DNA of 64,000 nucleotides from Massilia aquatica (lineage in GTDB: Bacteria; Pseudomonadota; Gammaproteobacteria; Burkholderiales; Burkholderiaceae_D), in NCBI RefSeq assembly GCF_011682045.1, contig NZ_VVIW01000008.1:1-64000 (forward strand), read 5' to 3'. Made by a program: the position numbers and the translations under genes. Each line of letters begins with the position of its first letter. The first letter of the stretch is position 1. Of the stretch, positions 1-64,000 are shown in pieces. Below the pieces are notes generated by a model. It saw only the letters and a list, made by a program, of their open reading frames with translations, was not told where the DNA came from and did not search any database.

Positions 1-74
1 GCCTCCTTTTGCAGTTGAACAATGAGCTGATACATCATTTCATTTCGCGGGCAAAGAAGGCCGAGGCCTTTTTT
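1..74 (-). CDS. IS3-family transposase OrfB, N-terminal fragment cut by the window edge
   Basis: Reading in the -1 frame after the slippery heptamer (minus strand, 74 to 68) gives GLGLLCPRNEMMYQLIVQLQKE and then runs off the window. Tandem ATG codons at 38 and 35 could also start OrfB separately. Only about 25 residues are visible, so the DDE catalytic core is outside the window. The assignment rests on position, frame and the slippery site rather than on domain sequence. Confidence 0.55.
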
Positions 75-334
75 AAGATAGTCACATCCTGTCTAAGCTG
101 CACATTTTCCGCCTCCAATTGCCGGATCCTCTGCTGCTCGGCAGTGAGTGGCTTGCCGATGCCCCGCTGGCCGCTCTGCTCAGCCCCGTACTGGGTCAGC
201 CAGCGGCGGATTGCGGTCTGACCGATGCTCATGCTCTCGCTGACGTTTTGGATGCTCTGTCCCTGCTCTTTGATCATTCGAACCACTTCCAGCTTCAGGC
301 TGGGATCGAATGTCTTCCGCTTTCTTGTTGCCAT
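35..334 (-). CDS. IS3-family transposase OrfA (helix-turn-helix protein)
   Basis: This 99-residue protein is the DNA-binding half of an IS3-family transposase and helps bring OrfB to the element ends. The N-terminal part (about residues 8-50) is a transposase_8 helix-turn-helix (LKLEVVRMIKEQGQSI...AIRRWLTQYG). Residues about 65-92 form a leucine-zipper-like coil (RIRQLEAENVQLRQDVTIL). The usual ending KKASAFFAREMK is present and the gene is intact, so the element was functional recently or still is. The slippery run AAAAAAG lies within its last codons, as expected for production of an OrfAB fusion by -1 frameshifting. Confidence 0.9.
   Translation of the reverse strand: MATRKRKTFDPSLKLEVVRMIKEQGQSIQNVSESMSIGQTAIRRWLTQYGAEQSGQRGIGKPLTAEQQRIRQLEAENVQLRQDVTILKKASAFFAREMK
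68..74 (-). promoter_or_regulatory. Programmed -1 ribosomal frameshift heptamer A_AAA_AAG of the IS3 element
   Basis: In the orfA frame the minus strand reads TTA AAA AAG GCC, so the heptamer is correctly phased (A_AAA_AAG). Slippage by -1 joins orfA to orfB. IS3-family elements use this signal to make the active OrfAB transposase. Confidence 0.7.
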
Positions 335-395
335 GTATTACTCCTCAGATGGTGGATTTTCCACCTATTGAGGTGTCCGAGCAAATTAGACCACA

Positions 396-831
396 GCATA
401 CCTTGCTGTCTGTGGCGCATGCCTAGACATCCCCTTCCCACTCCATGTCACGTTGTAAGGTGCGCTTCGTCTTCATGGGAAATTTCTGCGTAACTATGCA
501 TCTGAGGAAGCGGCGCAACGGGGGCGAAACCACGGTGCGAAAATTCAATATGACTGGAAGGTAGGTCGCGTTGGGCTCGTAACACAAGTAACAAGGCGGT
601 TACACGAATTTTTTTCGATTAGGCTAGCGACGCCGCACAGTTTCATTCGTTAAGCCAACACTACAATGTGGCGTTTTTCGACGCACACCTTTGCGCGCTC
701 AGCCCCGCGATCATCAGATACGCACGTGTTACTAGTGTTACGCGCGCGCCGCCGCCTACCATTCACTTCGAACTACCCGATCTACGAAGCGCCGTTTTTC
801 CATTACAAGCAACCTTGGACGAGGTGATCCC
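396..831. other. Intergenic region between the IS element and tssE
   Basis: No convincing gene is seen. Reading frames here are short and do not resemble known proteins. The stretch 540-830 is less GC-rich than the T6SS genes. It ends with the tssE ribosome site (GAGGTGATCCC before the ATG at 832). A promoter for tssE onward would have to lie here or inside the IS element, but I see no strong sigma-70 pair. If tssBC and hcp lie left of the IS element, the operon has been split here. Confidence 0.5.
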
Positions 832-1287
832 ATGAATGCTATGCCAGCCAGCCCGCCGATGCCCCTGTTCGACCGCCTGTGCGGAAAACTGCTGGCAACG
901 GATGATGAGACGCCTGATTCAGACAGCCTTCAACACTCGCTGCGGCAAGACATGGTCCGCCTCTTCAACGTCCGCAATGGCCTGACCATCGAGCAGTTCT
1001 TGAGCGACTCGCCAACCGCGCTCCACTACGGCCTGCCCGATACCCTGGGACTGTCGCCCCAATCGGAAGCGGACCTCGCGCGCTGGGAGCTGGTAGTCAC
1101 CCGCGCCATCAAACTGTACGAACCGCGCCTGTCGCAGGTACACGTGCACATCACGCAGGACGCCAGGCACCCGACGGCAGCCCGCATCGACATCGACGCG
1201 GCCGTCGCCCTCGGATGGCACGTGTGCCGCGTGTATTTTCACGTCGTCCTCAACGACGGCAGCACGCACCTGCCTGCGGCTGCGTGA
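832..1287 (+). CDS. tssE: T6SS baseplate wedge subunit TssE (gp25-like)
   Basis: TssE is the gp25-like cytoplasmic baseplate protein that helps start sheath assembly. This 151-residue protein has the family marks: a basic N-terminal region with FDRL, then SVxxYGLPD-like LHYGLPDTLGL near residues 63-73, and the YEPRLSQVHV motif near residues 95-104, the conserved gp25 core. Length is typical. The start is preceded by a GAGGTGATCCC ribosome site. It opens the T6SS operon in this window and is followed 5 bases later by tssF. In related clusters hcp or tssC usually precedes it; here an IS3 element does. Confidence 0.92.
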   Translation: MNAMPASPPMPLFDRLCGKLLATDDETPDSDSLQHSLRQDMVRLFNVRNGLTIEQFLSDSPTALHYGLPDTLGLSPQSEADLARWELVVTRAIKLYEPRLSQVHVHITQDARHPTAARIDIDAAVALGWHVCRVYFHVVLNDGSTHLPAAA

Positions 1288-1292
1288 GGACC

Positions 1293-3047
1293 ATGACCAT
1301 GAACACCCAGGATGAGCTGCTCGAATACTACCGCCGCGAATTGAGCTACCTGCGCACGCAGTCGGCCGATTTCGCCGCGCGCTATCCCAAGGTCGCCAGG
1401 CACCTGGTGCTCACCGGCGCCGAGTCAGCCGACCCGCACACCGAGCACATGATCGAATCGGTCGCCTTCGTCGCCGCGCGCCTGCACCGGGACCTCGATC
1501 GCGATCTTCCCGCCGCAGCCGTCGCCTTGCTCGACAATCTGTGTCCGCATCTGACCCAGCCGGTGCCCGCCATGACGGTCGTGCAAATGGCGCTCGATCC
1601 TGCCGAAGGCAAGGTCACTGCCGGCATGCCGGTGCGGCGCGCGAGCATGCTGTCGGCCAGTGCCGCAACGGGCGAGCAGTGCCGCTTCCAGGTGGCGTGG
1701 GAGACGACCTTGTGGCCGCTGCGCGTGGCCAGTATCGCGCAGGACGGCCCGCGCACGCTGCGCCTGGACATCCAGGCCGACGCCGGCACGGATGTCGCCG
1801 ACCTGGAACTGGACAGTCTGTGCCTGCACCTGGCGGGGGACATGATGACCACCATGCCCCTGCACGAAATGCTGCTCGGCTCCCTGGAAAGCGTGGAGCT
1901 GGCGGGCAGCAGCGGCGTGCACCGCCCGGCGCCATGCCAGTTGACGGAAGTCGGTTTCGCCGAACACGAGGCCATTTTGTGCAAGCCGGGCCATGCCCAT
2001 CCCGCCTACGGCCTGTTGCAGGAGTATTTCGCCTTCCCGCGCAAGTTCCAGTTCTTCAAACTGACCGGCTTGCGCGGGCGCCTGGGCAGCGGTGCCGGCT
2101 TTTCGCTGCGCCTGGTGTTCACCCACAGTGCGCCCGTGCTGTCGCTGCTAACGCACGACAATGTGCTGCTCAACTGCGTGCCGGCGGTGAACCTGTTCCC
2201 GGTCACCAGCGAGCCGATCGCCTTCAACCGCCGCCATTATGAATACCTGATCGTGCCGGATCGCCGCCGCGACGCCGTCATGGAGGTGCACTCGATCGTC
2301 TCGGTGACCGCGTCCGATCCGCACGGTGAGCGTAGCGTGCAGCTTCCCAATGCCTTCGCCGAGGCTGATACGCAAGGCGAGGGCCTGCCATTGAGCTGGA
2401 CCATGCGGCGCGAAAGCAGCCTGCGCAAGGGTATTCACGGCACCGACGCCTATCTCAGCTTCATCGACAGCGCCAACGTGCGCAGCGCCTTGCCCGAGCA
2501 GGTCATGTACGCGGAACTGCTGTGCACCAACCGCCAGCTGGCCGACCAGATCGGACCGGGCACCCGCTTCTACGGCGACGGCATCGCCGCTTCCACTGTC
2601 ATTCGCGCCCTGTACCAGCCAAGCGCCCAGCGTGCCCCGGTTGCCTCCACCAGAGCCTTGTGGTCACTGGTGTCCTTGATGCGACTGAATCACCACTCGC
2701 TGGTCCATGGCACCGCACCGACCTTGCAACGAATGCTGATGCTGTTTGCCGGCGGCAGCGCGCGCGACCAGGTGCAAATCTGCGGCATCAAGCGCCTGCA
2801 CACGACCGGCACCATGGCGCGCATCGGCAGCGACACCTGGCGCGGACACTGCCGCGGCACCGACATTGAACTCGAATTCGATGCCGATGCCTTTGCCGGA
2901 ACGTCGCCGCTGGTGCTGGCCGCGGTGCTGGCACGCTTTTTCGCGCTCTACACAAGCGCCAACTCGTTCGTGCGCCTCTCTGTTGTGCGGCGTGGCGAAC
3001 CCTGGAAACAATGGCCAGCCATGGTGGGACGACAATGCCTGATCTGA
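1293..3047 (+). CDS. tssF: T6SS baseplate subunit TssF
   Basis: TssF (VasA/ImpG family) forms the (TssF)2-TssG wedge of the baseplate. The 584-residue protein begins MTMNTQDELLEYYRRELSYL, the classic TssF start (YYxxELxxLR), followed by FAARYPKVARHL. The frame stays open further upstream, but the ATG at 1293 is chosen because the conserved N terminus begins there; a second ATG at 1299 is possible. It lies 5 bases after tssE and its end overlaps the start of tssG by 13 bases, which suggests translational coupling. Length fits the family (about 590-620 residues). Confidence 0.93.
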   Translation: MTMNTQDELLEYYRRELSYLRTQSADFAARYPKVARHLVLTGAESADPHTEHMIESVAFVAARLHRDLDRDLPAAAVALLDNLCPHLTQPVPAMTVVQMALDPAEGKVTAGMPVRRASMLSASAATGEQCRFQVAWETTLWPLRVASIAQDGPRTLRLDIQADAGTDVADLELDSLCLHLAGDMMTTMPLHEMLLGSLESVELAGSSGVHRPAPCQLTEVGFAEHEAILCKPGHAHPAYGLLQEYFAFPRKFQFFKLTGLRGRLGSGAGFSLRLVFTHSAPVLSLLTHDNVLLNCVPAVNLFPVTSEPIAFNRRHYEYLIVPDRRRDAVMEVHSIVSVTASDPHGERSVQLPNAFAEADTQGEGLPLSWTMRRESSLRKGIHGTDAYLSFIDSANVRSALPEQVMYAELLCTNRQLADQIGPGTRFYGDGIAASTVIRALYQPSAQRAPVASTRALWSLVSLMRLNHHSLVHGTAPTLQRMLMLFAGGSARDQVQICGIKRLHTTGTMARIGSDTWRGHCRGTDIELEFDADAFAGTSPLVLAAVLARFFALYTSANSFVRLSVVRRGEPWKQWPAMVGRQCLI

Positions 3048-4054
3048 TCGCACAGCTGCGCCGCGCGCCGCACGACTTCAACCTGTTCCAGGCCATCAGC
3101 CTGCTCGAACGGAGCGAACCATCGCGTGCGCCGGTCGGCACCGCCCATGGTATCGATGAAGCCGTGCGCCTGGCCGGGCAGACCGACTTTGCCTTCCCGG
3201 CGAGCGACATTGCCAGCCTGGGCGAGAGCGCCCGGCCCGGACCACCCCTGATGCTGCGCACCGCCGCGCTGACCCTGGCGGGCGGCCATGGTCCGATCGC
3301 CGCGCCGTTCGCGGAAATGCTGCTGGAGCAGCGCCGCCAGCGCGATCACGCGGGTCTCGATTTTCTCGACATCTTTAATCAACGCCTGATCGGCTTCTGG
3401 TACCGCGCCCGCTGCAAGCAGCATTTGTCGCTGCGCCCGCTGGCGCAGAACAGCACTTCGCTGGTGCGGGCACTCGATGCCCTGTCGGAGTCAGGCCGTG
3501 CACAAGGGACTCCCGGTCCGGCCGGTGAACAAGCCTGGCTGCGCCACGCAGGCCTGCAAAGCGCCGCGCCGCGCTCCATGGCGACCTTGCTCGCACTGCT
3601 GCGCGAGCGCATCGGCATCGCCTTTGCCGGGGAGCAGATGGTCGGCCGCTGGCATGCGCTTGTGCCGCCCGAGCATGCCCGCCTCGGCCAACAACGGCTC
3701 GGCATGGGCGCCAGTCTCGGTGCGCGCGCCTGGGACCAGGCGGCGGCGATGGCGCTCACCACACCGCCGCTGGCGAGCGCGCAGTTTGCCGCGCTGCTGC
3801 CGTCAGGCGAGCTGTATGGCCTGCTTGGCAAACTGGTGGCGCGCCACCTGCAGCAGGACATCAGCGTGAGCCTGCAACCGGCGCTGGCCGCCCAGCCGGC
3901 CACGCGCCTTGGCCGCGCGCAGGCGCTGGCGCCGCGCCTGGGCCAAAGCGCCTGGCTGTGCAGCGCCGCCAGCAGCGCGCGCGCGTATCAGCAACCGCGC
4001 TTCGACCTGCGCGCCCAATGCACACCGACTGGAGCCGACAGCCATGCAAGTTGA
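3035..4054 (+). CDS. tssG: T6SS baseplate subunit TssG
   Basis: TssG (VasB/ImpH family) joins the two TssF copies and TssK in the T6SS baseplate. The protein has 339 residues, near the usual length. The start at 3035 gives MPDLIAQLRRAPHDFNLFQAISLLER, the typical family N terminus (a helix with F-x-L-x-Q-AxxLLER). A central stretch (FLDIFNQRLIGFWYRAR, near residues 110-126) is the conserved FxDxFxHRLLxLxYRAW-like motif. It overlaps tssF by 13 bases and tssH by 11 bases. Confidence 0.92.
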   Translation: MPDLIAQLRRAPHDFNLFQAISLLERSEPSRAPVGTAHGIDEAVRLAGQTDFAFPASDIASLGESARPGPPLMLRTAALTLAGGHGPIAAPFAEMLLEQRRQRDHAGLDFLDIFNQRLIGFWYRARCKQHLSLRPLAQNSTSLVRALDALSESGRAQGTPGPAGEQAWLRHAGLQSAAPRSMATLLALLRERIGIAFAGEQMVGRWHALVPPEHARLGQQRLGMGASLGARAWDQAAAMALTTPPLASAQFAALLPSGELYGLLGKLVARHLQQDISVSLQPALAAQPATRLGRAQALAPRLGQSAWLCSAASSARAYQQPRFDLRAQCTPTGADSHAS

Positions 4055-6668
4055 TATCCGCACGCTCATGGCCAAGCTGAACCCCGAATGCAAGCGCGCG
4101 ATGGGCCGCGCCGCCGAACTGTGCGTGCAGCAGACCCATTTCAACGTCGAACTGGAGCACCTTCTGTTGGCCCTTATCGATGCGGGCGCGCCGGACCTGA
4201 CGCTGGTGCTCGCGCACTTCGGCGTCGACATGGAGGCGGTGCGCACCCAAACCCAGGCCAGCCTTGACGGCTTCAAGCGCGGTAACAGCCGCACCCCAGC
4301 CATGTCGCCCAATTTCACTGCGCTGTTCCAGGAAGCCTGGCTGGTCGGCTCCATGCAGCTGGGCGTGCAGCAGATCCGTTCCGGCACCGTGCTGCTCGCC
4401 CTGCTGGAGCTTGACAGCCTGCGCGGCGCCTTGATCGAAACCGCCCCGGCCCTGCTCAAGCTTGGGCGCGACCGCCTGAAAGCCGACCTGGCGCAACTGC
4501 TGGCCGCATCACCCGAAGACGCCGGCCCCGCATCGGGCCCGCCCGCGGCGCCAGCCGGCGCATCGCCGGCGCTGGACCAGTACACCGTTGACATGACCGC
4601 GCTGGCACGCGCCGGACGCATCGATCCGGTGCGCGGGCGCAATGCCGAAATCCGCCAGATCATCGACATCCTGCTGCGCCGCCGCCAGAACAATCCCATC
4701 CTCACCGGCGAGGCCGGGGTCGGCAAGACCGCCGTGGTCGAGGGCTTCGCCTTGCGCGTGGCGGAGGGCAGCGTGCCGCCGGCGCTGGCCGATGTGCGGG
4801 TCTGCTCGCTCGACCTGGCGCTGTTGCAGGCCGGGGCCGGCGTGCGCGGGGAGTTCGAACATCGCCTCAAATCCGTTATCGCCGAGGTGCACGCGTCGGC
4901 CGCGCCGGTCATCCTGTTTATCGATGAAGCGCATCAGCTGATCGGCGCCGGCGGCGCCGAAGGGCAGGGCGATGCCGCCAACCTGCTCAAGCCGGCCCTG
5001 GCACGCGGCGAATTGCGGACCATCGCCGCCACCACCTGGGCGGAATACAAAAAGCATGTGGAACGTGATCCGGCACTGGCGCGCCGTTTCCAGGTGGTGA
5101 AGGTGGACGAGCCGACGCCGGAAGCGGCCATCGGCATGTTGCGCGGCATGGTGAACGTCCTGACCCGCCATCATCAGGTGGAAATCCTCGACGAAGCCGT
5201 GCGCGACGCGGTGCGCCTGTCGCATCGCTACATCACCGGGCGCCAGCTGCCCGACAAGGCGATCAGCGTGCTCGATACCGCCTGCGCGCGCGTCGCGCTG
5301 GCGCTGGCGGGCACGCCGCCGCAGCTCGAGTCGGTCGAGCACGACATCATGCTGGCGGCGGAAGAGTTGCGCATCCTGCGCCAGCAAATGGCGCGCGGCG
5401 AGGGCGGGTGTGCCCCGGCCGACCAGGCCGATGCCGCGCTGGGCCGGCTGCACGCACGCCGCGCACAGCTGCGCGACAAGCTCGCCGATGAACGGCGCGC
5501 GGTCGACGAGATCCTGGCCCTGCGCCGCCGCATCGCCGGGCGCAGCGGCGCCGCCGACGACCGGCAAGCCGACGCGGCCCAGCTGCAACGCCTGCAAAAG
5601 GGCCTGGAAACGATCCAGGACGGCGAAGCGCTGGTGCCGGTGTGCGTGGATTCGGCCACGGTTGCGCAGGTGATTTCGGGCTGGACCGGTATCCCGGTCG
5701 GCAAAATGCTGGCCGATGACATCCACACCGTGTTGCAGCTGCACGAGCGTCTGTGCGAGCGCGTGGTCGGGCAGGACCAGGCGCTCGACGCCATCGCCAG
5801 CCGCGTGCGCACCTTCCGCGCGGCGCTGGACGATCCGGGCAAGCCGGTGGGCGTATTCATGCTGGTCGGCCCCAGCGGCGTCGGCAAGACCGAAACCGCG
5901 TGCGCGCTGGCCGACATGCTCTACGGTGGCGAGCGCAATCTGATCACCATCAACATGTCCGAGTTCCAGGAGCCGCATGCCATCTCCAGCCTGAAAGGCG
6001 CGCCGCCGGGCTACGTCGGCTATGGTAAAGGCGGCGTGTTGACCGAGGCCGTGCGGCGCCGGCCCTACAGCGTGGTGCTGCTCGACGAGATGGAAAAAGC
6101 CCACCCGGACGTGCTTGAACTGTTCTTCCAGGTGTTCGACAAGGGCACCATGGATGATGGCGAGGGCGTGTCGATCGATTTCAAGAACACGCTGATCCTG
6201 CTGACATCGAACACGGCGCAGAACGTCATCGCCGACGCTTGCCGGGTAGCGCGGCCCGACGCGCCATCCCTGGTTGAGCGGCTGCGTCCGGCGCTGCTGC
6301 GCCAGTTCAGCCCTGCATTCCTGGGGCGCGTGGTGCTGGTGCCGTACTACCCGCTGGGCGACGCCGACATCGGCGTCATCGTCGACATGAAGCTCGCCAG
6401 GCTGGCCGAACGCTTCAGCGCCAATTACCAGGCGCGCTTGAGCTGGGACGACAGCGTCAGCGCCGCCATTGCCGCGCGTTGCACCGAGGTCGATAGCGGC
6501 GCGCGCAATATCGACTTCATCCTGACCCAGACCGTACTGCCCCAATTGGCGTCGCAGGTCCTGGAGCGCATGGCCACCGCGTCGGCCTTCAGCGCGGTCC
6601 ACATGCACGTCGATGGCGGCCAGTTCGCGTACCGCTTTCGCGACAGCCTGGCGCGGGGTGCGGCATGA
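4044..6668 (+). CDS. tssH: T6SS sheath-disassembly ATPase TssH (ClpV)
   Basis: ClpV is the Hsp100/ClpB-like hexameric unfoldase that dismantles contracted TssBC sheaths for reuse. This 874-residue protein has a Clp N domain (residues about 10-150), a first AAA+ domain with Walker A GEAGVGKT near residue 222 and Walker B ILFIDEAH near residue 290, a shortened coiled middle region, and a second AAA+ domain with Walker A VGPSGVGKTE near residue 609 and Walker B VVLLDEMEKAHP. The start at 4044 (MQVDIRTLMAKLN) is the typical ClpV N terminus and overlaps tssG. Its TssC substrate is not encoded in this window. Confidence 0.95.
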   Translation: MQVDIRTLMAKLNPECKRAMGRAAELCVQQTHFNVELEHLLLALIDAGAPDLTLVLAHFGVDMEAVRTQTQASLDGFKRGNSRTPAMSPNFTALFQEAWLVGSMQLGVQQIRSGTVLLALLELDSLRGALIETAPALLKLGRDRLKADLAQLLAASPEDAGPASGPPAAPAGASPALDQYTVDMTALARAGRIDPVRGRNAEIRQIIDILLRRRQNNPILTGEAGVGKTAVVEGFALRVAEGSVPPALADVRVCSLDLALLQAGAGVRGEFEHRLKSVIAEVHASAAPVILFIDEAHQLIGAGGAEGQGDAANLLKPALARGELRTIAATTWAEYKKHVERDPALARRFQVVKVDEPTPEAAIGMLRGMVNVLTRHHQVEILDEAVRDAVRLSHRYITGRQLPDKAISVLDTACARVALALAGTPPQLESVEHDIMLAAEELRILRQQMARGEGGCAPADQADAALGRLHARRAQLRDKLADERRAVDEILALRRRIAGRSGAADDRQADAAQLQRLQKGLETIQDGEALVPVCVDSATVAQVISGWTGIPVGKMLADDIHTVLQLHERLCERVVGQDQALDAIASRVRTFRAALDDPGKPVGVFMLVGPSGVGKTETACALADMLYGGERNLITINMSEFQEPHAISSLKGAPPGYVGYGKGGVLTEAVRRRPYSVVLLDEMEKAHPDVLELFFQVFDKGTMDDGEGVSIDFKNTLILLTSNTAQNVIADACRVARPDAPSLVERLRPALLRQFSPAFLGRVVLVPYYPLGDADIGVIVDMKLARLAERFSANYQARLSWDDSVSAAIAARCTEVDSGARNIDFILTQTVLPQLASQVLERMATASAFSAVHMHVDGGQFAYRFRDSLARGAA

Positions 6669-8701
6669 AAACCAGTTTCACCCAGGCGAGGGCCCTGCTG
6701 CAACTGAGTTCCCCGCTGGGACCGGACGAGCTGCTGCTCGACAGCATGGAAGGCAGCGAAGGCTTGTCCGAGCTGTTCCAGTTCGATCTGCACATGCGCT
6801 CGGGCAGTACCTCGCTCAGTGCGGAGTCGGTGGTCGGCAAGTACATGACCGTGACGCTCAAAGTCCCCGGCGCCGCGACGCGCCACTTCAGCGGCATGGT
6901 GGCGCGCTTCATCCAGACCGGGCAGGACCGGGACTTTGCCGTCTACCAGGCGCAGCTCGTGCCCGCTTTATGGTTGCTGACCCTGTCGCGCGACCGCAAG
7001 GTGTTCTCCAACATGAGTGTCGACGCCATCGTGGGCGATGTGCTGACCCTGTTCGGCCTCTCGTTCGACTCGAAGTTAAGCGGCGTTTATCCCAAGCGTG
7101 ACTATTGCGTGCAGTATGACGAATCCGCGTTCGACTTCATCTCGCGGCTGATGGAGCAGGCCGGCATTTGCTACTTCTTTACTTTCAGTAGCAGCGGTCA
7201 CCGCATGGTCCTTGCCGATGCGCCGGCGCAGTTCGCCGAGTGCGAAGGCGGGTCGGCGATCCGCTTCTGGCCCGCCACCGGGATGAGCAAGCCGGTCGAC
7301 GCGGTAACGCGCTTCGCCCATGAACAGAGCATCGCGCTCCAGAAAGCAACCGTGAGCGACTACGAGTTCCGCACGCCGGACACCTCGCTGGAAGGCAGTT
7401 TTTCGGCAGCGGCGGGCAAGGGCGCGACCTATGAATTCGCCAGCGGCCAGCCGAGCGTCGATGCCGCCAGGGCGCTGGCCCGGCTGCGGGTGGAAGCGGG
7501 GCAGGCGGGCGCGCGCCTGCTGCACGGCGACAGCCATTGTCATGCCTTCAGCGCAGGCGCCAGATTCACGCTGTCGGGCCATTTCGTGCCAACGCTGAAC
7601 GCAGCCTACGTGCTGCGCCGCGTGCGCCACACTGCGCGCGCCGACAGCTATGCGAATACCTTCGAGGCGTTTCCGGCGGCGCTGCCGTTTCGGCCCGCGA
7701 TGCGCACCGCGCGGCCGCATGCGGCAGGCTGCGAAACAGCGCTGGTGGTCGGGCCTGCGGGCGAGGAAATCTGGACCGACCAATACGGCCGCGTCAAGGT
7801 GCGTTTTGCGTGGGACCGGGGCCCGACGAACCATGAGCGGGCGCCGTGGGTGCGGGTAGCCCAGGCCTCGGCCGGCAAGGGCTTCGGCGCCTTGTTCCTG
7901 CCGCGAATCGGGCACGAGGTGGTGATCAGCTACCTGAACGGCGACCCGGACCGGCCGCTGATCACCGGCAGCGTCTACAACGGCAACAACGTCACGCCGG
8001 CCGAGCTGCCTGCCAACCAGACCCAGTCGATCCTGCGCACGCGCTCGATCAAGCAGGGTAGCGCCGGCAATGAGCTGCGCTTCGAAGACAAGAAGGACGC
8101 CGAGCAGCTGTACCTGCACGCGCAGAAGGACATGCTGGTCGAGATCGAAGACGCGCTCACCACCACGGTCAGGAAGGGCGCCGAGATGCATACCCTGGAA
8201 GAGGGCGACCGCACGCTCGAGCTCAAGAAGGGCAACGAGATCCATAAAGTGGCCGGCACGCGCGCGCTGACCGCGACGGGCGACGAAACCCATGCCAACG
8301 AGGCCAAATTTACGCACACCGTCAAGGGCGACTACGCGCTGACCGTCGACGGCAGCCTGACCATCACGGTCAAGGGAGCGATCAAGGTGGTCACGGAGGA
8401 TGCGCTGTCGCTGGAGGCGGCCAAAACGCTGCTGGCCAAGGCGGGCGAGGCGCTGACCAACGAAGCCGGTAAAGAGCTGACCAACAAGGCGGGGACCGAG
8501 TTGACCAGCAAGGCAGGCACCGCGCTCACTTGCGATGCCGGCACCGACCTGACCAGCAAGGCCGGCAAGGCGCTGCTGCAAAGCGCCGGCATGAAAATCG
8601 AGAGCAAGGCACCCATCATCAATAGCAAGGCCGATGCCACGCAGACGGTGGAAGCCGGCGCCAGCCTGACGCTCAAGGGCGCCATGACCAAGGTGAACTA
8701 G
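6665..8701 (+). CDS. tssI: T6SS spike protein TssI (VgrG)
   Basis: VgrG forms the trimeric spike at the tip of the Hcp tube. The 678-residue protein has a gp27-like base (residues about 10-370), an OB-fold gp5-like domain near residues 390-445 (WVRVAQASAG...FLPRIGHEVVISYLNGDPDRPLI), and then a long gp5-C/DUF2345-like beta needle. The needle tail contains five near-perfect 8-residue repeats of the form LTxKAGxx (coded at 8453-8572). It overlaps clpV by 4 bases (ATGA). No separate toxin domain is evident at the C terminus, so cargo is probably loaded through the following MORN and PAAR-like proteins. Confidence 0.95.
   Translation: MKTSFTQARALLQLSSPLGPDELLLDSMEGSEGLSELFQFDLHMRSGSTSLSAESVVGKYMTVTLKVPGAATRHFSGMVARFIQTGQDRDFAVYQAQLVPALWLLTLSRDRKVFSNMSVDAIVGDVLTLFGLSFDSKLSGVYPKRDYCVQYDESAFDFISRLMEQAGICYFFTFSSSGHRMVLADAPAQFAECEGGSAIRFWPATGMSKPVDAVTRFAHEQSIALQKATVSDYEFRTPDTSLEGSFSAAAGKGATYEFASGQPSVDAARALARLRVEAGQAGARLLHGDSHCHAFSAGARFTLSGHFVPTLNAAYVLRRVRHTARADSYANTFEAFPAALPFRPAMRTARPHAAGCETALVVGPAGEEIWTDQYGRVKVRFAWDRGPTNHERAPWVRVAQASAGKGFGALFLPRIGHEVVISYLNGDPDRPLITGSVYNGNNVTPAELPANQTQSILRTRSIKQGSAGNELRFEDKKDAEQLYLHAQKDMLVEIEDALTTTVRKGAEMHTLEEGDRTLELKKGNEIHKVAGTRALTATGDETHANEAKFTHTVKGDYALTVDGSLTITVKGAIKVVTEDALSLEAAKTLLAKAGEALTNEAGKELTNKAGTELTSKAGTALTCDAGTDLTSKAGKALLQSAGMKIESKAPIINSKADATQTVEAGASLTLKGAMTKVN
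8453..8572 (+). repeat. Five 24-bp tandem repeats in the VgrG needle region
   Basis: Each unit encodes an octapeptide of the pattern L-T-(N/S/C)-(E/K/D)-A-G-(K/T)-(E/A/D). Alternating small and polar residues with octad spacing are what a trimeric beta-helix needle uses. The units differ at several bases, so they are diverged in-frame duplications rather than a fresh expansion. Confidence 0.8.
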
Positions 8702-9379
8702 ATGAACACGACGATCGAGGAACACGACGACAACGGCCGCTTGCTGCTGCGCTGCGTCATGGCCGGCGGCGTGCTGCATGGCCCGCTCGAGGAGTTCGGC
8801 CCTTCCGGCCTTCCCGCGCTGACGGCCAACTTCGAGCACGGCAAGCTGCATGGCGCGATGGCGGTGTATGGCGCCGACGGCGCGCTGCTGCAGCGCAGCG
8901 TCTATTGCCACGGAATCGCAGACGGTTTGATGGAGACCTTCGTCAACGGGCGCAGGGTGGCGGCCCAGTGCATGGCCGGCGGTGTGGCCAGCGGCGTGTC
9001 GCTGTCGTTCGACGAAGCCGGCCACATGACGGCGCAGCTGGCGCTGGCGGACGGCAGGCTGGAAGGGGAAGCGCGCTTCTATCACGAGGGCCGCCATGTG
9101 CGCAGCGCCCACTACCGCGCCGGCCTGCTCGATGGCGAATCGGTCGACCATGACGCGCGCGGCGACGTGGTCCAGCGTTGCACCTACCGCGCCAATGTGC
9201 TGCATGGGCCGGTGCGGCGCTACTGGCCCGGCGGGGCGCTGATGGAAGAAACGCTGTATCGCGACGGCGTGCCCGATGGTGAACCAAGCCGCTTCAGCCA
9301 GCGCGGCAAGCGGCTGGGCAACGCCGCTGCGGCGCCGGCGCTGCTCGATCGTGTCAAACAACTGTTAAGGGGGGAATGA
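8702..9379 (+). CDS. MORN-repeat protein encoded between VgrG and the PAAR-like protein
   Basis: The 225-residue protein consists almost wholly of MORN_2-type repeats, with G-x-L/P-H/D-G units at roughly 20-24 residue spacing (GGVLHGPLEEF, GKLHGAMAVY, GIADGLMETF, GRLEGEARFY, GLLDGESVDH, NVLHGPVRRYW, GVPDGEPSRF). There is no signal peptide or membrane segment. It starts immediately after the vgrG stop and overlaps the next gene by 4 bases, so it is made with the spike. MORN_2 proteins occur in toxin-antitoxin and secretion contexts; an adaptor, immunity or cargo role in the T6SS is inference. No catalytic motif is visible. Confidence 0.8.
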   Translation: MNTTIEEHDDNGRLLLRCVMAGGVLHGPLEEFGPSGLPALTANFEHGKLHGAMAVYGADGALLQRSVYCHGIADGLMETFVNGRRVAAQCMAGGVASGVSLSFDEAGHMTAQLALADGRLEGEARFYHEGRHVRSAHYRAGLLDGESVDHDARGDVVQRCTYRANVLHGPVRRYWPGGALMEETLYRDGVPDGEPSRFSQRGKRLGNAAAAPALLDRVKQLLRGE

Positions 9380-9765
9380 TGGGACAACAAGTTTGCAGCG
9401 GGGCCGTGCTCAAGTGCTCGTTCGGCCTGGCGCCCGGCGTGCTCAATGTACTGCCGCTGAGCCAGGTGATGACCGCCATGCCGGACGCCAGCATCATGGA
9501 CAACAAGCCGATGGTCAATGTCATGCCGTTCGGGATGTGCACCTCGCTGGCCAACCCGCTGGTCGCGGCGGCGACCGCGGCGGCGCTGGGCGTGCTGGTG
9601 CCAATGCCGTGCATTCCGCTGACCACGGCGCCGTGGGTCCCCGGCTCGCCCACGGTCCTGGTGGGCGGCATGCCCGCGCTGAACAACGCGTCGAAGCTGA
9701 TGTGCATGGCCGGCGGCGTGATCGAGATCTGTGTGCCCGGTCAGGTGACCGTGGCGGTTCCTTAA
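9376..9765 (+). CDS. DUF4280 PAAR-like spike-tip protein
   Basis: The 129-residue protein has the DUF4280 signature: VCSGAVLKCSFG at residues about 6-17, then SIMDNKPMVNVMPFGMC, PMPCIPLT and a final SKLMCMAGGVIEI. DUF4280 and the related DUF4150 are PAAR-like domains that cap the VgrG spike and carry effectors. Several conserved cysteines could bind a metal. There is no C-terminal toxin extension, so it is probably a tip or adaptor rather than an evolved effector. The first ATG (9376) overlaps the MORN gene stop; ATG 9379 is the alternative. Confidence 0.85.
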   Translation: MMGQQVCSGAVLKCSFGLAPGVLNVLPLSQVMTAMPDASIMDNKPMVNVMPFGMCTSLANPLVAAATAAALGVLVPMPCIPLTTAPWVPGSPTVLVGGMPALNNASKLMCMAGGVIEICVPGQVTVAVP

Positions 9766-9783
9766 CTTCGTCTGGCGAGGCCA

Positions 9784-9969
9784 ATGATGGAATACCGATT
9801 CAACTTTACACCGCGCCTGGTGGCGCTGGGGCTGTTCACCGGCGTGGCGCTGTTGGTGCTACTGTTCTCGCTGGGTTTCCAGCTGGGCGTACGCATGGCT
9901 GCAGAGTCGCCCGCGCCCGCACCCGTCGCGCACGAACGCGTCGCAGCGGCGCCCAAGGCCGCGCCATGA
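9784..9969 (+). CDS. Small single-pass membrane protein inside the T6SS operon
   Basis: A 61-residue protein with a short polar N terminus (MMEYRFNFTPRL), one strong hydrophobic helix (residues about 12-35, VALGLFTGVALLVLLFSLGF) and a Pro/Ala-rich tail. It starts 18 bases after the DUF4280 gene and overlaps the solute-binding-protein gene by 4 bases (ATGA). It is not a known T6SS core part. It may partner the two membrane carriers downstream. The function is unknown, but the operon position and ribosome site (GGCGAGGCCA) make it a credible gene. Confidence 0.65.
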   Translation: MMEYRFNFTPRLVALGLFTGVALLVLLFSLGFQLGVRMAAESPAPAPVAHERVAAAPKAAP

Positions 9970-10847
9970 GCGCCGCTGCGACGTTAAAGGGTCTGCGGCC
10001 CCTGGCCTGGATGCACGCCGCCGTCCTGGCGGCCGGCCTGCTGGCCGGCGCCCCGGCCGCGTGCCAGGTCCGGGCAAGTGCTGCGTCGCCATTGGTGGTG
10101 ATGGCCGACGGCCGCCTGATGGCGCCCGATATCGCGCGCATCATCGAGCATGGTGAACTGGTGGTGGCCATGTTCAAGACCGACAGTCCGCCGTTTTTCG
10201 TGGAACGGAACGGCGTGCTGAGCGGGATAGACGTCGACCTGGCGCGCCTGATCGGCAAGGAACTGGGGGTGGCGGTGCGCTTCGACCGCAGCAGCGCCAC
10301 GGTGGACGGCGTGGTCGACATGGTCGGCAGCGGCCGCGCCGACCTGGCCATCAGCCGCCTTGGCCGCACGGTCAAGCGCAGCCAGATCGTGCTGTTCTCC
10401 ACGCCGTACCTGATGCTGGGCCACGCCATGCTGATCAACCGCTTGCGGATGGCCGAGATGTCCGGCGACCGGCCCGTGGCCCAGGTGGTGCGCACATTCA
10501 AGGGCCGCATCGGCGTGATCGCCAATACATCGTGGGAAGAATACGGCAGGCGCCACTTCCCGCAGGCCACCATCGTCACGTTTCCGGACTGGCCGGCGGT
10601 GGTCGACGCGGTGCGGCGCGGACAGGTCGCCGCGGCCTATCGCGACGAACTGGAGGTGCGCGCGGTGCTGCAGCGCGACCCGGGCCTGGCGCTGACGCTG
10701 CGCACGGTCACCTTCAACGACGCACAGTCCGCGCTCAGTGTGATGACCGGCGTGCGCGACACGTCCTTGCTGGCCTTCGTCAACGAAGTCATTGCATCGC
10801 GTACCGACAAGCCCAGCGTGAGCGCAGCGCTCACCTTGATCAAGTAG
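9966..10847 (+). CDS. Periplasmic solute-binding protein, family 3 (amino-acid type), inside the T6SS operon
   Basis: A 293-residue protein with a signal-peptide-like N terminus (hydrophobic run about residues 13-30) and one SBP_bac_3 fold: RIIEHGELVVAMFKTDSPPFF, then GIDVDLARLIGKELGVAV, GRADLAISRLGRTVKRSQIVLFSTPYL and a second-lobe FKGRIGVIANTSWEEYGRRHFP. These are the marks of polar-amino-acid binding proteins. The R of the ligand clamp (SRLGRTVKR) is present. No ABC permease or ATPase is nearby; two SDF-type carriers follow instead. The start at 9966 overlaps the preceding gene. A role in taking up solutes or sensing them during T6SS action is inference. Confidence 0.85.
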   Translation: MSAAATLKGLRPLAWMHAAVLAAGLLAGAPAACQVRASAASPLVVMADGRLMAPDIARIIEHGELVVAMFKTDSPPFFVERNGVLSGIDVDLARLIGKELGVAVRFDRSSATVDGVVDMVGSGRADLAISRLGRTVKRSQIVLFSTPYLMLGHAMLINRLRMAEMSGDRPVAQVVRTFKGRIGVIANTSWEEYGRRHFPQATIVTFPDWPAVVDAVRRGQVAAAYRDELEVRAVLQRDPGLALTLRTVTFNDAQSALSVMTGVRDTSLLAFVNEVIASRTDKPSVSAALTLIK

Positions 10848-10869
10848 TACCTCCATTGAAGGTGTTGCC

Positions 10870-12165
10870 ATGAACCAGACCGGAATCATTCCCGCCGTGC
10901 GCCGCTTCCAGGCCCTGGCCATCAATCCATGGATGGTGCTGGCGTGCGTCATGCTGGGGGCCGCGATCGGCTGGGCGGCGCCCGGCGCGGCCGGTCCGCT
11001 CGCCCTGGTCGGGGCGGTGTACGTTGACCTGCTGACCATGGTGGTGCTGCCGTTCATGATGTCGGCCGTCATCATGAGCCTGCAAAACCTGTACCGCGAG
11101 GGCGGGGCGGCCCGGATCGTCCAGCGCGTGGTGCTGGTATTTGCGCTGTTGGCCCTGGGCGCCGCGCTGGTCGCGACGGCCGCCACGCTGCTGTTTCACC
11201 CGGGCGGGGGCATGACCGACGACCTGCGCGCCACGCTGGGGCAGATCGTCGGCGGCGACATCGATCACGGCAACATGCCCATGTATCTGCTCACACCGGA
11301 ACCCTTGCCGCCCGGCGCGAGCGGACAGGACATCCTGCGCATGCTGATCCCGTCGAACATCTTCGCCGCCCTGGCCAATGGCGAAACGCTCAAGGCGCTG
11401 GTGTTCGCCCTGCTGTTCGGCTTCGCGGTCGGGCAAGTCCCGACCCGCCTTGCGACCGGCCTGCAGGACGCGCTGGAGACCGTCTACAGCGCCTGCCAGA
11501 CGCTGACCCGCTGGATCAATCTGCCGTTGCCGCTGATCCTGGTGTGCATGACGGCCGGCCAGGTGGCGCGCACCGGTGTCGGACCGCTGGCCGCCATGGC
11601 CGGCTTCGTGATCGGCTTTCTGGCGGTCAGCGTGCTGGTCATCGTGCTGGCGCTGTTGCTGGTGCGCCATCGCGCGGGCGGCACCGTCGGCGCCGTCGCC
11701 GCGGCGCTGCGCGAACCTTTTGCGCTGGGCGTGGCGACCAATAACAGCGCCGCCTGCATGCCGGCCATGGTCGCGGCCATGGTCGAGCGCCTCGGTTTTG
11801 CGCGCAACCGGGTCGAACTGCTGGTGCCGCTCAGCGTCGCACTGCTGCGTGCCGGTCCGGTCGCCTACTTCGCTTGCGGTTCCCTGTTCATTGCGGCGCT
11901 GTACGGACGCGCCCTGAGCCCCGCGGACCTGGTTTTGCTGGTGGTGCTGGCCGCGCTGGCGGGGTTTGCCTCGTCCGGCATGGCCGGTCTGGTGACGGTG
12001 TCGCTGATGGGCGCCGTGTGCACCGGCCTGTCGCTGCCGTTCGAGGCAGCCTTTGTGCTGTTCATGGCGGTCGATCCGATCTGCGCCATGGCGCGTACGG
12101 CGGTGACCGTGATCGTCGATTGCGCAGCGGTGTCGCTGGTGTGCGCGCGCCCGGTTCAGTTATAG
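10870..12165 (+). CDS. SDF-family (dicarboxylate/amino acid:cation symporter) membrane protein, divergent
   Basis: A 431-residue polytopic protein of the DAACS/SDF family (GltP-like). The N-terminal half has the family layout with VGAVYVDLLTMVVLPFMMSAVI. In the C-terminal half the SSSATLP hairpin tip is replaced by ATNNSAACMPAM, the NMDGT motif that builds sodium sites is replaced by LRAGPVAYF, and the NxxGD of the last helix by VIVDC. It is therefore a structural homologue with a changed transport core. It follows the solute-binding protein by 22 bases. It may use other ions or ligands, or act as a sensor or channel; the sequence does not decide. Confidence 0.85.
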   Translation: MNQTGIIPAVRRFQALAINPWMVLACVMLGAAIGWAAPGAAGPLALVGAVYVDLLTMVVLPFMMSAVIMSLQNLYREGGAARIVQRVVLVFALLALGAALVATAATLLFHPGGGMTDDLRATLGQIVGGDIDHGNMPMYLLTPEPLPPGASGQDILRMLIPSNIFAALANGETLKALVFALLFGFAVGQVPTRLATGLQDALETVYSACQTLTRWINLPLPLILVCMTAGQVARTGVGPLAAMAGFVIGFLAVSVLVIVLALLLVRHRAGGTVGAVAAALREPFALGVATNNSAACMPAMVAAMVERLGFARNRVELLVPLSVALLRAGPVAYFACGSLFIAALYGRALSPADLVLLVVLAALAGFASSGMAGLVTVSLMGAVCTGLSLPFEAAFVLFMAVDPICAMARTAVTVIVDCAAVSLVCARPVQL

Positions 12166-12174
12166 GAGATGAGC

Positions 12175-13584
12175 ATGAAACTGTTGACGCACATGAGACG
12201 GCATCCGGCCGCCTTGCTCGGTACATTGCTGCTGGGGCTCTGGGTGGGCGCGCTGTGGCCGGGCGGCGCCGGGCTGTTCGCCGCCTTGTCGGGCATTTAT
12301 CTGGCGCTGCTGCAAGCCTTCGCGCTGCCGTACATCGTGCTGGCCGTGTATTTCGGACTACAGCGCATGCCGGCCGCCGGCGCCCGCTGGCGGCGCTGGC
12401 TGGCGCTGACGGTGCCGGCGCTGCTGGCGATGCCGCTGTGCGCGCTCGGCGGTGTGCTGCTGGCCGGGGTCAGTGCGGCCGGCACCGGCCTGGACCTGCC
12501 GCAGCAGACCGCCCTGGGACGCATGGCGCTGGGCGCGGGCGACGCGGCAATGAGCTTGTACGGCGCCGACCCGCCACTGGCGGCAACGTCGCAGATCGCG
12601 CAATTCGTGCCGCGCAACCTGTACGCGGTGCTGGCGGCCGGCGCGCTGCCTTCGGTGCTGATCGGCGTGCTGCTGTTCGGGGCGGCCGTGGCGGTGCAGC
12701 GGCGCGACGCAAGCAATCAGCTGAGTATCATTCTGGAAGCGGTGTATCGGGCACTGGAAACGGCCATCGGCTCGCTCAATGCCGGCCTGCCGCTGATCGC
12801 CTTTGTGCTTGCCGCCGCGGCCAGTGCGGGCGCGGGGAAGGGATCGAGCGGCCTGCTGATCGGCTTTCTTGCCACCTGGCTGGCCGCGGTGCTGCTAGCC
12901 AGCCTGGCGGCGGGCGCGCTGCTCTGCTGGCGTCTGAAGGCGCACCCGTGGACGGTGCTGACGGCCTTGCGCGAACCGGTCACGGTGTGCCTGTTTACGC
13001 CGGCCGGGGCAGCGGCGCTGCCGGAATTTATCGCCGCGCTGAGCGTGCGGCTCGGCTTGCGGCGCGGCGCGTCGGAGCTGGTGATGCCGGTGGCGCCCGT
13101 GTTCGTGCGCTGCGGCGAAGCGCTGTTTTTTGCGGTGCTGGCCGTGTTCATCGCCAATTTGTACGGGCGGCCCTTGACGCTGGGCGAGTGCGGCATGGTG
13201 GTGCTGCTGGCGTGCTGGAGCGCGCTGTGCTCGATCGGCACGGTCGGGGTCAAGACGGTCCTGTGGTCGGGCGTGCTGCAAGCGTCGCTGGGCTTGCCGA
13301 TGGAAGCGCTGCTGCCGTCGCTGGCCGCGGTCGAGGTGCTGTGCGCCGGACCGCGCAACCTGGTGACCTACCTGAGCGCCGCCGTGCTGGTGGCGCTGGT
13401 GTCGACCGCGCGCCCGCTGCAAACGGCGGTGCTGCGTGCGGCCGAGCCGGCGCCCGTGTGGCCGATGGTGCTGTCGCGGCGCCAGGCCTGGCTGAGCGCC
13501 AGTCTGCTCACGGCCGCTTTGCTGGCCTTCTTCGGCGCCGGCGTCGGCTTCGGCCTGCGCAAGATGCTCATGCCTGGTTTGTAA
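12175..13584 (+). CDS. Second divergent SDF-family membrane protein
   Basis: A 469-residue polytopic paralogue of the preceding carrier. Shared layout includes LSGIYLALLQAFALPYIVLAVY near the N terminus, LREPVTVCLFTPAGAAALPEF at the first hairpin position, and VRCGEALFFAVLAVFIANLYG at the place of the NMDGT helix, so the canonical sodium motif is also lost here. The start at 12175 is preferred because AGGAG lies 6 bases upstream; the ATG at 12169 abuts it. It ends about 40 bases before tssJ. Two unequal copies in tandem suggest a heteromeric membrane assembly, which is inference. Confidence 0.8.
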   Translation: MKLLTHMRRHPAALLGTLLLGLWVGALWPGGAGLFAALSGIYLALLQAFALPYIVLAVYFGLQRMPAAGARWRRWLALTVPALLAMPLCALGGVLLAGVSAAGTGLDLPQQTALGRMALGAGDAAMSLYGADPPLAATSQIAQFVPRNLYAVLAAGALPSVLIGVLLFGAAVAVQRRDASNQLSIILEAVYRALETAIGSLNAGLPLIAFVLAAAASAGAGKGSSGLLIGFLATWLAAVLLASLAAGALLCWRLKAHPWTVLTALREPVTVCLFTPAGAAALPEFIAALSVRLGLRRGASELVMPVAPVFVRCGEALFFAVLAVFIANLYGRPLTLGECGMVVLLACWSALCSIGTVGVKTVLWSGVLQASLGLPMEALLPSLAAVEVLCAGPRNLVTYLSAAVLVALVSTARPLQTAVLRAAEPAPVWPMVLSRRQAWLSASLLTAALLAFFGAGVGFGLRKMLMPGL

Positions 13585-13625
13585 AACCGGGTCCACCGCA
13601 AGATCTGCCGCACATTGGAGAAACC

Positions 13626-14147
13626 ATGCGATTCATACTTTTTCACAGATGGTACCGCCTCGCTGCCGTGCTGGTCGCCGTTGCAACGCTGGCCGCTTGC
13701 GGCGCTGTCGCGGGCGCGCGCGCGCTGGTGGGCCTGGCGCCCGCGCCGGCCAAACCTGGCTGGACCAGCGTGACGCTGGCCGCCGCCGCCGACGCCAATG
13801 CCGACAGCGCGCTGGCGATCGACATCGTGCTGGTCAAGGACAAGGCCCTGCTCGAGAGCCTGTCGGCGATGTCGGCAGCGAGGTACTTCGGCGCGCGCGC
13901 CGACCTGCAACGCACGTTCCCCGACGCGCTCACCGTGCTGGCGATCGAAATGACGCCGGGACAGCAAATCCGGATCGACGGCCAGCGCTTCGGCAAGCAG
14001 CGCGCCTGGGGCGCCCTGGTCTTTGCCAACTACGCCAGCCCCGGCGAGCACAGGCTGCGCCTGCCGCTCGACAGCCAGGGCTATGTGCTGCATTTGAACG
14101 CGCAAGCGTTCATTGCCAGCGATATCAAGCCGGGCAGCGCCCGTTAA
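13626..14147 (+). CDS. tssJ: T6SS outer-membrane lipoprotein TssJ
   Basis: TssJ anchors the TssLM membrane complex to the outer membrane by binding the TssM periplasmic tip. The 173-residue protein has a lipoprotein signal (hydrophobic VLVAVATLAAC, Cys about residue 25). The mature domain carries the family pattern: DIVLVKDKALLESLSAMSAARYFGARADLQRTFP, then MTPGQQIRI and LVFANYASPGEHR. The start at 13626 follows a GGAGAAACC ribosome site. It restarts the T6SS core genes after the carrier insert, and its position before tssK-L-M agrees with the usual order. Confidence 0.88.
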   Translation: MRFILFHRWYRLAAVLVAVATLAACGAVAGARALVGLAPAPAKPGWTSVTLAAAADANADSALAIDIVLVKDKALLESLSAMSAARYFGARADLQRTFPDALTVLAIEMTPGQQIRIDGQRFGKQRAWGALVFANYASPGEHRLRLPLDSQGYVLHLNAQAFIASDIKPGSAR

Positions 14148-14163
14148 CCGAGGAAGCATTGTC

Positions 14164-15495
14164 ATGGCCGAAGCACAACTGTACGACCGTATCCAGTGGC
14201 ACGAGGGCATGCTGCTCAGTCCACAGCAGTTCCAGCAGGAGAGCGCGCGCGTCGATGCGCTGGTCGGGTGGCAGTCGCTGGCGGGCCAGCCGGCTGCCTG
14301 GGGGGTGCGCCGGCTGGTGCTGGACGAGGCGCGCCTGACCACCGGCACGCTGCGCATCCTGGCGCTCGAAGCGATCCTCCCGAACGGCATGGCGGTCCAT
14401 TTCGATGCCGCGCGGGCCTGCGAGCACGAGCTGGAACTGGACCTGGCGCCGTATGCGCAGCGCATGGAGCAAGGCGATCTGGCGGTCTATCTGGCGGTCG
14501 GCGCGGCGCGCGCGCTCAATCTGCCGGGCCGGCCCGCCATGTTCCGCGGCCTTGAGGGCGGCAGCGTCGACGACGAGGTGTCGCAGGCGTTCGCTTGCGA
14601 GGTGCCGCGCATGACGGCCAATCTGCAGCTCATCGCAGGCAAGGCGCCCGGCGCCGCGTATGTCGCGCTGCACCTGGCGAATCTGCGCAAAGAGAACGAA
14701 ATTGTGCGGCGCGGCGCGTTCTGGCCTGCCCAGCTGGAAGTGCCGGGCGACGCCAGCCTGTGCCGCCGCGCGGGCGAGCTGGCGGCGCACATGCGCAGCA
14801 AGGCGCTGTTCCTGGCGCGTCAGAACGTGGCGCCATCGTCGCGCCTGGAAGACCGTCTGGCGCTGCTCGAGCAGCAAAACCGGCTCACTGGCCTGGTGCT
14901 GCACCTGCCACTGCTCGAAGCGGTGCTGCGCGCGCCGGTACTGCAGCCGCAACCGTTGTACCTGGCGCTGTGCGCCCAGTTGGGACCGCTTGCGGCGCTG
15001 CGCCCCGGCACGGTGCCGATGGCGCCGCCGCCGTACCGCCACGCCGACAGCTACGCCGCGTTCGACGCCGTGCTGCTGGCCTTGCAGGATCTGGTCGACG
15101 ACGTCAGCCAGGACTGGAAGAGCTGCACCTTCGACTTCGACGGCCAGGCGTTCACGCTGCCGATGCGCGCAGAGTGGCTCGGCAAGCGCCTGGTGGTGGG
15201 CATGCGCGGCCACGGCGAGCGCGAGCTGGGGCAGTGGATGGGGGGCGCCGTGATCGGCTCGCGCACCATCTGGACCTCGCTGTGCGAGCGCCGCATGCTG
15301 GGCGCGGCGCGCACCAGGATCGACGACGCCCCGGAACTGGGCTTGCGCGCCAGCGCCGGTTACACCTTGTTCGGGGTCGATACCTCGGACCAGTTCATCG
15401 TTGCCGACCAGGCGCTCCAGATCAGCAATATCAACGAACACCTGGCCGCCAATCGGCCGCAGGAACTTGTCCTGTTCATCAAAGGCTCACCATGA
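14164..15495 (+). CDS. tssK: T6SS baseplate-to-membrane connector TssK
   Basis: TssK is the trimeric cytoplasmic protein that docks the baseplate to TssL and TssM. The 443-residue protein starts MAEAQLYDRIQWHEGMLLSPQQFQQ, the classic TssK N terminus (xxxVxWxEGMFLxPQHFQQ). The C terminus carries the head-domain ending NINEHLAANRPQELVLFIKG. The start at 14164 is chosen from this motif even though the frame is open further upstream. It ends with an ATGA overlap into tssL. Confidence 0.94.
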   Translation: MAEAQLYDRIQWHEGMLLSPQQFQQESARVDALVGWQSLAGQPAAWGVRRLVLDEARLTTGTLRILALEAILPNGMAVHFDAARACEHELELDLAPYAQRMEQGDLAVYLAVGAARALNLPGRPAMFRGLEGGSVDDEVSQAFACEVPRMTANLQLIAGKAPGAAYVALHLANLRKENEIVRRGAFWPAQLEVPGDASLCRRAGELAAHMRSKALFLARQNVAPSSRLEDRLALLEQQNRLTGLVLHLPLLEAVLRAPVLQPQPLYLALCAQLGPLAALRPGTVPMAPPPYRHADSYAAFDAVLLALQDLVDDVSQDWKSCTFDFDGQAFTLPMRAEWLGKRLVVGMRGHGERELGQWMGGAVIGSRTIWTSLCERRMLGAARTRIDDAPELGLRASAGYTLFGVDTSDQFIVADQALQISNINEHLAANRPQELVLFIKGSP

Positions 15496-16259
15496 CACTC
15501 CATGACAATCCGGGCCGGGACGGCGGCGACGACCTGGCGTCGGTCCAGTTCCGCCACTTTACGGCAGTGCTCACTCAAGCCGCGCAGGCCGCGGCCAAGC
15601 TGGGCGAGAATGAAGCGCGCAGCGGCGCCGAGGCGCTCAGCGGCCAACTGGCGCAACTGATCGAACTGCAAACGCTGGAGTCCGGGCGGCGCGGCGGCAA
15701 GGCCGGCCTGGAGGCGGAGCTGCAGGCGCGCTTCCTGAAAGCGGCGCTGGCCGACGAAGTGCTGCTGCACACCGACTGGGCCGGTCGGCTCCATTGGCGC
15801 CATGTGCTGCTCGAGGCCAAGCTGTTCAATTCGGCGCACGCCGGCCAGCAGGTGTTCGCCGACGTCGACCAGCTGCTGCGCGAGCGCGAACCGGCACGCC
15901 GCGGCGTGGCCCGTCTGTACCTGTCTTTGCTGGCGCTCGGTTTCCAGGGACGCTATCGCGGCAGCGACGCGCTGGGACGGATTGCCGACTACCGGCGCGA
16001 GCTGTTCCAGTTCATCTACCAGCGCGCCGCCGACCTGGGCGGACGCGACGCCGTCGTGGCCGAACAAGCGTATGCCAGTACGCTCTCGCATGGCGGTGCG
16101 CGGCGCCTGTCCAAGCTGAGCCGGCGCGGCATGACGCTGGCGCTGGTGATGCTGCTGTTGCTGGGCTTGTCCGAGATCGCCTGGCTCTGGCAGTCGTGGC
16201 CGGTGCGCCAGGCAGTCGGCGCAGCCGTTGCCCCAGCGCCGGGCGGGGTGGCGCCATGA
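15492..16259 (+). CDS. tssL: T6SS inner-membrane protein TssL (DotU/IcmH)
   Basis: TssL is a tail-anchored inner-membrane protein with a hooked cytoplasmic helical bundle. In the 255-residue sequence, residues about 40-200 form the DotU domain (KAALADEVLLHTDWAGR, LLEAKLFNSAHAGQQVF, YLSLLALGFQGRYRG are hallmark motifs). One C-terminal membrane helix follows (RGMTLALVMLLLLGLSEIAW) with a very short periplasmic tail. There is no peptidoglycan-binding OmpA extension, so cell-wall anchoring must come from elsewhere if it is needed. It overlaps both neighbours by 4 bases. Confidence 0.94.
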   Translation: MTLHDNPGRDGGDDLASVQFRHFTAVLTQAAQAAAKLGENEARSGAEALSGQLAQLIELQTLESGRRGGKAGLEAELQARFLKAALADEVLLHTDWAGRLHWRHVLLEAKLFNSAHAGQQVFADVDQLLREREPARRGVARLYLSLLALGFQGRYRGSDALGRIADYRRELFQFIYQRAADLGGRDAVVAEQAYASTLSHGGARRLSKLSRRGMTLALVMLLLLGLSEIAWLWQSWPVRQAVGAAVAPAPGGVAP

Positions 16260-19200
16260 TGAAGTTTCTGTCCGATAACCTGGCTATCGCCACGCTGTTG
16301 CTGGTGACGCTGCTGGTGCTGATCCTGCTTGGTCTGATTATCAACGCGGCCTTGCGCGGGACGGCCCAGGGCGGCGCCGCCCCGGCCGACAGCAAGCTGC
16401 GCACGCTGGGCGCGGAGTCGCTGCGCCAGTCCTTTCGCAGCGCGGTTGAACTGATCGAATCGAACCTGGCCGCGCGCCACGAGCGTTACAAGCTGTCGTG
16501 GACCTTGCTGCTCAACGACAGCGCGCAACGCCCGTTGCCGCTGGCGCAGTCCGGCCTGCCCAGCGCGCTGAGCGCCGACAGTACCCTGAGCGCGGCCGCG
16601 CAAGGCATCGACTGGCATTTCTTCGACAGCGGCGTGATCGTCCAGCTGCAGACCGGGCACCTCGGTTCGCCCGATCCCGACAGCGCCTCGAGTAACGGGG
16701 TGTGGGACGATTTTCTGGGCCTGTGCCGCAACTACCGGCCGCAGCGCCCGTTCGACAGCATCGTGCTGGCGGTGCCGTGCGCGGCCCTGCTGCAAACCGA
16801 CCCGCAAGGCCAGCTCGACCTGATGGCGCGCGCCAAGGCGATTCACCGTCGCCTTTGGCTGGCGCAAAATCGCCTGGCGCTGCGCTTCCCGATCTATCTG
16901 GTGGTGTCCGAATGCGAAGCGCTGCCGGGCTTTGCCAACTTTGGCGGCGCGTTGCCCGAGGCGCTGCGCAGATCGATGCTGGGCTGGTCGTCGCCCTACG
17001 AACTGGTGGCGCCGTTTCGCACCCAGTGGGCCGACAGCGCCATGGACGACATCGTGCGGGCGGCAAGCGATCACTGCGCGGAACTGAGCGCACTGGAGCC
17101 GCCCGGCGCCGACAGCAGCGCTTACCTCATGCTGCCCGGAGAACTTGAACGCCTGCGCTGCGGCCTCAAGCTGTTCTGCGAAGAGCTGATGCGGCCCAGC
17201 GCCTATCATGAGCCGTTCCTGTTGCGTGGCATGTACCTGAGCGGCGACAGCAGCGACGCGGCCGCACTGCTTGCCGTCATGCCGGCAGCGCCCACCGGTG
17301 CGCTGGCCGCACTTTCGCTGGCCGCGCCAGGATCGGGCGAGCCCGCGGCAGCGGCCACGGCGGACGCGATGCCGGTCTTCATGCGCGATATTTTCGAGCG
17401 CAAGGTGTTTGCCGAAGCGGGGCTGGTGCAGTCCTGCTCGCAGCGCATGCGCCGCCCTGCCGCGAGCCGCGTGGCGTCCTGGGCGGTGCTGGCACTGCCG
17501 CTGCTGTGGGCCGCCGCACTGGTCGTCTCCACCGTACGCCTGCACCAACTGGGCGGCGACCTGGTGGGCTATCTGAACGCGCTCAATAGCGATACCCGGC
17601 GCAGCCTGCACACTGCGCGCACCGGCATGGACGATGCCCGGCGCAGCCAGAAGCGCGCCACCGACGCGCTGCTCACTATCGAGCAACTGGGGAGCGCGCG
17701 TTTCAATTCGGTCTTCATGCCCGGTTCATGGCCGCTCTTCGACGATCTGCACCAGCGCGTGGTTGGCCGGCTCGAGCAGGGCTTTGCCGACAACGCCTTT
17801 GACCCGTTGCGGCGCGCCGCGTTCAGCCGGCTGGGCCAATTGACGGGGGTGCCGATCGAGCCGGTCTCCGGCGCGCTGATCGGCGGCGCCGAATGCACGA
17901 TGCCCGCTGGCTGGAGCGAACAGGTGGCCGCGCAAAGCGGGAGCGCACTCAATGTCGACGACTTGCCGCAGTTCGGGGCCACCCTGGGGTATCTGGCGCG
18001 CCTGGACGAACTCGATCGCGTGATCGGCGCGATGCTGCGGCTCAAGCATGCCGATGCCGGGCCGGCGTCGGGCACCGATCTGGCGCTGGTGGTGCGGGTC
18101 CTGCTTGGCGCCGAGCTCAATGGCGCTCCGGCGCGGACCGCCGCGCTGTTTCGGGCCGTGGCACAGCGCGAGCCGTCGCTGGCGCTCGAACCGATGCAGG
18201 CGGCGGCGCGCTGTTCGCTGCGACGGGCCAGCACGGCGCTGTACCAGCGCCTGTTCGACGATAACGGCTTGCTGCGTTCGGAGCGCCTTGTGGCCGCCAG
18301 CAGCGCCGCGCTGTTCGCCGGCGCCCAGCCTGGCGCCGGGCTGGCTGGCCAGCTGCCGGCGTGGCACGCGCTACGCGACGCGCTCAACTTTCAGCAGAGT
18401 CAGCTCGCCGGGGGCAAGGGTGGCTGGATGATACAGAGCAGCGTCAACCTCGGCGCCGCGCACGAGATCATGATGGAGCGTATCGGCGCCAATTCCCTGC
18501 TGGGAAAATCCGCCGTGCAGGAAACGCGGCGGCGCGTGGCGGAGGGCTTTGGACGCTTTGTCGTGGCCAGGGATACCGCGCTGTCGGCGCCCAGTCCGAT
18601 CGACGGCACGGCCGACAACCTGGTGTGGTCTGGCGGCGCCTGGGCATTCTCGCCGCCGCGCCAGGCGTTGCAAGCGTCGGTGGCGGCGCTGCTGGCGCAA
18701 CCGTGGATGAGCGCCGGCGGGCCGGCGCAGCTGCCGACGCTGGCGCGCGGCGCCACCGTCAGCTGGAACAAGGCGCTGCTGGAGCAGGCGATCGGGCTTG
18801 CCGAGGCGCGCAAGCGCTTCCAGGCCGGTCCTTTCATGGCGCTGCCGGCCAGGCTCCAGCAACCGGCCGCCGCCCTGGCCGACCTGGCGCTGGCCGCGAA
18901 TGCGCAACGGCTGTTGATGCAGGCGCTCAGCGTGGCCCCGGTCGAGCTGCCCAGTGGCGCCAGCGATGCCGAACGCGCCAGCGTGCTGCGGGTGCGTGCC
19001 TGGCTGCTGGAAATCGGAGCAGGCGATGTCAGCGCGGAGCTGGACGCGGTGCTGGTGGCCGATGCGTTGTCGCGCCTTCAGCGTCTGGACGACATCGTCA
19101 GCGGGGCTGAGGTGTTCGTGCCGCGCGAGCGCACGTTCCAGACGTGGAACGGCGAAAAAGGTGTCCTGCTCGACGCCTTTGGCAATGGCGACGCCGCCGT

Positions 19201-20389
19201 GCTTGCCGCCTACGTCGCCCAGCAGCATGAGTTTGTCGATACAGCGGCCAGCCAGGCCGAAGGCGTGCTGGCGCAGCTGGCCGGTTTCGCCACCGGCAAC
19301 CCCATGGTGACACGCTGGCAAGCCATCGTGGCGGACTTGCGCCGCCATCGGCTCAAGAGTCCGGCCAGTTCGCTGATGGCGCTGGAGCAGTTCATTCTCA
19401 GCGGCAGTGCCGATATCGACCTGGGCAACTGCACCGACAAGCTCGGTTCACGCGGCGTGCAGCGGCGTGGCGCCGATGTCTTTGCCGAACGCTTGCTCAA
19501 TCTGCAGAACGGCGTGCTGGCGCGCTGCCGCGAGCTGGCGGCCGGCCGCTACCGGGAGGAGTGGGAGCGCTTTGCCGGGTTGTACAACCGCGACCTTGCG
19601 CGACGGGCACCGTTCGACGCGCGTCCGAACGGCGTGGCGCTGCCGGCCGACCGGGACGCGGTGGGGGCGGCGATGCAGCAGTTTGACCGGGCGCGTGCGG
19701 CCGCTGCGCTGGCCGAGCGCGAGCCAGGCATGGCAGGCGCGCGCGCCCCGGTGCGCGAGGCAGGCGAGCAGCTGCGCCACATGCGCGAGGTGCTGGCGCC
19801 GTTGTATCCGGTCGAACCGGGGCAGGCGGGCGGGCTGGACGTGACGGTGCAGTTTCGCCCCGCAGGCGTGCCCGATGCCGGGGCCAACCAGATCATCGAC
19901 TGGAGCCTGGCCATCGGGGCGGGTACGCTGCGCCTTGGCGAGCCTGCACGCGCACTGCGCTGGGAACCAGGCACGCCGGTAATGCTGTCGCTGCGCCTGG
20001 CGCGCGACGGCAGCGGACAACCCCGGGCCGAGCCGGGCCACGTCAATATGACGGTCACTGATCGCACCGTGAACTATCGCTTTGACGATCCATGGGCGCT
20101 GTTCAGTTTTATCGGCGCTTACCGCGAAAACGAGGTGGCCGAGGGCGATCGCCGCGGTCCGCTGCTGCGCTTTGAATTTCCCGTGCTGCACACTGGCCCG
20201 GGTGTGAACGTGGTGCCGCTGGCGGCGCGCACACGCGTGTTCCTGCGTCTGGGTGTGAGCGCGCCGGGCAAGCGTGCGCCGCTGGCCTGGCCCACGGTCT
20301 TCCTGGCGCATGTGCCAGCCTGGCAGGACGCGGCGCTGAGCAGCAGCGCCGCGCTGTTACCCAACCAACTTGAAGCGAATGCCAAATGA
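16256..20389 (+). CDS. tssM: T6SS inner-membrane core TssM (IcmF), lacking a Walker A motif
   Basis: TssM spans the inner membrane and periplasm and contacts TssJ. The 1377-residue protein has one N-terminal membrane helix (residues about 8-35, not the usual pair), an IcmF cytoplasmic domain, a further membrane helix near residues 405-425 (ASWAVLALPLLWAAALVV) and a large periplasmic part ending in the DUF1215/IcmF C-terminal beta domain. At the place of the usual Y-x-L-P-W-x-x-x-x-G-x-x-x-x-GKT loop it reads YKLSWTLLLNDSAQRPLPL, so the P-loop is absent and NTP hydrolysis is unlikely. It overlaps tssL and tssA by 4 bases. Confidence 0.93.
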   Translation: MMKFLSDNLAIATLLLVTLLVLILLGLIINAALRGTAQGGAAPADSKLRTLGAESLRQSFRSAVELIESNLAARHERYKLSWTLLLNDSAQRPLPLAQSGLPSALSADSTLSAAAQGIDWHFFDSGVIVQLQTGHLGSPDPDSASSNGVWDDFLGLCRNYRPQRPFDSIVLAVPCAALLQTDPQGQLDLMARAKAIHRRLWLAQNRLALRFPIYLVVSECEALPGFANFGGALPEALRRSMLGWSSPYELVAPFRTQWADSAMDDIVRAASDHCAELSALEPPGADSSAYLMLPGELERLRCGLKLFCEELMRPSAYHEPFLLRGMYLSGDSSDAAALLAVMPAAPTGALAALSLAAPGSGEPAAAATADAMPVFMRDIFERKVFAEAGLVQSCSQRMRRPAASRVASWAVLALPLLWAAALVVSTVRLHQLGGDLVGYLNALNSDTRRSLHTARTGMDDARRSQKRATDALLTIEQLGSARFNSVFMPGSWPLFDDLHQRVVGRLEQGFADNAFDPLRRAAFSRLGQLTGVPIEPVSGALIGGAECTMPAGWSEQVAAQSGSALNVDDLPQFGATLGYLARLDELDRVIGAMLRLKHADAGPASGTDLALVVRVLLGAELNGAPARTAALFRAVAQREPSLALEPMQAAARCSLRRASTALYQRLFDDNGLLRSERLVAASSAALFAGAQPGAGLAGQLPAWHALRDALNFQQSQLAGGKGGWMIQSSVNLGAAHEIMMERIGANSLLGKSAVQETRRRVAEGFGRFVVARDTALSAPSPIDGTADNLVWSGGAWAFSPPRQALQASVAALLAQPWMSAGGPAQLPTLARGATVSWNKALLEQAIGLAEARKRFQAGPFMALPARLQQPAAALADLALAANAQRLLMQALSVAPVELPSGASDAERASVLRVRAWLLEIGAGDVSAELDAVLVADALSRLQRLDDIVSGAEVFVPRERTFQTWNGEKGVLLDAFGNGDAAVLAAYVAQQHEFVDTAASQAEGVLAQLAGFATGNPMVTRWQAIVADLRRHRLKSPASSLMALEQFILSGSADIDLGNCTDKLGSRGVQRRGADVFAERLLNLQNGVLARCRELAAGRYREEWERFAGLYNRDLARRAPFDARPNGVALPADRDAVGAAMQQFDRARAAAALAEREPGMAGARAPVREAGEQLRHMREVLAPLYPVEPGQAGGLDVTVQFRPAGVPDAGANQIIDWSLAIGAGTLRLGEPARALRWEPGTPVMLSLRLARDGSGQPRAEPGHVNMTVTDRTVNYRFDDPWALFSFIGAYRENEVAEGDRRGPLLRFEFPVLHTGPGVNVVPLAARTRVFLRLGVSAPGKRAPLAWPTVFLAHVPAWQDAALSSSAALLPNQLEANAK

Positions 20390-21501
20390 ACGCGATACCT
20401 GATTTTCCCGTCGACGAGGTGGACCGGCAGCTTGTTGCTGACATTCTTGCGCCGCTGGCGCCCGATGCACCCTGCGGCGCGCAAGTACGCTTCGATCCCG
20501 TCTTTACCGAAATACGCCTGCTGCGCGACGAGGATGACCCCAGCCTGCCAATGAGGCAATGGGAGCGGCCGCTCAAGGTGGCCGACTGGGCGCAGATCGA
20601 TGCGTTGTGCACGCAGATGCTGTGCACGCGCTCCAAACACCTCCAGTTTGCCGCATGGCTGATTGAGTCATGGATGCGCCAGCGCGGCTTTGCCGGCCTG
20701 TGCCAGGGACTGGGAATGCTTGAGGCGCTGTTGCGCCGCTATTGGGACTCGATCCATCCGATGATCGACGAGGAGGGTGACTGCGAGCTGCGCCTGGCGC
20801 CGTTGGAGTGGCTCAATGAATCGCTCAGCGTCGACGTGCGCATCCACGCGGTGCTGCTGCCACTGGCCCAGTGCAAGCCGCCATGCCTGACGCTGGCGGA
20901 CTGGGAGCGCATGTCGGCGCAAGATCCGACCGGTCCAGACGAGAAAGCGCGTGGCGAGGCGCACGGCAACCCCGACTCCCAGCTCACGCGGGCCGCTGTC
21001 CTGGCCGGTGCCGCCCAGTCGCAGGCGCAGCTTTGCGCGACGCGCTCTGCCGTCGCGCAAAGCCGCGAAACGTTGTCCGCGATAAGCACCTTGCTCAATG
21101 AACGGCTGGGGGATGAGGCGCCCAATATGTCACGCCTGCTGTCGACGCTGGAAGCTGCCGAGCGCGTGCTGGTGCAATTGCATCCTGAACTGAAAGCGAC
21201 TGACATGGAAAACCAACCCGTACTTGAAACCGTGCTTCCCAACACTGGTGCGATGCCCGTGCCGGCGCACAGCGCCGCCGACGTGACCTTCTCCGGCTGG
21301 CGCAACCGCGCTGAAGCCTATGTGACGCTCGACGCGCTGGCACGCTATTTGATGGAGCTTGAACCACACAGTCCCGTTCCGTTTCTTATACGGCGCGCGC
21401 TACATTGGGGCAGCATGCCTTTGCCGGAACTGATCACCGAAATCATCAAGGAGGAGGGCGACCTGAACCGGCTGGTGGGGGTTCTTGGATTGAAGATGTA
21501 G
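20386..21501 (+). CDS. tssA: T6SS assembly protein TssA
   Basis: TssA primes baseplate and sheath assembly. The 371-residue protein has an ImpA N-terminal domain (residues about 20-135, with SLPMRQWERPLKVADW, CTRSKHLQFAAWLIESW and a YWDSIHPMIDEEGD-like stretch) and a C-terminal helical part ending EPHSPVPFLIRRALHWGSMPLPELITEI, the short C-terminal type. It overlaps tssM by 4 bases and is the last gene of the T6SS operon here. No clear intrinsic terminator follows in the 118 bases before the convergent regulator. Confidence 0.92.
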   Translation: MNAIPDFPVDEVDRQLVADILAPLAPDAPCGAQVRFDPVFTEIRLLRDEDDPSLPMRQWERPLKVADWAQIDALCTQMLCTRSKHLQFAAWLIESWMRQRGFAGLCQGLGMLEALLRRYWDSIHPMIDEEGDCELRLAPLEWLNESLSVDVRIHAVLLPLAQCKPPCLTLADWERMSAQDPTGPDEKARGEAHGNPDSQLTRAAVLAGAAQSQAQLCATRSAVAQSRETLSAISTLLNERLGDEAPNMSRLLSTLEAAERVLVQLHPELKATDMENQPVLETVLPNTGAMPVPAHSAADVTFSGWRNRAEAYVTLDALARYLMELEPHSPVPFLIRRALHWGSMPLPELITEIIKEEGDLNRLVGVLGLKM

Positions 21502-21619
21502 CGCGCAAAAGGTGGGACGCTGGAAGCCTGGTCCCCGCGGACAGCCATGCATAGCCATCGCTTTCGATGTTGTTAATGGCATGTTTGGCGCGCCGCTCCC
21601 CCTGTCGGCCGCTTGCCGG

Positions 21620-22474
21620 CTACAAGAATGCCAGCTTGGCCTGGCCCGCATGGCTTGCTGCGGCGTGCTCGCAGCCGTCGGCGTGGCGCCGGTCGTCCGT
21701 GAATTGGTAGGGCGGCAGGGCGCCGCTGGCGCGCCAGATGCCGGAAAGATGGGCTGAACTGGCCGGCAGGTCCGGCAGCAGCAGCGCGGTGGCGTGGCAC
21801 ACCACGTCATAGCATTCGCAGACATGCGCGTGCAAGCCGCTGCGGCTGAGGACGGTGACATGGCCGCGGCGCCAGCGGATGATGCCCCGTTCCTGCAGCC
21901 AGCGGGCGGCATCGGTCACGCCTTCGCGGCGCACCCCGATGATGCCGCCGATTTCCTCCTGCGTTGCGGCCAGCTCGTTCGATGATGAGCGGTCCAGCAT
22001 TTGCAGCAAATAGCGGCACAGGCGCTGCCTGGTGCTGTGGTGGCTGTTGCATGCCGCCAGCTGCGAAACCTGCATCAGGCGTGCCTGGGCGTAGCGCAGC
22101 AGCAGGCGCAGCAGGGGCCCCTTGTTGTAGAACTCCGCCATGAGTCGCGCCGCGCCGAGGCGGTAGGCGTAGCCGGCGCTCTGCACGACGGCGCGCCCGG
22201 CGGACCGGTCGCCGCCCATGAATAATGGGACGCCGAGCATGCCTTCATTGCCGACCCGGTTGATTTCGGAGGTGCCGCCGTTTTCCAGCAGATAGTCGAT
22301 CGAGATGGTTGCCGTGACCGGGAAATAGACGTAGTCCATTTTGCCGTCGACCTGGTACAGCACATCGCCGCGCTCGAGGGCGATCAGTTCCAGATAGGGC
22401 GACAGGCGGTGATACTCGGCGCGCTCGAGTTCCGCCAACAGGCGATTTTTGCTCGGACTGAGTATGGTAAGCAT
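21620..22474 (-). CDS. Crp/Fnr-family transcription regulator
   Basis: A 284-residue protein with a cyclic-nucleotide-binding-like jelly roll (residues about 10-125, VDGKMDYVYFPVTATISIDYLLENGGTSEINRVGNEGMLGVPLFMGG) and a Crp-type winged helix (AATQEEIGGIIGVRREGVTDAARWLQERGII). It lacks the Fnr iron-sulfur cysteines and the Crp cAMP residues, and belongs to the NEGMxG subgroup common in Burkholderiales. The start at 22474 is used because CAGGAAC precedes that ATG. The C terminus runs about 50 residues past the usual end (HVCECYDVV). It converges on tssA and lies downstream of oleate hydratase; its targets are unknown. Confidence 0.85.
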   Translation of the reverse strand: MLTILSPSKNRLLAELERAEYHRLSPYLELIALERGDVLYQVDGKMDYVYFPVTATISIDYLLENGGTSEINRVGNEGMLGVPLFMGGDRSAGRAVVQSAGYAYRLGAARLMAEFYNKGPLLRLLLRYAQARLMQVSQLAACNSHHSTRQRLCRYLLQMLDRSSSNELAATQEEIGGIIGVRREGVTDAARWLQERGIIRWRRGHVTVLSRSGLHAHVCECYDVVCHATALLLPDLPASSAHLSGIWRASGALPPYQFTDDRRHADGCEHAAASHAGQAKLAFL

Positions 22475-22645
22475 GGCAATGTTCCTGATATGTGGCGCAC
22501 GCGACCGTGCGCAGACCATCACCTTGTGCTTGTGCGCTCAATAAGTCCGTGCGCTGGCGCACATTCATTCTCGCGTCAACGCCCTGGACAGAGTCCCTTA
22601 CGCGCCGGTACCGGCGGGCGGAAACCGCCGCCGGCGCGCCGGGGT

Positions 22646-24412
22646 TCAGTCCGCAATCAGCTTGAACTCCTTGAGCAGATCGCTGATTTCGGTTCCCTCC
22701 AGCTTTTTCAGGAAATACTCGCGCACGAAGGCCGGCCCCGGAATGTCGAGCTGCTTGCCGTCGCGCAACGGTGTCACCGCCGCCAGCAAGGTGCGGATGT
22801 CATAGGTCGAATTGAACACTTCCGGCACCCCGCGCTCGACATCGAGCAGGGTGTAGACCGCCTCCATCGCCGTGCGCACCGAGTATTCGGTGGTAAAAAT
22901 GCAGTCGCGCTCGCGTGTCTGGGCAAACTGGCCGATGAAGGCGAAGTTGGCGGCGTCCGCCGGCACGATGGCGGGACGGTCGCCGGCCTGGCGCGGCATG
23001 AAGAAGGCGGTGATGTAGGGCATCATGACCGGCACCGTATTGGCGGCCGTAGCAGCGAGCTCGGCAATATCTTCGACCGGCACGCCCAGGTGGTACAGCC
23101 ATTCCTGAGTGATTTCTTCGCCGCTGCAATCTTGCATGGGCTTTTTGACGTAGTCGCCCGGCACGTCGACGAACAGCGCGTACAGCCAGCCGACCAGCTG
23201 GTGTTTCGGCTGCTGCTTGAAGTGCGGCTGGCGGCTCACGGTCCAGCTCATCAGCCAGGCCGAATCCTTGACCGTGACGATGCCGGCGGTGACGACCTTG
23301 CCGCTGAACGGATCGCGCTTGGCGATTTTCTCGATGTAGGGAGGAATGCGCGCATCGAGCGTGGTGATGGTGGCCGATTCCCACTTGGTCTGGGCGATGT
23401 GCGCGCCGAATACGTCGGGCCGGCCGAACGCTCCATCTTTTGCCGCGATGCGCCGCCACAGGTCCCAGGCCGGGGCCGGCCCTTCATTGAGCCTGGCTGG
23501 CGTATGGTGGTCGCCATTGTCGGAATTCTCGGTCAGGGAGCCGATGGTGACGAACAGCAGGTCGTCGGCGCCGAGGTCGACGCCGCCGGCCACGCCGTGC
23601 TCGCGCCAGTCGATCCTGGTTGCCTGCTTGCGCCCGGGCGCGATGTCGAACTGCACATCGGTGACCTCGACGCCGTAGCGGAACACGACACCGTGTTCGT
23701 GCAGCCATTTCACCAGCGGCAGCACCATCGATTCGTACTGGTTGTAGCGGTTGAATTTAAGCGAAGAGAAATCGGCAAGGCCGCCGATATGATGGATGAA
23801 GCGGTGCAGATACAGCTTCATTTCGAGGGCGGAATGCCACTCCTCGAACGCGAACATGGTGCGCCAGTACAGCCAGAAATTGCTTGACAGGAAATCCGCC
23901 CCGAACACCTCGTCGATGCGCTTGTTTTCCATGGATTCATGGCTGGCCAGGAACACCGAAAGCAGGTTCTTTTGTGCGCGCTCGTTCAAGGTCAGCAGCG
24001 CCTTGTCGGCCACATCGCCGCCGCAGTCCTGCGTGACCCGCTGCAGCGATACATTCGGATCGTCCCTGTCGAGGCGATAGAACTCGTCGAGGACGCTGGC
24101 GCCTTCGATCTCGAGCGAGGGAATCGAGCGGTACAGGTCCCACAGGCATTCGAAATGTTGTTCCATTTCCCGTCCGCCGCGGATGACGAAGCCCTTCTCG
24201 GGCACCTTCAGGCCATCGAGCGCGCCGCCGGCGATGTCTTGCTGTTCGAGGATGGTGATGCGTTGGCCGGCCACGCCCGCGTCGCGGATCAGGAAGGCGG
24301 CGCCGGCCAGGCTGGCCAGCCCGGAGCCGACGAACCACGCCGATTTGTTGTCGGCGCCCGCAGCCTTGCGCGGACGTACGAAGGCTTCATAATTTCCGCT
24401 GCTGTAATGCAT
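22646..24412 (-). CDS. ohyA: Oleate hydratase (FAD-dependent, MCRA family)
   Basis: This enzyme adds water to the cis-9 double bond of oleic acid to make 10-hydroxystearate (EC 4.2.1.53). The 588-residue protein has the N-terminal FAD fold GSGLASLAGAAFLIRD with ITILEQQDIAGGALDG, the conserved RGGREMEQHFECLWDLYRSIPS loop (residues about 80-100), and the long MCRA body (FLSSNFWLYWRTMFAFEEWHSALEMKLYLHRFIHHI). The start at 24412 gives MHYSSGNYEAFVRPRK, the usual N terminus, with AAGGGAAC upstream. It probably detoxifies unsaturated fatty acids at the membrane. An alcohol dehydrogenase lies divergently upstream. Confidence 0.95.
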   Translation of the reverse strand: MHYSSGNYEAFVRPRKAAGADNKSAWFVGSGLASLAGAAFLIRDAGVAGQRITILEQQDIAGGALDGLKVPEKGFVIRGGREMEQHFECLWDLYRSIPSLEIEGASVLDEFYRLDRDDPNVSLQRVTQDCGGDVADKALLTLNERAQKNLLSVFLASHESMENKRIDEVFGADFLSSNFWLYWRTMFAFEEWHSALEMKLYLHRFIHHIGGLADFSSLKFNRYNQYESMVLPLVKWLHEHGVVFRYGVEVTDVQFDIAPGRKQATRIDWREHGVAGGVDLGADDLLFVTIGSLTENSDNGDHHTPARLNEGPAPAWDLWRRIAAKDGAFGRPDVFGAHIAQTKWESATITTLDARIPPYIEKIAKRDPFSGKVVTAGIVTVKDSAWLMSWTVSRQPHFKQQPKHQLVGWLYALFVDVPGDYVKKPMQDCSGEEITQEWLYHLGVPVEDIAELAATAANTVPVMMPYITAFFMPRQAGDRPAIVPADAANFAFIGQFAQTRERDCIFTTEYSVRTAMEAVYTLLDVERGVPEVFNSTYDIRTLLAAVTPLRDGKQLDIPGPAFVREYFLKKLEGTEISDLLKEFKLIAD

Positions 24413-24781
24413 ATCTGTTCCCTTGTCGTGTTGTTTGCACTGCCGGCCAGGCGACGCTCGCCGGACCCGGCTGCGCTGATCGCGCCTGTGCACCACGCCT
24501 TTGATCGGACCAGGCGCGGCGGTTTCGCCAGAGCTTGCGCGTGGACAAACGGCCTGTCAGTGTGTTTGCGCGCTTTCGACCCGTGCTGGCCGGCCGCCCG
24601 GTATTTTCCCCGGAGAAAGTGGTCAAAGCGCGGCGCCACACACAGAAATCGTGCTCGCGGGTGCATTATCGACGCGTGCCCGCAGCTTGCCCGGCCATGT
24701 CGTCGAGCCGACTGGTCCCGGACCGTCTATGCATTTGCGTCAACGGAATTCATTCAAGACAATCTATCTCAGGAGTCATTC
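24413..24781. other. Divergent intergenic region between oleate hydratase and alcohol dehydrogenase
   Basis: No gene is seen. It must hold both promoters. The right end carries the adhP ribosome site (CAGGAGTCATTC) and a less GC-rich stretch near 24735-24775, which is the likely plus-strand promoter zone. No operator palindrome stands out. Confidence 0.5.
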
Positions 24782-25813
24782 ATGTCACAAACCATGCAGG
24801 CCGCTTTCGTCGAGCAATATGGACAAGCACTGGTGTTGAGGGAAGTGGCCATTCCCGTACCCGGGCCCGGCCAGATCCTGGTCAAGACCGAGGCGTGCGG
24901 CGTTTGCCACACCGACCTGCACGCCGCCAGCGGCGACTGGCCGATCAAGCCTGCGCTGCCGTTCATTCCGGGCCACGAGGGCATTGGCATCGTCACCGCA
25001 CTCGGTGCGGGCGTAACGGCAGTCAAACAAGGCGACCGGGTCGGCGTGCCCTGGCTCTACTCGGCATGCGGGCACTGCGAATACTGTCTTGCCGGCCATG
25101 AGCCGGTATGCGCCGAGGCCCAGTTTGGCGGCTTCAGCAAAAACGGCGGTTTCGCCGAGTACATCGTGGCCGATCCGAATTATGTGGCGCATATCCCGGC
25201 GGGCCTGGCCGCGCGCGACGCGGCCCCGCTCATCTGCGCCGGCATCACCTCCTACAAGGGCATCAAGGAAACGCAGGCCAGGCCAGGGCAGTGGATCGTC
25301 ATTTCCGGCATCGGCGGTTTGGGACACCTGGCGGTGCAGTATGCCAAGGCCATGGGTTTGCACGTCTGCGCGGTCGATATCGATGAAGGCAAGCTGGCGC
25401 ATGCCGCACTGCTGGGCGCCGACGCCGTGGTCGATGCGCGCAAAGCCGACGCCATCGACTTGGTGAAAAGCATCACCGGCGGCGGCGCGCACGGCGTGCT
25501 GATCACGGCGCCGTCGCTGGTGGCGTTCCGGCAGGGCGTGGGGATGACGCGCAAGTTCGGCACGTGCGTGTTGGTGGGCTTGCCTGCGGGGGAGTTTCCG
25601 ACGCCGCTGTTCGATGTGGTGGCCAACTGCATCACGATCCGCGGCTCGTTCGTCGGCAGCCGGCTCGACATGGCCGAGGCACTGGCCTTTGGCGTGGACG
25701 GCAAGGTCAAGGCCGATATCGAGTTGCAGCCATTATCGGCCATCAATGACGTGTTTGACCGCCTCAAGCGCGGCGACGTGCCGTCGCGTGTCGTGCTCGC
25801 GTTCGGCGCCTGA
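24782..25813 (+). CDS. adhP: Zinc-dependent alcohol dehydrogenase (AdhP type)
   Basis: A cytoplasmic NAD-dependent medium-chain alcohol dehydrogenase (EC 1.1.1.1) that interconverts primary alcohols and aldehydes. The 343-residue protein has the catalytic zinc ligands in CGVCHTDLHAASGDW and GHEGIGIV, the structural zinc site CGHCEYCLAGHEPVC (residues about 95-110), and the Rossmann motif GIGGLGHLAVQYAKAMG near residues 177-193. Length and ending (RVVLAFGA) match AdhP. AGGAG lies upstream of the start at 24782. It is convergent with the next gene. Confidence 0.93.
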   Translation: MSQTMQAAFVEQYGQALVLREVAIPVPGPGQILVKTEACGVCHTDLHAASGDWPIKPALPFIPGHEGIGIVTALGAGVTAVKQGDRVGVPWLYSACGHCEYCLAGHEPVCAEAQFGGFSKNGGFAEYIVADPNYVAHIPAGLAARDAAPLICAGITSYKGIKETQARPGQWIVISGIGGLGHLAVQYAKAMGLHVCAVDIDEGKLAHAALLGADAVVDARKADAIDLVKSITGGGAHGVLITAPSLVAFRQGVGMTRKFGTCVLVGLPAGEFPTPLFDVVANCITIRGSFVGSRLDMAEALAFGVDGKVKADIELQPLSAINDVFDRLKRGDVPSRVVLAFGA

Positions 25814-25879
25814 CGTCAACGGCGTCCGGGGCCGCAAGCGCGCCTGCGCGCCCCGGTCGAGTGCCTTGCCGGCCTGGCG

Positions 25880-27229
25880 TCAGAAATTGCTGCAGTCGCG
25901 CTGCCAGGCTTCCATCAACTGCCGGGCATGATGATGGTTGCCCTGCGCTTCACTCAGCTGCGCCGTGTAGAGGTGCACTTCGCACAGGCGCGCCTTGCCC
26001 AGTGCGGGGAACGCTTCGGCCTGATCGTACATGGGGTCCATCTTGAGGCGGCCGAGGTAGAAGTCGGCGATCGGCGCGGGCCAGCCCTTGATGTTGGCGG
26101 CCGCCAGATCGCGCTTGGCGCCTTCCTTGTCGCCGGCGGCGGTTTGCGTAAGGAACAATTCGAGCGCGATGCGCGGCGCGGCCGGCGCCTTGCGCAGGCG
26201 CGGGACCATCTCGGCGGCCTTTTTCTCGCGCCGGTAGATGCGCGCCAGTTCGATCAGGGCACGCTGCTGGCCCTGGTTGGCAGCCTTTTCCAGCCAGGCC
26301 CGTCCGACCTTCCAATCGGCATAGCGGTAGTTCGCCAGTGCCAGCTGGGCGTCGGCATTGCCGCCTTCGCCTTCCTTGAGCAGCCAGGCTGCCGGGCTGG
26401 TGGCCGGCTTGGGAAATACCTCGCCGTTGCCAGTGCGGCTCAGGTAGACCTGGCGCTCGCTGTTGGCGAAGTAGATCTTGTAAGCGCGGAAGAAGTCTCC
26501 GCCGAGCACCACGTCCGGTTCGCCCGCATTGCTGCCGTAGGTGGCGCGGATCGGCAGGTCGACGTTTTTCACGCTGTCCGGCCCGACGGCGACGGTGGCG
26601 AAGACCGCGCTCCAGAAGCCATCCGGGGCGGTGCTCTTGACACCGGCCTTGGCGGCGCCATCGTCGGTGATCCTGCTCTGGGGCGTGTTCGAATCGAATT
26701 GCGCCTCGAGGTCCATGCCGTTGACTTTGACGGTGACGCGCACGCGCTTGTCGACGCTGGGGCGGGGCAGCATCGGCAGTTTGATGGCGCGGGCGGTCCA
26801 GGCAGGCGGCGTGCAGCCGATGCGCATTTCCTTATCGGCCAGCGCGATTTCAAGGTCGGCCTGCATCAGTACGTCGGCGCCGAGAATGCCATCGAAGCCG
26901 GGCGGGTAGCCGCTGTCGATAACCACCGGCAGGTTGAGCGCGCCGCGCATCGGCCCCAGCTCGAAGCTGGCCAGCCTGGTCCGGCCCGGTGCGCCGGCTG
27001 CCACCGTCAGCTGGTATTTCTCGGCAGCGGTGCGGGTCAGCACTGTCGAGGCCGAGCCGGTGTTGACCCACAGCGCGGCGGGTGCGCCATTGATGCTGCC
27101 GCGCACAGTGGGCGTGACGATGATGCTGCCGCCGTAGTAAATCGGCAAGGTGGTGGTCTTGGGCAGGGTGCAGGCGGCGCCGGCAAGGGAAGGCAGCGTC
27201 AGTGCTGCCAGGGCAATAAATGCTTTCAT
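25880..27229 (-). CDS. Secreted retropepsin-like protein with C-terminal Sel1-like repeats
   Basis: A 449-residue protein with a signal peptide (MKAFIALAALTLPSLAGAA). Residues about 25-275 form two retropepsin-like halves: ALWVNTGSASTVLT with DGILGADVL, and EAQFDSNTPQSRIT with DVVLGGDFF. The first half reads NTGS instead of the catalytic DTGS and the second reads DSNT, so the protease centre looks impaired. Residues about 300-400 resemble Sel1/TPR repeats (GNADAQLALANYRYADWKVGRAWLEKAANQGQQRALIELARIYRRE). The start at 27229 is chosen by the signal peptide. Function unknown; probably periplasmic binding rather than proteolysis. Confidence 0.75.
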   Translation of the reverse strand: MKAFIALAALTLPSLAGAACTLPKTTTLPIYYGGSIIVTPTVRGSINGAPAALWVNTGSASTVLTRTAAEKYQLTVAAGAPGRTRLASFELGPMRGALNLPVVIDSGYPPGFDGILGADVLMQADLEIALADKEMRIGCTPPAWTARAIKLPMLPRPSVDKRVRVTVKVNGMDLEAQFDSNTPQSRITDDGAAKAGVKSTAPDGFWSAVFATVAVGPDSVKNVDLPIRATYGSNAGEPDVVLGGDFFRAYKIYFANSERQVYLSRTGNGEVFPKPATSPAAWLLKEGEGGNADAQLALANYRYADWKVGRAWLEKAANQGQQRALIELARIYRREKKAAEMVPRLRKAPAAPRIALELFLTQTAAGDKEGAKRDLAAANIKGWPAPIADFYLGRLKMDPMYDQAEAFPALGKARLCEVHLYTAQLSEAQGNHHHARQLMEAWQRDCSNF

Positions 27230-27261
27230 GCAAACCTTTAATTTATAGCAACCAGGATGGC

Positions 27262-27297
27262 AAAAAAAAGGCGCCTTTGGGTGAGGCGCCATTTTTT
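27262..27297. terminator. Bidirectional intrinsic-terminator-like hairpin
   Basis: A run of eight A residues, then stem GGCGCCT (27270-27276), a 7-base loop, stem AGGCGCC (27284-27290), then A and six T residues. It works on paper in both directions. It lies only about 33 bases upstream of the minus-strand gene starting at 27229, so it may insulate that gene from transcription coming from the right. Confidence 0.6.
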
Positions 27298-27525
27298 ACC
27301 GGCGGTAATGCGGCGAATATATCGCCAGTCCTTCGCCGGCGCAAGCGCCAGTTGCGCTTATTTGCCCGGTCCCGACTGTCGCCTGCCGTTTGCCCCTGGG
27401 CGGCTGTCGCAATACAGTCACGCGGTGACCGATTTGACCGCACTTCCATGTTCTTTGACGCCGCTAACCGGGATTGGGGGAGGCGCCGGCGCTACACTGC
27501 GGATAAAGCAACAATGATTGCCTGC

Positions 27526-27628
27526 TTGACTGTAATTGCTAGCAAGGTAAACTGCATGGCTGACGCTCTTGAAACGCATTGCATGCATGCCGCACCAATC
27601 AAGCCTCCGGTTCCGGAGGCTTTTTTTA
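27526..27628 (+). ncRNA. Candidate small RNA or transcription attenuator
   Basis: A sigma-70-like promoter, TTGACT (27526-27531), 16-base spacer and TAAACT (27548-27553), is followed by about 45 bases and a 10-bp stem (AAGCCTCCGG, 27601-27610, with CCGGAGGCTT, 27613-27622) running into T residues to 27627. A transcript of about 65-70 nt starting near 27560 would end there. It could be a free small RNA, or the leader of the gene at 27703, since an ATG at 27556 opens a frame continuous with that gene. Both readings are inference from layout. Confidence 0.45.
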
Positions 27629-27702
27629 TCGGTCAGGCGCGGCGCCACGTGACCGTGCGCGCTGGCGATAGCGTTGGCGATCCTCCACTGAAAGAAAGAA
27701 GA

Positions 27703-29343
27703 ATGAAAAAACTGCTGACCCTCCTGCTCATCGCTGCCTGTTGCGTTTCGGGCTCTGCCGCCGCAGCGGAAGGGGATAAGAATGCCACCGAACGCCAGGG
27801 ATTCGTGGCGCTGCGCGTGTTCGCCAACACTCTGGACATGGAGCCGCATACCTGGACGCATCTCGTTGTCCTTACCGCGACAGACAAGGAATTGAAGCTG
27901 GAAATCAAGGCTTCGGATAGCCGCCATACATCGAAGATTTTTGCCGGCTATCTTCCTGAGGGAAATTATCGCCTGAAAAGCTTGATCGGCATGAAAAGTA
28001 ACCCCGAGATCGGGCCGGGGTTCGCGTTCGCGGTCAAGCAGGGCGCGTTGACCAACCTTGGAACGGTCATTTATCAACCGATCGGCGAAGGAAAGGCGAC
28101 CTTCGTCATGGATGACAAGCCGGCCGCTCTCGCCCGTGTCGTGGCGAAGGAATTTCCGGCGTTGGCAAAAGACCTCAACGACACCACCGTGCTTGGCTGG
28201 GGCCAGGTGGCGGCGAACAGCGTGGGCGCTTCCGGCCAGGAAATTCCGTCGCTTGAGTACGGCCTGACCGGTTCAGTGCTTTTCCACATAGCCGACAAGA
28301 TGTCGGAAACCGAGAAACGCGTCGCCTGGGCCGACGCGAAAGATCCCGCCTTGCGCGTCATGCTCTCTAAAGCCAGCACCTACTCCTTGAATGCGGCGCA
28401 AGAATTGCCTGACGGTGCGCTGCTGGTCGGTAGCAATCTGGGGCAATTACTGTCGCGTAGCAAGTCGGGCGAGTGGACCAATATCGACCTCGACGACCCG
28501 CGCGAAATCACGGCCCTGTATGCGCGCAGCGGCAAGCACATCACCGTGGGCGGCGAGGAGAGCATGCTCAAGCAGTCGACCGATGGCGGGCTGACCTGGG
28601 TGGACCTGGCATTCCCCGTCGAAAATGGCTTGATCGCGCATATGACCGAAATCAATGGGGAGCTGCTGGTGATGAGTCTCGCTCAAGGCAGACTCTACGT
28701 GCACGGCCGCATGAACACGCCGGGCAGCCGATGGAGCGAACTGGCCAATCTTGCAGGGATGGGCACCTTGGCGTACACAAGCTTGCCAAGCCGAGCCACG
28801 ATTCACAAGGGAAAGTATCTCTTGGTCCTTCCGGGCAAGGAAATGCACGCTTTCGATCTGGCGCAGCGTACCTGGACAGTGTTACCCGTGCCGCAGGAGA
28901 TCAAGGAAGTCACCAGCACCGGCGAGTCGCTGTATGCCGCCGGCTTTTTCCAGAAGCCTTACGTTTCCCAGGATGACGGGGCAAGCTGGAGCAAACCTGG
29001 CAATGCCTGCGGTGGCTTTTTTTCGACCCTCATGTACGACTTCGCCATGCGTGACAAGAATGAGGCATGGTCGCTCTGCCATGTCAGTGGCGCCTTTGTG
29101 ACCGGCTCGCGTATCCGGCATTCGAAGGACGGGGGCAAGACCTGGGCCGATCTGGTCGACCAGACGCCGGTAAAAACCATGCGCATGGTCGTCACCAAAT
29201 CGGTATTGCTGTATATCGATCGCGATGCCCGCATCTCCTCGAGTGCCGACGGCGGGCTGACATGGACGCGCGACACGCGGGTGCTTCCTCAAGCCTTGCC
29301 GGCCGCTGCCGACAGCGGCCCTGCGGAGCGCCAGTCGAAGTAA
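27703..29343 (+). CDS. Secreted BNR/Asp-box repeat (sialidase-like beta-propeller) protein
   Basis: A 546-residue protein with a signal peptide (MKKLLTLLLIAACCVSGSAAAA) and, from residue about 225, a beta-propeller with Asp-box motifs: STDGGLTW, SQDDGASW, SKDGGKTW and SADGGLTW. The first 220 residues form a separate beta-rich domain (carbohydrate- or carboxypeptidase-regulatory-like). There is no glycosidase signature. The start at 27703 is chosen by the signal peptide and ribosome site; the frame is open upstream. It is probably exported and binds or scaffolds something at the envelope. The substrate is unknown. Confidence 0.75.
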   Translation: MKKLLTLLLIAACCVSGSAAAAEGDKNATERQGFVALRVFANTLDMEPHTWTHLVVLTATDKELKLEIKASDSRHTSKIFAGYLPEGNYRLKSLIGMKSNPEIGPGFAFAVKQGALTNLGTVIYQPIGEGKATFVMDDKPAALARVVAKEFPALAKDLNDTTVLGWGQVAANSVGASGQEIPSLEYGLTGSVLFHIADKMSETEKRVAWADAKDPALRVMLSKASTYSLNAAQELPDGALLVGSNLGQLLSRSKSGEWTNIDLDDPREITALYARSGKHITVGGEESMLKQSTDGGLTWVDLAFPVENGLIAHMTEINGELLVMSLAQGRLYVHGRMNTPGSRWSELANLAGMGTLAYTSLPSRATIHKGKYLLVLPGKEMHAFDLAQRTWTVLPVPQEIKEVTSTGESLYAAGFFQKPYVSQDDGASWSKPGNACGGFFSTLMYDFAMRDKNEAWSLCHVSGAFVTGSRIRHSKDGGKTWADLVDQTPVKTMRMVVTKSVLLYIDRDARISSSADGGLTWTRDTRVLPQALPAAADSGPAERQSK

Positions 29344-29478
29344 GCGCCGCGTGACGGGGCCCGCTTCATGCCGGCGCATGGTCATGGCGTTGCGCTGGCC
29401 GTGCTGGTGGCGGCAGGAGCCGCCTGCTATTTCGCCAATATGTGGGACGACGTAATGGTGTACTGCCGGGTCGGGCAG

Positions 29479-30087
29479 TCAGGCCGGCAAAACAAACGAA
29501 TCGATAAGGCGCGCCTCGACCGAGGATTGAGCAAACTGTTTCACGCGCCGTTCTTTGTCTTCTTGCAACCAATTTACCGCATGCCGCCCGATCCAGACTT
29601 GCGGGTCTGGTTTGCTGGGATTCGCTGATCTGCCTGGAACCGCAGGAAGAAATGGCAAGTCTGGATTGCACCATTGAACTATTGAATTGGTAGAGTGCTT
29701 TTTAATAAAGCGAGCAAGTTGCTTGAAGCGCCGCTCAAGGCTTTGTGTACCCTCACTTTCCGTAGCCGGGGTACTCACCGCGATCCGGCCTTCTGTGATG
29801 ACCGCCCCAACGGTGTCGGAGCGTAGAAACTGAATTGTGAATTCTTCCGAGTTGCAGTACCAGTCATCACATGCAGGTATGTAGCGAGCACTTAGCGTTG
29901 GACAATCTTGCATAGACCAGATAATGCAGTAACGTCCCGTGACCTGGTCGAGCGAACGAAATTGCCGTGGGGATGCACTCTTCCAGCGCGGACCGTCGAT
30001 CAGATGTACATGCTCATCCGCGAGCATCAACGTGGCGAATTCAGATTCATCATCAGGATGCATCACGAAGCGAAGTTGACTTCTCAA
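29479..30087 (-). CDS. Conserved hypothetical protein in a lower-GC islet (possible immunity protein)
   Basis: A 202-residue soluble protein without signal or membrane segments. Notable stretches are HLIDGPRWKSASPRQFRSLD, RYCIIWSMQDCPTLSARYIP and PDPQVWIGRHAVNWL. I do not recognise a domain. It starts with TTG at 30087, which has AAAGGA about 9 bases upstream; the ATG at 30063 is an alternative. Base composition is clearly less GC-rich than its neighbours, which suggests transfer. The small frame upstream ends right at its ribosome site, so the two are probably coupled. A toxin-immunity arrangement is a guess from size, layout and composition. Confidence 0.6.
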   Translation of the reverse strand: MRSQLRFVMHPDDESEFATLMLADEHVHLIDGPRWKSASPRQFRSLDQVTGRYCIIWSMQDCPTLSARYIPACDDWYCNSEEFTIQFLRSDTVGAVITEGRIAVSTPATESEGTQSLERRFKQLARFIKKHSTNSIVQWCNPDLPFLPAVPGRSANPSKPDPQVWIGRHAVNWLQEDKERRVKQFAQSSVEARLIDSFVLPA

Positions 30088-30099
30088 TGGAATTTTCCT

Positions 30100-30234
30100 T
30101 TAGGTGGCCTGACGTGGTAAATATCGCAAAACACGATCCCGGTCAATCACCGGAAAGGGCTGCACTGGATTTGACCTGACATAGTCCGTCAGGTCAAGTT
30201 CGAGCCAGTGCATCTTATCCGGTCCGAGCGTCAC
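30100..30234 (-). CDS. Short frame upstream of the hypothetical gene; possible toxin C-terminal remnant
   Basis: From GTG at 30234 (or ATG at 30213) this encodes 44 (or 37) residues containing KMHWLELDLTDYVRSNP and a final VIDRDRVLRYLPRQAT. The stop lies at the ribosome site of the next gene, 13 bases before its TTG. Composition is lower in GC than the flanking genes. The sequence reads like the end of a larger protein rather than a complete small protein. The frame also stays open upstream into the PepSY gene, where it is only a shadow. Confidence 0.4.
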   Translation of the reverse strand: MTLGPDKMHWLELDLTDYVRSNPVQPFPVIDRDRVLRYLPRQAT

Positions 30235-30266
30235 TCCCGATTTGCCGTCCGCTCTTGCGCTACTGC

Positions 30267-31853
30267 TCACTCGCCTTGATTCTTCAGCGCCATTTTTTTC
30301 GTTGGTGCAGCGCCGCTTGGTAGCTGCTGCCCGCGACCCGCCTGCGCACGCCCGTTTCCGCCGGTGCCCAACTTGCGCCCCAGCCTGCGCCAGCCGATCA
30401 CCATGCCGCTCACGCTCAGGACGGCGCCGCCGAGGCTCAACGCCAGCAGCACCAGGTCCCACAAGGGCCGGCGCTCCAGCAAGGGCAGCCAATCCCAGCT
30501 GTGCAGCATGGCGAACAGCCAGCGGCTGGTTCGCTTGTGACTGTCGCTGCGGCCTGCCAGCGCGCCCGTATGCGGATCGACATACACCCAGCTCTGGTGC
30601 GGATCGGCAAAGGCGATGCGCCACACCGGCAGCGGCTTGCCGGCGCCGCCGGTCATGCTGTGGGCGTCGCGGCTGTAATAGTACAGATCGTACGCATCGA
30701 GCCGTTCGACGCTCGCCACCGCATGCGGCAGCAGCGTGCGCGCGGCACCGAGCAGCGCGCCGCTGTCGAGCGCCGCCGGATGGCCGGTCTGGCTGTCGAG
30801 CACGAGCGGCTTGCCGGTCGCCGGCTGGGCCAGCACCAGCGTGCCTCCCAGCACGCGAGTCCACTTGAGCTCGCGGATATCCGGACCGGCCGCGGCCAGC
30901 AGCGCCGCCGGCGCCGCGTCGCCTGCGGACGGCAGCGGCGCCGCGCCTTCGAGCGCCTGCATGCGCAGCGGTGGCGCGCCGCCGTCAAAAATGCGCCACG
31001 GGTTCATCGACATCAGCCCGCTGAAGATCCAGGTGGCCGTCACCGCCCCGAACAGCAGGCCGCCAATATGGTGCCAGCGCATCAGCGCGCCGGGGTAGGG
31101 CGAACGCGAACCGCTGCGGTAGGGCGCCCGGAAGCGCCAGCGCAACAGGCCCACGGCCATGCCCCCCAGCACCATGACGGTGCCGGCAAGCGCGAGCCAG
31201 TTGACGATATCGCCCCAGTACGGATCGAACGCGTTGCCGCGCAAGGGATACAGCCAGTGCAGCCACGCGCCGGCGTAGTTCCACAGCCGTTCGCTGCGCG
31301 GCGCGTCGCGCACCACTTCGCCGGTCCGGCCCGACACATACAGCAGCGTCCGCGCCGGGTCGGACAGCTGCACCTGGTGCAGCGGGCGGTGGGCATCCAG
31401 GCCGCGCGAGTGGGTGAACGCATCTTCGTCCACCGGGCCGAGGTAGCGCGCGCCGACACCCGGCCCTGCGAAAGCGGCGGCGCTGGCCATGGCGCGCGCT
31501 TCGCCGGTGGGCGCCAGCCGGGCGCCGCTGCGCGCATCGACGGCGATGGCGGCGCCCTTGGACCCAGCCGGCTGGGCCAGGTAGACCGCATTCCCGCCGC
31601 TGGCGGCCGCCAGCCTGAGCTCCTTGAGCGGCCCTTTGATGCCGGCGAGGGCCATGGCCTGCTGCGGCCCGAGCAGCGGCGCGCCGGCCTGCAAGGGCGG
31701 CAGATGGCCAAGGCGCTCGGCCTCGGTCAGTTTCGGATAGCCGACGTACATCATCACCACGCCGGAGACGAACCACATCGCGAAAAAAGCGCACAGGACG
31801 ATGCCCAGCCAGCGGTGGCCCAGGAACAGCAGGCGTTTGAAAGACGTTCCCAT
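30267..31853 (-). CDS. PepSY-associated membrane protein (iron/siderophore uptake accessory)
   Basis: A 528-residue inner-membrane protein with four predicted helices: near residues 8-32 (HRWLGIVLCAFFAMWFVSGVVMMYV), 200-225, 250-275 and 455-478. Between them are PepSY-like periplasmic domains. The HRWLG and RWHHIGGLLFG histidines are typical of the PepSY_TM family, some of which act as ferric-siderophore reductases. The start at 31853 (MGTSFKRLL) is preferred to an upstream TTG. It begins about 9 bases after the TonB receptor gene stop, so the two form a unit. Confidence 0.85.
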   Translation of the reverse strand: MGTSFKRLLFLGHRWLGIVLCAFFAMWFVSGVVMMYVGYPKLTEAERLGHLPPLQAGAPLLGPQQAMALAGIKGPLKELRLAAASGGNAVYLAQPAGSKGAAIAVDARSGARLAPTGEARAMASAAAFAGPGVGARYLGPVDEDAFTHSRGLDAHRPLHQVQLSDPARTLLYVSGRTGEVVRDAPRSERLWNYAGAWLHWLYPLRGNAFDPYWGDIVNWLALAGTVMVLGGMAVGLLRWRFRAPYRSGSRSPYPGALMRWHHIGGLLFGAVTATWIFSGLMSMNPWRIFDGGAPPLRMQALEGAAPLPSAGDAAPAALLAAAGPDIRELKWTRVLGGTLVLAQPATGKPLVLDSQTGHPAALDSGALLGAARTLLPHAVASVERLDAYDLYYYSRDAHSMTGGAGKPLPVWRIAFADPHQSWVYVDPHTGALAGRSDSHKRTSRWLFAMLHSWDWLPLLERRPLWDLVLLALSLGGAVLSVSGMVIGWRRLGRKLGTGGNGRAQAGRGQQLPSGAAPTKKMALKNQGE

Positions 31854-31861
31854 GGCCCGCC

Positions 31862-34015
31862 TCAAAACGCCACGCGCAGCGCAAGGTCGGCCGTGCGCGG
31901 CGCGCCCAGGTAGGCCATGCTGGCGCCGAGATTGACGGCGTGCACCCGGTCACCGGCATTGCGCACCCGTCCGACCAGCGCCACATCGCCGCTGAGCTGG
32001 TAACTCAGGCCCAGGTCGAGCAGGGTGTAGGCCGGCCAGCCGATGCTGTTGGCCGCGTCCGCATACACGCTGCCCACGCGGCGCAGGCCCACGCTGGCCT
32101 TGATGCCGGGCGTGACCGCGTAGCCCAGCCACAGGTTGGCCACGCTGCGCGGCGTATTCGCCGGGGTCTTGCCGGCGAGCGAGACGGCGCCCTGGCGGTA
32201 GTGTTCGTATTGCGCGTCGACCCGGGTCAGGTTGGCCTGGACCGACCACTGGCGCGTCGGCTGCAGGCCCAGCGCCAGTTCGACGCCCTTGGCCGACTGT
32301 TCCCCGACCAGCACGGTCAGGGCGCTGTTGTCCGGGTCCTGGGAGGCGATATTCTTGCGCTCGATGCGGTAGGCGGCCACGGTGGCCGAGCCCTTGCCTT
32401 GCCAGAAGTCGAGCTTGGCGCCGATCTCGCCCTGGCGCCCGGTGGTCAGCTCGCTGTTGTTGCGCACGTCGGCAAACGAGGCGGTCGACAGCACGCCCGA
32501 CGGCGGGTCGGCGGCGGTGGCGTACTGGATGTAGGCGCTGGCCGCCGGCGCCAGGTCCCACACCAGCCCGGCGCGGCCGGTGGTCGGACGGTAGCGGCGA
32601 GCGAAGCTGGCCGGGCTGGCGGCGCTGATCTCGCGCCGGTTGACCAGGCCGAGCGCGATGCGCTCGTGGCGCAGCGCCGTGACCAGGTGCAGCGATGGGG
32701 CCACGGCGGTGCGGTTTTCGAGGTAGGCGGCGCGCGTGCTGACCTTGTTGTCGCGGTCGGGCCGCAAGACCGGGCTCATGCCGGGAATGTCGAAGAAGCG
32801 CTCGGTCGCAACATCGTAAGGATCGACTTCGCCCAGCGTGCTCGCCAGGCTGGTCGGAAAGCGGGTCTGCTTGTTGACGCTGACATCGATGCCGAGCGCC
32901 CAGTCGCTGCGCCGGCCCGCGAGCGTGCCTTTGTAGGTGGCGTCGAGGCGGTTGCCGAGCATGCGCTGCTGGTGGTGCTGCAACAGGATGCCGGAACGCG
33001 CCACAGCCGTGTTGGCCGGGTTGAAGCGGTAAGTTTCGACGTTGCGGTAGTCGCGCACCGCATCGTAGGCGTACGCTGTATTGGTCAGTTCAAGCTGCGC
33101 CGAGGCGCGCCATTCTGTGACCGAACGCAGCCAGTGCACGCGCTGGGCGTAGACGCCGTCGGCGCTGTTGTAGTTCTTGAAACGGGTGGCCGGGTCGATG
33201 CGCGCCCGGCCGGCCACCGGATTGAGGAGCGGCGTGCCCCAGTAGGGCCGCGCCACGTCTTCATCCTGCAACTCGTAGGCCAGCGTGTGGGTTACACGCG
33301 GCCCGAGGCCGGACAGCAGCGACGCCGCCAGCTGCGTCGAGCGGGCGCCGGCGCCGTCGATCCAGCTGTCCGCATCCCGGTGGTTGAGGTCGATGCGCAG
33401 GTAATGGCCGGCATCGGCCGCGCCGCCAATCTGCCGGTTCAGGCCGACGGACGCTTCTTTCAAGCCATTTGTCCCCAAGCGCAGCTGCGCCTGGCCGGCG
33501 TTGCGCCGTTCGGCCACCCTGGTAATGTAATTGATGGAACCGCCGACCGCGCCCGCGCCGAACAGGAAGCTGGACGGCCCGCCGATGGCCTCGACCCGCT
33601 CGTAGATCCAGCTGTCGACCGGGCGTGCCGCGATCGCATACTGGACGTTGATGCCGTTGAACAGCTGGCTGACCGAACCGCTGCCGAAGCCGCGGTAACT
33701 GACGCCGATATTGCCCGGCGCATTGTGCGCGGTCACGCCGGGGATGGCGCGCAGGATTTCCTGGGTATCCTGGGCGCCGCGCGCGTCGATCGTGGCGCGC
33801 TCGACCAGGGTAACGCTGGCCGGCGTTTCGCGCGGCGTCAGGCCGAGCCGGCTGCCGGTGGCGCTGGCCGTGTCGAGGTTCAGCTTGCCGTTGGCGCGCG
33901 GCGCCGTGCCGGTGATTTCCACCGTGGGCAAGGGTTCGTCGGCGCGGGCCGGGCCGGTGCAGGTGAGGGCCAGCGCGAATGGCAGCGCGGCCGCATGGAA
34001 GGGGGTTGACGTCAT
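31862..34015 (-). CDS. TonB-dependent siderophore receptor
   Basis: An outer-membrane gated barrel of 717 residues that would import a ferric siderophore or similar metal complex using TonB energy. It has a signal peptide (MTSTPFHAAALPFALALTCTGPARA), the TonB-box region VEITGTAP, and a plug domain (SRLGLTPRETPASVTLVERATI, GVSYRGFGSGSV, IYERVEAIGGPSSFLFGAGAVGG; residues about 45-165), the siderophore-receptor type. The barrel ends in the expected aromatic LALRVAF. The start at 34015 has AAGAG upstream. The PepSY gene follows directly. Confidence 0.9.
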   Translation of the reverse strand: MTSTPFHAAALPFALALTCTGPARADEPLPTVEITGTAPRANGKLNLDTASATGSRLGLTPRETPASVTLVERATIDARGAQDTQEILRAIPGVTAHNAPGNIGVSYRGFGSGSVSQLFNGINVQYAIAARPVDSWIYERVEAIGGPSSFLFGAGAVGGSINYITRVAERRNAGQAQLRLGTNGLKEASVGLNRQIGGAADAGHYLRIDLNHRDADSWIDGAGARSTQLAASLLSGLGPRVTHTLAYELQDEDVARPYWGTPLLNPVAGRARIDPATRFKNYNSADGVYAQRVHWLRSVTEWRASAQLELTNTAYAYDAVRDYRNVETYRFNPANTAVARSGILLQHHQQRMLGNRLDATYKGTLAGRRSDWALGIDVSVNKQTRFPTSLASTLGEVDPYDVATERFFDIPGMSPVLRPDRDNKVSTRAAYLENRTAVAPSLHLVTALRHERIALGLVNRREISAASPASFARRYRPTTGRAGLVWDLAPAASAYIQYATAADPPSGVLSTASFADVRNNSELTTGRQGEIGAKLDFWQGKGSATVAAYRIERKNIASQDPDNSALTVLVGEQSAKGVELALGLQPTRQWSVQANLTRVDAQYEHYRQGAVSLAGKTPANTPRSVANLWLGYAVTPGIKASVGLRRVGSVYADAANSIGWPAYTLLDLGLSYQLSGDVALVGRVRNAGDRVHAVNLGASMAYLGAPRTADLALRVAF

Positions 34016-34167
34016 GTCTTGCTCTTGTTCTGTTGCCTGGATACAGGCGAGTGGAGACGGGCGCCATAGGCGCCACAAGCGCTGGACGCAGCGGGCGTGG
34101 CAAGGCCACAGGCGCGTGGCGCCTGCCGGTCTTGCTTGAACCGATGCGTGAGCGGGGTCCTGCCGGA

Positions 34168-34539
34168 TCAGGCCAGTGGGGGGCCGCGCGCCTGCGCCGG
34201 AGTCCACGCGGAGCGGGCTTTGGGCGCAGCGGGCAGTTGCGCGGCCGGTGGCGCGTCGGCCACGGCGAGCGCCAGCGCGCGCGGCGCCGGCGGCAACAGG
34301 AGCATGCCGTTGCCGTGGTGGCAGTACGGACAGTGCTTGGGTTTCCCTTCGTGCGACCCGGGCGCAGCCGCGTCGGCGGCCGCCGCCGCGCTGCCGGCCC
34401 GGCAGATGTCGGCCGACAGGTAAGCCGCCGTGGCGTCCCCGGCGAAGGCGTGCGAGAGCGCCGGCGCAAGGATGGCCATGAGCATGGCCAGCATGGCCAT
34501 CCACGACGCCAGGGCGCTTGCCCTGCGCTTTACGCGCAT
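34168..34539 (-). CDS. DUF2946-family small exported protein with a CxxC motif
   Basis: A 123-residue protein with a hydrophobic N-terminal signal or anchor (ASWMAMLAMLMAILAPALSHA) and a single metal-ligand-like cluster, DICRAG...HCPYCHHGNG, near residues 43-77. This is the DUF2946 pattern, a family found beside TonB-dependent receptors, some of them copper receptors. It lies between two TonB receptor genes on the same strand. The start at 34539 is one of several Met choices (also 34557). The metal and role are not established by sequence. Confidence 0.75.
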   Translation of the reverse strand: MRVKRRASALASWMAMLAMLMAILAPALSHAFAGDATAAYLSADICRAGSAAAAADAAAPGSHEGKPKHCPYCHHGNGMLLLPPAPRALALAVADAPPAAQLPAAPKARSAWTPAQARGPPLA

Positions 34540-34648
34540 CGCTGGCACTCCGGGCACGCATGGCGCGCCCTCGATTGCTGCGCTGGTCTGGTCATGGTCA
34601 TGCGCCGATTGTAGCAGCGCGCGCCCACAGCCGGCAACCGCGCCAAGG

Positions 34649-36748
34649 TCAGAAGCGCCATGCCAGGCCGGCGCGCAAGGTGCGCATTTCGCCCGGATGG
34701 GTATGGATGTCGGCCACCGGCGCCGGCTCGCCCGGCAACTGCGATTCGTAGTAGTAGTCGATATCGCTGACGCGGCGGTCCAGCAGGTTGAGCACTTCGA
34801 CGGTGAGCTTCACGCTCGGTGTGAGCCGGTAGCCAAGCTTCATGTTGAGCAGGGCGGACCCGGGTGAACGCACGGAATCGTCTTCCACCAGGGCGCGCGG
34901 GCCAAAATAGCGCAGCCGCAGGCCGCCCGACCAGGCCCCGGCGCTGCCCGACACGCCGAGCGAGGCGGTGCGGCTGATCGAACCGGGAATGAAGGCGCCG
35001 GCCGGGTCCTTGTCGCGAAAGCGCGCGTGCGACCATGCCAGGTTGGCGTCGACGATCCAGTCCCTGGCCGGCGTGTAGAAATTGGCCAGCTCGATGCCGT
35101 GGCGCCGGCTCGGACGGCCCGCTTCGGTGGTGCCGGCGTCGCCGATGAAGATCAGTTCGGAATCGAGGTCGAGCTGCCAGGCGGCGATGGTGGTCTGCAT
35201 GCCGGGCACCAGGCCGGCCAGGCGCAAGCCGGCTTCCTTGCCGGTCCCCTTCACCAGCGGCGTGGCGCGCTCGATCGGCGCGCCGTCGGCGTCGAGCGCC
35301 AGCCCGGTTTTCGGATCGATGCTGGCGGTGACGCCGCGCGCGTCGTTGCTGTGAAAGCCGCGTCCCCAGTTCAGGTAGATCTCGGCATGCTTTCCGGCCG
35401 TGAAAATGGCGCTGAACTTGGGACTGGTGATGCCCGCATCGACCTTGCCGGAATTGGCGCCGGTGTCGCTGCGCACGTCGAATCCGTAACGGTCGGCGCG
35501 CAGGCCGGCCACGGTGCGCAGCCAGGGCGTCCAGACGGTGCTGTTGGACAGGTACAGCGCACCGCTGCGCTGCCTGACCTGGTCCTCGCGCACGGTGGCC
35601 AGGCGCTGGCGTGCCTGGCTCGCGTACAGGCCGACCGGGGCCAGGCGGTCGGCGCGCGCCTGCAGCCCGAGCGCCGTCTCGGACGCAAACGGCCCCAGCG
35701 CATGGCGCCATGTGCGCTGCGCGTCCAGGCCGATGATGCGGCGCCGTTCGGCCTGGTGGAACTGGTCGCCGTGCTCGGGGTCGTCGAGCACGTAGGTAAA
35801 GTCGCTGAACAGGTCGAGCCGCGATCGGATCAGGTAGGCATCGACCCTGGCGCTGCCGTCGCCATACTGGCGGCTCCACTCGCCGGAGAGGCTGTAGCGC
35901 GCGGTCGCGCCGCCGTCGGTCGGGGCCAGCGTGCCGTAGCGGCCGATCAAGCCGGCCTCGAGCGCGCGCCGCGGCACCTGGTCGGTCGAGGTCCACGACG
36001 AGCGCATGCCCATCGCCGTCAGGCGCAGTTCGTCATCGCCGCCGCGCCAGCTGTACGACAGCACGCCGTTGCTGCGCCGGTAGTCTTCCGGCGTCTCCCA
36101 GGGGCCGTCCTGGCCGGCGCGTTCGAGGGCATACAGCAGCGTGCCGCCGGCCAGCGTGCTCGAGTTGGCCAGCAGCACGCGCTTGAAGCGATGCTGGCCC
36201 GCCTCCACGCTCAGCAAGCCTTGCTCCATCTGGCGCAGGTAGTCGAAGGCGGCCGCGCCGGCCGTCGAAAAATCGCCTTCCTCGGCATAGTAGGTGCCTT
36301 TTTTGTAGGCGATGGTGCTGACCAGTTCCGGGATCAGGAAATTCAGGTCCGAATAGCCCTGGCCGTGCGCATTGGTCGGCAAATTGACCGGCATGCCCAT
36401 CACCGAGGTGCGGAAATCGGTGCCGTGATCGAGATTGAAGCCGCGCGCGAAATACTGGTTGGCCTTGCCGTCGCCGGCGTGCTGGGTCACGATCAGGCCC
36501 GGCACCGCTTCGAGCAGTTCGCCGGTGCGCAGCAGGGGGCGGTTTTCGATCTGCCGGGCGGTGACCGTGCCCTGGTTGGCTGAATCGGCCACGCCGAGCG
36601 GGATCAGGCTGGCCGAGACGCGCACCTGCTGGAGCGGGGAGGGGGTATCGCCATCGACGGCGGCGTTGGCAAAGGCGGGCAAGGCCAGCAGCATGGACGA
36701 CAGCAGGCGCAGCCCGCATGGCGACGGGGGAAGGGGGGTATGTTTCAC
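34649..36748 (-). CDS. TonB-dependent receptor behind a cobalamin riboswitch (BtuB-like role)
   Basis: A 699-residue outer-membrane receptor with a signal peptide (LLSSMLLALPAFANA), a plug (RTGELLEAVPGLIVTQHAG, KANQYFARGFNLDHGTDF, residues about 70-170), a barrel and a C-terminal LRAGLAWRF. It starts with GTG at 36748. The plug type (NQYFARGFNLDHGTDF) is that of general COG1629 receptors, not classic E. coli BtuB. The upstream B12 riboswitch implies that it is repressed by cobalamin, so import of cobalamin, a precursor or cobalt is inferred. The DUF2946 and second receptor genes downstream may be cotranscribed. Confidence 0.88.
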   Translation of the reverse strand: MKHTPLPPSPCGLRLLSSMLLALPAFANAAVDGDTPSPLQQVRVSASLIPLGVADSANQGTVTARQIENRPLLRTGELLEAVPGLIVTQHAGDGKANQYFARGFNLDHGTDFRTSVMGMPVNLPTNAHGQGYSDLNFLIPELVSTIAYKKGTYYAEEGDFSTAGAAAFDYLRQMEQGLLSVEAGQHRFKRVLLANSSTLAGGTLLYALERAGQDGPWETPEDYRRSNGVLSYSWRGGDDELRLTAMGMRSSWTSTDQVPRRALEAGLIGRYGTLAPTDGGATARYSLSGEWSRQYGDGSARVDAYLIRSRLDLFSDFTYVLDDPEHGDQFHQAERRRIIGLDAQRTWRHALGPFASETALGLQARADRLAPVGLYASQARQRLATVREDQVRQRSGALYLSNSTVWTPWLRTVAGLRADRYGFDVRSDTGANSGKVDAGITSPKFSAIFTAGKHAEIYLNWGRGFHSNDARGVTASIDPKTGLALDADGAPIERATPLVKGTGKEAGLRLAGLVPGMQTTIAAWQLDLDSELIFIGDAGTTEAGRPSRRHGIELANFYTPARDWIVDANLAWSHARFRDKDPAGAFIPGSISRTASLGVSGSAGAWSGGLRLRYFGPRALVEDDSVRSPGSALLNMKLGYRLTPSVKLTVEVLNLLDRRVSDIDYYYESQLPGEPAPVADIHTHPGEMRTLRAGLAWRF

Positions 36749-36939
36749 GGGTACTCTCTGTCAAGACCGGACCGGCCGGCCGTTTTTTGGACGGCGCACA
36801 TCCCCGTGCACCGAGAAAAAAGAAGTAGCGGCCGATACCGGCGCGTGAGTCGATGGCGATGAGGGACGGCTGCATGACGCGCGGTCCCGGGCGATCCACA
36901 AACACGACAATTCCCGGTCGCTAAGCTTCCATGCGTCCT

Positions 36940-37140
36940 GGCCGGTATCCGGGCTGACAGGTCGGATCGCCTCGCCTTCCCATGCCGATGGCACAGTGGA
37001 CTACTGAGACAACCAGCCGCACATCGATGACATGCGGCGCCTGTTTTACCGTTGCGGGGACAGCACACGTTTGCCGCTGAAACCAGCGCGTGTTTCCCGT
37101 TTAACTGCGGCCGTCAGAATCAGGCCGCGAGCACCAAAAC
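36940..37140 (-). promoter_or_regulatory. Cobalamin (AdoCbl) riboswitch
   Basis: On the minus strand, in order: GTTAAACGGGAA (near 37102-37091), TGTGCTGTCCCCGCAACGG (near 37072-37054, the B12-box core), then CCACTGTGCC and CATGGGAAGGCGAGGCG, and finally GTCAGCCCGGATACCGGCC (near 36959-36941), the typical 3' loop. Order and spacing match cobalamin riboswitches of proteobacteria. It sits about 190 bases before the GTG of the TonB receptor gene, so translation or transcription of that gene should fall when cobalamin is plentiful. The 5' boundary is approximate. Confidence 0.85.
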
Positions 37141-37409
37141 GGGCCGATCATACGGCCTGCTGAGACATTTGGCAATATTTTCATGCGCCCCGACCCAGCG
37201 GGCCGCATTCCCGCTTCAGGCGCACAGGCGGGCTCCCGGGCCAGTCCCCGATGCGCGCCGCCATGCAGTCGCGAGGCCAGCCCGGCTCAGGCGCCGCACA
37301 TCAAGGTCGCCGATAAAAAGTAGCATCTCGGCAAAATTTCCTGTTTCCGGGACGTATATTCCGTTATCATTCCTGCCATTGAGAATAAGTCTCATTCAAA
37401 AGGTGTCAC
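37141..37409. other. Divergent intergenic region with promoter of the DUF3325 operon
   Basis: No gene is seen. The left edge must contain the promoter of the riboswitch transcript (minus strand). The right part, 37330-37405, is AT-richer and carries a Fur-box-like palindrome just before the plus-strand operon. Confidence 0.5.
37380..37394 (+). promoter_or_regulatory. Possible Fur box upstream of the DUF3325-DUF3649-PepSY operon
   Basis: TGAGAATAAGTCTCA matches the 7-1-7 Fur consensus TGATAATnATTATCA at most positions and forms an imperfect palindrome. It lies 15 bases before the ATG at 37410, overlapping where RNA polymerase would start. Iron-dependent repression fits the operon content, but no other site was found to support it. 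Confidence 0.5.
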
Positions 37410-37670
37410 ATGATCTGGATGTCCATCGGCGCGGCCTTTCTGGCCGCGCTTGCTCTTTACCTGGCCTCGCCGCACCAGTGCCTGTGGGCGGCGGCGCCCA
37501 GGCGCCCGCTGCGCGCGCTGGCGCTGCCTTTGTGCGCCGCCTCGGTGCTGGCGGCCAGCCATGGCTACGGTTTCTGGTGCGGCGTCTTCATTTCGCTGTC
37601 CGCGCTGATGCTGGCGCTGGTGGCGCTGCCGTACCTGGACGCCTGGAGCCGGAGGCGCCATGTGGGGTAA
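37410..37670 (+). CDS. DUF3325-family small membrane protein
   Basis: An 86-residue protein with three hydrophobic segments (residues about 1-20, 33-52 and 55-75) and the family stretch LASPHQCLWAAAP. DUF3325 proteins occur beside TonB iron receptors, DUF3649 and PepSY proteins, as here. AAAAGGTGTCAC precedes the ATG. The end overlaps the next gene by 11 bases. The molecular role is unknown; membership in an iron-uptake operon is supported by order and by the Fur-like site. Confidence 0.8.
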   Translation: MIWMSIGAAFLAALALYLASPHQCLWAAAPRRPLRALALPLCAASVLAASHGYGFWCGVFISLSALMLALVALPYLDAWSRRRHVG

Positions 37671-37929
37671 ATCATTCGCCGCCATCTTCCTCGCGCCGCC
37701 GCTCGGCGTGGCCGTGGTGGGCTTGCTGGCACTGCTGAGCGGCAACCAGCAGCGCGACACCTTGCCGATCCTGCTGATGTTCTTCCCGGCCTGGGTGGGG
37801 GCGATGGCGCTGGCCTATCATTTCAAGACCGCACTGCGTGCCTGGCTGTGGATGGGCGGCGCGACCTTGGCCGTTTTCGGCCTGATCCATGCACTCAAGG
37901 CGGCCGGCCTGCTGAGGATCGCGGCATGA
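37660..37929 (+). CDS. DUF3649-family small membrane protein
   Basis: An 89-residue protein with three hydrophobic helices (LAPPLGVAVVGLLALLSG, LPILLMFFPAWVGAMALAYHF, AWLWMGGATLAVFGLIHAL). It is the usual partner of DUF3325 and PepSY_TM proteins. It overlaps DUF3325 by 11 bases and the PepSY gene by 4 (ATGA), so the three are translationally coupled. Its function is not known. Confidence 0.8.
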   Translation: MWGKSFAAIFLAPPLGVAVVGLLALLSGNQQRDTLPILLMFFPAWVGAMALAYHFKTALRAWLWMGGATLAVFGLIHALKAAGLLRIAA

Positions 37930-39545
37930 AGTCATCCACCCTCAAGACCTACATTGCGCTGCATACCTGGGTCGGCCTGGTGGCCGGCTTTGCCCTGTTC
38001 ATCGCCTTTTACGCCGGCGCCATCAGCGTCTTCAACAAGCAACTGCATACCTGGGAGACACCCTCGTCGACGCGCGCGCCGATGCAGTCGGAGGCGGGCG
38101 CGCAAGCGCTGATCGACGCCGTCCTGCACCAGCACCCGCAGGCAAAGGAATCGTTCACCCTGCATCTGCCCAGCCTGAACGAACCGCATCTGACGCTCGA
38201 CTGGCACGAGCAAGCCAAGGGCGGCGGCGAGACCGAGCACCAGTTCCGCCTGGCGTCCGACGGCACGCTGCAGGACGAGAAGCCGCAATCGGAGCTGTCG
38301 CATTTCCTGTACCGCCTGCACTACACAGCCGGGCTGCCCGCCAGCTGGGGCATCTACGTGCTCGGCGTGGTCTGCATCCTGTACGGTCTGGCGCTGGCGT
38401 CCGGCGTGGTGGCGTACGCGCCGCAGTTTCTCAAGGATCTGTTTGCGCTGCGCGTCGGCAAAAACCTCAAGCGCATGTGGCAGGATGCGCATAACGTGAT
38501 CGGCATCCTGTCGCTGCCGTTCCATATCATGTTTGCCTGGAGCGGGGCGGTGCTGGCGCTGGGCGTGCTGCTGCTGGCGCCGTTCCAGTTCCTGGTGTTC
38601 GACGGCAAGCTGCTGCAATTGATCCAGCCCGATATCGCGGCCAGCGCACCCGCCAGGGCGGCCGGCGTGGCCGCGCCGCCGCTGGGCGCGGACCAGCTGC
38701 TGGCGCGCATACGCCAGGCGGCGCCGGGCATGAGGGTGGCGCAAGTGCACTATCAGCACGCGGGCGACGCCAATGCGCAGGTCGTCGCGTATGGCGACAT
38801 CGGACAGCGCACGCTGACCAGTTCCGCCTCGGTGGTGGTGCAGGCGGCCAGCGGCGCGGTGCTGCGGGTGATCACGCCGCAGCAGTACAGCCCCGGCACG
38901 ACCTTCCTGCGCGGCCTGCAAACGCTGCACTATGGAAATTTTGGCCATGCGCCGGTACAGTGGCTGTATTTCCTGCTCGGACTGGCGGGCGCCTTCCTGT
39001 TCTACAGCGGGAACTTGCTGTGGATCGAAGCACGCCGCAAGCGCCTGGCCCAGCGCCAGCCGCTGAGCGGGCGTCTGATGGCCCAGGCCACCCTGGGCGT
39101 GTGCCTCGGCTGCGTGGCGGGCGTGTCGGCGGTTTTCCTGGTCAATAAACTGTTCCCGGCCGCACCGGGCGAGCTGCCGCTGTGGGAAGAGCGCGGCTAC
39201 TATGCGGTGTTCCTGTTGGCTGTTGCGTGGGCGTTCGTCCGGCCGCCGGCGCGCGCCGCCTGTGAACTGCTGTCCCTGTGCGCCGCGCTGACGCTGGCCA
39301 TTCCGCTGGCGCAGTGGGCCGCCAGCGGCGTCAATCCGCTGCTGTCGCTGTGGCGCGGCGAGTCGGTGGTGGTGAGCGTGAACGCGGTGGCGCTGGGCGC
39401 CGGCTGGGCGTTCTGGACGATGGCGCGGGCGGCCCTCAGGCGCGGCCGCCATGGCGATCCGCACAGCGTGTGGTCATTGCGGATACTCGACGCAGCGGCC
39501 GCGGCCACGGCCGCCGTGGAGAGCGCGCAGCGGCGCAGCGCCTGA
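37926..39545 (+). CDS. PepSY_TM-family membrane protein (iron-siderophore uptake accessory)
   Basis: A 539-residue polytopic protein. It starts MKSSTLKTYIALHTWVGLVAGFALFIAFYAGAISVF, the family's first helix with a conserved His. More helices lie near residues 145-170, 190-215, 345-365 and in the C-terminal 130 residues, where two to four extra helices are present. Histidines in YRLHYTAG, DAHNVIGILSLPFH and LHYGNFGH may bind heme or metal, as in PepSY ferric-siderophore reductases. It ends the DUF3325-DUF3649-PepSY operon. Confidence 0.85.
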   Translation: MKSSTLKTYIALHTWVGLVAGFALFIAFYAGAISVFNKQLHTWETPSSTRAPMQSEAGAQALIDAVLHQHPQAKESFTLHLPSLNEPHLTLDWHEQAKGGGETEHQFRLASDGTLQDEKPQSELSHFLYRLHYTAGLPASWGIYVLGVVCILYGLALASGVVAYAPQFLKDLFALRVGKNLKRMWQDAHNVIGILSLPFHIMFAWSGAVLALGVLLLAPFQFLVFDGKLLQLIQPDIAASAPARAAGVAAPPLGADQLLARIRQAAPGMRVAQVHYQHAGDANAQVVAYGDIGQRTLTSSASVVVQAASGAVLRVITPQQYSPGTTFLRGLQTLHYGNFGHAPVQWLYFLLGLAGAFLFYSGNLLWIEARRKRLAQRQPLSGRLMAQATLGVCLGCVAGVSAVFLVNKLFPAAPGELPLWEERGYYAVFLLAVAWAFVRPPARAACELLSLCAALTLAIPLAQWAASGVNPLLSLWRGESVVVSVNAVALGAGWAFWTMARAALRRGRHGDPHSVWSLRILDAAAAATAAVESAQRRSA

Positions 39546-40219
39546 CGGCGTTCAGGCTTTCCGGAGCAGGCGTCGATCGCGCCGCCCGCGGCATGTATTC
39601 CCGTCCGCGGCGTGGGCCAATGAAAAGACTCCATGTTGGTGTCCTGAGTCAACAGAACGGGCTCTACCTGTACGGTGGCGCGCTATTCTCCGGCGTTGCC
39701 TGTTGCAGAGCGCTGTTGCTGACAATATCAAGAAGCTGCGTCCCGATATCCATACCGCCTTTAGCCTGACAAAAGCGTATCCGCGTGCCGGGCAGGCAAC
39801 GTCGTTGTAAGCGCAAGCAGCCGCGCACCTGGCCAAGGCGGCGCGCAAACCGGTGCCTGCCAGTGGTACTTCAAGTGTCCCCGCGCGGAGCGTGACAGGC
39901 CGGAATAGCCGCTGCGGGTGGCGAAGCACCGCGCGAGCCGTGTCTGCAACGTAGACGATCTGGCAAACTGATTGTTTCGTCCTCGCCGCGCTCAACAGTA
40001 TGCGCTTGCTCCTCATCCGTTCGATTACATGCTTCCAAGCAAAGCGAAAGCCGCGCCTATCGCATGTTTCCAACAACACGACACATTTCGCACCCACCCA
40101 GTTCGCATTTTCTTGTGTGTTCCGGTGAGCCGCCGTACACTGGTTTGTCAGTTGGCGCATGGAAACTATGTCAGATGACCTTGCCGTTCCCGATGATCGA
40201 CTCCCATAAAGGATACACA
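39546..40219. other. Intergenic region of about 670 bases with no recognised gene
   Basis: Short frames occur on both strands, including an open minus-strand frame of 222 codons (39552-40220), but none resembles a known protein and codon use is not like neighbouring genes. A plus-strand fragment near 39680-39810 (DIHTAFSLTKAYPRAG) could be a decayed gene; I cannot identify it. The right end carries the ribosome site AAAGGATACACA of the next gene and probably its promoter. Confidence 0.5.
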
Positions 40220-40981
40220 ATGAAAGCGCCTGCCTTCGTACTGCTCTCCCTCATGATCGCCAGCCTGTCCGGCGGCGCCGGCGCTGCGGAGGTGCTGGAA
40301 ATCTCCGGCGGCACCACCCCGCAGAAAGACGTGCTCGAGCCGCGCGCGGCGGAAATCCTCAAGGCCACCGGCGTCGAGATCAAGGTCAACGGTGTCGGGA
40401 CCGGCAACGGCATGGTCGCCCTGGCCGAAGGCAAGGTCAGCGTGGCGGCGGTGGGGGACACCCTGGCCGACTCGATCGAGGCCGGCAAAAAGGCCGCCAA
40501 GGCCGCCAGCAAGGACATCAAGATTCCGGACAACCTGGTATTCACGCAAATCGGAACAGACGAGCTGGTTGTCGTGGTGCACAAATCGAATGGCGTCACG
40601 GCACTGAGCAAGGCCCAGCTCAAGGATATGGCCACCGGCAAGATCACCAACTGGAAAGAAGTCGGCGGCGCCGACCTGCCGATCAAGGTGGTGGTGACCA
40701 AGGCGGGCATGATTCCGAGCCTGGTGTTCCAGAAAACCATCATGGATGGCGCCGAGTACGCCAAGGGCGCGCTGGAAGCGCAGTCGCCGCGCGAAGTGAT
40801 CACCTGGGTCTCGCGCACGCCCGGCGGCTTCGGGCCGGCCGCCGACGTGCATGTCAAGGCCGGAGCGGGCGACAGCAAGACCATCGGCGCGCCTGCCATG
40901 TCGCGTCCGCTTGGGCTGGTCACCATCGGCGCACCCACGGGCGCGGCCAAGAAGCTGGCCGACTACCTTAAAGTGAAGTAA
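40220..40981 (+). CDS. Periplasmic substrate-binding protein, PstS-like
   Basis: A 253-residue exported protein (signal [22 protein letters not shown]). Its fold is the PBP-like/PstS type: [53 protein letters not shown], then [38 protein letters not shown]. The [14 protein letters not shown] segment is where PstS binds oxyanions. No pst permease genes are near; a chemoreceptor gene follows by 28 bases, so the protein may present a ligand to that receptor. AAAGGA precedes the ATG. The ligand (phosphate or another anion) is not certain. Confidence 0.82.
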
Positions 40982-41009
40982 TTTCCCCAACCTTGCCGAG
41001 CGCCCGCCC

Positions 41010-42602
41010 ATGTTATACAACGTCAATATCAGCACCCGCCTGATGATCCTGACCGGTACCTTGCTCACCGCGCTGGCCGTGGTGGGCCTGGTCGCCTTGC
41101 GCGGCTTGTCCGCCAGCAACGAGAGCATGCGCACCATTTATGAAGACAGCACCGTGCCGCTGGTCAGCCTGGGCGAGGTGCTCGGTGATATGTACCGCTC
41201 GCGCACCCTGGTGATCGGCGGCATGGGGGCCGAAAATTCGGAGGCGGCCGAGGTGTCCTACCGCGAGGTGGCGCTGGTCAACGCCAAGTTGAAAAAGAGC
41301 CTGGACAGCTACAAGCGCTCCCTGCAGTCGAGCGATGCGAAAGCCCAGGCCGGCGTCTTCGAAGCGGCGTGGGAGCAGTACGCCGCCGCCGGCGACAAGG
41401 TGGTCACCCTGGCCAAGAGCGGCGACTACGAGGCGGCCAGCGCCCAGCTCAAGGTCGATTCCGAAAAGAAATTCGAAGCCGCGCGTGCAGCCCTGCTGAC
41501 CCGCATGGTGCAGCAGAAGGGCGAAGCCCAAGGCGCCTTTGCGGCCGCCGACAAGACGAGCGCGACCGCACGCACCCTGATGCTGGCGACCCTGGGACTG
41601 GGCCTGGTGCTGGGGGCGTTTCTGTCGTACATCGTCATTGGTTCCATCAAGAAGCCTTTGCGGCGCGCGGTCGAAGTGGCCAACCGGGTCGCCACGGGCG
41701 ACCTGAGCGAGCATATCGAGGTGACCTCCACCGATGAGACAGGGCAGTTGCTGGCGGCCCTGCGCGACATGGATGCCAGTCTGGAAAAGACCATCGGCAA
41801 GGTGCGCGCGGGTTCGGACCGGATCCTTTCCGCTTCGATCGAGATCGCCAGGGGCAATATGGACTTGTCCGGCCGCACCGAACAGCAGGCCAGCTCAATT
41901 GAAGAAACCACCGCCTCGATCATGGAACTGACCGACACGGTCAGGCGCAACGGCGACAACGCGCGCCAGGCCAACCAACTGGCGCTGAGCGCGTCCGAGG
42001 TGGCGGAAAAAGGCGGCGCCGTGGTGTCGGAGGTGGTCTCGACGATGCGCTCGATCAACACTTCCTCGCGCCGTATTGTCGACATCATCAGCGTCATCGA
42101 CGGCATCGCCTTCCAGACCAACATCCTGGCCCTGAACGCGGCGGTCGAAGCGGCGCGTGCCGGGGAGCAGGGGCGCGGCTTCGCGGTGGTGGCATCCGAG
42201 GTACGCAACCTGGCGCAGCGCTCGGCGGCGGCGGCGAAAGAAATCAAGACCCTGATCGAAGATTCGGTCGACATGGTCGAAGCCGGGACCCGGCTGGTCG
42301 ATCAGGCCGGCACCACCATGAACAATGTGGTGGCCAGCGTCCAGAAAGTGACCGACATCATGAAAGACATCGTCTCGGCCAGCCAGGAGCAGACCGCCGG
42401 GATCGAGCAGATCAACCAGGCCATCATCGAGATGGACCAGGTGACCCAGCAAAACGCCGCGCTGGTCGAACAGGCCGCGGCGGCCGCCGCTTCGATGCAG
42501 GAAGACGCGGCCGCGCTGGCCCAGGTGGCGCAGGCGTTCAAGCTCAGCGCGCTCGATGCACGCCCGCTGGCGGCGCCGGGCGTGCTGGCGCTGCCGCGTT
42601 AG
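41010..42602 (+). CDS. Methyl-accepting chemotaxis protein
   Basis: A 530-residue chemoreceptor. One membrane helix lies near residues 9-30, then a four-helix-bundle periplasmic sensor (about 35-185), a second helix near 187-210, HAMP (about 212-264) and a long signalling domain. The hairpin tip [49 protein letters not shown] is fully conserved (near residues 365-412), so it should couple to CheA and CheW. No CheR-binding pentapeptide is at the C terminus (ends LALPR). It lies just downstream of a PstS-like binding protein. Confidence 0.93.
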
Positions 42603-42617
42603 GAAGGGGCGCGCCGC

Positions 42618-43502
42618 TCACGCGGCAGTGTCTGGCGCAAGCGGCGCGGGCGCCCTGGCGCGCGCCGCCAGCACGATGGCGATGACGATCAGCGCCGCCC
42701 CGGCCAGCATGCGCGGCGCCGGCTGTTGCGCGAACAGCCACCAGGCGCAGGCGATCGCGTACACCGGTTCGAGCGCGATGATCATGCCCGCGCTACGGGC
42801 GTTCAAGCCTTCCAGGCTCTTGACGAACAGGTATTGCGCCAGGCCCGTGCAGAACACGCCTAGCAGGGCCAGATAGAGCCAGTCCAACGGCGCCGGCGCA
42901 CCCAGGCCGGCGGCCGCGAAGGGCGCCAGCGCCAGCGTCACCACCAGGTTTTGCCAGAATGCGACTTGCAGCGCATCCATGCCGCGCGCGCCGCGCCGGT
43001 TGGCCACGGCCAGCAGCGCGAATGTCAGGCCCGACAGCACGCCCCACAACAGGCCGACGGTGCCGCGGTCACCCATGTCGAACGACGGCGCGACCAGTAC
43101 CAGGCCCAGGCTGACCAGGGCCAGCAGGGCCGCTTCGCGGGCGCCGATGCGCTCGCGGAACACCAGCATGTCCAGCAGCGCGATGAAGGCCGGGAAGCTG
43201 GCGAAACCGAGGGTGGCGACCGCCACGCCGCCGACTTTCACGGCGATGAAAAAGGTGACCCAGTGCGCCGCCAGCAGCAGGCCGCTGAGGATCACCATGC
43301 ACAGCTTGTAGCGGTCCAGGCCGCGCAGCAGGGGGCGCTGCTGGACAAGGGCGAACAGCGCCAGCGCGGCCACGGCGAAGGCGGCGCGCCCGAACGTGAT
43401 GACGGTGGCGTCGGCGTGGATCAGCGCCCCGAAGATACCGGTCAGGCCGAACAGGACCGCTGCGACATGCGCCATCGCCAGGGCGCCGCGGTGGCTGGTC
43501 AA
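42618..43502 (-). CDS. EamA-family (DMT) transporter
   Basis: A 294-residue inner-membrane protein with ten predicted helices arranged as two EamA repeats (LFGLTGIFGALIHADATVITFGRAAFAVAAL first; SGLTFALLAVANRRG and GLAQYLFVKSLEGLNARSAGMIIALEPVYAIACAW second). Members export metabolites or amino acids. The start is placed at TTG 43502, overlapping the preceding gene stop (TTGA); ATG 43475 is an alternative. It is convergent with the chemoreceptor, 15 bases apart. The substrate is unknown. Confidence 0.85.
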   Translation of the reverse strand: MTSHRGALAMAHVAAVLFGLTGIFGALIHADATVITFGRAAFAVAALALFALVQQRPLLRGLDRYKLCMVILSGLLLAAHWVTFFIAVKVGGVAVATLGFASFPAFIALLDMLVFRERIGAREAALLALVSLGLVLVAPSFDMGDRGTVGLLWGVLSGLTFALLAVANRRGARGMDALQVAFWQNLVVTLALAPFAAAGLGAPAPLDWLYLALLGVFCTGLAQYLFVKSLEGLNARSAGMIIALEPVYAIACAWWLFAQQPAPRMLAGAALIVIAIVLAARARAPAPLAPDTAA

Positions 43503-44353
43503 GGAGGCGCCGCCTGCGCTTGGGGCGAGGGCGCGGCGTCGTTCGCACCGGAAACTTTGAGCGGCGTCCACGCAAAGGGCGCGTCGGAGACGGTCGGGAT
43601 GGCGCTGCGCACAGTCAGCTGCGGCGGTGCGCCATCGAGTCGCTCGGCGCACAGCGCGAGCAGGTAGCCTGGCGCTGGCCGGAACTGCCAGAAACGCCAG
43701 CGTTCGGGGGCGTCGCCCAGGTCGGATTCGACGGACAGTCGCACCTGGCGTTCGTCGGGAAAATCGAAGCTGAAGCGGTCAAGTGGAATCGACAGGCCCA
43801 TGCCGCGCGCCTTGATATACGCCTCCTTGAAGGTCCAGTACTCGAAGAAACGGTCCTGGCGGCGTTCGGCGGGCACCGTGGCCAGTTCCGCCACTTCCGC
43901 CGGCGAGAAAAAGTGTTCGGCGATGCCCTCCGAGACCTGGCGTGTCGTCAGGTTCTCGACATCGATCCCCAGCACCCGGTCGCGCGTGACCGCCATGGCA
44001 ATCAGGCCGCGCGTATGCGAGAGGTTGAAGCCGAGCGTGCGCGCCTGCGCGTGCTCGTTGGCGATGGCGGGGCGTCCGTAATCGTTGGGGGTGAACCGCC
44101 AGTCGGCCGGCGCCAGCGGAGCGTAGCGCGACAGCACGCTGCGCACCAGGGCGCGCGTAGCGAGGTAGCGCAGACGGTCGTCGGCGAAGTGAAAGCGCAG
44201 CTGCTGCGCGCGCTCCTGGTCGTTGAGCAGCGCGAGCATGCTTGACAGCAGGGCAGGCTCGGTGAGATGTTGGTAGAAGACCAGCCAGATGTGGATGTGC
44301 CCGGCGTCAAGGGGCAGGGCGGCGCCGGGAGCGCTGAAGCTGTCTGGTGTCAT
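43499..44353 (-). CDS. 4'-phosphopantetheinyl transferase (Sfp/AcpT superfamily)
   Basis: This enzyme moves the phosphopantetheine arm of CoA to carrier proteins, activating polyketide, non-ribosomal peptide or fatty-acid synthases. The 284-residue protein carries the family motifs: NDYGRPAI, FNLSHTRGLIAMAV, GIDVE (magnesium-binding, near residue 125) and WTFKEAYIKARGMGLSIPLD (near residues 172-191). Length fits the Sfp group. ATG 44353 is used; a TTG lies one codon upstream. It is coupled to the EamA gene by a 4-base overlap. No synthase gene is in this window. Confidence 0.93.
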   Translation of the reverse strand: MTPDSFSAPGAALPLDAGHIHIWLVFYQHLTEPALLSSMLALLNDQERAQQLRFHFADDRLRYLATRALVRSVLSRYAPLAPADWRFTPNDYGRPAIANEHAQARTLGFNLSHTRGLIAMAVTRDRVLGIDVENLTTRQVSEGIAEHFFSPAEVAELATVPAERRQDRFFEYWTFKEAYIKARGMGLSIPLDRFSFDFPDERQVRLSVESDLGDAPERWRFWQFRPAPGYLLALCAERLDGAPPQLTVRSAIPTVSDAPFAWTPLKVSGANDAAPSPQAQAAPP

Positions 44354-44549
44354 CAATGGCGTTGGCGTTATGCGGGCTTGGAAGCTGGTGCGAACCCGAC
44401 AATGGGAAAGGCTTCAAGTCTAGCAGAAGCGGGATGCGTGCAAGCAGGGGCTGATGTGGCTTGAGCTGCCAGGCTATTGCGTTTCGAAGGCCAAGCCGTC
44501 TTAATTGCATAAGCTTACTATCAATCCGCCATATCGAAGGGGGCGTTCC

Positions 44550-44951
44550 ATGGCCGTCAGTGTCGCATTCATGACCGATCGATTCAACCTGTCCGTGGTT
44601 GGAGATAATTTCATCAATGATTGCTGTTTTGGTGAAGACGTTTCCTACTGGCTAGTTTCGGCGCTGTGTGCCGAGGGAATTGAGGCCCGGGTCGTCTGCA
44701 TGGAAGACTTTGGCTGGGTGAACAGGGCCAGGTTCGCTGGCTCCTCTTATCTCATTTGCGTCGGCGGCTATGCTCTTCATGAACCCAGTCGTCCCAACTA
44801 TGGTCAATGGCGTGTCGTGCTGGAACGTCGTCGCACGCTCATGCAAGCAATCCAAGGTAAAAGCAAGATGTCGGAAGCTGATCCACTTGTCATCAAAGTG
44901 AAGCAGTTCTTGATGGACGCGGGCTTTGCGCAGGTTGACATTGAACCGTAG
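44550..44951 (+). CDS. Conserved hypothetical small protein
   Basis: A 133-residue soluble protein. Recognisable stretches are VVGDNFINDCCFGEDVSYWL, EDFGWVNRARFAGSSYLICVGG and PNYGQWRVVLERRRTL, which read like a compact alpha/beta domain. I do not know its function. GAAGGGGGCG precedes the ATG at 44550; an upstream in-frame ATG at 44505 is less likely. Composition is less GC-rich than the flanking genes. It stands alone between the phosphopantetheinyl transferase and the T3SS genes. Confidence 0.7.
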   Translation: MAVSVAFMTDRFNLSVVGDNFINDCCFGEDVSYWLVSALCAEGIEARVVCMEDFGWVNRARFAGSSYLICVGGYALHEPSRPNYGQWRVVLERRRTLMQAIQGKSKMSEADPLVIKVKQFLMDAGFAQVDIEP

Positions 44952-45293
44952 TTGCCGTCAGCGCGACATGGCATCGTCGGCCAATCAGATTGCCTGGCAT
45001 GGAACCAAGCGCGCTCACGCGTTACATATGACGGCAAGGGAGTCGTCACGCGGACGGCCCCGGCATCCCTGACCACTCATACGGAGGGTACGCCGAAAGC
45101 CGGTGCGGACGACATCCGCCGGCGGGAAGCGTCCACATCGACACCATGCCATCGTCTTCACGCGCGCCACACCTGTCACCGATCCCCGCAAGCTTTGCCA
45201 CGCGCACGCCAGATCCATCCCCGGATGCGGAGCGGCGACACCGCGGCCTGGGCCGCAAAGCCCCGGTTGACGCTCGCCAGCCGTAGCCGCATC
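44952..45293. other. Region upstream of sctW, no separate gene recognised
   Basis: The sctW frame stays open through all of this stretch, but the residues read as non-coding (many R, P, C, H) and the conserved protein begins at 45294. It should hold the promoter of the sctW-sycN-sctX-sctY-sctV operon. No intrinsic terminator or clear sigma-70 pair was found. Confidence 0.45.
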
Positions 45294-46484
45294 ATGGCCA
45301 CGCTAGCGATTTCGTCGCTACAGACCCAGGCGGCCGCGCTCAGGCACGCCGCGCTGGCGCCATCGGCCACCGCAACGGCCGCCGCCGCCAGCCATGCCCA
45401 GGGCAGGGCCGGCTTCGACGACCTGGCCGGCATGGACGCGGTCCAGGCGCACCTGCCCAAGGTGCGCGTGCCGCTGACGCGCCGCCTGTCGCGCACCCAG
45501 TCCCCGCAGCCTGCCGCCGCCCACGACGATCACGACACGGCGCTCAAGACAGCGGCCGCGCAGCTGATCGCGTCCCTGTCGGGACATGGGGACGATGGCC
45601 TCGAACGCGGACGCGACACGGACGATGCGCTCCAGCGCCAGATGCTGCTGGAGCAGGCGCGCGAGATGCTGGAGCTTCAATCGGACGATGGCAGCGGCCA
45701 GCGCGAGGCTGTCGGCGCCAGACTCGACGCGATGCAGGCTGCCCTGACCGCGCGCCACGGCCCCGCCATCGCGCAGGGTCGTCAGCATGCCGATGCCTTC
45801 GAAGGCGTGCTGGCCGCGCTCCATGCGGCCACGCCAGCGGCCGCGAGCGATGCCTCGTTGTCGGCCCTGCGGCGCCAGTTCGGCGCCGTTGCCGATGGCG
45901 GCCGCGCCGCGCCGCTGGTGCCATCCGCTCTGCTCGACATCCTGCTCAGCCGGGCCGGCCAGGCCGGCGCCGCCGCCGCGCTGGGCCGTCCGCCGGCGCA
46001 GCTGCACGCCGAACTGCGCCAGCGCGGGCGCGCCGGGCCGCGTCTGTGGCTGTCGCTACAGGACGCCGCCTGCTTCCAGCTGGTCAACACCAGCTACGCG
46101 CTGGCCGGCGAACTGCGCCGCGAGATATCGGAGCGGGCGGCCACCACGCCGCTGGCCGCGCAGGACACCCTGGCCCGGCTGCTGCTGCGCCTGGGCGAGC
46201 CGGATGTCGGCCATGCCGAACCCCTGCTGCGCCAGCTGGCCGACATGGAGCGCCTGACACCGCGCCAGCGCGCCGGTGCCTGCGGCGCGCTGCGCGGCGT
46301 CATCGCGCGCTGCCCGGACGCCATGTGGGGCGGCGAGGCGCTGCCGCAGCGCAAACGGCTGCTCGACCAGTTACACGAAATGACCGTCGAACAGCATGCC
46401 GCGTTACCGACCGTATCAAGCGCGCCTGCCGACGCGTTGCAGTCGCGCCTGCGACATGACCACCACACCGCCGGGAGCACCTGA
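45294..46484 (+). CDS. sctW: T3SS gatekeeper SctW (YopN-TyeA/HrpJ family), apparently fused
   Basis: SctW blocks or orders export of translocators and effectors at the T3SS gate. The 396-residue protein is Ala-rich and helical, with an HrpJ/YopN-like middle (ALKTAAAQLIASL, LQRQMLLEQAREMLELQ) and a C-terminal TyeA-like part (about residues 290-375, ending EALPQRKRLLDQLHEM). Its length equals YopN plus TyeA together, so a natural fusion is inferred. Identification rests strongly on order: the next genes match sycN, yscX, yscY and yscV. The start at 45294 (MATLAISSLQTQ) has a weak ribosome site; ATG 45225 is possible. Confidence 0.8.
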   Translation: MATLAISSLQTQAAALRHAALAPSATATAAAASHAQGRAGFDDLAGMDAVQAHLPKVRVPLTRRLSRTQSPQPAAAHDDHDTALKTAAAQLIASLSGHGDDGLERGRDTDDALQRQMLLEQAREMLELQSDDGSGQREAVGARLDAMQAALTARHGPAIAQGRQHADAFEGVLAALHAATPAAASDASLSALRRQFGAVADGGRAAPLVPSALLDILLSRAGQAGAAAALGRPPAQLHAELRQRGRAGPRLWLSLQDAACFQLVNTSYALAGELRREISERAATTPLAAQDTLARLLLRLGEPDVGHAEPLLRQLADMERLTPRQRAGACGALRGVIARCPDAMWGGEALPQRKRLLDQLHEMTVEQHAALPTVSSAPADALQSRLRHDHHTAGST

Positions 46485-46855
46485 TGGAGCAAGCAGTGGA
46501 ACAAACAACAGCGCAAACAGTAGCGCAAGCAGCGGCGCAGCTGGTGCGCCAGGCCAGGGATGGCCAGGTCGTGATGCGCCAGCCGCAGGCCGATGGCCTG
46601 TGCCTGCTGGCCTATCCCCTGCCGGACGGGGCCCTGGTGGCGCTCGGCTTCGCACGCGAGCACGCGCACCGCGTGCAGCCACACAGCGTGCTGCAGCGGC
46701 GCGCATCCATGCCGGCGCGCTACGGCGCCTGGCTGCCGGCCATGCTGGGCGACGGCAGCTGGTACGTGGTGCGGCGCCTGCGCGACAAGTCGTCCGGCGA
46801 GGCCATGCTGCCCGACGCCGCGCAATGGCAGGCGGCGCGGGAGCTGCTGGCATGA
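46484..46855 (+). CDS. SycN-like T3SS chaperone
   Basis: A 123-residue protein with the outline of a class I T3SS chaperone: an N-terminal helix, a central beta sheet (VVMRQPQADGLCLLAYPLPDGALVALGFA) and a C-terminal helix. SycN with YscB guards YopN in Yersinia. Here it follows sctW with a TGATG overlap and precedes sctX by a 4-base overlap, exactly the yopN-tyeA-sycN-yscX order. A YscB-like gene is present in the secretin operon at 53172. Sequence alone would not be decisive. Confidence 0.65.
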   Translation: MEQAVEQTTAQTVAQAAAQLVRQARDGQVVMRQPQADGLCLLAYPLPDGALVALGFAREHAHRVQPHSVLQRRASMPARYGAWLPAMLGDGSWYVVRRLRDKSSGEAMLPDAAQWQAARELLA

Positions 46856-47277
46856 GCCGCATCTCATCGACTGGCGCCAGCCGCGCCGACGTACGGCATG
46901 GCGACGGCTACGACGGCATCGCCGAACCGCTGGCGCCGCGCCGCAGTCCGGCCGTCAACCGCAACGACCTGTCGCCGTGGGAAGAAACGGCCTCGCTGCC
47001 GCCTGCGCACCCGGCCGGCCAGGAAACGCTGGCGCCGCTCACGCGCTTTCTCGGCGCCGCGCTGACGGTGGCCAATCCGGCCTGGTCGCGCGATCCCTTG
47101 CCCGGCCTGCGCGCGCTGCAAAAGCGCCTGGTCGACTATTCGCTGGCGCTCGATCAGGCCGAGCGCGGCGACAGCCTGGCCGCCATCATGGTGGTGGAAG
47201 ACGCGGTACGCCTGCGCCTGCGCCTGCAGCAGATGGACCTGGCCCGTTATGGCGCCGACCAGGGAGCGGCGGCATGA
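46852..47277 (+). CDS. sctX: T3SS export protein SctX (YscX-like)
   Basis: A 141-residue protein with a disordered N terminus that may carry the export signal and a helical C terminus (PLPGLRALQKRLVDYSLALDQAERGDSLAAIMVVEDAVRLRLRLQQMDLARYG, residues about 82-135) resembling YscX. YscX is secreted early, pairs with YscY and contacts SctV. It overlaps both neighbours by 4 bases. Only Ysc-type injectisomes carry the X-Y pair, so this supports the subtype assignment. Confidence 0.7.
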   Translation: MSRISSTGASRADVRHGDGYDGIAEPLAPRRSPAVNRNDLSPWEETASLPPAHPAGQETLAPLTRFLGAALTVANPAWSRDPLPGLRALQKRLVDYSLALDQAERGDSLAAIMVVEDAVRLRLRLQQMDLARYGADQGAAA

Positions 47278-47558
47278 AACTGCGCCAGCGCCACGTTCCC
47301 ATGGAGGTCGACCTGAGCGTGGCCATCGGCCTGCTGTGGGGCCACCTGAACACCGGCCAGTTCGCCCAGGCCTACCGCCTCGGCCGGGTGTGCCGGCAGA
47401 TCTGGCCGGACGACGAACGCCTGGCGCTGCTGGTGGCCTATGCCCAGGTCGAACTGTTCGACGGCCCCGACGACGACACCCTGGGCTTGCTGGCGCGCGA
47501 CGCCGCCTGCCCATCCTGGACTTCGGTGCTGGCGCGCCGCTGCCGCGCCAGCGCCTGA
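47274..47558 (+). CDS. sctY: T3SS chaperone SctY (YscY-like)
   Basis: A 94-residue protein made of TPR-like helices (DLSVAIGLLWGHLNTGQFAQAYRLGRVCRQIWPDDERLALLVAYAQVEL), as in YscY, the cytoplasmic chaperone of YscX. It is shorter than Yersinia YscY (about 114 residues). It overlaps sctX by 4 bases and is followed by sctV after 58 bases. Together with SctX it is thought to form a complex with the SctV cytoplasmic ring. Confidence 0.7.
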   Translation: MKLRQRHVPMEVDLSVAIGLLWGHLNTGQFAQAYRLGRVCRQIWPDDERLALLVAYAQVELFDGPDDDTLGLLARDAACPSWTSVLARRCRASA

Positions 47559-47616
47559 GCCGAACCCGCAGCACCGGACCCACCCGTTCCACTTCGATCA
47601 CCGCGCAAGGAATCTC

Positions 47617-49710
47617 ATGCTCAACAAAATCGTCATGTCCATCAACGCGCTCGCCGCCCGCATGGCCAAGCGCGCCGAACTGGCGACCGCCGGCCTGGTG
47701 ATCGCCATCGTCTTCATGCTGGTGCTGCCCATGCCGGCCTGGCTGCTCGACATCCTGATCGCGCTCAACCTGTGCGTGGCCGGCCTGATGGTGGTGGTGT
47801 CGATGTACATGTCCGGACCGACCGCGTTTTCCACCTTTCCCACGGTGCTGCTGCTCACCACGCTGTTCCGGCTGGCGCTGGAAGTGGCCACCACGCGCCT
47901 GATCCTGCTCGAAGGCGATGCCGGCCACATTGTCGAAACCTTCGGTAACTTCGTCGTCGGCGGCAACCTGGTGGTCGGGCTGGTGATCTTCCTGATCCTG
48001 ACCGTGGTGCAGTTCATCGTCATCACCAAGGGCTCGGAGCGGGTCTCCGAAGTGTCGGCGCGCTTTTCGCTCGACGCCATGCCCGGCAAGCAGATGTCGA
48101 TCGACAGCGACCTGCGGGCCGGCATCCTGACCGCCGAAGAAGCCAAGAAAAAACGCGCGCTGCTGGGCCAGGAGAGCCAGCTGCACGGCGCCATGGACGG
48201 CGCCATGAAGTTCGTCAAGGGCGACTCGATCGCCGGCATTTTTATTGTCGTGGTCAACCTGGTGGGCGGGATCGCCATCGGCATGTTACAGAACAGTATG
48301 ACGGCGGGCGAGGCGGTGCGCCTGTACGCCATCCTGTCGATCGGCGACGCCCTGATCGCCCAGATCCCGGCCCTGCTCATTTCGCTCGCGGCCGGCATGA
48401 TCACCACCCGCGTGCCGGTGGAAGACGACGATCCGGACGCCGGCCCCAGTAACATCGGCCAGGACATCGCCGCCCAGCTGTTCGGCGAACCGCGCGCCTT
48501 GCTGACGGCGGCCGCCATCATGCTGCTGTTCGGGATGATTCCGGGGATGCCGACCGCCGTGTTCATGCTGCTGGCGCTGCTGCTGGGCGGCGGTGGCGCG
48601 GCCGGCATGCTCAAGCCGCGCGCGATGGCGGCGCAGATGGTCCAGACGGCCGAGGTGGAGCGCCAGAACGCCGGCATCGTCGACCTGACCACCTTCACCG
48701 CCACCCGCCCGTTCGCGGTGCGCATGGCGCCGGACATGCGCGGCACCGAGGCGGCCGATACCGTCACCTGCGCGCTGCGCATCATGCGCAACAATGTGCT
48801 GGACCAGAAAGGCATACCGGACCTGCAGCCGATCGAATTCGACTACCGCGACTCGGTGCCGTCCGGCCGCATTCATTTTTTGATGGCCGATATTCCGCTG
48901 ATCGACGTCGAGATGCGCAGCGGCTGGGCCGCCACCGCCGAATCGGTCGAGCGCCTGGGTGAACTGGGATTTGCGGCGCACGAGGACAAGCTGGCCGGCA
49001 CGCGCCAGCAGCGCGTCTGGGTGGAGCTGGCCGACGAAGCGGCCTTGCAGGAGGCCGGCGTACAGTACGTGGGCTGGGAGCAGGTGTTCGCGGGCGACGT
49101 CCAGGTCGAAATGCTGCGCAACTGCCAGATGTTCATCGGCGTGCACGAGGTGCAGCGTTTCACCGCCTGGGCCGACCGCCGCTTTCCGGAACTGGGCAAG
49201 GAGCTGGCCAGGAGCGTGACCCTGCCGCGCCTGACCGAGGTGATCCAGCGCCTGGCGCGCGAGGGCGTCTCGCTGCGCAACGCGCGCCTGCTGCTGGAAA
49301 CCACGCTGGAATGGGCGCCCAAGGAGCGCGACCCGGACGTCATCGCCGACTATGTGCGGCTGGCCTTCAAGCGTCAGCTGTGCCATGAGGTGGCGCGCGA
49401 CGGCCTGATCGAGGTGGTGCTGCTCGCGCCCGAACTCGAGGATCAACTGCGCGCGGCGATGCGCCAGACCAGCCAGGGCACCTATCTGGAGCTGGAACCG
49501 GAACTGGAACAGACGATCCTGAGCCGGCTCGGGGAGTTCTCCGGTACCCGCGGCACGCCATCGGCGCCGCCGGTGCTGGTGACGGCGGCCGACATCCGCC
49601 GCGCGGTGCGCAACCTGATCGAGGAAGAGTTCTTTTCGGTGCCGGTGTTTGCATTCTCCGAACTGACCCAGCACAGCCGGGTGCAGCCGGTGGGCATGAT
49701 CGAGGTGTAG
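47617..49710 (+). CDS. sctV: T3SS export gate SctV (LcrD/FHIPEP family)
   Basis: SctV is the nonameric export-gate protein of the injectisome. The 697-residue protein has seven to eight N-terminal membrane helices (residues about 20-330), the family loop VSEVSARFSLDAMPGKQMSIDSDLRAG (near 144-170), and a large cytoplasmic domain from about 360. Strongly conserved pieces include FRLALEVATTRLIL and LLISLAAGMITTR. AAGGAATCTC precedes the ATG at 47617. The gene closes the plus-strand block and faces the minus-strand sctI-L block. Partner genes sctR, S, T and U are not in the window. Confidence 0.95.
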   Translation: MLNKIVMSINALAARMAKRAELATAGLVIAIVFMLVLPMPAWLLDILIALNLCVAGLMVVVSMYMSGPTAFSTFPTVLLLTTLFRLALEVATTRLILLEGDAGHIVETFGNFVVGGNLVVGLVIFLILTVVQFIVITKGSERVSEVSARFSLDAMPGKQMSIDSDLRAGILTAEEAKKKRALLGQESQLHGAMDGAMKFVKGDSIAGIFIVVVNLVGGIAIGMLQNSMTAGEAVRLYAILSIGDALIAQIPALLISLAAGMITTRVPVEDDDPDAGPSNIGQDIAAQLFGEPRALLTAAAIMLLFGMIPGMPTAVFMLLALLLGGGGAAGMLKPRAMAAQMVQTAEVERQNAGIVDLTTFTATRPFAVRMAPDMRGTEAADTVTCALRIMRNNVLDQKGIPDLQPIEFDYRDSVPSGRIHFLMADIPLIDVEMRSGWAATAESVERLGELGFAAHEDKLAGTRQQRVWVELADEAALQEAGVQYVGWEQVFAGDVQVEMLRNCQMFIGVHEVQRFTAWADRRFPELGKELARSVTLPRLTEVIQRLAREGVSLRNARLLLETTLEWAPKERDPDVIADYVRLAFKRQLCHEVARDGLIEVVLLAPELEDQLRAAMRQTSQGTYLELEPELEQTILSRLGEFSGTRGTPSAPPVLVTAADIRRAVRNLIEEEFFSVPVFAFSELTQHSRVQPVGMIEV

Positions 49711-49757
49711 TCCTGACGCTCCTGAGTTAAAGTGCTTTTGTCCCGAAACTAAGCTCC

Positions 49758-49832
49758 GTCATTCCCGCGCAGGCGGGAATCCAAGGCACAGTCGCTTAGC
49801 AAAGATGCCTTGGATTCCCGCCTGCGCGGGAA
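49758..49832. repeat. Long inverted repeat (REP-like palindrome)
   Basis: Left arm TTCCCGCGCAGGCGGGAATC and onward to CCAAGGCA (about 49762-49788) pairs with TGCCTTGGATTCCCGCCTGCGCGGGAA (49806-49832), separated by 17 bases. The left arm also contains its own short hairpin. Copies of this type (GTCATTCCCGCGCAGGCGGGAAT) are widely scattered in proteobacterial genomes as intergenic repeats. Here it separates convergent sctV and the 78-aa gene. Confidence 0.8.
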
Positions 49833-49878
49833 GTCATTTACGCCAGTGGCGGGAAGTCATTTACGCCAGTGGCGGGAA
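49833..49878. repeat. Perfect 23-bp tandem duplication
   Basis: Two identical copies of GTCATTTACGCCAGTGGCGG plus GAA (49833-49855 and 49856-49878) follow the inverted repeat directly. Perfect identity points to a recent duplication in non-coding DNA. Confidence 0.85.
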
Positions 49879-49894
49879 TGACAGCCCGGATGGT

Positions 49895-49919
49895 AAAAAA
49901 ACGGCCCGTCGGGCCGTTT
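49895..49919. terminator. Bidirectional intrinsic terminator between convergent T3SS operons
   Basis: Seven A residues, stem ACGGCCC (49901-49907), loop GTC, stem GGGCCGT (49911-49917) and T residues. It can end transcripts of sctV (plus) and of the sctI-to-78-aa operon (minus). Confidence 0.85.
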
Positions 49920-49939
49920 GTCGTTGCAACCGGACTCGA

Positions 49940-50176
49940 TCAGATGCTTCTGACGGCGATCCGGTTGGCGCGCCTGTTGATATCGGCGCTCACGTTCAGG
50001 TCGGACAGGATGTTATCGGCCAGCATGGCGATGCGCACGTCGAGTTCCTTGACCTTGAGTTTGGCCGAGGGGGGGAGCATGCCCTCGTGCTGGCTGGCCA
50101 GGGTGGCCCGTTCCTGTTCCAGGACAGCGAGCTCGCTGATGCGCTGCGCGATGCCGTTGTCGATCGATTCAGTCAT
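49940..50176 (-). CDS. Small helical T3SS-associated protein downstream of sctL
   Basis: A 78-residue protein predicted to be two helices (ISELAVLEQERATLASQHE, then SAKLKVKELDVRIAMLADNILSDLN) with a turn at GMLPPS. It lies 29 bases after sctL at the end of the sctI-J-K-L operon, where Yersinia has yscM, but it does not look like YscM. The hairpin shape resembles small YscE-type chaperones. I cannot assign it firmly. The ATG at 50176 has a GGAGACACC ribosome site. Confidence 0.6.
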   Translation of the reverse strand: MTESIDNGIAQRISELAVLEQERATLASQHEGMLPPSAKLKVKELDVRIAMLADNILSDLNVSADINRRANRIAVRSI

Positions 50177-50205
50177 GGTGTCTCCGGTAAGAGTGGTGGG
50201 GGAGG

Positions 50206-50832
50206 TCAAGCGTGCTGCAATGCGTCGGTGGGGAAATCGAGTGCCGGCAGGGCGGCGCCGTGAAAGGCGTCCCTGAGCGCGGCGGCGCCGGCGGTGAAGT
50301 CGGCGCGCCATTCGCCGCCGCCCGCTTCCAGGCGGCAGGCGCCGCGCGCCAGGGTAGTGTCGGTCTTGCGCTCCCACGCCACATCCGGCGGCGCCAGATC
50401 GCTGTCGTCGGGATGCAGGTAGAGCACCGGCTGCGCCAGGCTGCGCGGAGCTTCCTGCAACAGGCGGCGGCAACTGGCGGCGACGCGCTCGCGTGGGGTG
50501 GTCTCGGCCAGCACGCGCTCGAACAAGGCAAGGGCCAGGTCGACGGCAAGCGTCTGCGCCCCGTCCAGCAGTTGCGCGTGGCGCTGTTCCAGCTGGGCCA
50601 GCAGCGCGGCCATGCGCGCCAGCGCCTCTTGCTCGGCCTCGCGCACCGCTTCCAGCGCCTCGCCGGCGGCGCGCAGGCGCAGGTGTTCGGCTTCGCCTCT
50701 GGCCTCGTTGACGATATGCCCGGCGGCTGCGCGCGCGTCGCGCGTCAATGTAAGCGACTCGGCACGCCACACGCCATGATCGGCGCGCAGCAGGGACTCG
50801 GTGGTGATCTTGGCAACGCAGAAGTCGTTCAT
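50206..50832 (-). CDS. sctL: T3SS stator/ATPase regulator SctL (YscL/HrpE family)
   Basis: SctL connects the ATPase SctN to the sorting-platform protein SctQ. The 208-residue protein has a long central coil (AAGHIVNEARGEAEHLRLRAAGEALEAVREAEQEALARMAALLAQLEQRHAQ, residues about 36-90) and a C-terminal FliH-like domain with VLYLHPDDSDLA. The start at 50832 gives MNDFCVAKITTESL, as in family members, and is preceded by AAGGCTATTCC. It follows sctK. Its partners SctN and SctQ are not in the window. Confidence 0.85.
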   Translation of the reverse strand: MNDFCVAKITTESLLRADHGVWRAESLTLTRDARAAAGHIVNEARGEAEHLRLRAAGEALEAVREAEQEALARMAALLAQLEQRHAQLLDGAQTLAVDLALALFERVLAETTPRERVAASCRRLLQEAPRSLAQPVLYLHPDDSDLAPPDVAWERKTDTTLARGACRLEAGGGEWRADFTAGAAALRDAFHGAALPALDFPTDALQHA

Positions 50833-50870
50833 GGAATAGCCTTGTTCGGATTGAAGGAGTCGGCGCCGCT

Positions 50871-51464
50871 TCAGGCAGCGCGCATGGCGCGCGCGCGGCA
50901 CAGCAGCCAGCAGCGCCTGACGCGGTGTGCGGCGGCGCCGTCCAGCGGCTGCGGCATGGCGGCCAGCAGTTCGTCGATGCGCGCCGCGCTGGCGCCGTCA
51001 ACGCCGCAGCGCAGGCGCGGCCACAGGCCGGGAAACGCCGCTTGCAGATGGCAGGCCAGCTCGCACAGGCCGCGCAGTGCCAGCGTGTCGCTGGCGAGGT
51101 AGAGTACGCGGCCGTAGCAGGCCAGCGGCTGGGTGGCGGCCGTGCTCAGGCACCAGCTGCGCTCGGGAGCGGGCAGCGTGGCCAGCGCAGGCGCGTCCTG
51201 GTTGCGCGCGGCCAGCAGGCCGCCGTACAGGCGCGCGGCGGCGCCGAGGGCGGCCGGATCGGTGCCGCTGGCCTCGGCCCAGGCGGCGTCGAAGTCGGGC
51301 GGCAGTGCGGGTGCCAGGTCCTGCTGCGCGCACCACGCGTGATAGCCGTCGCGCAGCGACAGCGTGCCGGCCATGGCGGCATGCGGCGGCGGACCTGCGG
51401 CAGCGCGCCAGGGCGCGAACCACCAGTCGATAAAGTCATCGCACAGCGGCGCGGCGGGCATCAT
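50871..51464 (-). CDS. sctK: T3SS sorting-platform protein SctK
   Basis: SctK links the cytoplasmic pods of the sorting platform to the inner-membrane ring. The 197-residue protein is rich in Ala, Leu, Cys and Trp and fits YscK-family features: an N-terminal DDFIDWWFAPW helix, a central APERSWCLSTAATQPLACYGRVLYLASDTLALRGL stretch and a C-terminal Arg-rich tail. The assignment is supported by its place between sctJ and sctL, 3 bases after the sctJ stop. ATG 51464 is used; a second Met follows. Confidence 0.8.
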   Translation of the reverse strand: MMPAAPLCDDFIDWWFAPWRAAAGPPPHAAMAGTLSLRDGYHAWCAQQDLAPALPPDFDAAWAEASGTDPAALGAAARLYGGLLAARNQDAPALATLPAPERSWCLSTAATQPLACYGRVLYLASDTLALRGLCELACHLQAAFPGLWPRLRCGVDGASAARIDELLAAMPQPLDGAAAHRVRRCWLLCRARAMRAA

Positions 51465-51467
51465 CGG

Positions 51468-52289
51468 CTAGTCCCGCACGGCCGTGTCGGCGCTGAAGGG
51501 CGGCGGCTTGCCGAAGTGGCTCCTGAACCAGGCCGCCGTGGCCGGATGGTAGCGCCCCAGCGCGAACAGCAGGCCGGCCAGCGCCAGGGCCACGGCAAGC
51601 GCCAGGCCGAGCAGGGTCATGCCGAGCGCCCTGGCGGAACCCGGCTGCACCCGGAACGGCCCCACATCGGTCCATTCGATATCCGGCGCGGTGTAGGCGG
51701 TGGTGGGCGCCATCACCACCGATACCTTGGCGCGGCCCCCTTCGCCCGACAGGCCGGGGATGCTCGACGCGACCAGCTGGCGGATGCGCGGCAGCAGCAG
51801 GTCTTCGTCCACCGTGCCGTGGTACTTGACGAATACGGCGGCCGAGGAGGGCTGGATCGGCTCGCCCGGCGCGATGCGCTCGGGCAGCACCACGTGCACC
51901 CGCGCCGAAATCACGTTGTCGAACTGCTGCAAGGTCGATTCGAGTTCGGCCGACAGCCCGTGAATATAGCGCGCCCGCTCTTCCAGCGGGGTCGAGATCA
52001 TGCTGTCTTTCTTGAAGATCTTGCCCAGGTCGGACAGCGCGCGGCGCGGCAGGCCGGCCGCCTGCATGGCCGTGGTGGCGCGCGCGATGTCGTCGGCGTC
52101 CAGGGTCAGGGTCACGCCCTCCTTGGTGGTCACTTTCTCGGCCTCGATGCCGTAGCGGTTGAGCAGGGTGACGATTTCGTTGGCGTCGGCGTCGTTCAGG
52201 CCGACCTGGAGGTTGGCGCGGTTGCCGCAACCGGCCAGCAGGGCGCACAGCAGCAGTGGCAGGAGGGGACGGAGCGGTTTCATGGTCAT
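51468..52289 (-). CDS. sctJ: T3SS inner-membrane ring lipoprotein SctJ (YscJ/HrcJ)
   Basis: SctJ forms the periplasmic inner ring of the injectisome basal body. The 273-residue lipoprotein has a lipobox (LLLCALLAGC, Cys about residue 21), then the YscJ ring-building motifs: LQVGLNDADANEIVTLLNRYGIEAEKV, IFKKDSMISTPLEERARYIHGLSAELESTLQQFDNVISARVHVVLPE and SVVMAP. A C-terminal membrane helix lies near residues 222-245. The start overlaps the sctI stop (ATGA). SctD, its ring partner, is not found here. Confidence 0.95.
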   Translation of the reverse strand: MTMKPLRPLLPLLLCALLAGCGNRANLQVGLNDADANEIVTLLNRYGIEAEKVTTKEGVTLTLDADDIARATTAMQAAGLPRRALSDLGKIFKKDSMISTPLEERARYIHGLSAELESTLQQFDNVISARVHVVLPERIAPGEPIQPSSAAVFVKYHGTVDEDLLLPRIRQLVASSIPGLSGEGGRAKVSVVMAPTTAYTAPDIEWTDVGPFRVQPGSARALGMTLLGLALAVALALAGLLFALGRYHPATAAWFRSHFGKPPPFSADTAVRD

Positions 52290-52726
52290 TGCAGCTTGGT
52301 GAGCTGGTCGAGCGCCCCGGCGGCCTTGGAGGCAGCCTTGGAGACGAACTGCACCCGGGTCTGGTAGTCGGAGAGGGACAGCATGGCTTTCATCAGCTGC
52401 ATCGAGTCGCCCGAGCGGGTCGCCTGCTCCAGGGTCCTGGAAATGTATTGCTGGTCCTTTTGCAGCTCGCCGGAGAGGTTTTTGGCGCGCTGCATGACGT
52501 GCTCGCCAAGCGAGACCGGGCCGGAACCCGGGTGCGCGCCAGCCGCCGCCGCGCTGGCCTTGGGCACGGCGCCGCCATCCTGGCCGACATGGCGCGCCAT
52601 AATCTCGCGAAATTCGGTGTCGCTGACGGGGGCGAGGCGCAGCACGTCCTTGCCGCCGGCGGTAGCCGGCGCGGCATCCGGGGCGGCGGCCGGTATCTTG
52701 GTGATCAGACTATCTGGAATTTGCAT
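52286..52726 (-). CDS. sctI: T3SS inner rod protein SctI
   Basis: SctI makes the inner rod that adapts the export gate to the needle. The 146-residue protein ends in the conserved helix MQLMKAMLSLSDYQTRVQFVSKAASKAAGALDQLTKLQ, typical of the SctI family (YscI/PrgJ/HrpB types). The N-terminal two thirds are Ala/Gly/Pro-rich. The start at 52726 (MQIPDSLI) is preferred over longer open frames. It begins the minus-strand sctI-J-K-L operon and is divergent from the operon at 52935. Confidence 0.88.
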   Translation of the reverse strand: MQIPDSLITKIPAAAPDAAPATAGGKDVLRLAPVSDTEFREIMARHVGQDGGAVPKASAAAAGAHPGSGPVSLGEHVMQRAKNLSGELQKDQQYISRTLEQATRSGDSMQLMKAMLSLSDYQTRVQFVSKAASKAAGALDQLTKLQ

Positions 52727-52811
52727 GGCTTTACTCGCGCAGGGTGAGGGAAGGAAATGATCGGGTCGATCGTTGCGAATGCACTGGATAAGTGTTGGCC
52801 TCGCGTGGATG

Positions 52812-52838
52812 GTTCCGGCCAGCCCGGAACTATTTTTT
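52812..52838 (+). terminator. Terminator-like hairpin in the leader before the secretin operon
   Basis: Stem GTTCCGG (52812-52818), loop CCAGC, stem CCGGAAC (52824-52830), then TATTTTTT. It is oriented for plus-strand transcripts, yet no gene precedes it on plus within the divergent region, so it may act as an attenuator in the leader of the operon starting at 52935. Confidence 0.55.
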
Positions 52839-52934
52839 CGATCGGCGTGAACCAAATGCGGGGAGGCTCCCACTCAACCACATTGCCGCCCTGTTGCCGC
52901 TGCCGTTCATCATCCGCTACGAGGAAGAAAAAGC

Positions 52935-53168
52935 ATGTCACACCATAACAATCACATCACGCATGCGCTGCGGCGCCTGGAAAAACACTACGACGAGAGC
53001 GACATGAAAATGCGCGATTTTCTAGCGGCCGACGCCGCCGGCGAAGAGCCCGACCCGGCCGACTTCATGAAAATGCTGGAGCAGCATTCGGTGAGCCGGC
53101 GCGCCATGGAGGCGCAAACCAAGCTGCATGAAAAGCCGCTCAAGACCGTTCTCACCGAGGCCAAGTAA
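52935..53168 (+). CDS. Small helical T3SS protein, possible SctF-type needle subunit
   Basis: A 77-residue protein predicted as two helices (THALRRLEKHYDESDMKMRDFLA and PADFMKMLEQHSVSRRAMEAQTKLHEKPLKTVL) joined by a short turn with DPAD. Size and hairpin shape fit a needle subunit, but it lacks a clear YscF/PrgI signature, so this is uncertain; a small chaperone is another choice. It has a strong ribosome site (GAGGAAG) and heads the operon with the YscB-like chaperone and the secretin. Confidence 0.6.
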   Translation: MSHHNNHITHALRRLEKHYDESDMKMRDFLAADAAGEEPDPADFMKMLEQHSVSRRAMEAQTKLHEKPLKTVLTEAK

Positions 53169-53171
53169 ACG

Positions 53172-53609
53172 ATGGACAACCACGTGGACGATCATAAGCA
53201 ACTGGCCGGCTGGCTTGCCGCGCAGCCGTTCGGGGCGCGCGTCGCCATCGACGGCGAATCGGCCTGGCTGCGGCCGGGTGAGGGTGGCGCGGAACTGGCG
53301 GCGTGCCTGTGGTCCGATCCGAGCGGCGAGCAGGTGCAGGCGGCGCTGCGGCACGGTTTCGCCAGCGCCCGCGATTTCGATGCCGGCCTCGCGCTGGCCG
53401 ACGACGGCCGTGGCCTGCTCCTGAGCTGCTGGCTGCCGTCGTGCCACAGCTGGAGCGAGGCCGCCCCGGCGCTGGAGCAATTGCTCGACCAGCTAGCCGC
53501 ATGGCGCGCCGCGCTGGCGCCGCCACCAGCGCAGCAGCGCGCAGCCGCCGGCGGCGCCGCCCGCCACGAGCAGCGCATGCGCGCCATGCTGGCCGGAGCG
53601 CGGCCATGA
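53172..53609 (+). CDS. YscB-like T3SS chaperone
   Basis: A 145-residue protein with class I chaperone outline: an N-terminal helix (LAGWLAAQPFG), a beta core (VAIDGESAWLRPGEGGAELAACLW, LALADDGRGLLLSCWLP) and a C-terminal helix (LEQLLDQLAAWRAAL). In Yersinia yscB precedes yscC, and YscB pairs with SycN to escort YopN. Here it directly precedes sctC with an ATGA overlap. The function is inferred from order and fold. Confidence 0.65.
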   Translation: MDNHVDDHKQLAGWLAAQPFGARVAIDGESAWLRPGEGGAELAACLWSDPSGEQVQAALRHGFASARDFDAGLALADDGRGLLLSCWLPSCHSWSEAAPALEQLLDQLAAWRAALAPPPAQQRAAAGGAARHEQRMRAMLAGARP

Positions 53610-55588
53610 TGCCCCCGCGCCTGTCCCTCATCGCCCGCGGCGTGCTGCTGGCGGCCTGCCTGATGCAGGCCGCGCCGGCCGCCGCCGTGGCCCCCGCCAG
53701 CTGGAACGACACCGGCTTCGCCATTGACGCCAATGGCCTGCGCCTGGGCCGCGTGCTCGACCAGTTCGGCGCCGCCTACGGCGTCCAGGTCGACAGCCGC
53801 GTGCCCGATGCGCTGCTGCCGTCCATGCGGATCAAGGCCGCCACCGGCACCGAGTTCCTCGACCGCCTCGCCGTCAGCGCCAGATTCCGCTGGTTCGTCT
53901 ATAACGAAACCGTGTATGTGGTGCCGCGCGGAGAACAGGTCTCGGTGCGCTTGCAGGTCGGCGAGGACGCGGTGCAGGACGCCAAGGCCGCCCTGGTCGG
54001 CGTGGGCCTGTTCGATGCGCGCTTCGGCTGGGGCGAACTGCCCGACGAGGGCGTGGTCATGGTCAGCGGGCCGCGCGTCTACGTCGACCTGGTGCGCGCG
54101 CTGCTGTTGCCTGATCGCAAGGTGGAGGCGCCGCTCAGCGGCAGGCAGGTAATGGTATTCCGCCTGAAGTACGCCAGCGCCGCCGACCGTACCATCACCA
54201 CGCGCGGACAGAAAGAAATGGTGCCGGGCATCAAAACCATCCTGAGCCGCGTGCTCGACAGCGACATGACGCCGAAAGAGAGCGTCGTGCCCGGCAACGA
54301 GTTCGACGCCGGCAGCGTCAAGCACTCGCGCCGTGGCCCGGTCGGCAAGGGCAGCGCCCAGGAGCGCACCGAGAACGGCGCCGATGGCGCCGATGCGGCC
54401 GAACGCCAAGGCGAGAAGCGCCGCGCCAAGGGAGCCGGCGCGCGCGGTGAGCGGATACGCATCGACGCCGACCCGTCGCTCAACGCCATCATCATCTACG
54501 ACGACGTGGCCAAGCGCGCCACTTACCAGAACCTGATCGCGGAGCTCGACGTGGAGCCGCGCCAGGTTGAAATCGAGGCGCTGATTGTCGACATCGACCG
54601 CAGCAAGTTGACCGAACTGGGGGTGGAGTGGGGCATCAAGAGCGGGAACACGACGACGACGGTGAACGCCGGCGCCGGCGAATCGCAGGGCATCGACCTG
54701 CCGCTGCCCGGCGCCACCCTGCTGATTAATAACGCGGCCCGCTTTTATGCGCGCTTAAAAGCGATGGAGGGCAGCGGCGACGCCCGCGTGCTGGCCAAGC
54801 CGACCGTGCTCACGCTCGACAACGTGGCGGCGGTGCTCGACCTGAGCCAGACCGCCTATGTGCCGCTGGTCGGCGAGCGCGTGGCCGACCTGGCCGATAT
54901 CACCGTCGGCACCATGCTGCGGGTGGTCCCGCGCATCGTGCAGGAGGGGTCGGTGATGCGGGTGCGGCTGGAGATCGATATCGAGGATGGGTCGATGGAC
55001 AAGAACAGTCCCAAGCATAGCGTGACCCGCTCGAACATCAGCAGCCAGGCGATCGTCGACGCCCAGCAGACCCTGATGATCGGCGGCTACCACGCCGAGT
55101 CGGTCTCGCGCCAGAACCAGAAGGTGCCGGTGCTGGGCGACGTGCCCCTGCTTGGCGGCTTGTTCCGCAGCTCGACCCAGACCCACAGCACGCGCGAGCG
55201 CCTGTTCCTGATCACGCCGCGCATTACCACCAGCGTGGGGATGGCGGCGGCCGAGCTGTCGAAGGCGAACAAGGCGGCGCGCCGGCTGGCGGCCGCCGAA
55301 CAGCGGCAGCAGGCGCGCGCGAGCGGGGCGGTGGCGGTTCCCGCACCCGCACCCGCACCCGCACCCGCACCGATATCTGCGCCGGCGCCGGCGCCGGCAA
55401 AAGCACCAGTCGCCGTGCCCATCGCCGCGGTCACCACTGCGCCCACCGAAGAGAAAACCCCGGGTGCCGTCAACGTGCTGCCGCACATGCTTCGCGCTAC
55501 CGTGCTGGCCGATGTCATGTGGCCGAGCAAACCGCCGGTCAAACCGCCCTCGGTGCCCTACAAACGGCAGGTGCTGGCATGGCACTGA
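53606..55588 (+). CDS. sctC: T3SS outer-membrane secretin SctC
   Basis: SctC forms the outer-membrane ring. The 660-residue protein has a signal peptide (LIARGVLLAACLMQAAPAAA), N0/N1 domains (FAIDANGLRLGRVLDQFGAAYGVQVDSRVPD, WFVYNETVYVVPRG), a charged linker near residues 230-285, an N3 domain (IRIDADPSLNAIIIYD...RQVEIEALIVDIDRSKLTELGVEWG) and a secretin domain (residues about 370-545, with VPVLGDVPLLGGLFR). A Pro-Ala tail from a CCCGCA repeat (55340-55369) precedes a C-terminal stretch that may bind a pilotin. It overlaps both neighbours. Confidence 0.95.
   Translation: MMPPRLSLIARGVLLAACLMQAAPAAAVAPASWNDTGFAIDANGLRLGRVLDQFGAAYGVQVDSRVPDALLPSMRIKAATGTEFLDRLAVSARFRWFVYNETVYVVPRGEQVSVRLQVGEDAVQDAKAALVGVGLFDARFGWGELPDEGVVMVSGPRVYVDLVRALLLPDRKVEAPLSGRQVMVFRLKYASAADRTITTRGQKEMVPGIKTILSRVLDSDMTPKESVVPGNEFDAGSVKHSRRGPVGKGSAQERTENGADGADAAERQGEKRRAKGAGARGERIRIDADPSLNAIIIYDDVAKRATYQNLIAELDVEPRQVEIEALIVDIDRSKLTELGVEWGIKSGNTTTTVNAGAGESQGIDLPLPGATLLINNAARFYARLKAMEGSGDARVLAKPTVLTLDNVAAVLDLSQTAYVPLVGERVADLADITVGTMLRVVPRIVQEGSVMRVRLEIDIEDGSMDKNSPKHSVTRSNISSQAIVDAQQTLMIGGYHAESVSRQNQKVPVLGDVPLLGGLFRSSTQTHSTRERLFLITPRITTSVGMAAAELSKANKAARRLAAAEQRQQARASGAVAVPAPAPAPAPAPISAPAPAPAKAPVAVPIAAVTTAPTEEKTPGAVNVLPHMLRATVLADVMWPSKPPVKPPSVPYKRQVLAWH
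55340..55369 (+). repeat. CCCGCA hexamer repeat (5 units) in the sctC tail
   Basis: Five perfect CCCGCA units encode alternating Pro-Ala. Gain or loss of units keeps the frame and would only change the length of the Pro-Ala linker after the secretin domain. Confidence 0.85.
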
Positions 55589-56061
55589 GCGGCGCCGTGG
55601 CGCGCCTGGCCTGCCTGCTCCTGGCGGCATCAACCATGCCGGCGGCGCAGGCGGCGCTGTTCAAGTATGTCGATCCGGTGACGCGGGTGGCCAGCTACAC
55701 CAACTTTCGCCCGTCCCAGAGGGGCGCGCGCGAACTGGTGCTGCGCGAGCTGGTGCTGCGGCGCGAAGCCGCGCCGCGCCGCGTGGCGCCGCCGAGGGAG
55801 CCCAGGCCGGTGGCGCTTGCCAGTTCCAGCCCACGGGCGGCGGTGGCTGTGGCGGTGGTGGGCCCAGCCAGCTTCCCGCGCATCGACGCGCGCCGCCAGC
55901 GCGAGCTCGATAGTGAGCGTAAATACATTCTCGGCACCGAGTTGATGTCGGCGCAGGCCGACCTGGCGCGCCTGCTGGCCGGCAGCGCCCCTGCCGACAG
56001 CATCGGCCGCCGCCGCAGCGATGTCGCGGCGCTGGAGCGCGAACTGGCGCGCGTTCGCTAA
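55579..56061 (+). CDS. Exported DUF4124-like protein after the secretin gene
   Basis: A 160-residue protein with a signal peptide (VARLACLLLAASTMPAAQA) followed by LFKYVDPVTRVASYTNFRP, the DUF4124 core (xYKYVDxxGxxxYTNxPP). The C terminus is a helix rich in Arg and Ala (QRELDSERKYILGTELMSAQADLARLLAG). It overlaps sctC by 10 bases and ends the operon. Such proteins are periplasmic and often accessory to envelope machines. A pilotin-like or secretin-stabilising role is possible but not shown; no lipobox is present. Confidence 0.7.
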   Translation: MALSGAVARLACLLLAASTMPAAQAALFKYVDPVTRVASYTNFRPSQRGARELVLRELVLRREAAPRRVAPPREPRPVALASSSPRAAVAVAVVGPASFPRIDARRQRELDSERKYILGTELMSAQADLARLLAGSAPADSIGRRRSDVAALERELARVR

Positions 56062-56078
56062 GGCGGCGCGTTGCCTGG

Positions 56079-56777
56079 CTATTCCGGCGTGTATTCGAGC
56101 CGGTAGCCCTGGCTGTACGAGGTGCGGATGATCACGCGCCGCTCCACCCCGAACAGCAGCTTCTTGCGCAGCTTGTAGACATGCTGCTCGATCGTGCGTC
56201 CCGCCACATCGCTGTCGGCGCTCCAGATCGAGGCGCCGATGGTGCCGCGCGAAATAAACACCCCCGGCGACGAAAAGAACAGCCAGGCCATGGTGAATTC
56301 GCGCGGCGTCAATTCCACCACCACGCCATCGTAGGCGGCGCTGGCCGCTTCGCGGTCCAGGGTGTACTTCCCCAATGCGATGGTACGGCGCACGGTGGTC
56401 GGGTTGCGGCGCCGGATCACGGCGCGGATCCGCGCGATCGCTTCCACCGCCTCGAACTGAGCGCCGATAAAGTCGTCGGCCCCGGCTTCCAACGCCAGCG
56501 CCGCCATCTCCGGCGTGCCATGTGACAGGGCGATGACAGGCGTGCTGTCGCCGGTGCGGCAGTTCAGCCACGAAACGAAATCCTCGCTGTCTTCGCGATG
56601 GTTGCCGATGTCGATCATCAGCAGCGCGAACCCGCGCCGGCTCAGCATGCGTGACAGGCTGTTTTCCGAAGCGAAGCGCTCGCAGCTGAACCCGGCCTGC
56701 TGCAATGTTGCCTGCAGCCTGGCGAACAGGCTGTCGCTACGTATGTAGCAGCCTATGCTCTCGGATTGAATCAGCAT
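56079..56777 (-). CDS. OmpR-family response regulator with degenerate receiver domain
   Basis: A 232-residue protein. The C terminus (about 130-230) is a winged helix of the OmpR/PhoB type (VVVELTPREFTMAWLFFSSPGVFISRGTIGASIW...GRTIEQHVYKLRKKL, ending IIRTSYSQGYRLEY). The N-terminal receiver keeps an Asp in LLMIDIG but lacks the acidic pair after strand 1 (GCYIRSDS) and the conserved Lys of the KPF motif (ADDFIGAQFE), so phosphorylation control is doubtful. The start at 56777 is the best Met. It lies between T3SS and pilus genes, divergent from the pilus operon. No sensor kinase gene is adjacent. Confidence 0.85.
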   Translation of the reverse strand: MLIQSESIGCYIRSDSLFARLQATLQQAGFSCERFASENSLSRMLSRRGFALLMIDIGNHREDSEDFVSWLNCRTGDSTPVIALSHGTPEMAALALEAGADDFIGAQFEAVEAIARIRAVIRRRNPTTVRRTIALGKYTLDREAASAAYDGVVVELTPREFTMAWLFFSSPGVFISRGTIGASIWSADSDVAGRTIEQHVYKLRKKLLFGVERRVIIRTSYSQGYRLEYTPE

Positions 56778-56903
56778 CCAGTCGGTTCCCGTAAAACGCT
56801 TTGATGAAGAGGTATTTGTCGCAGCCGCTGTTGTATCAGCAAACCATGGTGCGCCGCAAGGCATTTTTGCTTAGAGCCAATAACGACGGCCTGTCTGCGT
56901 ATG

Positions 56904-56920
56904 CGCAAAGAATATTTGCG
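56904..56920. promoter_or_regulatory. Inverted repeat in the regulator-pilus divergent region
   Basis: CGCAAAGAATATTTGCG has perfect 6-bp arms (CGCAAA and TTTGCG) around a 5-base centre, in a locally AT-rich stretch between the divergent regulator and pilus genes. It could be an operator. Binding protein unknown. Confidence 0.4.
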
Positions 56921-57031
56921 TTTTAATGGAACCGATTCACCTTTGCCGACACTCATTGGCAGCAGAGGCGCCGCAAGCGGCGGCCTCGGTGGTGAAGCTG
57001 GGTTCATTTTTTCATGTGATGCTTCTGATTG

Positions 57032-57508
57032 ATGCTGCTTATGTTTAAGTTCATGATATTTCACTCCCGGCCCGGCGTGCTGTTCTGGCTGGGCGCTTGC
57101 ATGGCGCCTCTGGCCGCCGCCGGCACGTCCGATGCGCTGCCGCCTGGCTATGCACAATGGATATATGCCGCCGGCTGCGTGAACGAGCCGCTGGCCATGC
57201 GCCCTGCATTGGTGGCCGCGCCGGCGCCGCAAGCACCCATCCGCGCACCGCAAAGCTGGCATCTGCGGGTCGGCGACCAGACTGTCAAGGCGGCGCTGGT
57301 GCGCTGGGCCGCCAGCGAAGCCTGGGAACTGGTGTGGGAAGCGCCGGTCGATTACGCGGTCGAACGCGACACCGCCATCAGCGGCACTTTTGAACAGGCG
57401 ATCGAAGCGGTCGCGCACAGCATGGCCGGCGCCGAAACGCCGTTACAAGCCATTTTTTACAAAGCCAACCGGGTGGTGCGCATTGTGGTCAAAGGGACGC
57501 CAGCATGA
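57032..57508 (+). CDS. TcpQ-domain exported protein (type IVb pilus, PilL/TcpQ type)
   Basis: A 158-residue protein with a signal peptide (MIFHSRPGVLFWLGACMAPLAAAG) and a TcpQ C-terminal domain (residues about 73-155): SWHLRVGDQTVKAALVRWAASEAWELVWEAPVDYAV, then GTFEQAIEAVAHSMAG and IFYKANRVVRIVV. This domain assists secretin assembly of type IVb pili. It is coupled to pilN by a 4-base overlap. The start is uncertain: ATG 57032, 57041 and 57053 are all in frame and none has a strong ribosome site. Confidence 0.8.
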   Translation: MLLMFKFMIFHSRPGVLFWLGACMAPLAAAGTSDALPPGYAQWIYAAGCVNEPLAMRPALVAAPAPQAPIRAPQSWHLRVGDQTVKAALVRWAASEAWELVWEAPVDYAVERDTAISGTFEQAIEAVAHSMAGAETPLQAIFYKANRVVRIVVKGTPA

Positions 57509-59175
57509 GGGCCGGCCTGACCCCGGCGCTGCTGATGCTTTGCTGCCTGGCCGCTTGTTCGGATATTGCGCGCCGCAGCAGCCAGGATTTCGGCGACCCG
57601 GGCGGAAAAATTGCGGAGCTGTCGCGCCAGGTGGGCACGGCCAAGCCGGCCGCCGGGCCGGCGGCGGTGCATGCGGACGGCATCTGGCTGGGCCACAAAG
57701 TGGTCAAGCTGGCCAGCGAGCCGGTGCTGCCGCCGGTCTTTCGCGAGCAGGCCAACTTCGACCGCACTGTCTCGTCGCTGTCGGAACTGGCCGAGCGCAT
57801 CACCATGCGCTCGGGGATTCCGACCAAGGTGACGCCCGGTGCCCTGGCGGTGGCTGGCGGCACGCAGGCGCCATCGTCCGCGCCTGCCGCAAGCGCGCCG
57901 GCCGTCGCCGGCGTGCCGCCACTCGTCGCGCCGATGGTGCCGCCGCTTGGCGCGCCGCCGTCAAAGAATGGCGCGTCCAGGGCCGAGCCGGTGCGCATCT
58001 CGTACCGTAACGGCACCTTCCAGAACTTCCTCGACACGGTGGCCGCGCGCTACGGCGTCTACTGGAAATACGCCAACGGCACCATTTTGTTCTTCCATAC
58101 CGACGTGCGATCGTTCCAGATCCACGCGCTGCCGGGCGACGCGAGTTTCAGCGCCAACGTCAGCAGCGGCGCCAGTTCCAGCGGCGGCGTGTCCAGCGGC
58201 AGCGGCGGCGGCAGCGCCGGCAGCAATGGCGGCGTGAGCACCATCAATAATCAGAATACGGCCGTCAGCTCGCAGCTGTCGGTCTACTCGAACCTGCAAA
58301 AATCGATCGGCGCCATGCTCTCCGCATACGGGCAGGTGGTGGCGTCGCCGGCCACCGGCAGCATCACCGTGGTCGATACGCCGGACGCCATGGAACGCAT
58401 TGCCGCCTTCATCGACAGTGAAAACCAAGCCATGGCGCGCCAGGTCGCGATCAATGTGACGGTGCTGTCGGTGACCCTGAGCGACGCCGACGAATACGGC
58501 ATCAACTGGAACCTGGTCTACAACAACCTGCTGCATAATTACGGCATCCGCAATACGCTGGCCGGCACGCCCGGCAGCGATCCGGTGGCGTTTTCGGCCG
58601 GCGTGCTGGCGTCGTCAAAGAGCAAGTTCGCCGGCAGCACCTTGATGATCCAGGCGCTCTCGCAGCAGGGCAAGGTGCGGCGCCAGACCAGCGCCACCGT
58701 GGTGACCCTGAACAACCAGCCGGTCCCGGTGCAGGTGGCCAAGCAGACCAGCTACCTCAAGTCGTCGGAAACGACCACCTCGCCGCTGGCCGGGTCGACC
58801 ACCACGCTCACCCCCGGCATGGTGACCTCGGGCTTTAACATGAGCATCCTGCCGCATCTGCTCGAAGACGGCACGGTGATGCTGCAGTTTTCCACCGATA
58901 TCTCGGCCTTGCGCCAGATTCGCCGGGTCAACAGCGGCGGCGCCGACAGCACCAGCATCGAGTCGCCCGAACTCGACACCCGCAATTTCCTGCAGCGGGT
59001 GGCGATGAAGTCGAACGAAACGCTCATCATCAGCGGCTTCGAGCAGACCGACGACGACCTCGATCGCCAGGGCGTCGGCCATCCGGCCAACATCCTGTTC
59101 GGCGGCCTGGCGCGCAAGAGCAACAAGGAAGTAATCGTCATCCTGGTCACGCCGACCGCCATGGCCGGGTCGTGA
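57505..59175 (+). CDS. pilN: Type IVb pilus secretin PilN
   Basis: PilN is the outer-membrane lipoprotein secretin of R64-type thin pili. The 556-residue protein has a lipobox (LLMLCCLAAC, Cys 18), PilN-type N domains (PVRISYRNGTFQNFLDTVAARYGVYWKY, residues about 168-195), a Ser/Gly linker near residues 215-245, and a secretin domain (about 290-555: INVTVLSVTLSDADEYGINWNL, SGFNMSILPHLLEDGTVMLQFSTDIS, NETLIISGFEQ). It overlaps the TcpQ gene. The linker is unusually rich in Ser and Gly. Confidence 0.93.
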   Translation: MRAGLTPALLMLCCLAACSDIARRSSQDFGDPGGKIAELSRQVGTAKPAAGPAAVHADGIWLGHKVVKLASEPVLPPVFREQANFDRTVSSLSELAERITMRSGIPTKVTPGALAVAGGTQAPSSAPAASAPAVAGVPPLVAPMVPPLGAPPSKNGASRAEPVRISYRNGTFQNFLDTVAARYGVYWKYANGTILFFHTDVRSFQIHALPGDASFSANVSSGASSSGGVSSGSGGGSAGSNGGVSTINNQNTAVSSQLSVYSNLQKSIGAMLSAYGQVVASPATGSITVVDTPDAMERIAAFIDSENQAMARQVAINVTVLSVTLSDADEYGINWNLVYNNLLHNYGIRNTLAGTPGSDPVAFSAGVLASSKSKFAGSTLMIQALSQQGKVRRQTSATVVTLNNQPVPVQVAKQTSYLKSSETTTSPLAGSTTTLTPGMVTSGFNMSILPHLLEDGTVMLQFSTDISALRQIRRVNSGGADSTSIESPELDTRNFLQRVAMKSNETLIISGFEQTDDDLDRQGVGHPANILFGGLARKSNKEVIVILVTPTAMAGS

Positions 59176-59185
59176 GGCAAGTGCC

Positions 59186-60472
59186 ATGACCGGTCCCGTC
59201 ATCCAGCTCGGGCGCCACAAGTTCGTCTGTGGCCTGTTCTGGCAGTCGCTCTCGCGCCCGCGCGAGCTGGCGCGCGAGGCGGCCGACCTGGCGCGCAAGA
59301 TCGATTGCGACCTGGCGGTGCTGCGGCGCGAGTACTCCACCGCGCAAGCCGGGTTCGCGCACAGCGGCAGCGGTCCGCGCCAGGCCCTGTATTCGCTGGC
59401 GGCGGCGGTGGCCAGCCGGCTGGCGCGCGACGGCGCCCATTACGACGGCGAGAACCAGCCGGTGCACAACTGGCTGGCGGCGTTTCGCCTGCCGGACGGT
59501 AACTGGGCCTATTTCGCGGTGCGCGATGCAAACTTCCTGCCGAATGGCGACTTTGCCGGCACCCGCGAAGAAGTCTTCGACCGCCTGCACGGCGACTATG
59601 GCTTGGGCGGCTGGAACCTGGTGATCGGCGACGCCGAGCTGGAACACTACGGCTTTCACAACTTCCGCGAGCGCAGCATCGAGGAAGTGCTGGGCGAACC
59701 TGGCGGCGGCCAGATCAAGGTCAACAAAGCCTGGCTGCTGCGCCCGACCGCTGCGCGCATCTCGCCGCGCATGATGGCGGCCGGCGCCGGCGTGTGCGCC
59801 TTGCTGGTGCTGGGCGCGGGCCTGGGCTGGCGTCACCATCAACAGCGGCAACAGGCGTTGCGGCTGGCCGACGCGGCCGCGCTGGTACGCCAGGCGCAAC
59901 CGGCCGCACCGAAAGCCACGCCGGCCCCGCATCCGTGGGCGCACAGCGCCGGTCCGACCAGCGTGGCGCGCGCCTGCATGGCCGGACTGACCCAGCTCAC
60001 GCCCGGCGGCTGGGCCTTGAGCGAATACAGCTGCGGCGCGCCCGAGCAGCGCTCCACCTGGACGCGCAACGAATCGACAGTCGCGTTCCTGCTGGCGCGG
60101 GTGCCGGACGCACAGGTCGATATCGGCGGCGACACCGCGACCCTGGCGCGCCCGTTCAAGCCCGGTCCCGGCGTCGACGAAGCGCTGCTGCCGCAACAGC
60201 AGCTGGTGGCGGGCTTGCGCTCGCGCTTGCAGCTGATGAACCTGAACATGCAGCTGGCCCGCAGGGAAGCGCCGCCAGCCGCGCCGGCGCCAGAGAACGG
60301 CGCCGCGTCAGCCGCGTCGCCCGATTGGAACACGTATACCTATGTCATCGGTCCGGTCGGCGTCTCGCCGCTGGAAGTGGCAGCGATGCTCGAGATGCCC
60401 GGCATCCGGATCGAGAAAATGCGCTACCGCGCCGGAATCTGGTCTTTGGAAGGAGTCATTTATGCAAAATAG
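59186..60472 (+). CDS. pilO: Type IVb pilus assembly protein PilO
   Basis: A 428-residue inner-membrane protein of the PilO2 family. The cytoplasmic N terminus (residues about 1-185) contains RHKFVCGLFWQSLSRPRELAREA and NWLAAFRLPDGNWAYFAVRDANFLPNGDFAGTREEV, the PilO2 signature. One membrane helix lies near 190-212 (MMAAGAGVCALLVLGAGLGW), followed by a periplasmic domain. It starts 10 bases after pilN and overlaps pilP by 11 bases. It belongs to the inner-membrane alignment complex that links secretin and motor. Confidence 0.92.
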   Translation: MTGPVIQLGRHKFVCGLFWQSLSRPRELAREAADLARKIDCDLAVLRREYSTAQAGFAHSGSGPRQALYSLAAAVASRLARDGAHYDGENQPVHNWLAAFRLPDGNWAYFAVRDANFLPNGDFAGTREEVFDRLHGDYGLGGWNLVIGDAELEHYGFHNFRERSIEEVLGEPGGGQIKVNKAWLLRPTAARISPRMMAAGAGVCALLVLGAGLGWRHHQQRQQALRLADAAALVRQAQPAAPKATPAPHPWAHSAGPTSVARACMAGLTQLTPGGWALSEYSCGAPEQRSTWTRNESTVAFLLARVPDAQVDIGGDTATLARPFKPGPGVDEALLPQQQLVAGLRSRLQLMNLNMQLARREAPPAAPAPENGAASAASPDWNTYTYVIGPVGVSPLEVAAMLEMPGIRIEKMRYRAGIWSLEGVIYAK

Positions 60473-61031
60473 CCTGCGCCTGTTTTTCCTGCTGGCGTCC
60501 GCGGCGGCCGGCGCGCTCGCTGCCGCTCCCGCTGCTCCCGTTTCAGCCCCGGCCACGGCCAGTGCCGCCGATGCGCTGACCCGGATCGAGTCCGAGACGC
60601 TGGTGCTCAAGGCGCGCGAGCGCCAGCTGGCGGTGCAGGCGGCGATCATGCAGCGCCAGAGCGAAATCGCCGGCCGCCAGGAGGAGGGCGTGCGCCGCCT
60701 CAGCGTGCCGGCCAGCGTCAATCCGGTGGTGCAGTCGCTCGAAGGCATCGGCAAGCAGCAGTATGCGACGCTGCTGTTCGAGAGCGGCGCCGTGGCCGAA
60801 GTGCGCGCCGGTGACGTGCTGCCCGACGGCCTGCGCGTGGTGCGCATCGATGGCGATGGGGTGACGGTGGAAACGGCGAACAAGAAACGCACGCGCCTGC
60901 ACCTGGCGGGCAGCGCGCCGGCGCCGTTCGCTGCGGCGCCGTCGCTGCCGCCGCCGCTGGCGCCGGTGCTGGCACGTCCCGCGCCGGGCCTGCCGCCGCT
61001 GTACCCCGGCGCCAAAGGGAGCGAGCGATGA
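60462..61031 (+). CDS. pilP: Type IVb pilus protein PilP
   Basis: A 189-residue exported protein with a signal peptide (LRLFFLLASAAAGALAA), a helix (TRIESETLVLKARERQLAVQAAIM) and a beta domain (YATLLFESGAVAEVRAGDVLPDGLRVVRIDGDGVTVET, residues about 103-140) typical of the PilP family of thin pili. GGAAGGAG precedes the ATG at 60462. It overlaps pilO and is linked to pilQ by a 4-base overlap. It probably joins the inner-membrane complex to the secretin. Confidence 0.9.
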   Translation: MQNSLRLFFLLASAAAGALAAAPAAPVSAPATASAADALTRIESETLVLKARERQLAVQAAIMQRQSEIAGRQEEGVRRLSVPASVNPVVQSLEGIGKQQYATLLFESGAVAEVRAGDVLPDGLRVVRIDGDGVTVETANKKRTRLHLAGSAPAPFAAAPSLPPPLAPVLARPAPGLPPLYPGAKGSER

Positions 61032-62671
61032 AACCCTTCATCAGCATCGGCGGCGGCGCGCACGCCAGGGCGGCTGTGGCGCCACCGCGCAGCGCCGCCG
61101 CGCCGCAGGTATTGAGCCGGTCCGGCGCCTTTGAAGGCAGCGCCGAGGAACGCAAGCTGCTGTGCTTGCTGTCGGACGGGCGGCTGCTGATCGCGCACGG
61201 CCAGCAATCCAATCCGCACGTGCTGTCGTACCGCGCGCGCTTGCAGAAGATGGCGCGCGAGTTCACCGTCAGCGTGGTCGACATCGAAACCATCGCCGCC
61301 CTGTACAACAACGGCGCGGGCGAGCAGGGCGGCCGACGCCACGAACACTCGATGATGCAGGTCACGGCCAAGGAGCTGCTCAATCACGCCTGCCGCGAAC
61401 GGGCTTCGGACATCCACATCCGCGTGCGCCGGTGCAGCACCGAGACCTATTTCCGCATCCATAACGACCTGGTCAGGATCGGCAGCCAGACCACCGAGTA
61501 CGGCGAGCGCCTGCTGGCCACCCTGTACGGCGCCATGACCTCGGTCTCCGACAGCTCGTACAAACCGACCGAGCGCCAGGACGCCAGCATCGCCGATCGC
61601 GACAAGCTGCCGCCGCAGCTGTACGGCGTGCGCATCGCCACCGCGCCCACCAGCGAGGGCACGCTGATGGTGCTGCGGCTGCTGTACAACGACGCCGGCG
61701 ACGCCGTCGACCTGCGTCCGCTCGGTTTCAGCGAAGCGCACGCCGAGCGCTTGCAGCGCCTGAAAGAGCAGCCGACCGGCATGAACATCATCAGCGGCCC
61801 GACCGGGTCCGGCAAATCGACCACCTTGCAGCGGGTGCTGAGCGGCGCCATCGTGCAGGCCGAGTACAAGCTGCACGTGCTGACCGTGGAAGACCCGGTC
61901 GAGTATCCGATCGACGGCGCGGTGCAGACCTCGGTGACCAACGCCGGCAGCGAGGAAGAGCGTTCGCGCCTGTTTTCGGCGGCGATCAGCAACGCCATGC
62001 GGCTCGACCCGGACACCATCATGATCGGCGAGATCCGCGACAAGGCCTCGGCCCAGAGCGCGCTGCGGGCCTCGATGACCGGCCACCAGGTCTGGACCAC
62101 GGTGCACGCCAACAGCGCCATTGCCATCGTCGACCGCCTGCTCGACCTGGGCCTGCCGATGAACATGGTGGCCGACCATACGGTGGTGACCGGCTTGATC
62201 AGCCAGCGCCTGGTCAAGCTGCTTTGCCCGCACTGCAAGGTGAAGCTGGTTGATGCGCCCGACGCGCTGGCGGCGCCCATGCTGGCGCGGGTGCGCCAGG
62301 CCACCGGCGGCGCTGTCGACCAGGTATGCCTGGCCGGCCCGGGCTGCGCGGCCTGCCGCCAGCAGGGTACGGCGGGGCGCAGCGTGGTGGCCGAGGTCAT
62401 CACGCCGGACGCGCGCTTTTTCGAGTTCATTCGCAACGGCGCCAAAAGCCAGGCGCTGGAGTATTGGCGCCGCGAGCTGGGCGGCCAGACCCTGCTCGAA
62501 CATACGCTGGCCAAGGTCGCGGCCGGCCTGGTCGATCCGCGCATGGCCGAGAAAATCGTCGGCCATCTGGCGCTTGAGGCGCCGCGTGTCGAGCGCCGTC
62601 TGAACGTGGTGCTTGAGGCGCCGCGCGTCGAGCGCCGCCTGAACGTGGTGGGGTCGGTTCATGCAGGTTGA
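61028..62671 (+). CDS. pilQ: Type IVb pilus assembly ATPase PilQ (GspE family)
   Basis: PilQ is the cytoplasmic ATPase that drives pilin assembly in R64-type systems. The 547-residue protein has an N-terminal domain, Walker A GPTGSGKSTTLQ near residues 258-268, an Asp box (VLTVEDPVEYPI), Walker B IMIGEIRD near 337-343 and His box TGHQVWTTVHANS. A CxxC pair (LCPHCK) and a second one (GCAACRQQ) form the zinc region. The C terminus ends with a 13-residue tandem duplication. It overlaps pilP and pilR. Confidence 0.95.
   Translation: MKPFISIGGGAHARAAVAPPRSAAAPQVLSRSGAFEGSAEERKLLCLLSDGRLLIAHGQQSNPHVLSYRARLQKMAREFTVSVVDIETIAALYNNGAGEQGGRRHEHSMMQVTAKELLNHACRERASDIHIRVRRCSTETYFRIHNDLVRIGSQTTEYGERLLATLYGAMTSVSDSSYKPTERQDASIADRDKLPPQLYGVRIATAPTSEGTLMVLRLLYNDAGDAVDLRPLGFSEAHAERLQRLKEQPTGMNIISGPTGSGKSTTLQRVLSGAIVQAEYKLHVLTVEDPVEYPIDGAVQTSVTNAGSEEERSRLFSAAISNAMRLDPDTIMIGEIRDKASAQSALRASMTGHQVWTTVHANSAIAIVDRLLDLGLPMNMVADHTVVTGLISQRLVKLLCPHCKVKLVDAPDALAAPMLARVRQATGGAVDQVCLAGPGCAACRQQGTAGRSVVAEVITPDARFFEFIRNGAKSQALEYWRRELGGQTLLEHTLAKVAAGLVDPRMAEKIVGHLALEAPRVERRLNVVLEAPRVERRLNVVGSVHAG
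62573..62650 (+). repeat. 39-bp in-frame tandem duplication at the 3' end of pilQ
   Basis: Two copies (62573-62611 and 62612-62650) encode LEAPRVERRLNVV twice. They differ at two third-codon positions only, so the duplication is fairly recent or held by selection. It extends the PilQ tail just before the pilR start at 62661. Confidence 0.85.
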
Positions 62672-63737
62672 CCTGAACCGCTGGTGGGCGCGCGCCCAGT
62701 TCGGCGAAGGGGTGCGGCTGCGCGTGTACCGCAAGATCGCCGCCATGCTGGGCAACGGCGTGCCGCTGCTGAAAATCCTCGACGAACTGTGGGAGCGGGC
62801 GTCCTTCGACGGGCGCAAGCCGCAGGAGCCGCTCGCCATCGTGCTGGCCGACTGCCGCCGCACGGTGCAGAACGGGCGCTTTCTCGGGGACGGCCTGGAA
62901 TACTGGATACCGAGCACCGAGCGCATGATCATCCTGGCCGGCGAACAGTCCGGCCGGCTGGAGGTCACCTTGCAGGTGCTGGCCGGGGTGGTCAAGTCGC
63001 AAAAGGAAATCAAGCGCGTGATCATCGGCGGGCTGTCGTATCCGCTGGCGATCTTCGGCATGGTGCTGGCCTATCTGTATGTGTTCGGCGTGACCGTGGT
63101 GCCGCAGTTCGCGCGCATGGTCGATCCGGAAAAGTGGCGCGGGTCGGCGCGCTCCCTGTACGTCATGTCGCAGCTGGTGCAGCAGTGGATGCTGCCGATC
63201 GTGGCCGGCATGCTGCTGGTGCTGGTCGCGATCGGACTGTCGATGCCGCGCTGGCGCGGCAATGTGCGCGTGGTGCTGGACCGCTATGCGCCGTATTCGA
63301 TTTACCGGTTGCAGGTCGGGAGCGGCTTCCTGATGGCGTTTTCGGCCTTGCAGTTCGCCGGCATCACGGTCGAAAAATCCTTGCAGCGCCTGTCCGGCCA
63401 GGCCCCGCCATGGCTGCGCGAACGGCTCGACGGCGCGCTGCTGGGGGTGAAGTCGGGCCTCAATTGCGGCGAAGCCTTACGCAACGCCGGCTACGGTTTT
63501 CCGTCGCCCGAAGTGGTCGACGATTTGTGCGTGTATGCCGAATACAAGGGCTTTGCCGACGCGCTCAAGATCCTGGCCGACGAATGGCTGGCCGAGGGTG
63601 TGGAGACGGTGAGCGCCCAGATGAAAGTACTGAACGGGTTTTCGGTGATTGCGCTGGCGCTGGTAATCGCCTGGCTGGTGACCGGGTTTTTCGGCATCCA
63701 GCAAGAGATCGCGAGCATGGCGCGCACCGGACGCTGA
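62661..63737 (+). CDS. pilR: Type IVb pilus inner-membrane platform protein PilR (GspF family)
   Basis: A 358-residue membrane protein of the T2SF/GspF fold, the platform on which the PilQ ATPase works. Two cytoplasmic T2SF helical domains are present: residues about 20-130 (RLRVYRKIAAMLGNGVPLLKILDEL, IILAGEQSGRLEVTLQVLAGVVKSQ) and about 220-325 (VGSGFLMAFSALQFAGITVEKSLQRLSGQAPPWLRERL). Membrane helices lie near 130-155, 170-195 and 330-350. It overlaps pilQ by 11 bases and is followed by the pilin gene. Confidence 0.94.
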   Translation: MQVDLNRWWARAQFGEGVRLRVYRKIAAMLGNGVPLLKILDELWERASFDGRKPQEPLAIVLADCRRTVQNGRFLGDGLEYWIPSTERMIILAGEQSGRLEVTLQVLAGVVKSQKEIKRVIIGGLSYPLAIFGMVLAYLYVFGVTVVPQFARMVDPEKWRGSARSLYVMSQLVQQWMLPIVAGMLLVLVAIGLSMPRWRGNVRVVLDRYAPYSIYRLQVGSGFLMAFSALQFAGITVEKSLQRLSGQAPPWLRERLDGALLGVKSGLNCGEALRNAGYGFPSPEVVDDLCVYAEYKGFADALKILADEWLAEGVETVSAQMKVLNGFSVIALALVIAWLVTGFFGIQQEIASMARTGR

Positions 63738-63797
63738 ACGGCGCCGCAGCTGCCGATATTATTTTTGATATTTTTTGACCATCCACTGGAGAACTTC

Positions 63798-64000
63798 ATG
63801 AAACAAGTCCGCTACCCACGCCGCCAATGCGGCGCTTCGCTGCTCGAAGCCATTGCCTATCTCGGCATCGCCGCCATCGTCATCCTGGGCGCGGTCTCGC
63901 TGCTGACCGGCGCGTTCAGCAGTGCGCAATCGAACCAGGCCGGCGAGGAAGTGACGGCGATCCGCACCGCCGTGCGCAAGCTGTACATGGGCCAGGGCTA
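63798..64000 (+). CDS. pilS: Type IVb major prepilin PilS, 5' part (cut by window end)
   Basis: The first 67 codons are present. The N terminus MKQVRYPRRQCG|ASLLEAIAYLGIAAIVILGAV has a basic leader of 12 residues ending in Gly, then Ala at +1, the required Glu at +5, and a hydrophobic helix, as in type IV prepilins cut by a PilD/PilU-type peptidase. Position after pilR matches the R64 pilQ-pilR-pilS order. GGAGAACTTC precedes the ATG. The globular pilin domain lies outside the window. Confidence 0.9.
   Translation, partial: MKQVRYPRRQCGASLLEAIAYLGIAAIVILGAVSLLTGAFSSAQSNQAGEEVTAIRTAVRKLYMGQG

What the first reader, a model, noticed from the sequence alone, without database searches (positions are those of the whole stretch)
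9784..13584. Solute-binding protein plus two SDF-type carriers and a small membrane protein inserted in a T6SS operon
Between the spike module and tssJ lie a 61-aa membrane protein, a family 3 amino-acid-binding protein and two tandem SDF-family membrane proteins, joined by short gaps or overlaps and on the same strand as the T6SS genes. Binding proteins of this family normally feed ABC permeases, and SDF carriers normally need no binding protein. The insert may be a binding-protein-dependent secondary uptake or sensing system tied to the T6SS, for example to recover amino acids from lysed prey or to sense them. No described T6SS core includes these parts.
Basis: partly seen in the sequence, partly recalled or inferred. 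Interest (0 to 1): 0.8.

Follow-up and report, generated by a model that had tools for sequence, protein, structure and literature searches.

The report
Amino-acid carrier cassette in T6SS operon
Inside the gene cluster for a bacterial contact weapon sits a three-gene cassette - a periplasmic amino-acid catcher and two unusual membrane carriers - that a number of related bacteria share and some have lost as one piece, which suggests that this weapon works beside a dedicated system for taking up, exchanging or sensing amino acids.

Summary
In detail: a DUF4280 (PAAR-like) gene, a 61-aa membrane protein, an SBP_bac_3 protein and two SDF carriers lie head to tail before tssJ. The block is not accidental. 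Of 80 loci holding the first carrier (SDF1), 80 have the binding protein just upstream and 63 have tss genes in the flank. Two relatives with the same T6SS lack exactly SBP-SDF1-SDF2 but keep the small protein, so the cassette is three genes and accessory. It is partly in print: Hug et al. 2021 (PMC8356804) described it in Paraburkholderia, with an Asp/Glu racemase between the carriers. Not found in print: SBP-SDF1 also occurs alone, some copies beside a racemase, a formyltransferase-like enzyme or a cyclase; racemase and formyltransferase co-occur in 0 of 80 loci; the carrier's amine-binding Asp is kept in 46 of 46 racemase loci and lost in 26 of 26 formyltransferase loci; the Na+-site motif is replaced by an Arg/Lys. 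Best reading: a binding-protein-linked, probably ion-uncoupled elevator carrier for an acidic amino acid or derivative, for uptake or exchange beside the T6SS. Ligand, direction and T6SS contact are untested.

The parts
8702..9379 (+). MORN_2-type (YwqK-like) protein, 225 aa, directly after vgrG (tssI)
   Evidence: Pfam MORN_2 E 4e-6, below Pfam's cut-off; conserved in the same place in related T6SS loci; the name YwqK is that given by Hug et al. to the gene in this place
9376..9765 (+). DUF4280 (PAAR-like) protein
   Evidence: Pfam DUF4280 E 9e-34
9784..9969 (+). 61-aa single-pass membrane protein; belongs to the T6SS side
   Evidence: found by a sequence pattern after DUF4280 in 57 of 58 loci that hold DUF4280; retained in two relatives without SBP-SDF1-SDF2; alignment
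9966..10847 (+). family 3 solute-binding protein (SBP); predicted amino-acid pocket residues R138 and D227
10870..12165 (+). SDF1, glutamate-transporter-fold carrier
11845..11859 (+). SDF1 TM7 motif L326-R327-A328-G329-P330 in place of the canonical NMDGT
   Evidence: alignments
12085..12096 (+). SDF1 TM8: A406 (GltPh D394 position) to R409 (GltPh R397 position)
12169..13584 (+). SDF2, second carrier, seen with the T6SS-linked form of the cassette
   Evidence: Pfam SDF E 5e-30; present in 61 of 63 T6SS loci (the other two contigs end too soon) and 0 of 13 stand-alone loci with sequence downstream
13426..13581 (+). C-terminal extra membrane segment of SDF2
   Evidence: hydrophobic segment after TM8 in 64 of 64 SDF2 proteins scored, two fragments left out; profile similarity to the 61-aa protein family
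13626..14147 (+). tssJ
   Evidence: Pfam T6SS-SciN E 0.0016, below cut-off; syntenic in relatives
14164..15495 (+). tssK
   Evidence: Pfam T6SS_VasE E 2e-29
16400..20389 (+). tssM
   Evidence: Pfam IcmF-related_N E 6e-49
20386..21501 (+). tssA-like; the formyltransferase-like gene found between tssM and tssA in L019 and 13 other loci (L020-L032) is absent here
   Evidence: Pfam ImpA_N E 3e-36

Best explanation
SBP-SDF1-SDF2 is an accessory carrier cassette of one T6SS lineage (T6SS-b, family i4a according to Hug et al.). SHOWN by sequence: SBP and SDF1 form a conserved pair that also exists without a T6SS nearby; SDF2 accompanies it in the T6SS-linked form; the three genes are absent as one unit in two relatives whose T6SS is otherwise the same. 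INFERRED: the SBP catches an acidic alpha-amino acid in the periplasm and serves SDF1, an elevator carrier whose Na+ site is replaced by a fixed Arg/Lys, so that it works as a uniporter or exchanger and not as a Na+ symporter. In most relatives examined a cytosolic enzyme, an Asp/Glu racemase or in its place a formyltransferase-like protein, acts on the same compound. Beside a T6SS this would recover acidic amino acids released by lysed neighbours. In this genome I found no linked enzyme, and the carrier pocket is of the formyltransferase type.
For: Pairing: SBP directly upstream of SDF1 in 80 of 80 loci; distance median 18 nt, at most 60 nt in 81 of 82, a 4-nt overlap in 14 of 82, with the SDF1 start chosen as the one nearest the SBP stop. 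T6SS link: 63 of 80 loci. Absence as a unit: L098 and L099; in the family sample 12 of 14 genomes with a tssK at 61% identity or more have SDF1 and these two do not. Constraint: dN/dS against L018 is 0.19 (SBP), 0.19 (SDF1), 0.33 (SDF2), against 0.25 (tssK). Pocket: SBP R138 in 72 of 72 and D227 in 70 of 72 enzyme-linked loci; SDF1 R397 position Arg in 82 of 82. Ion site: GltPh position 310 is Asn and 312 Asp in 0 of 82; position 311 is Arg/Lys in 81 of 82 SDF1 and 64 of 64 SDF2, against the canonical motif in L003 of the same genome. Enzyme link: racemase 45, formyltransferase-like 26, both 0, neither 9 of 80; SBP-SDF1-racemase also in two genomes of other families of the phylum (L114, L115) and, after a cyclase, in two genomes of the window's own family with a 41-44% identical SDF1 (L120, L121). 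Enzyme and pocket covary: the D394 position is Asp in 46 of 46 racemase loci and Ala/Thr in 26 of 26 formyltransferase loci. PMC12668577 (passages) gives the roles of these residues. PMC12344293 (passages) proposes another elevator carrier linked to an SBP.
Against: No transport, binding or expression data for these proteins. No SBP-SDF fusion was found (only the 7997 candidates sharing most words were scored), although a figure legend in PMC2950845 lists an SDF domain in a network of SBP-type proteins. In the formyltransferase type SDF1 has lost the amine-binding Asp while the SBP keeps its own (D227 in 24 of 26), so the two pockets may not see the same molecule. The enzyme-pocket covariation rests on one change in the tree. 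T6SS linkage needs at least 7 changes in the same tree, so the T6SS is not required. P. phymatum T6SS-b promoter activity was highest on citrate and low on glutamate (PMC8356804, section 13), which does not single out acidic amino acids. Stand-alone copies next to cyclases suit sensing as well as uptake.
Confidence: 0.5

Rival explanations
1. Sensor (transceptor): SBP and the non-canonical SDFs no longer move much substrate but report a periplasmic amino acid to the cell and thereby tune T6SS expression or firing, as Hug et al. suggested for dicarboxylates.
For: Loss of the ion-coupling motif in both carriers. Stand-alone SBP-SDF1 pairs lie beside adenylate/guanylate cyclases in L047, L049, L072, L096, L120 and L121, and one lies near the pair in L116; a Cache sensor domain was confirmed by Pfam in the two scanned, L096 and L120, not in L116. 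L072 and L096 add cNMP-binding and Tad-pilus genes. In P. phymatum a Ser/Thr kinase gene lies upstream of the T6SS-b cluster (PMC5732942, passage). SDF2 carries an extra C-terminal membrane segment whose profile resembles the small T6SS membrane protein (hhalign probability 94).
Against: The cyclase query hit none of the 63 T6SS loci; kinases and other regulators were not searched for. The racemase points to metabolism of the substrate. In P. phymatum the T6SS-b promoter did not follow C4-dicarboxylates in a consistent way (PMC8356804, section 13), and no carrier mutant is described in the sections read.
Confidence: 0.27
2. Exporter: the linked enzyme makes a D-acidic or N-formyl amino acid in the cytosol and the uncoupled carrier lets it out down its gradient, as a signal, cell-wall precursor or anti-competitor compound; the SBP binds the precursor or the signal.
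For: The enzyme swap coincides with the loss of the carrier's amine-binding Asp and of the Arg at the GltPh R276 position; an uncoupled carrier suits outward flow; the racemase is closest among solved structures to putative aspartate racemase 3s7z. A link between self-made D-Lys and T6SS defence in Acinetobacter is recalled, not from a call.
Against: SBPs normally serve uptake; this window has neither enzyme nearby, so nothing obvious would be exported; one evolutionary event only.
Confidence: 0.13
3. Passenger: the cassette was inserted into an ancestral T6SS operon and is kept only because it shares the promoter; no functional link to secretion.
For: The same SBP-SDF1 pair exists without tss genes nearby (15 of 80 loci, two of them open); two relatives lack the cassette and keep the T6SS.
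Against: Position is conserved across many genera; three loci keep the cassette next to a rearranged, oppositely oriented T6SS (L034, L036, L042); SDF2 was not seen in the 13 stand-alone loci; purifying selection.
Confidence: 0.1

Closest known systems
T6SS-b cluster of Paraburkholderia phymatum (Bphy_5978-5997; Hug et al. 2021, PMC8356804)
   Same: Same order: vgrG, YwqK, PAAR-like, small hypothetical, SBP ('amino acid ABC transporter'), SDF, SDF, T6SS membrane genes. Their Janthinobacterium example lacks the racemase, like loci L018-L032 here.
   Different: P. phymatum has an Asp/Glu racemase between the carriers; this window has none, nor do its 15 nearest T6SS loci, L018-L032. The sections read treat the carriers as possible dicarboxylate carriers or sensors and do not mention stand-alone modules, the formyltransferase-like gene or loss of the ion site.
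TAXI-GltS binding-protein-dependent carrier (Jaques et al. 2025, PMC12344293, passages)
   Same: A periplasmic SBP gene coupled to a secondary carrier proposed to be of elevator type, for glutamate.
   Different: There the SBP is TAXI type and the carrier GltS; here SBP_bac_3 and SDF. They report gene fusions; I found none. A search of that paper's main text for SDF, DAACS and GltP gave 0 hits.
GltPh / SDF (DAACS, SLC1) glutamate transporters
   Same: Fold, and the Arg that reads the side-chain carboxylate (R397).
   Different: NMD motif lost, Arg/Lys at position 311, Asp at 394 lost in the window's clade.
TRAP and TT tripartite transporters
   Same: Principle of SBP plus secondary carrier.
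   Different: Different SBP and carrier families (by name; not compared here).
Cupriavidus necator T6SS1 (Reut_A1713-A1733) with effector TeoL (PMC8776902, passages)
   Same: Hug et al. list C. pinatubonensis JMP134 among T6SS-b carriers; counting genes, TeoL (Reut_A1725, after vgrG1) would be the MORN/YwqK gene of this layout (inference, not verified). That T6SS serves iron acquisition from vesicles.
   Different: The main text has 0 hits for symporter, racemase and solute and for MORN, YwqK and PAAR.

Membership tests
SDF/DAACS glutamate-transporter family | SDF domain and GltPh-like fold | tested here: met
SDF/DAACS glutamate-transporter family | Na+-coupling signature (N310, M/S311, D/E312, D/E405; PMC12668577) | tested here: not met
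   L326, R327, A328 in the window; 0 of 82 SDF1 have N310 or D312; 81 of 82 have Arg/Lys at 311. The 405 position is Asp in the window (D417) and in 1 other row, not generally. Positions 92-93 not examined
SDF/DAACS glutamate-transporter family | H+-coupling signature (L311, N405, hydrophobic 92; PMC12668577) | tested here: not met
   position 311 is Arg, not Leu; the 405 position is Asn in 44 of 46 racemase-type rows but Asp in the window. Position 92 not examined
SDF/DAACS glutamate-transporter family | acidic amino-acid pocket (R397 and D394) | tested here: inconclusive
   R409 kept; the D394 position is A406 in the window
SBP-dependent secondary transporters | SBP gene adjacent to and coupled with the carrier gene | tested here: met
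   80 of 80 loci; distances
SBP-dependent secondary transporters | SBP-carrier gene fusions | tested here: inconclusive
   none among 6 hits at E <= 1e-10 (4 of the 6 sequences read); a legend in PMC2950845 hints at one
SBP-dependent secondary transporters | transport requires the SBP | not testable with these tools
   needs reconstitution
T6SS-b accessory block of Hug et al. 2021 | SBP and two SDF genes between the PAAR-like gene and the T6SS membrane genes | tested here: met
T6SS-b accessory block of Hug et al. 2021 | Asp/Glu racemase between the carriers | tested here: not met
   3-nt gap between SDF1 and SDF2; the one racemase match in the own genome is 28% identical and on another contig. 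Their own Janthinobacterium example lacks it too
T6SS effector-immunity pair | toxin domain and cognate immunity protein after vgrG/PAAR | tested here: inconclusive
   Pfam assigns transport families to SBP, SDF1 and SDF2; no effector library was searched

The most novel reading that the evidence does not exclude
A further class of binding-protein-dependent elevator carrier (SBP_bac_3 + SDF), in which a fixed Arg/Lys replaces the Na+ site, is paired with a swappable enzyme (Asp/Glu racemase or N-formyltransferase) whose product sets the carrier's pocket, and is docked to the T6SS through SDF2, whose extra C-terminal membrane segment derives from a small T6SS membrane protein, so that an amino-acid-derived compound is moved or sensed at the T6SS.
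Probability: 0.15. Interest if true: 0.85.

Novelty: new variant of a known kind. Interest (0 to 1): 0.6.

Why it matters
It makes two open questions testable. Jaques et al. [quoted passage not shown] SBP-SDF1 is a candidate with natural variants. And it gives a concrete handle on why some T6SSs carry nutrient or sensing genes in their operon: a removable three-gene unit, with two natural absences as controls.

Tried and rejected
The reading that the block occurs only here was rejected. A four-gene block including the small protein was rejected. An SBP-SDF fusion was sought with a joined query and not found. SDF1 was folded with AlphaFold2 from 16 sequences; confidence was too low (pLDDT 55.8) to place side chains, so no geometry is claimed. 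The SBP structure search gave many amino-acid SBPs and receptors with tied Z (about 18-20), so it does not name a ligand. The small-protein/SDF2-tail similarity (score 37.3 against at most 24.7 in 60 local shuffles, whose probability reached 63.5 once with a median of 3.3) is carried by the racemase-type clade (probability 90.8); with formyltransferase-type rows alone, the window's own clade, it vanishes (2.3). I therefore lean on it only in the novel case and, as a hint, under the sensor rival.

Paper searches, with papers found and listed: T6SS + symporter/solute-binding terms 35, 20 listed; T6SS + racemase + symporter 11, all listed; T6SS + aspartate racemase 0; SBP + secondary transporter + TRAP + DAACS 49, 12 listed; T6SS + D-amino acid terms 19, 10 listed; T6SS + formyltransferase 50, 10 listed; GltPh evolution 14, 8 listed; T6SS-b of phymatum 14, 10 listed; Cupriavidus T6SS 122, 10 listed; SBP/symporter/racemase terms 45, 15 listed. 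Beyond Hug et al. no listed title or abstract reported the points claimed as new. The lists are capped and most subscription journals are not held.

Rows dropped or relabelled: L074 left out of the SDF1 tree and residue counts (reading frame broken in extraction); 2 of 66 SDF2 extracts left out as fragments (105 and 303 aa); L060 and L076 are short contigs, counted in the 80 as neither T6SS nor stand-alone but labelled T6SS in the tree; L052 and L057 end just after SDF1 or the racemase, so absence of SDF2 there is not evidence; L033 and L037 end just after SDF2, so their T6SS status is open though the tree labels them stand-alone. The 80 loci are the best 80 of 94 found with two SDF1 motifs, one of which (DP[ILV]CAMAR) favours the window's clade, so shares among the 80 are not population frequencies. 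Against a strict SDF2-T6SS link: in distant genomes L118 and L119 parts of the carrier score best with an SDF2 query at 31-32% identity.
Full report
What is there. The window shows tssE-F-G-H-I, a MORN_2-type (YwqK-like) gene, DUF4280 (PAAR-like), a 61-aa membrane protein, an SBP_bac_3 protein, two SDF carriers, tssJ-K, a tssL placed by frame and synteny, tssM and a tssA-like gene on one strand. SBP overlaps the small gene by 4 nt, SDF1 follows after 22 nt, SDF2 after 3 nt, tssJ after 41 nt. The contig starts at the window's first base, 831 bases before tssE. A tssC (PF05943) lies near the start of contig C21 of the same genome, next to genes that I read by eye as tssB and hcp and to a partial ISL3 transposase; that C21 joins the window's contig is inferred. 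A second tssC lies on contig C14.

How widespread. A scan of genome contigs with an SDF1 alignment gave 80 loci (best 80 of 94). tblastn of the window's genes on these loci found SBP directly upstream of SDF1 in 80 of 80. tss genes lie in the flank (up to 10 kb each side) in 63 of 80; 2 are contigs too short to say; 15 have none, of which 2 end just after SDF2. SDF2 is present in 61 of the 63 T6SS loci (the other two end too soon) and in 0 of 13 stand-alone loci with sequence downstream. In evenly drawn genome samples SDF1 is rare: 14 of 294 of the family at E <= 1e-60, 5 of 399 of the order at E <= 1e-50, 9 of 398 of the phylum at E <= 1e-45. These samples share some genomes, and only 4 or 5 first-look candidates per genome were scored.

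Absence as a unit. Of the family sample, 14 genomes have a tssK at 61% identity or more; 12 of them have SDF1. The other two, G212 (T6SS proteins 69-91% identical) and G210 (57-78%), carry the same cluster with the small protein followed by tssJ and without SBP, SDF1 and SDF2. So the three genes behave as one unit and the T6SS persists without them.

The enzyme partner. In 40 of the 63 T6SS loci an Asp/Glu racemase (PF01177 in the two scanned) accompanies the cassette, between SDF1 and SDF2 in those read. In 17 a formyltransferase-like gene (PF00551 in the three scanned, one of them in a T6SS locus) is present; in L019-L032 it lies between tssM and tssA, in L034, L036 and L042 between SDF2 and tssM. 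Of all 80 loci 45 have the racemase, 26 the formyltransferase, none both, 9 neither. On an SDF1 tree of 82 rows (quick IQ-TREE, several long branches) the enzyme label needs 1 change among labelled rows and T6SS linkage 7. Two genomes of other families of the phylum have SBP-SDF1-racemase with no match to the window's tss genes in the 18-20 kb fetched (L114, L115), and two of the window's own family with a diverged SDF1 have cyclase-SBP-SDF1-racemase (L120, L121), so the racemase form looks ancestral. This window and L018 have neither enzyme nearby; the own genome gave no formyltransferase match at E <= 0.01 (no positive control in that search) and one 28% identical racemase match on another contig.

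The carriers. SDF1 and SDF2 belong to the glutamate-transporter family, but the NMD motif that in GltPh is the nexus of Na+ and substrate binding (PMC12668577, passages) is gone. Position 310 is Asn and 312 Asp in 0 of 82 SDF1; 311 is Arg or Lys in 81 of 82 SDF1 and 64 of 64 SDF2. The canonical SDF L003 of the same genome keeps N310, D312 and D394. The Arg that reads the side-chain carboxylate (R397) stays in 82 of 82 SDF1. The Asp that reads the amine (D394) is Asp in 46 of 46 racemase loci and Ala (23) or Thr (3) in 26 of 26 formyltransferase loci; the R276 position is Arg in 46 of 46 against Asn (24) or Ser (2) in 26 of 26. The ten rows without either enzyme split by clade: D394 in 6, Ala in 4, the window among the latter. 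Nine of 425 SDF1 columns separate the two enzyme groups completely; three are the 276, 394 and 401 positions. In the SBP 5 of 256 columns do so, among them 133 and 190, which by my alignment to LAO (numbers recalled) fall at its S72 and Q122. Because there is one enzyme swap in the tree, this is one correlated event and not repeated evidence.

The binding protein. The AlphaFold2 model (pLDDT 83.5) matches amino-acid SBPs and ionotropic glutamate receptor domains. R138 is kept in 72 of 72 and D227 in 70 of 72 enzyme-linked loci, which are the alpha-carboxylate and alpha-amine contacts of such proteins (recalled). The six long relatives found are tandem SBPs or carry a PG_binding_1 domain; none carries SDF.

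Stand-alone contexts. L047, L049, L072 and L096 have SBP-SDF1 after a cyclase and the formyltransferase; L072 and L096 add Tad-pilus and cNMP-binding genes; L035, L045 and L046 are followed by a TAXI/NMT1-like SBP, a secretin and, by clustering, a pentapeptide protein. Pfam was run on one representative of most of these gene groups. The contexts suggest that the pair has repeatedly been placed beside envelope machines or signalling enzymes.

SDF2 and the small protein. SDF2 has an extra hydrophobic C-terminal segment in 64 of 64. Its profile aligns to that of the small membrane protein over 40 columns with hhalign probability 94; five control profiles reach at most 6.5, and 60 local shuffles reach a score of at most 24.7 against 37.3. 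The signal comes from racemase-type loci and is not seen within the window's own clade. If real, it is a hint that SDF2 touches the T6SS.

What is known. Hug et al. 2021 (PMC8356804; sections 12 and 13 and part 1 of section 18 read) described YwqK, PAAR-like, hypothetical, SBP, SDF, racemase, SDF in P. phymatum T6SS-b, found the cluster in 15 further strains, noted a Janthinobacterium without the racemase, and proposed dicarboxylate sensing; T6SS-b promoter activity was highest on citrate. De Campos et al. 2017 (PMC5732942, passages) suggest an operon from unpublished data and mention a Ser/Thr kinase gene upstream. Jaques et al. 2025 (PMC12344293, passages) describe TAXI-GltS and state that only TRAP and TT transporters were known before to work with a soluble SBP. 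In the searches listed under Tried and rejected I found no report of an SBP-linked SDF carrier, of the enzyme swap, or of the Na+-site loss.

Judgement. Ordinary part: the T6SS link is real and already in print. New part: the module, its stand-alone copies, its enzyme swap with matching pocket change, and its lost ion site. I favour uptake or exchange of an acidic amino acid or derivative (0.5) over sensing (0.27).

Noticed in passing
L124 (G000:C21:1-12000), positions 1538-2571 and 3991-6643; window 1-831: tssC and genes that look like tssB and hcp lie near the start of another contig, followed by a partial ISL3-type transposase before the contig end; the window's contig starts 831 bases before tssE. 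An insertion element may sit between hcp and tssE, or only break the assembly.
   Followed up: partly
G000:C14:97490-98398: A second tssC (VipB), so the genome probably has two T6SSs.
   Followed up: no
window 8702-9379: By gene count the MORN/YwqK gene sits where the LPS-binding T6SS effector TeoL (Reut_A1725) sits in Cupriavidus necator T6SS1; it may be a TeoL relative. Not verified.
   Followed up: partly
L115:5151-8313: A distant SBP-SDF1-racemase module lies near an RpiR-type regulator, an EPSP-synthase-family (MurA-like) enzyme and a BadF-type ATPase, which hints at cell-wall or amino-sugar metabolism.
   Followed up: no
L116:3506-8043: Two SDF genes lie back to back in opposite orientation, each after an SBP gene (one recognised by tblastn, the other by eye), beside a cyclase with AAA and TPR domains.
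   Followed up: no
P0121-P0123, P0125: Relatives of the SBP are fused to a peptidoglycan-binding domain (P0123, P0125) or doubled in tandem (P0121; P0122, named Thiorhodovibrio).
   Followed up: no
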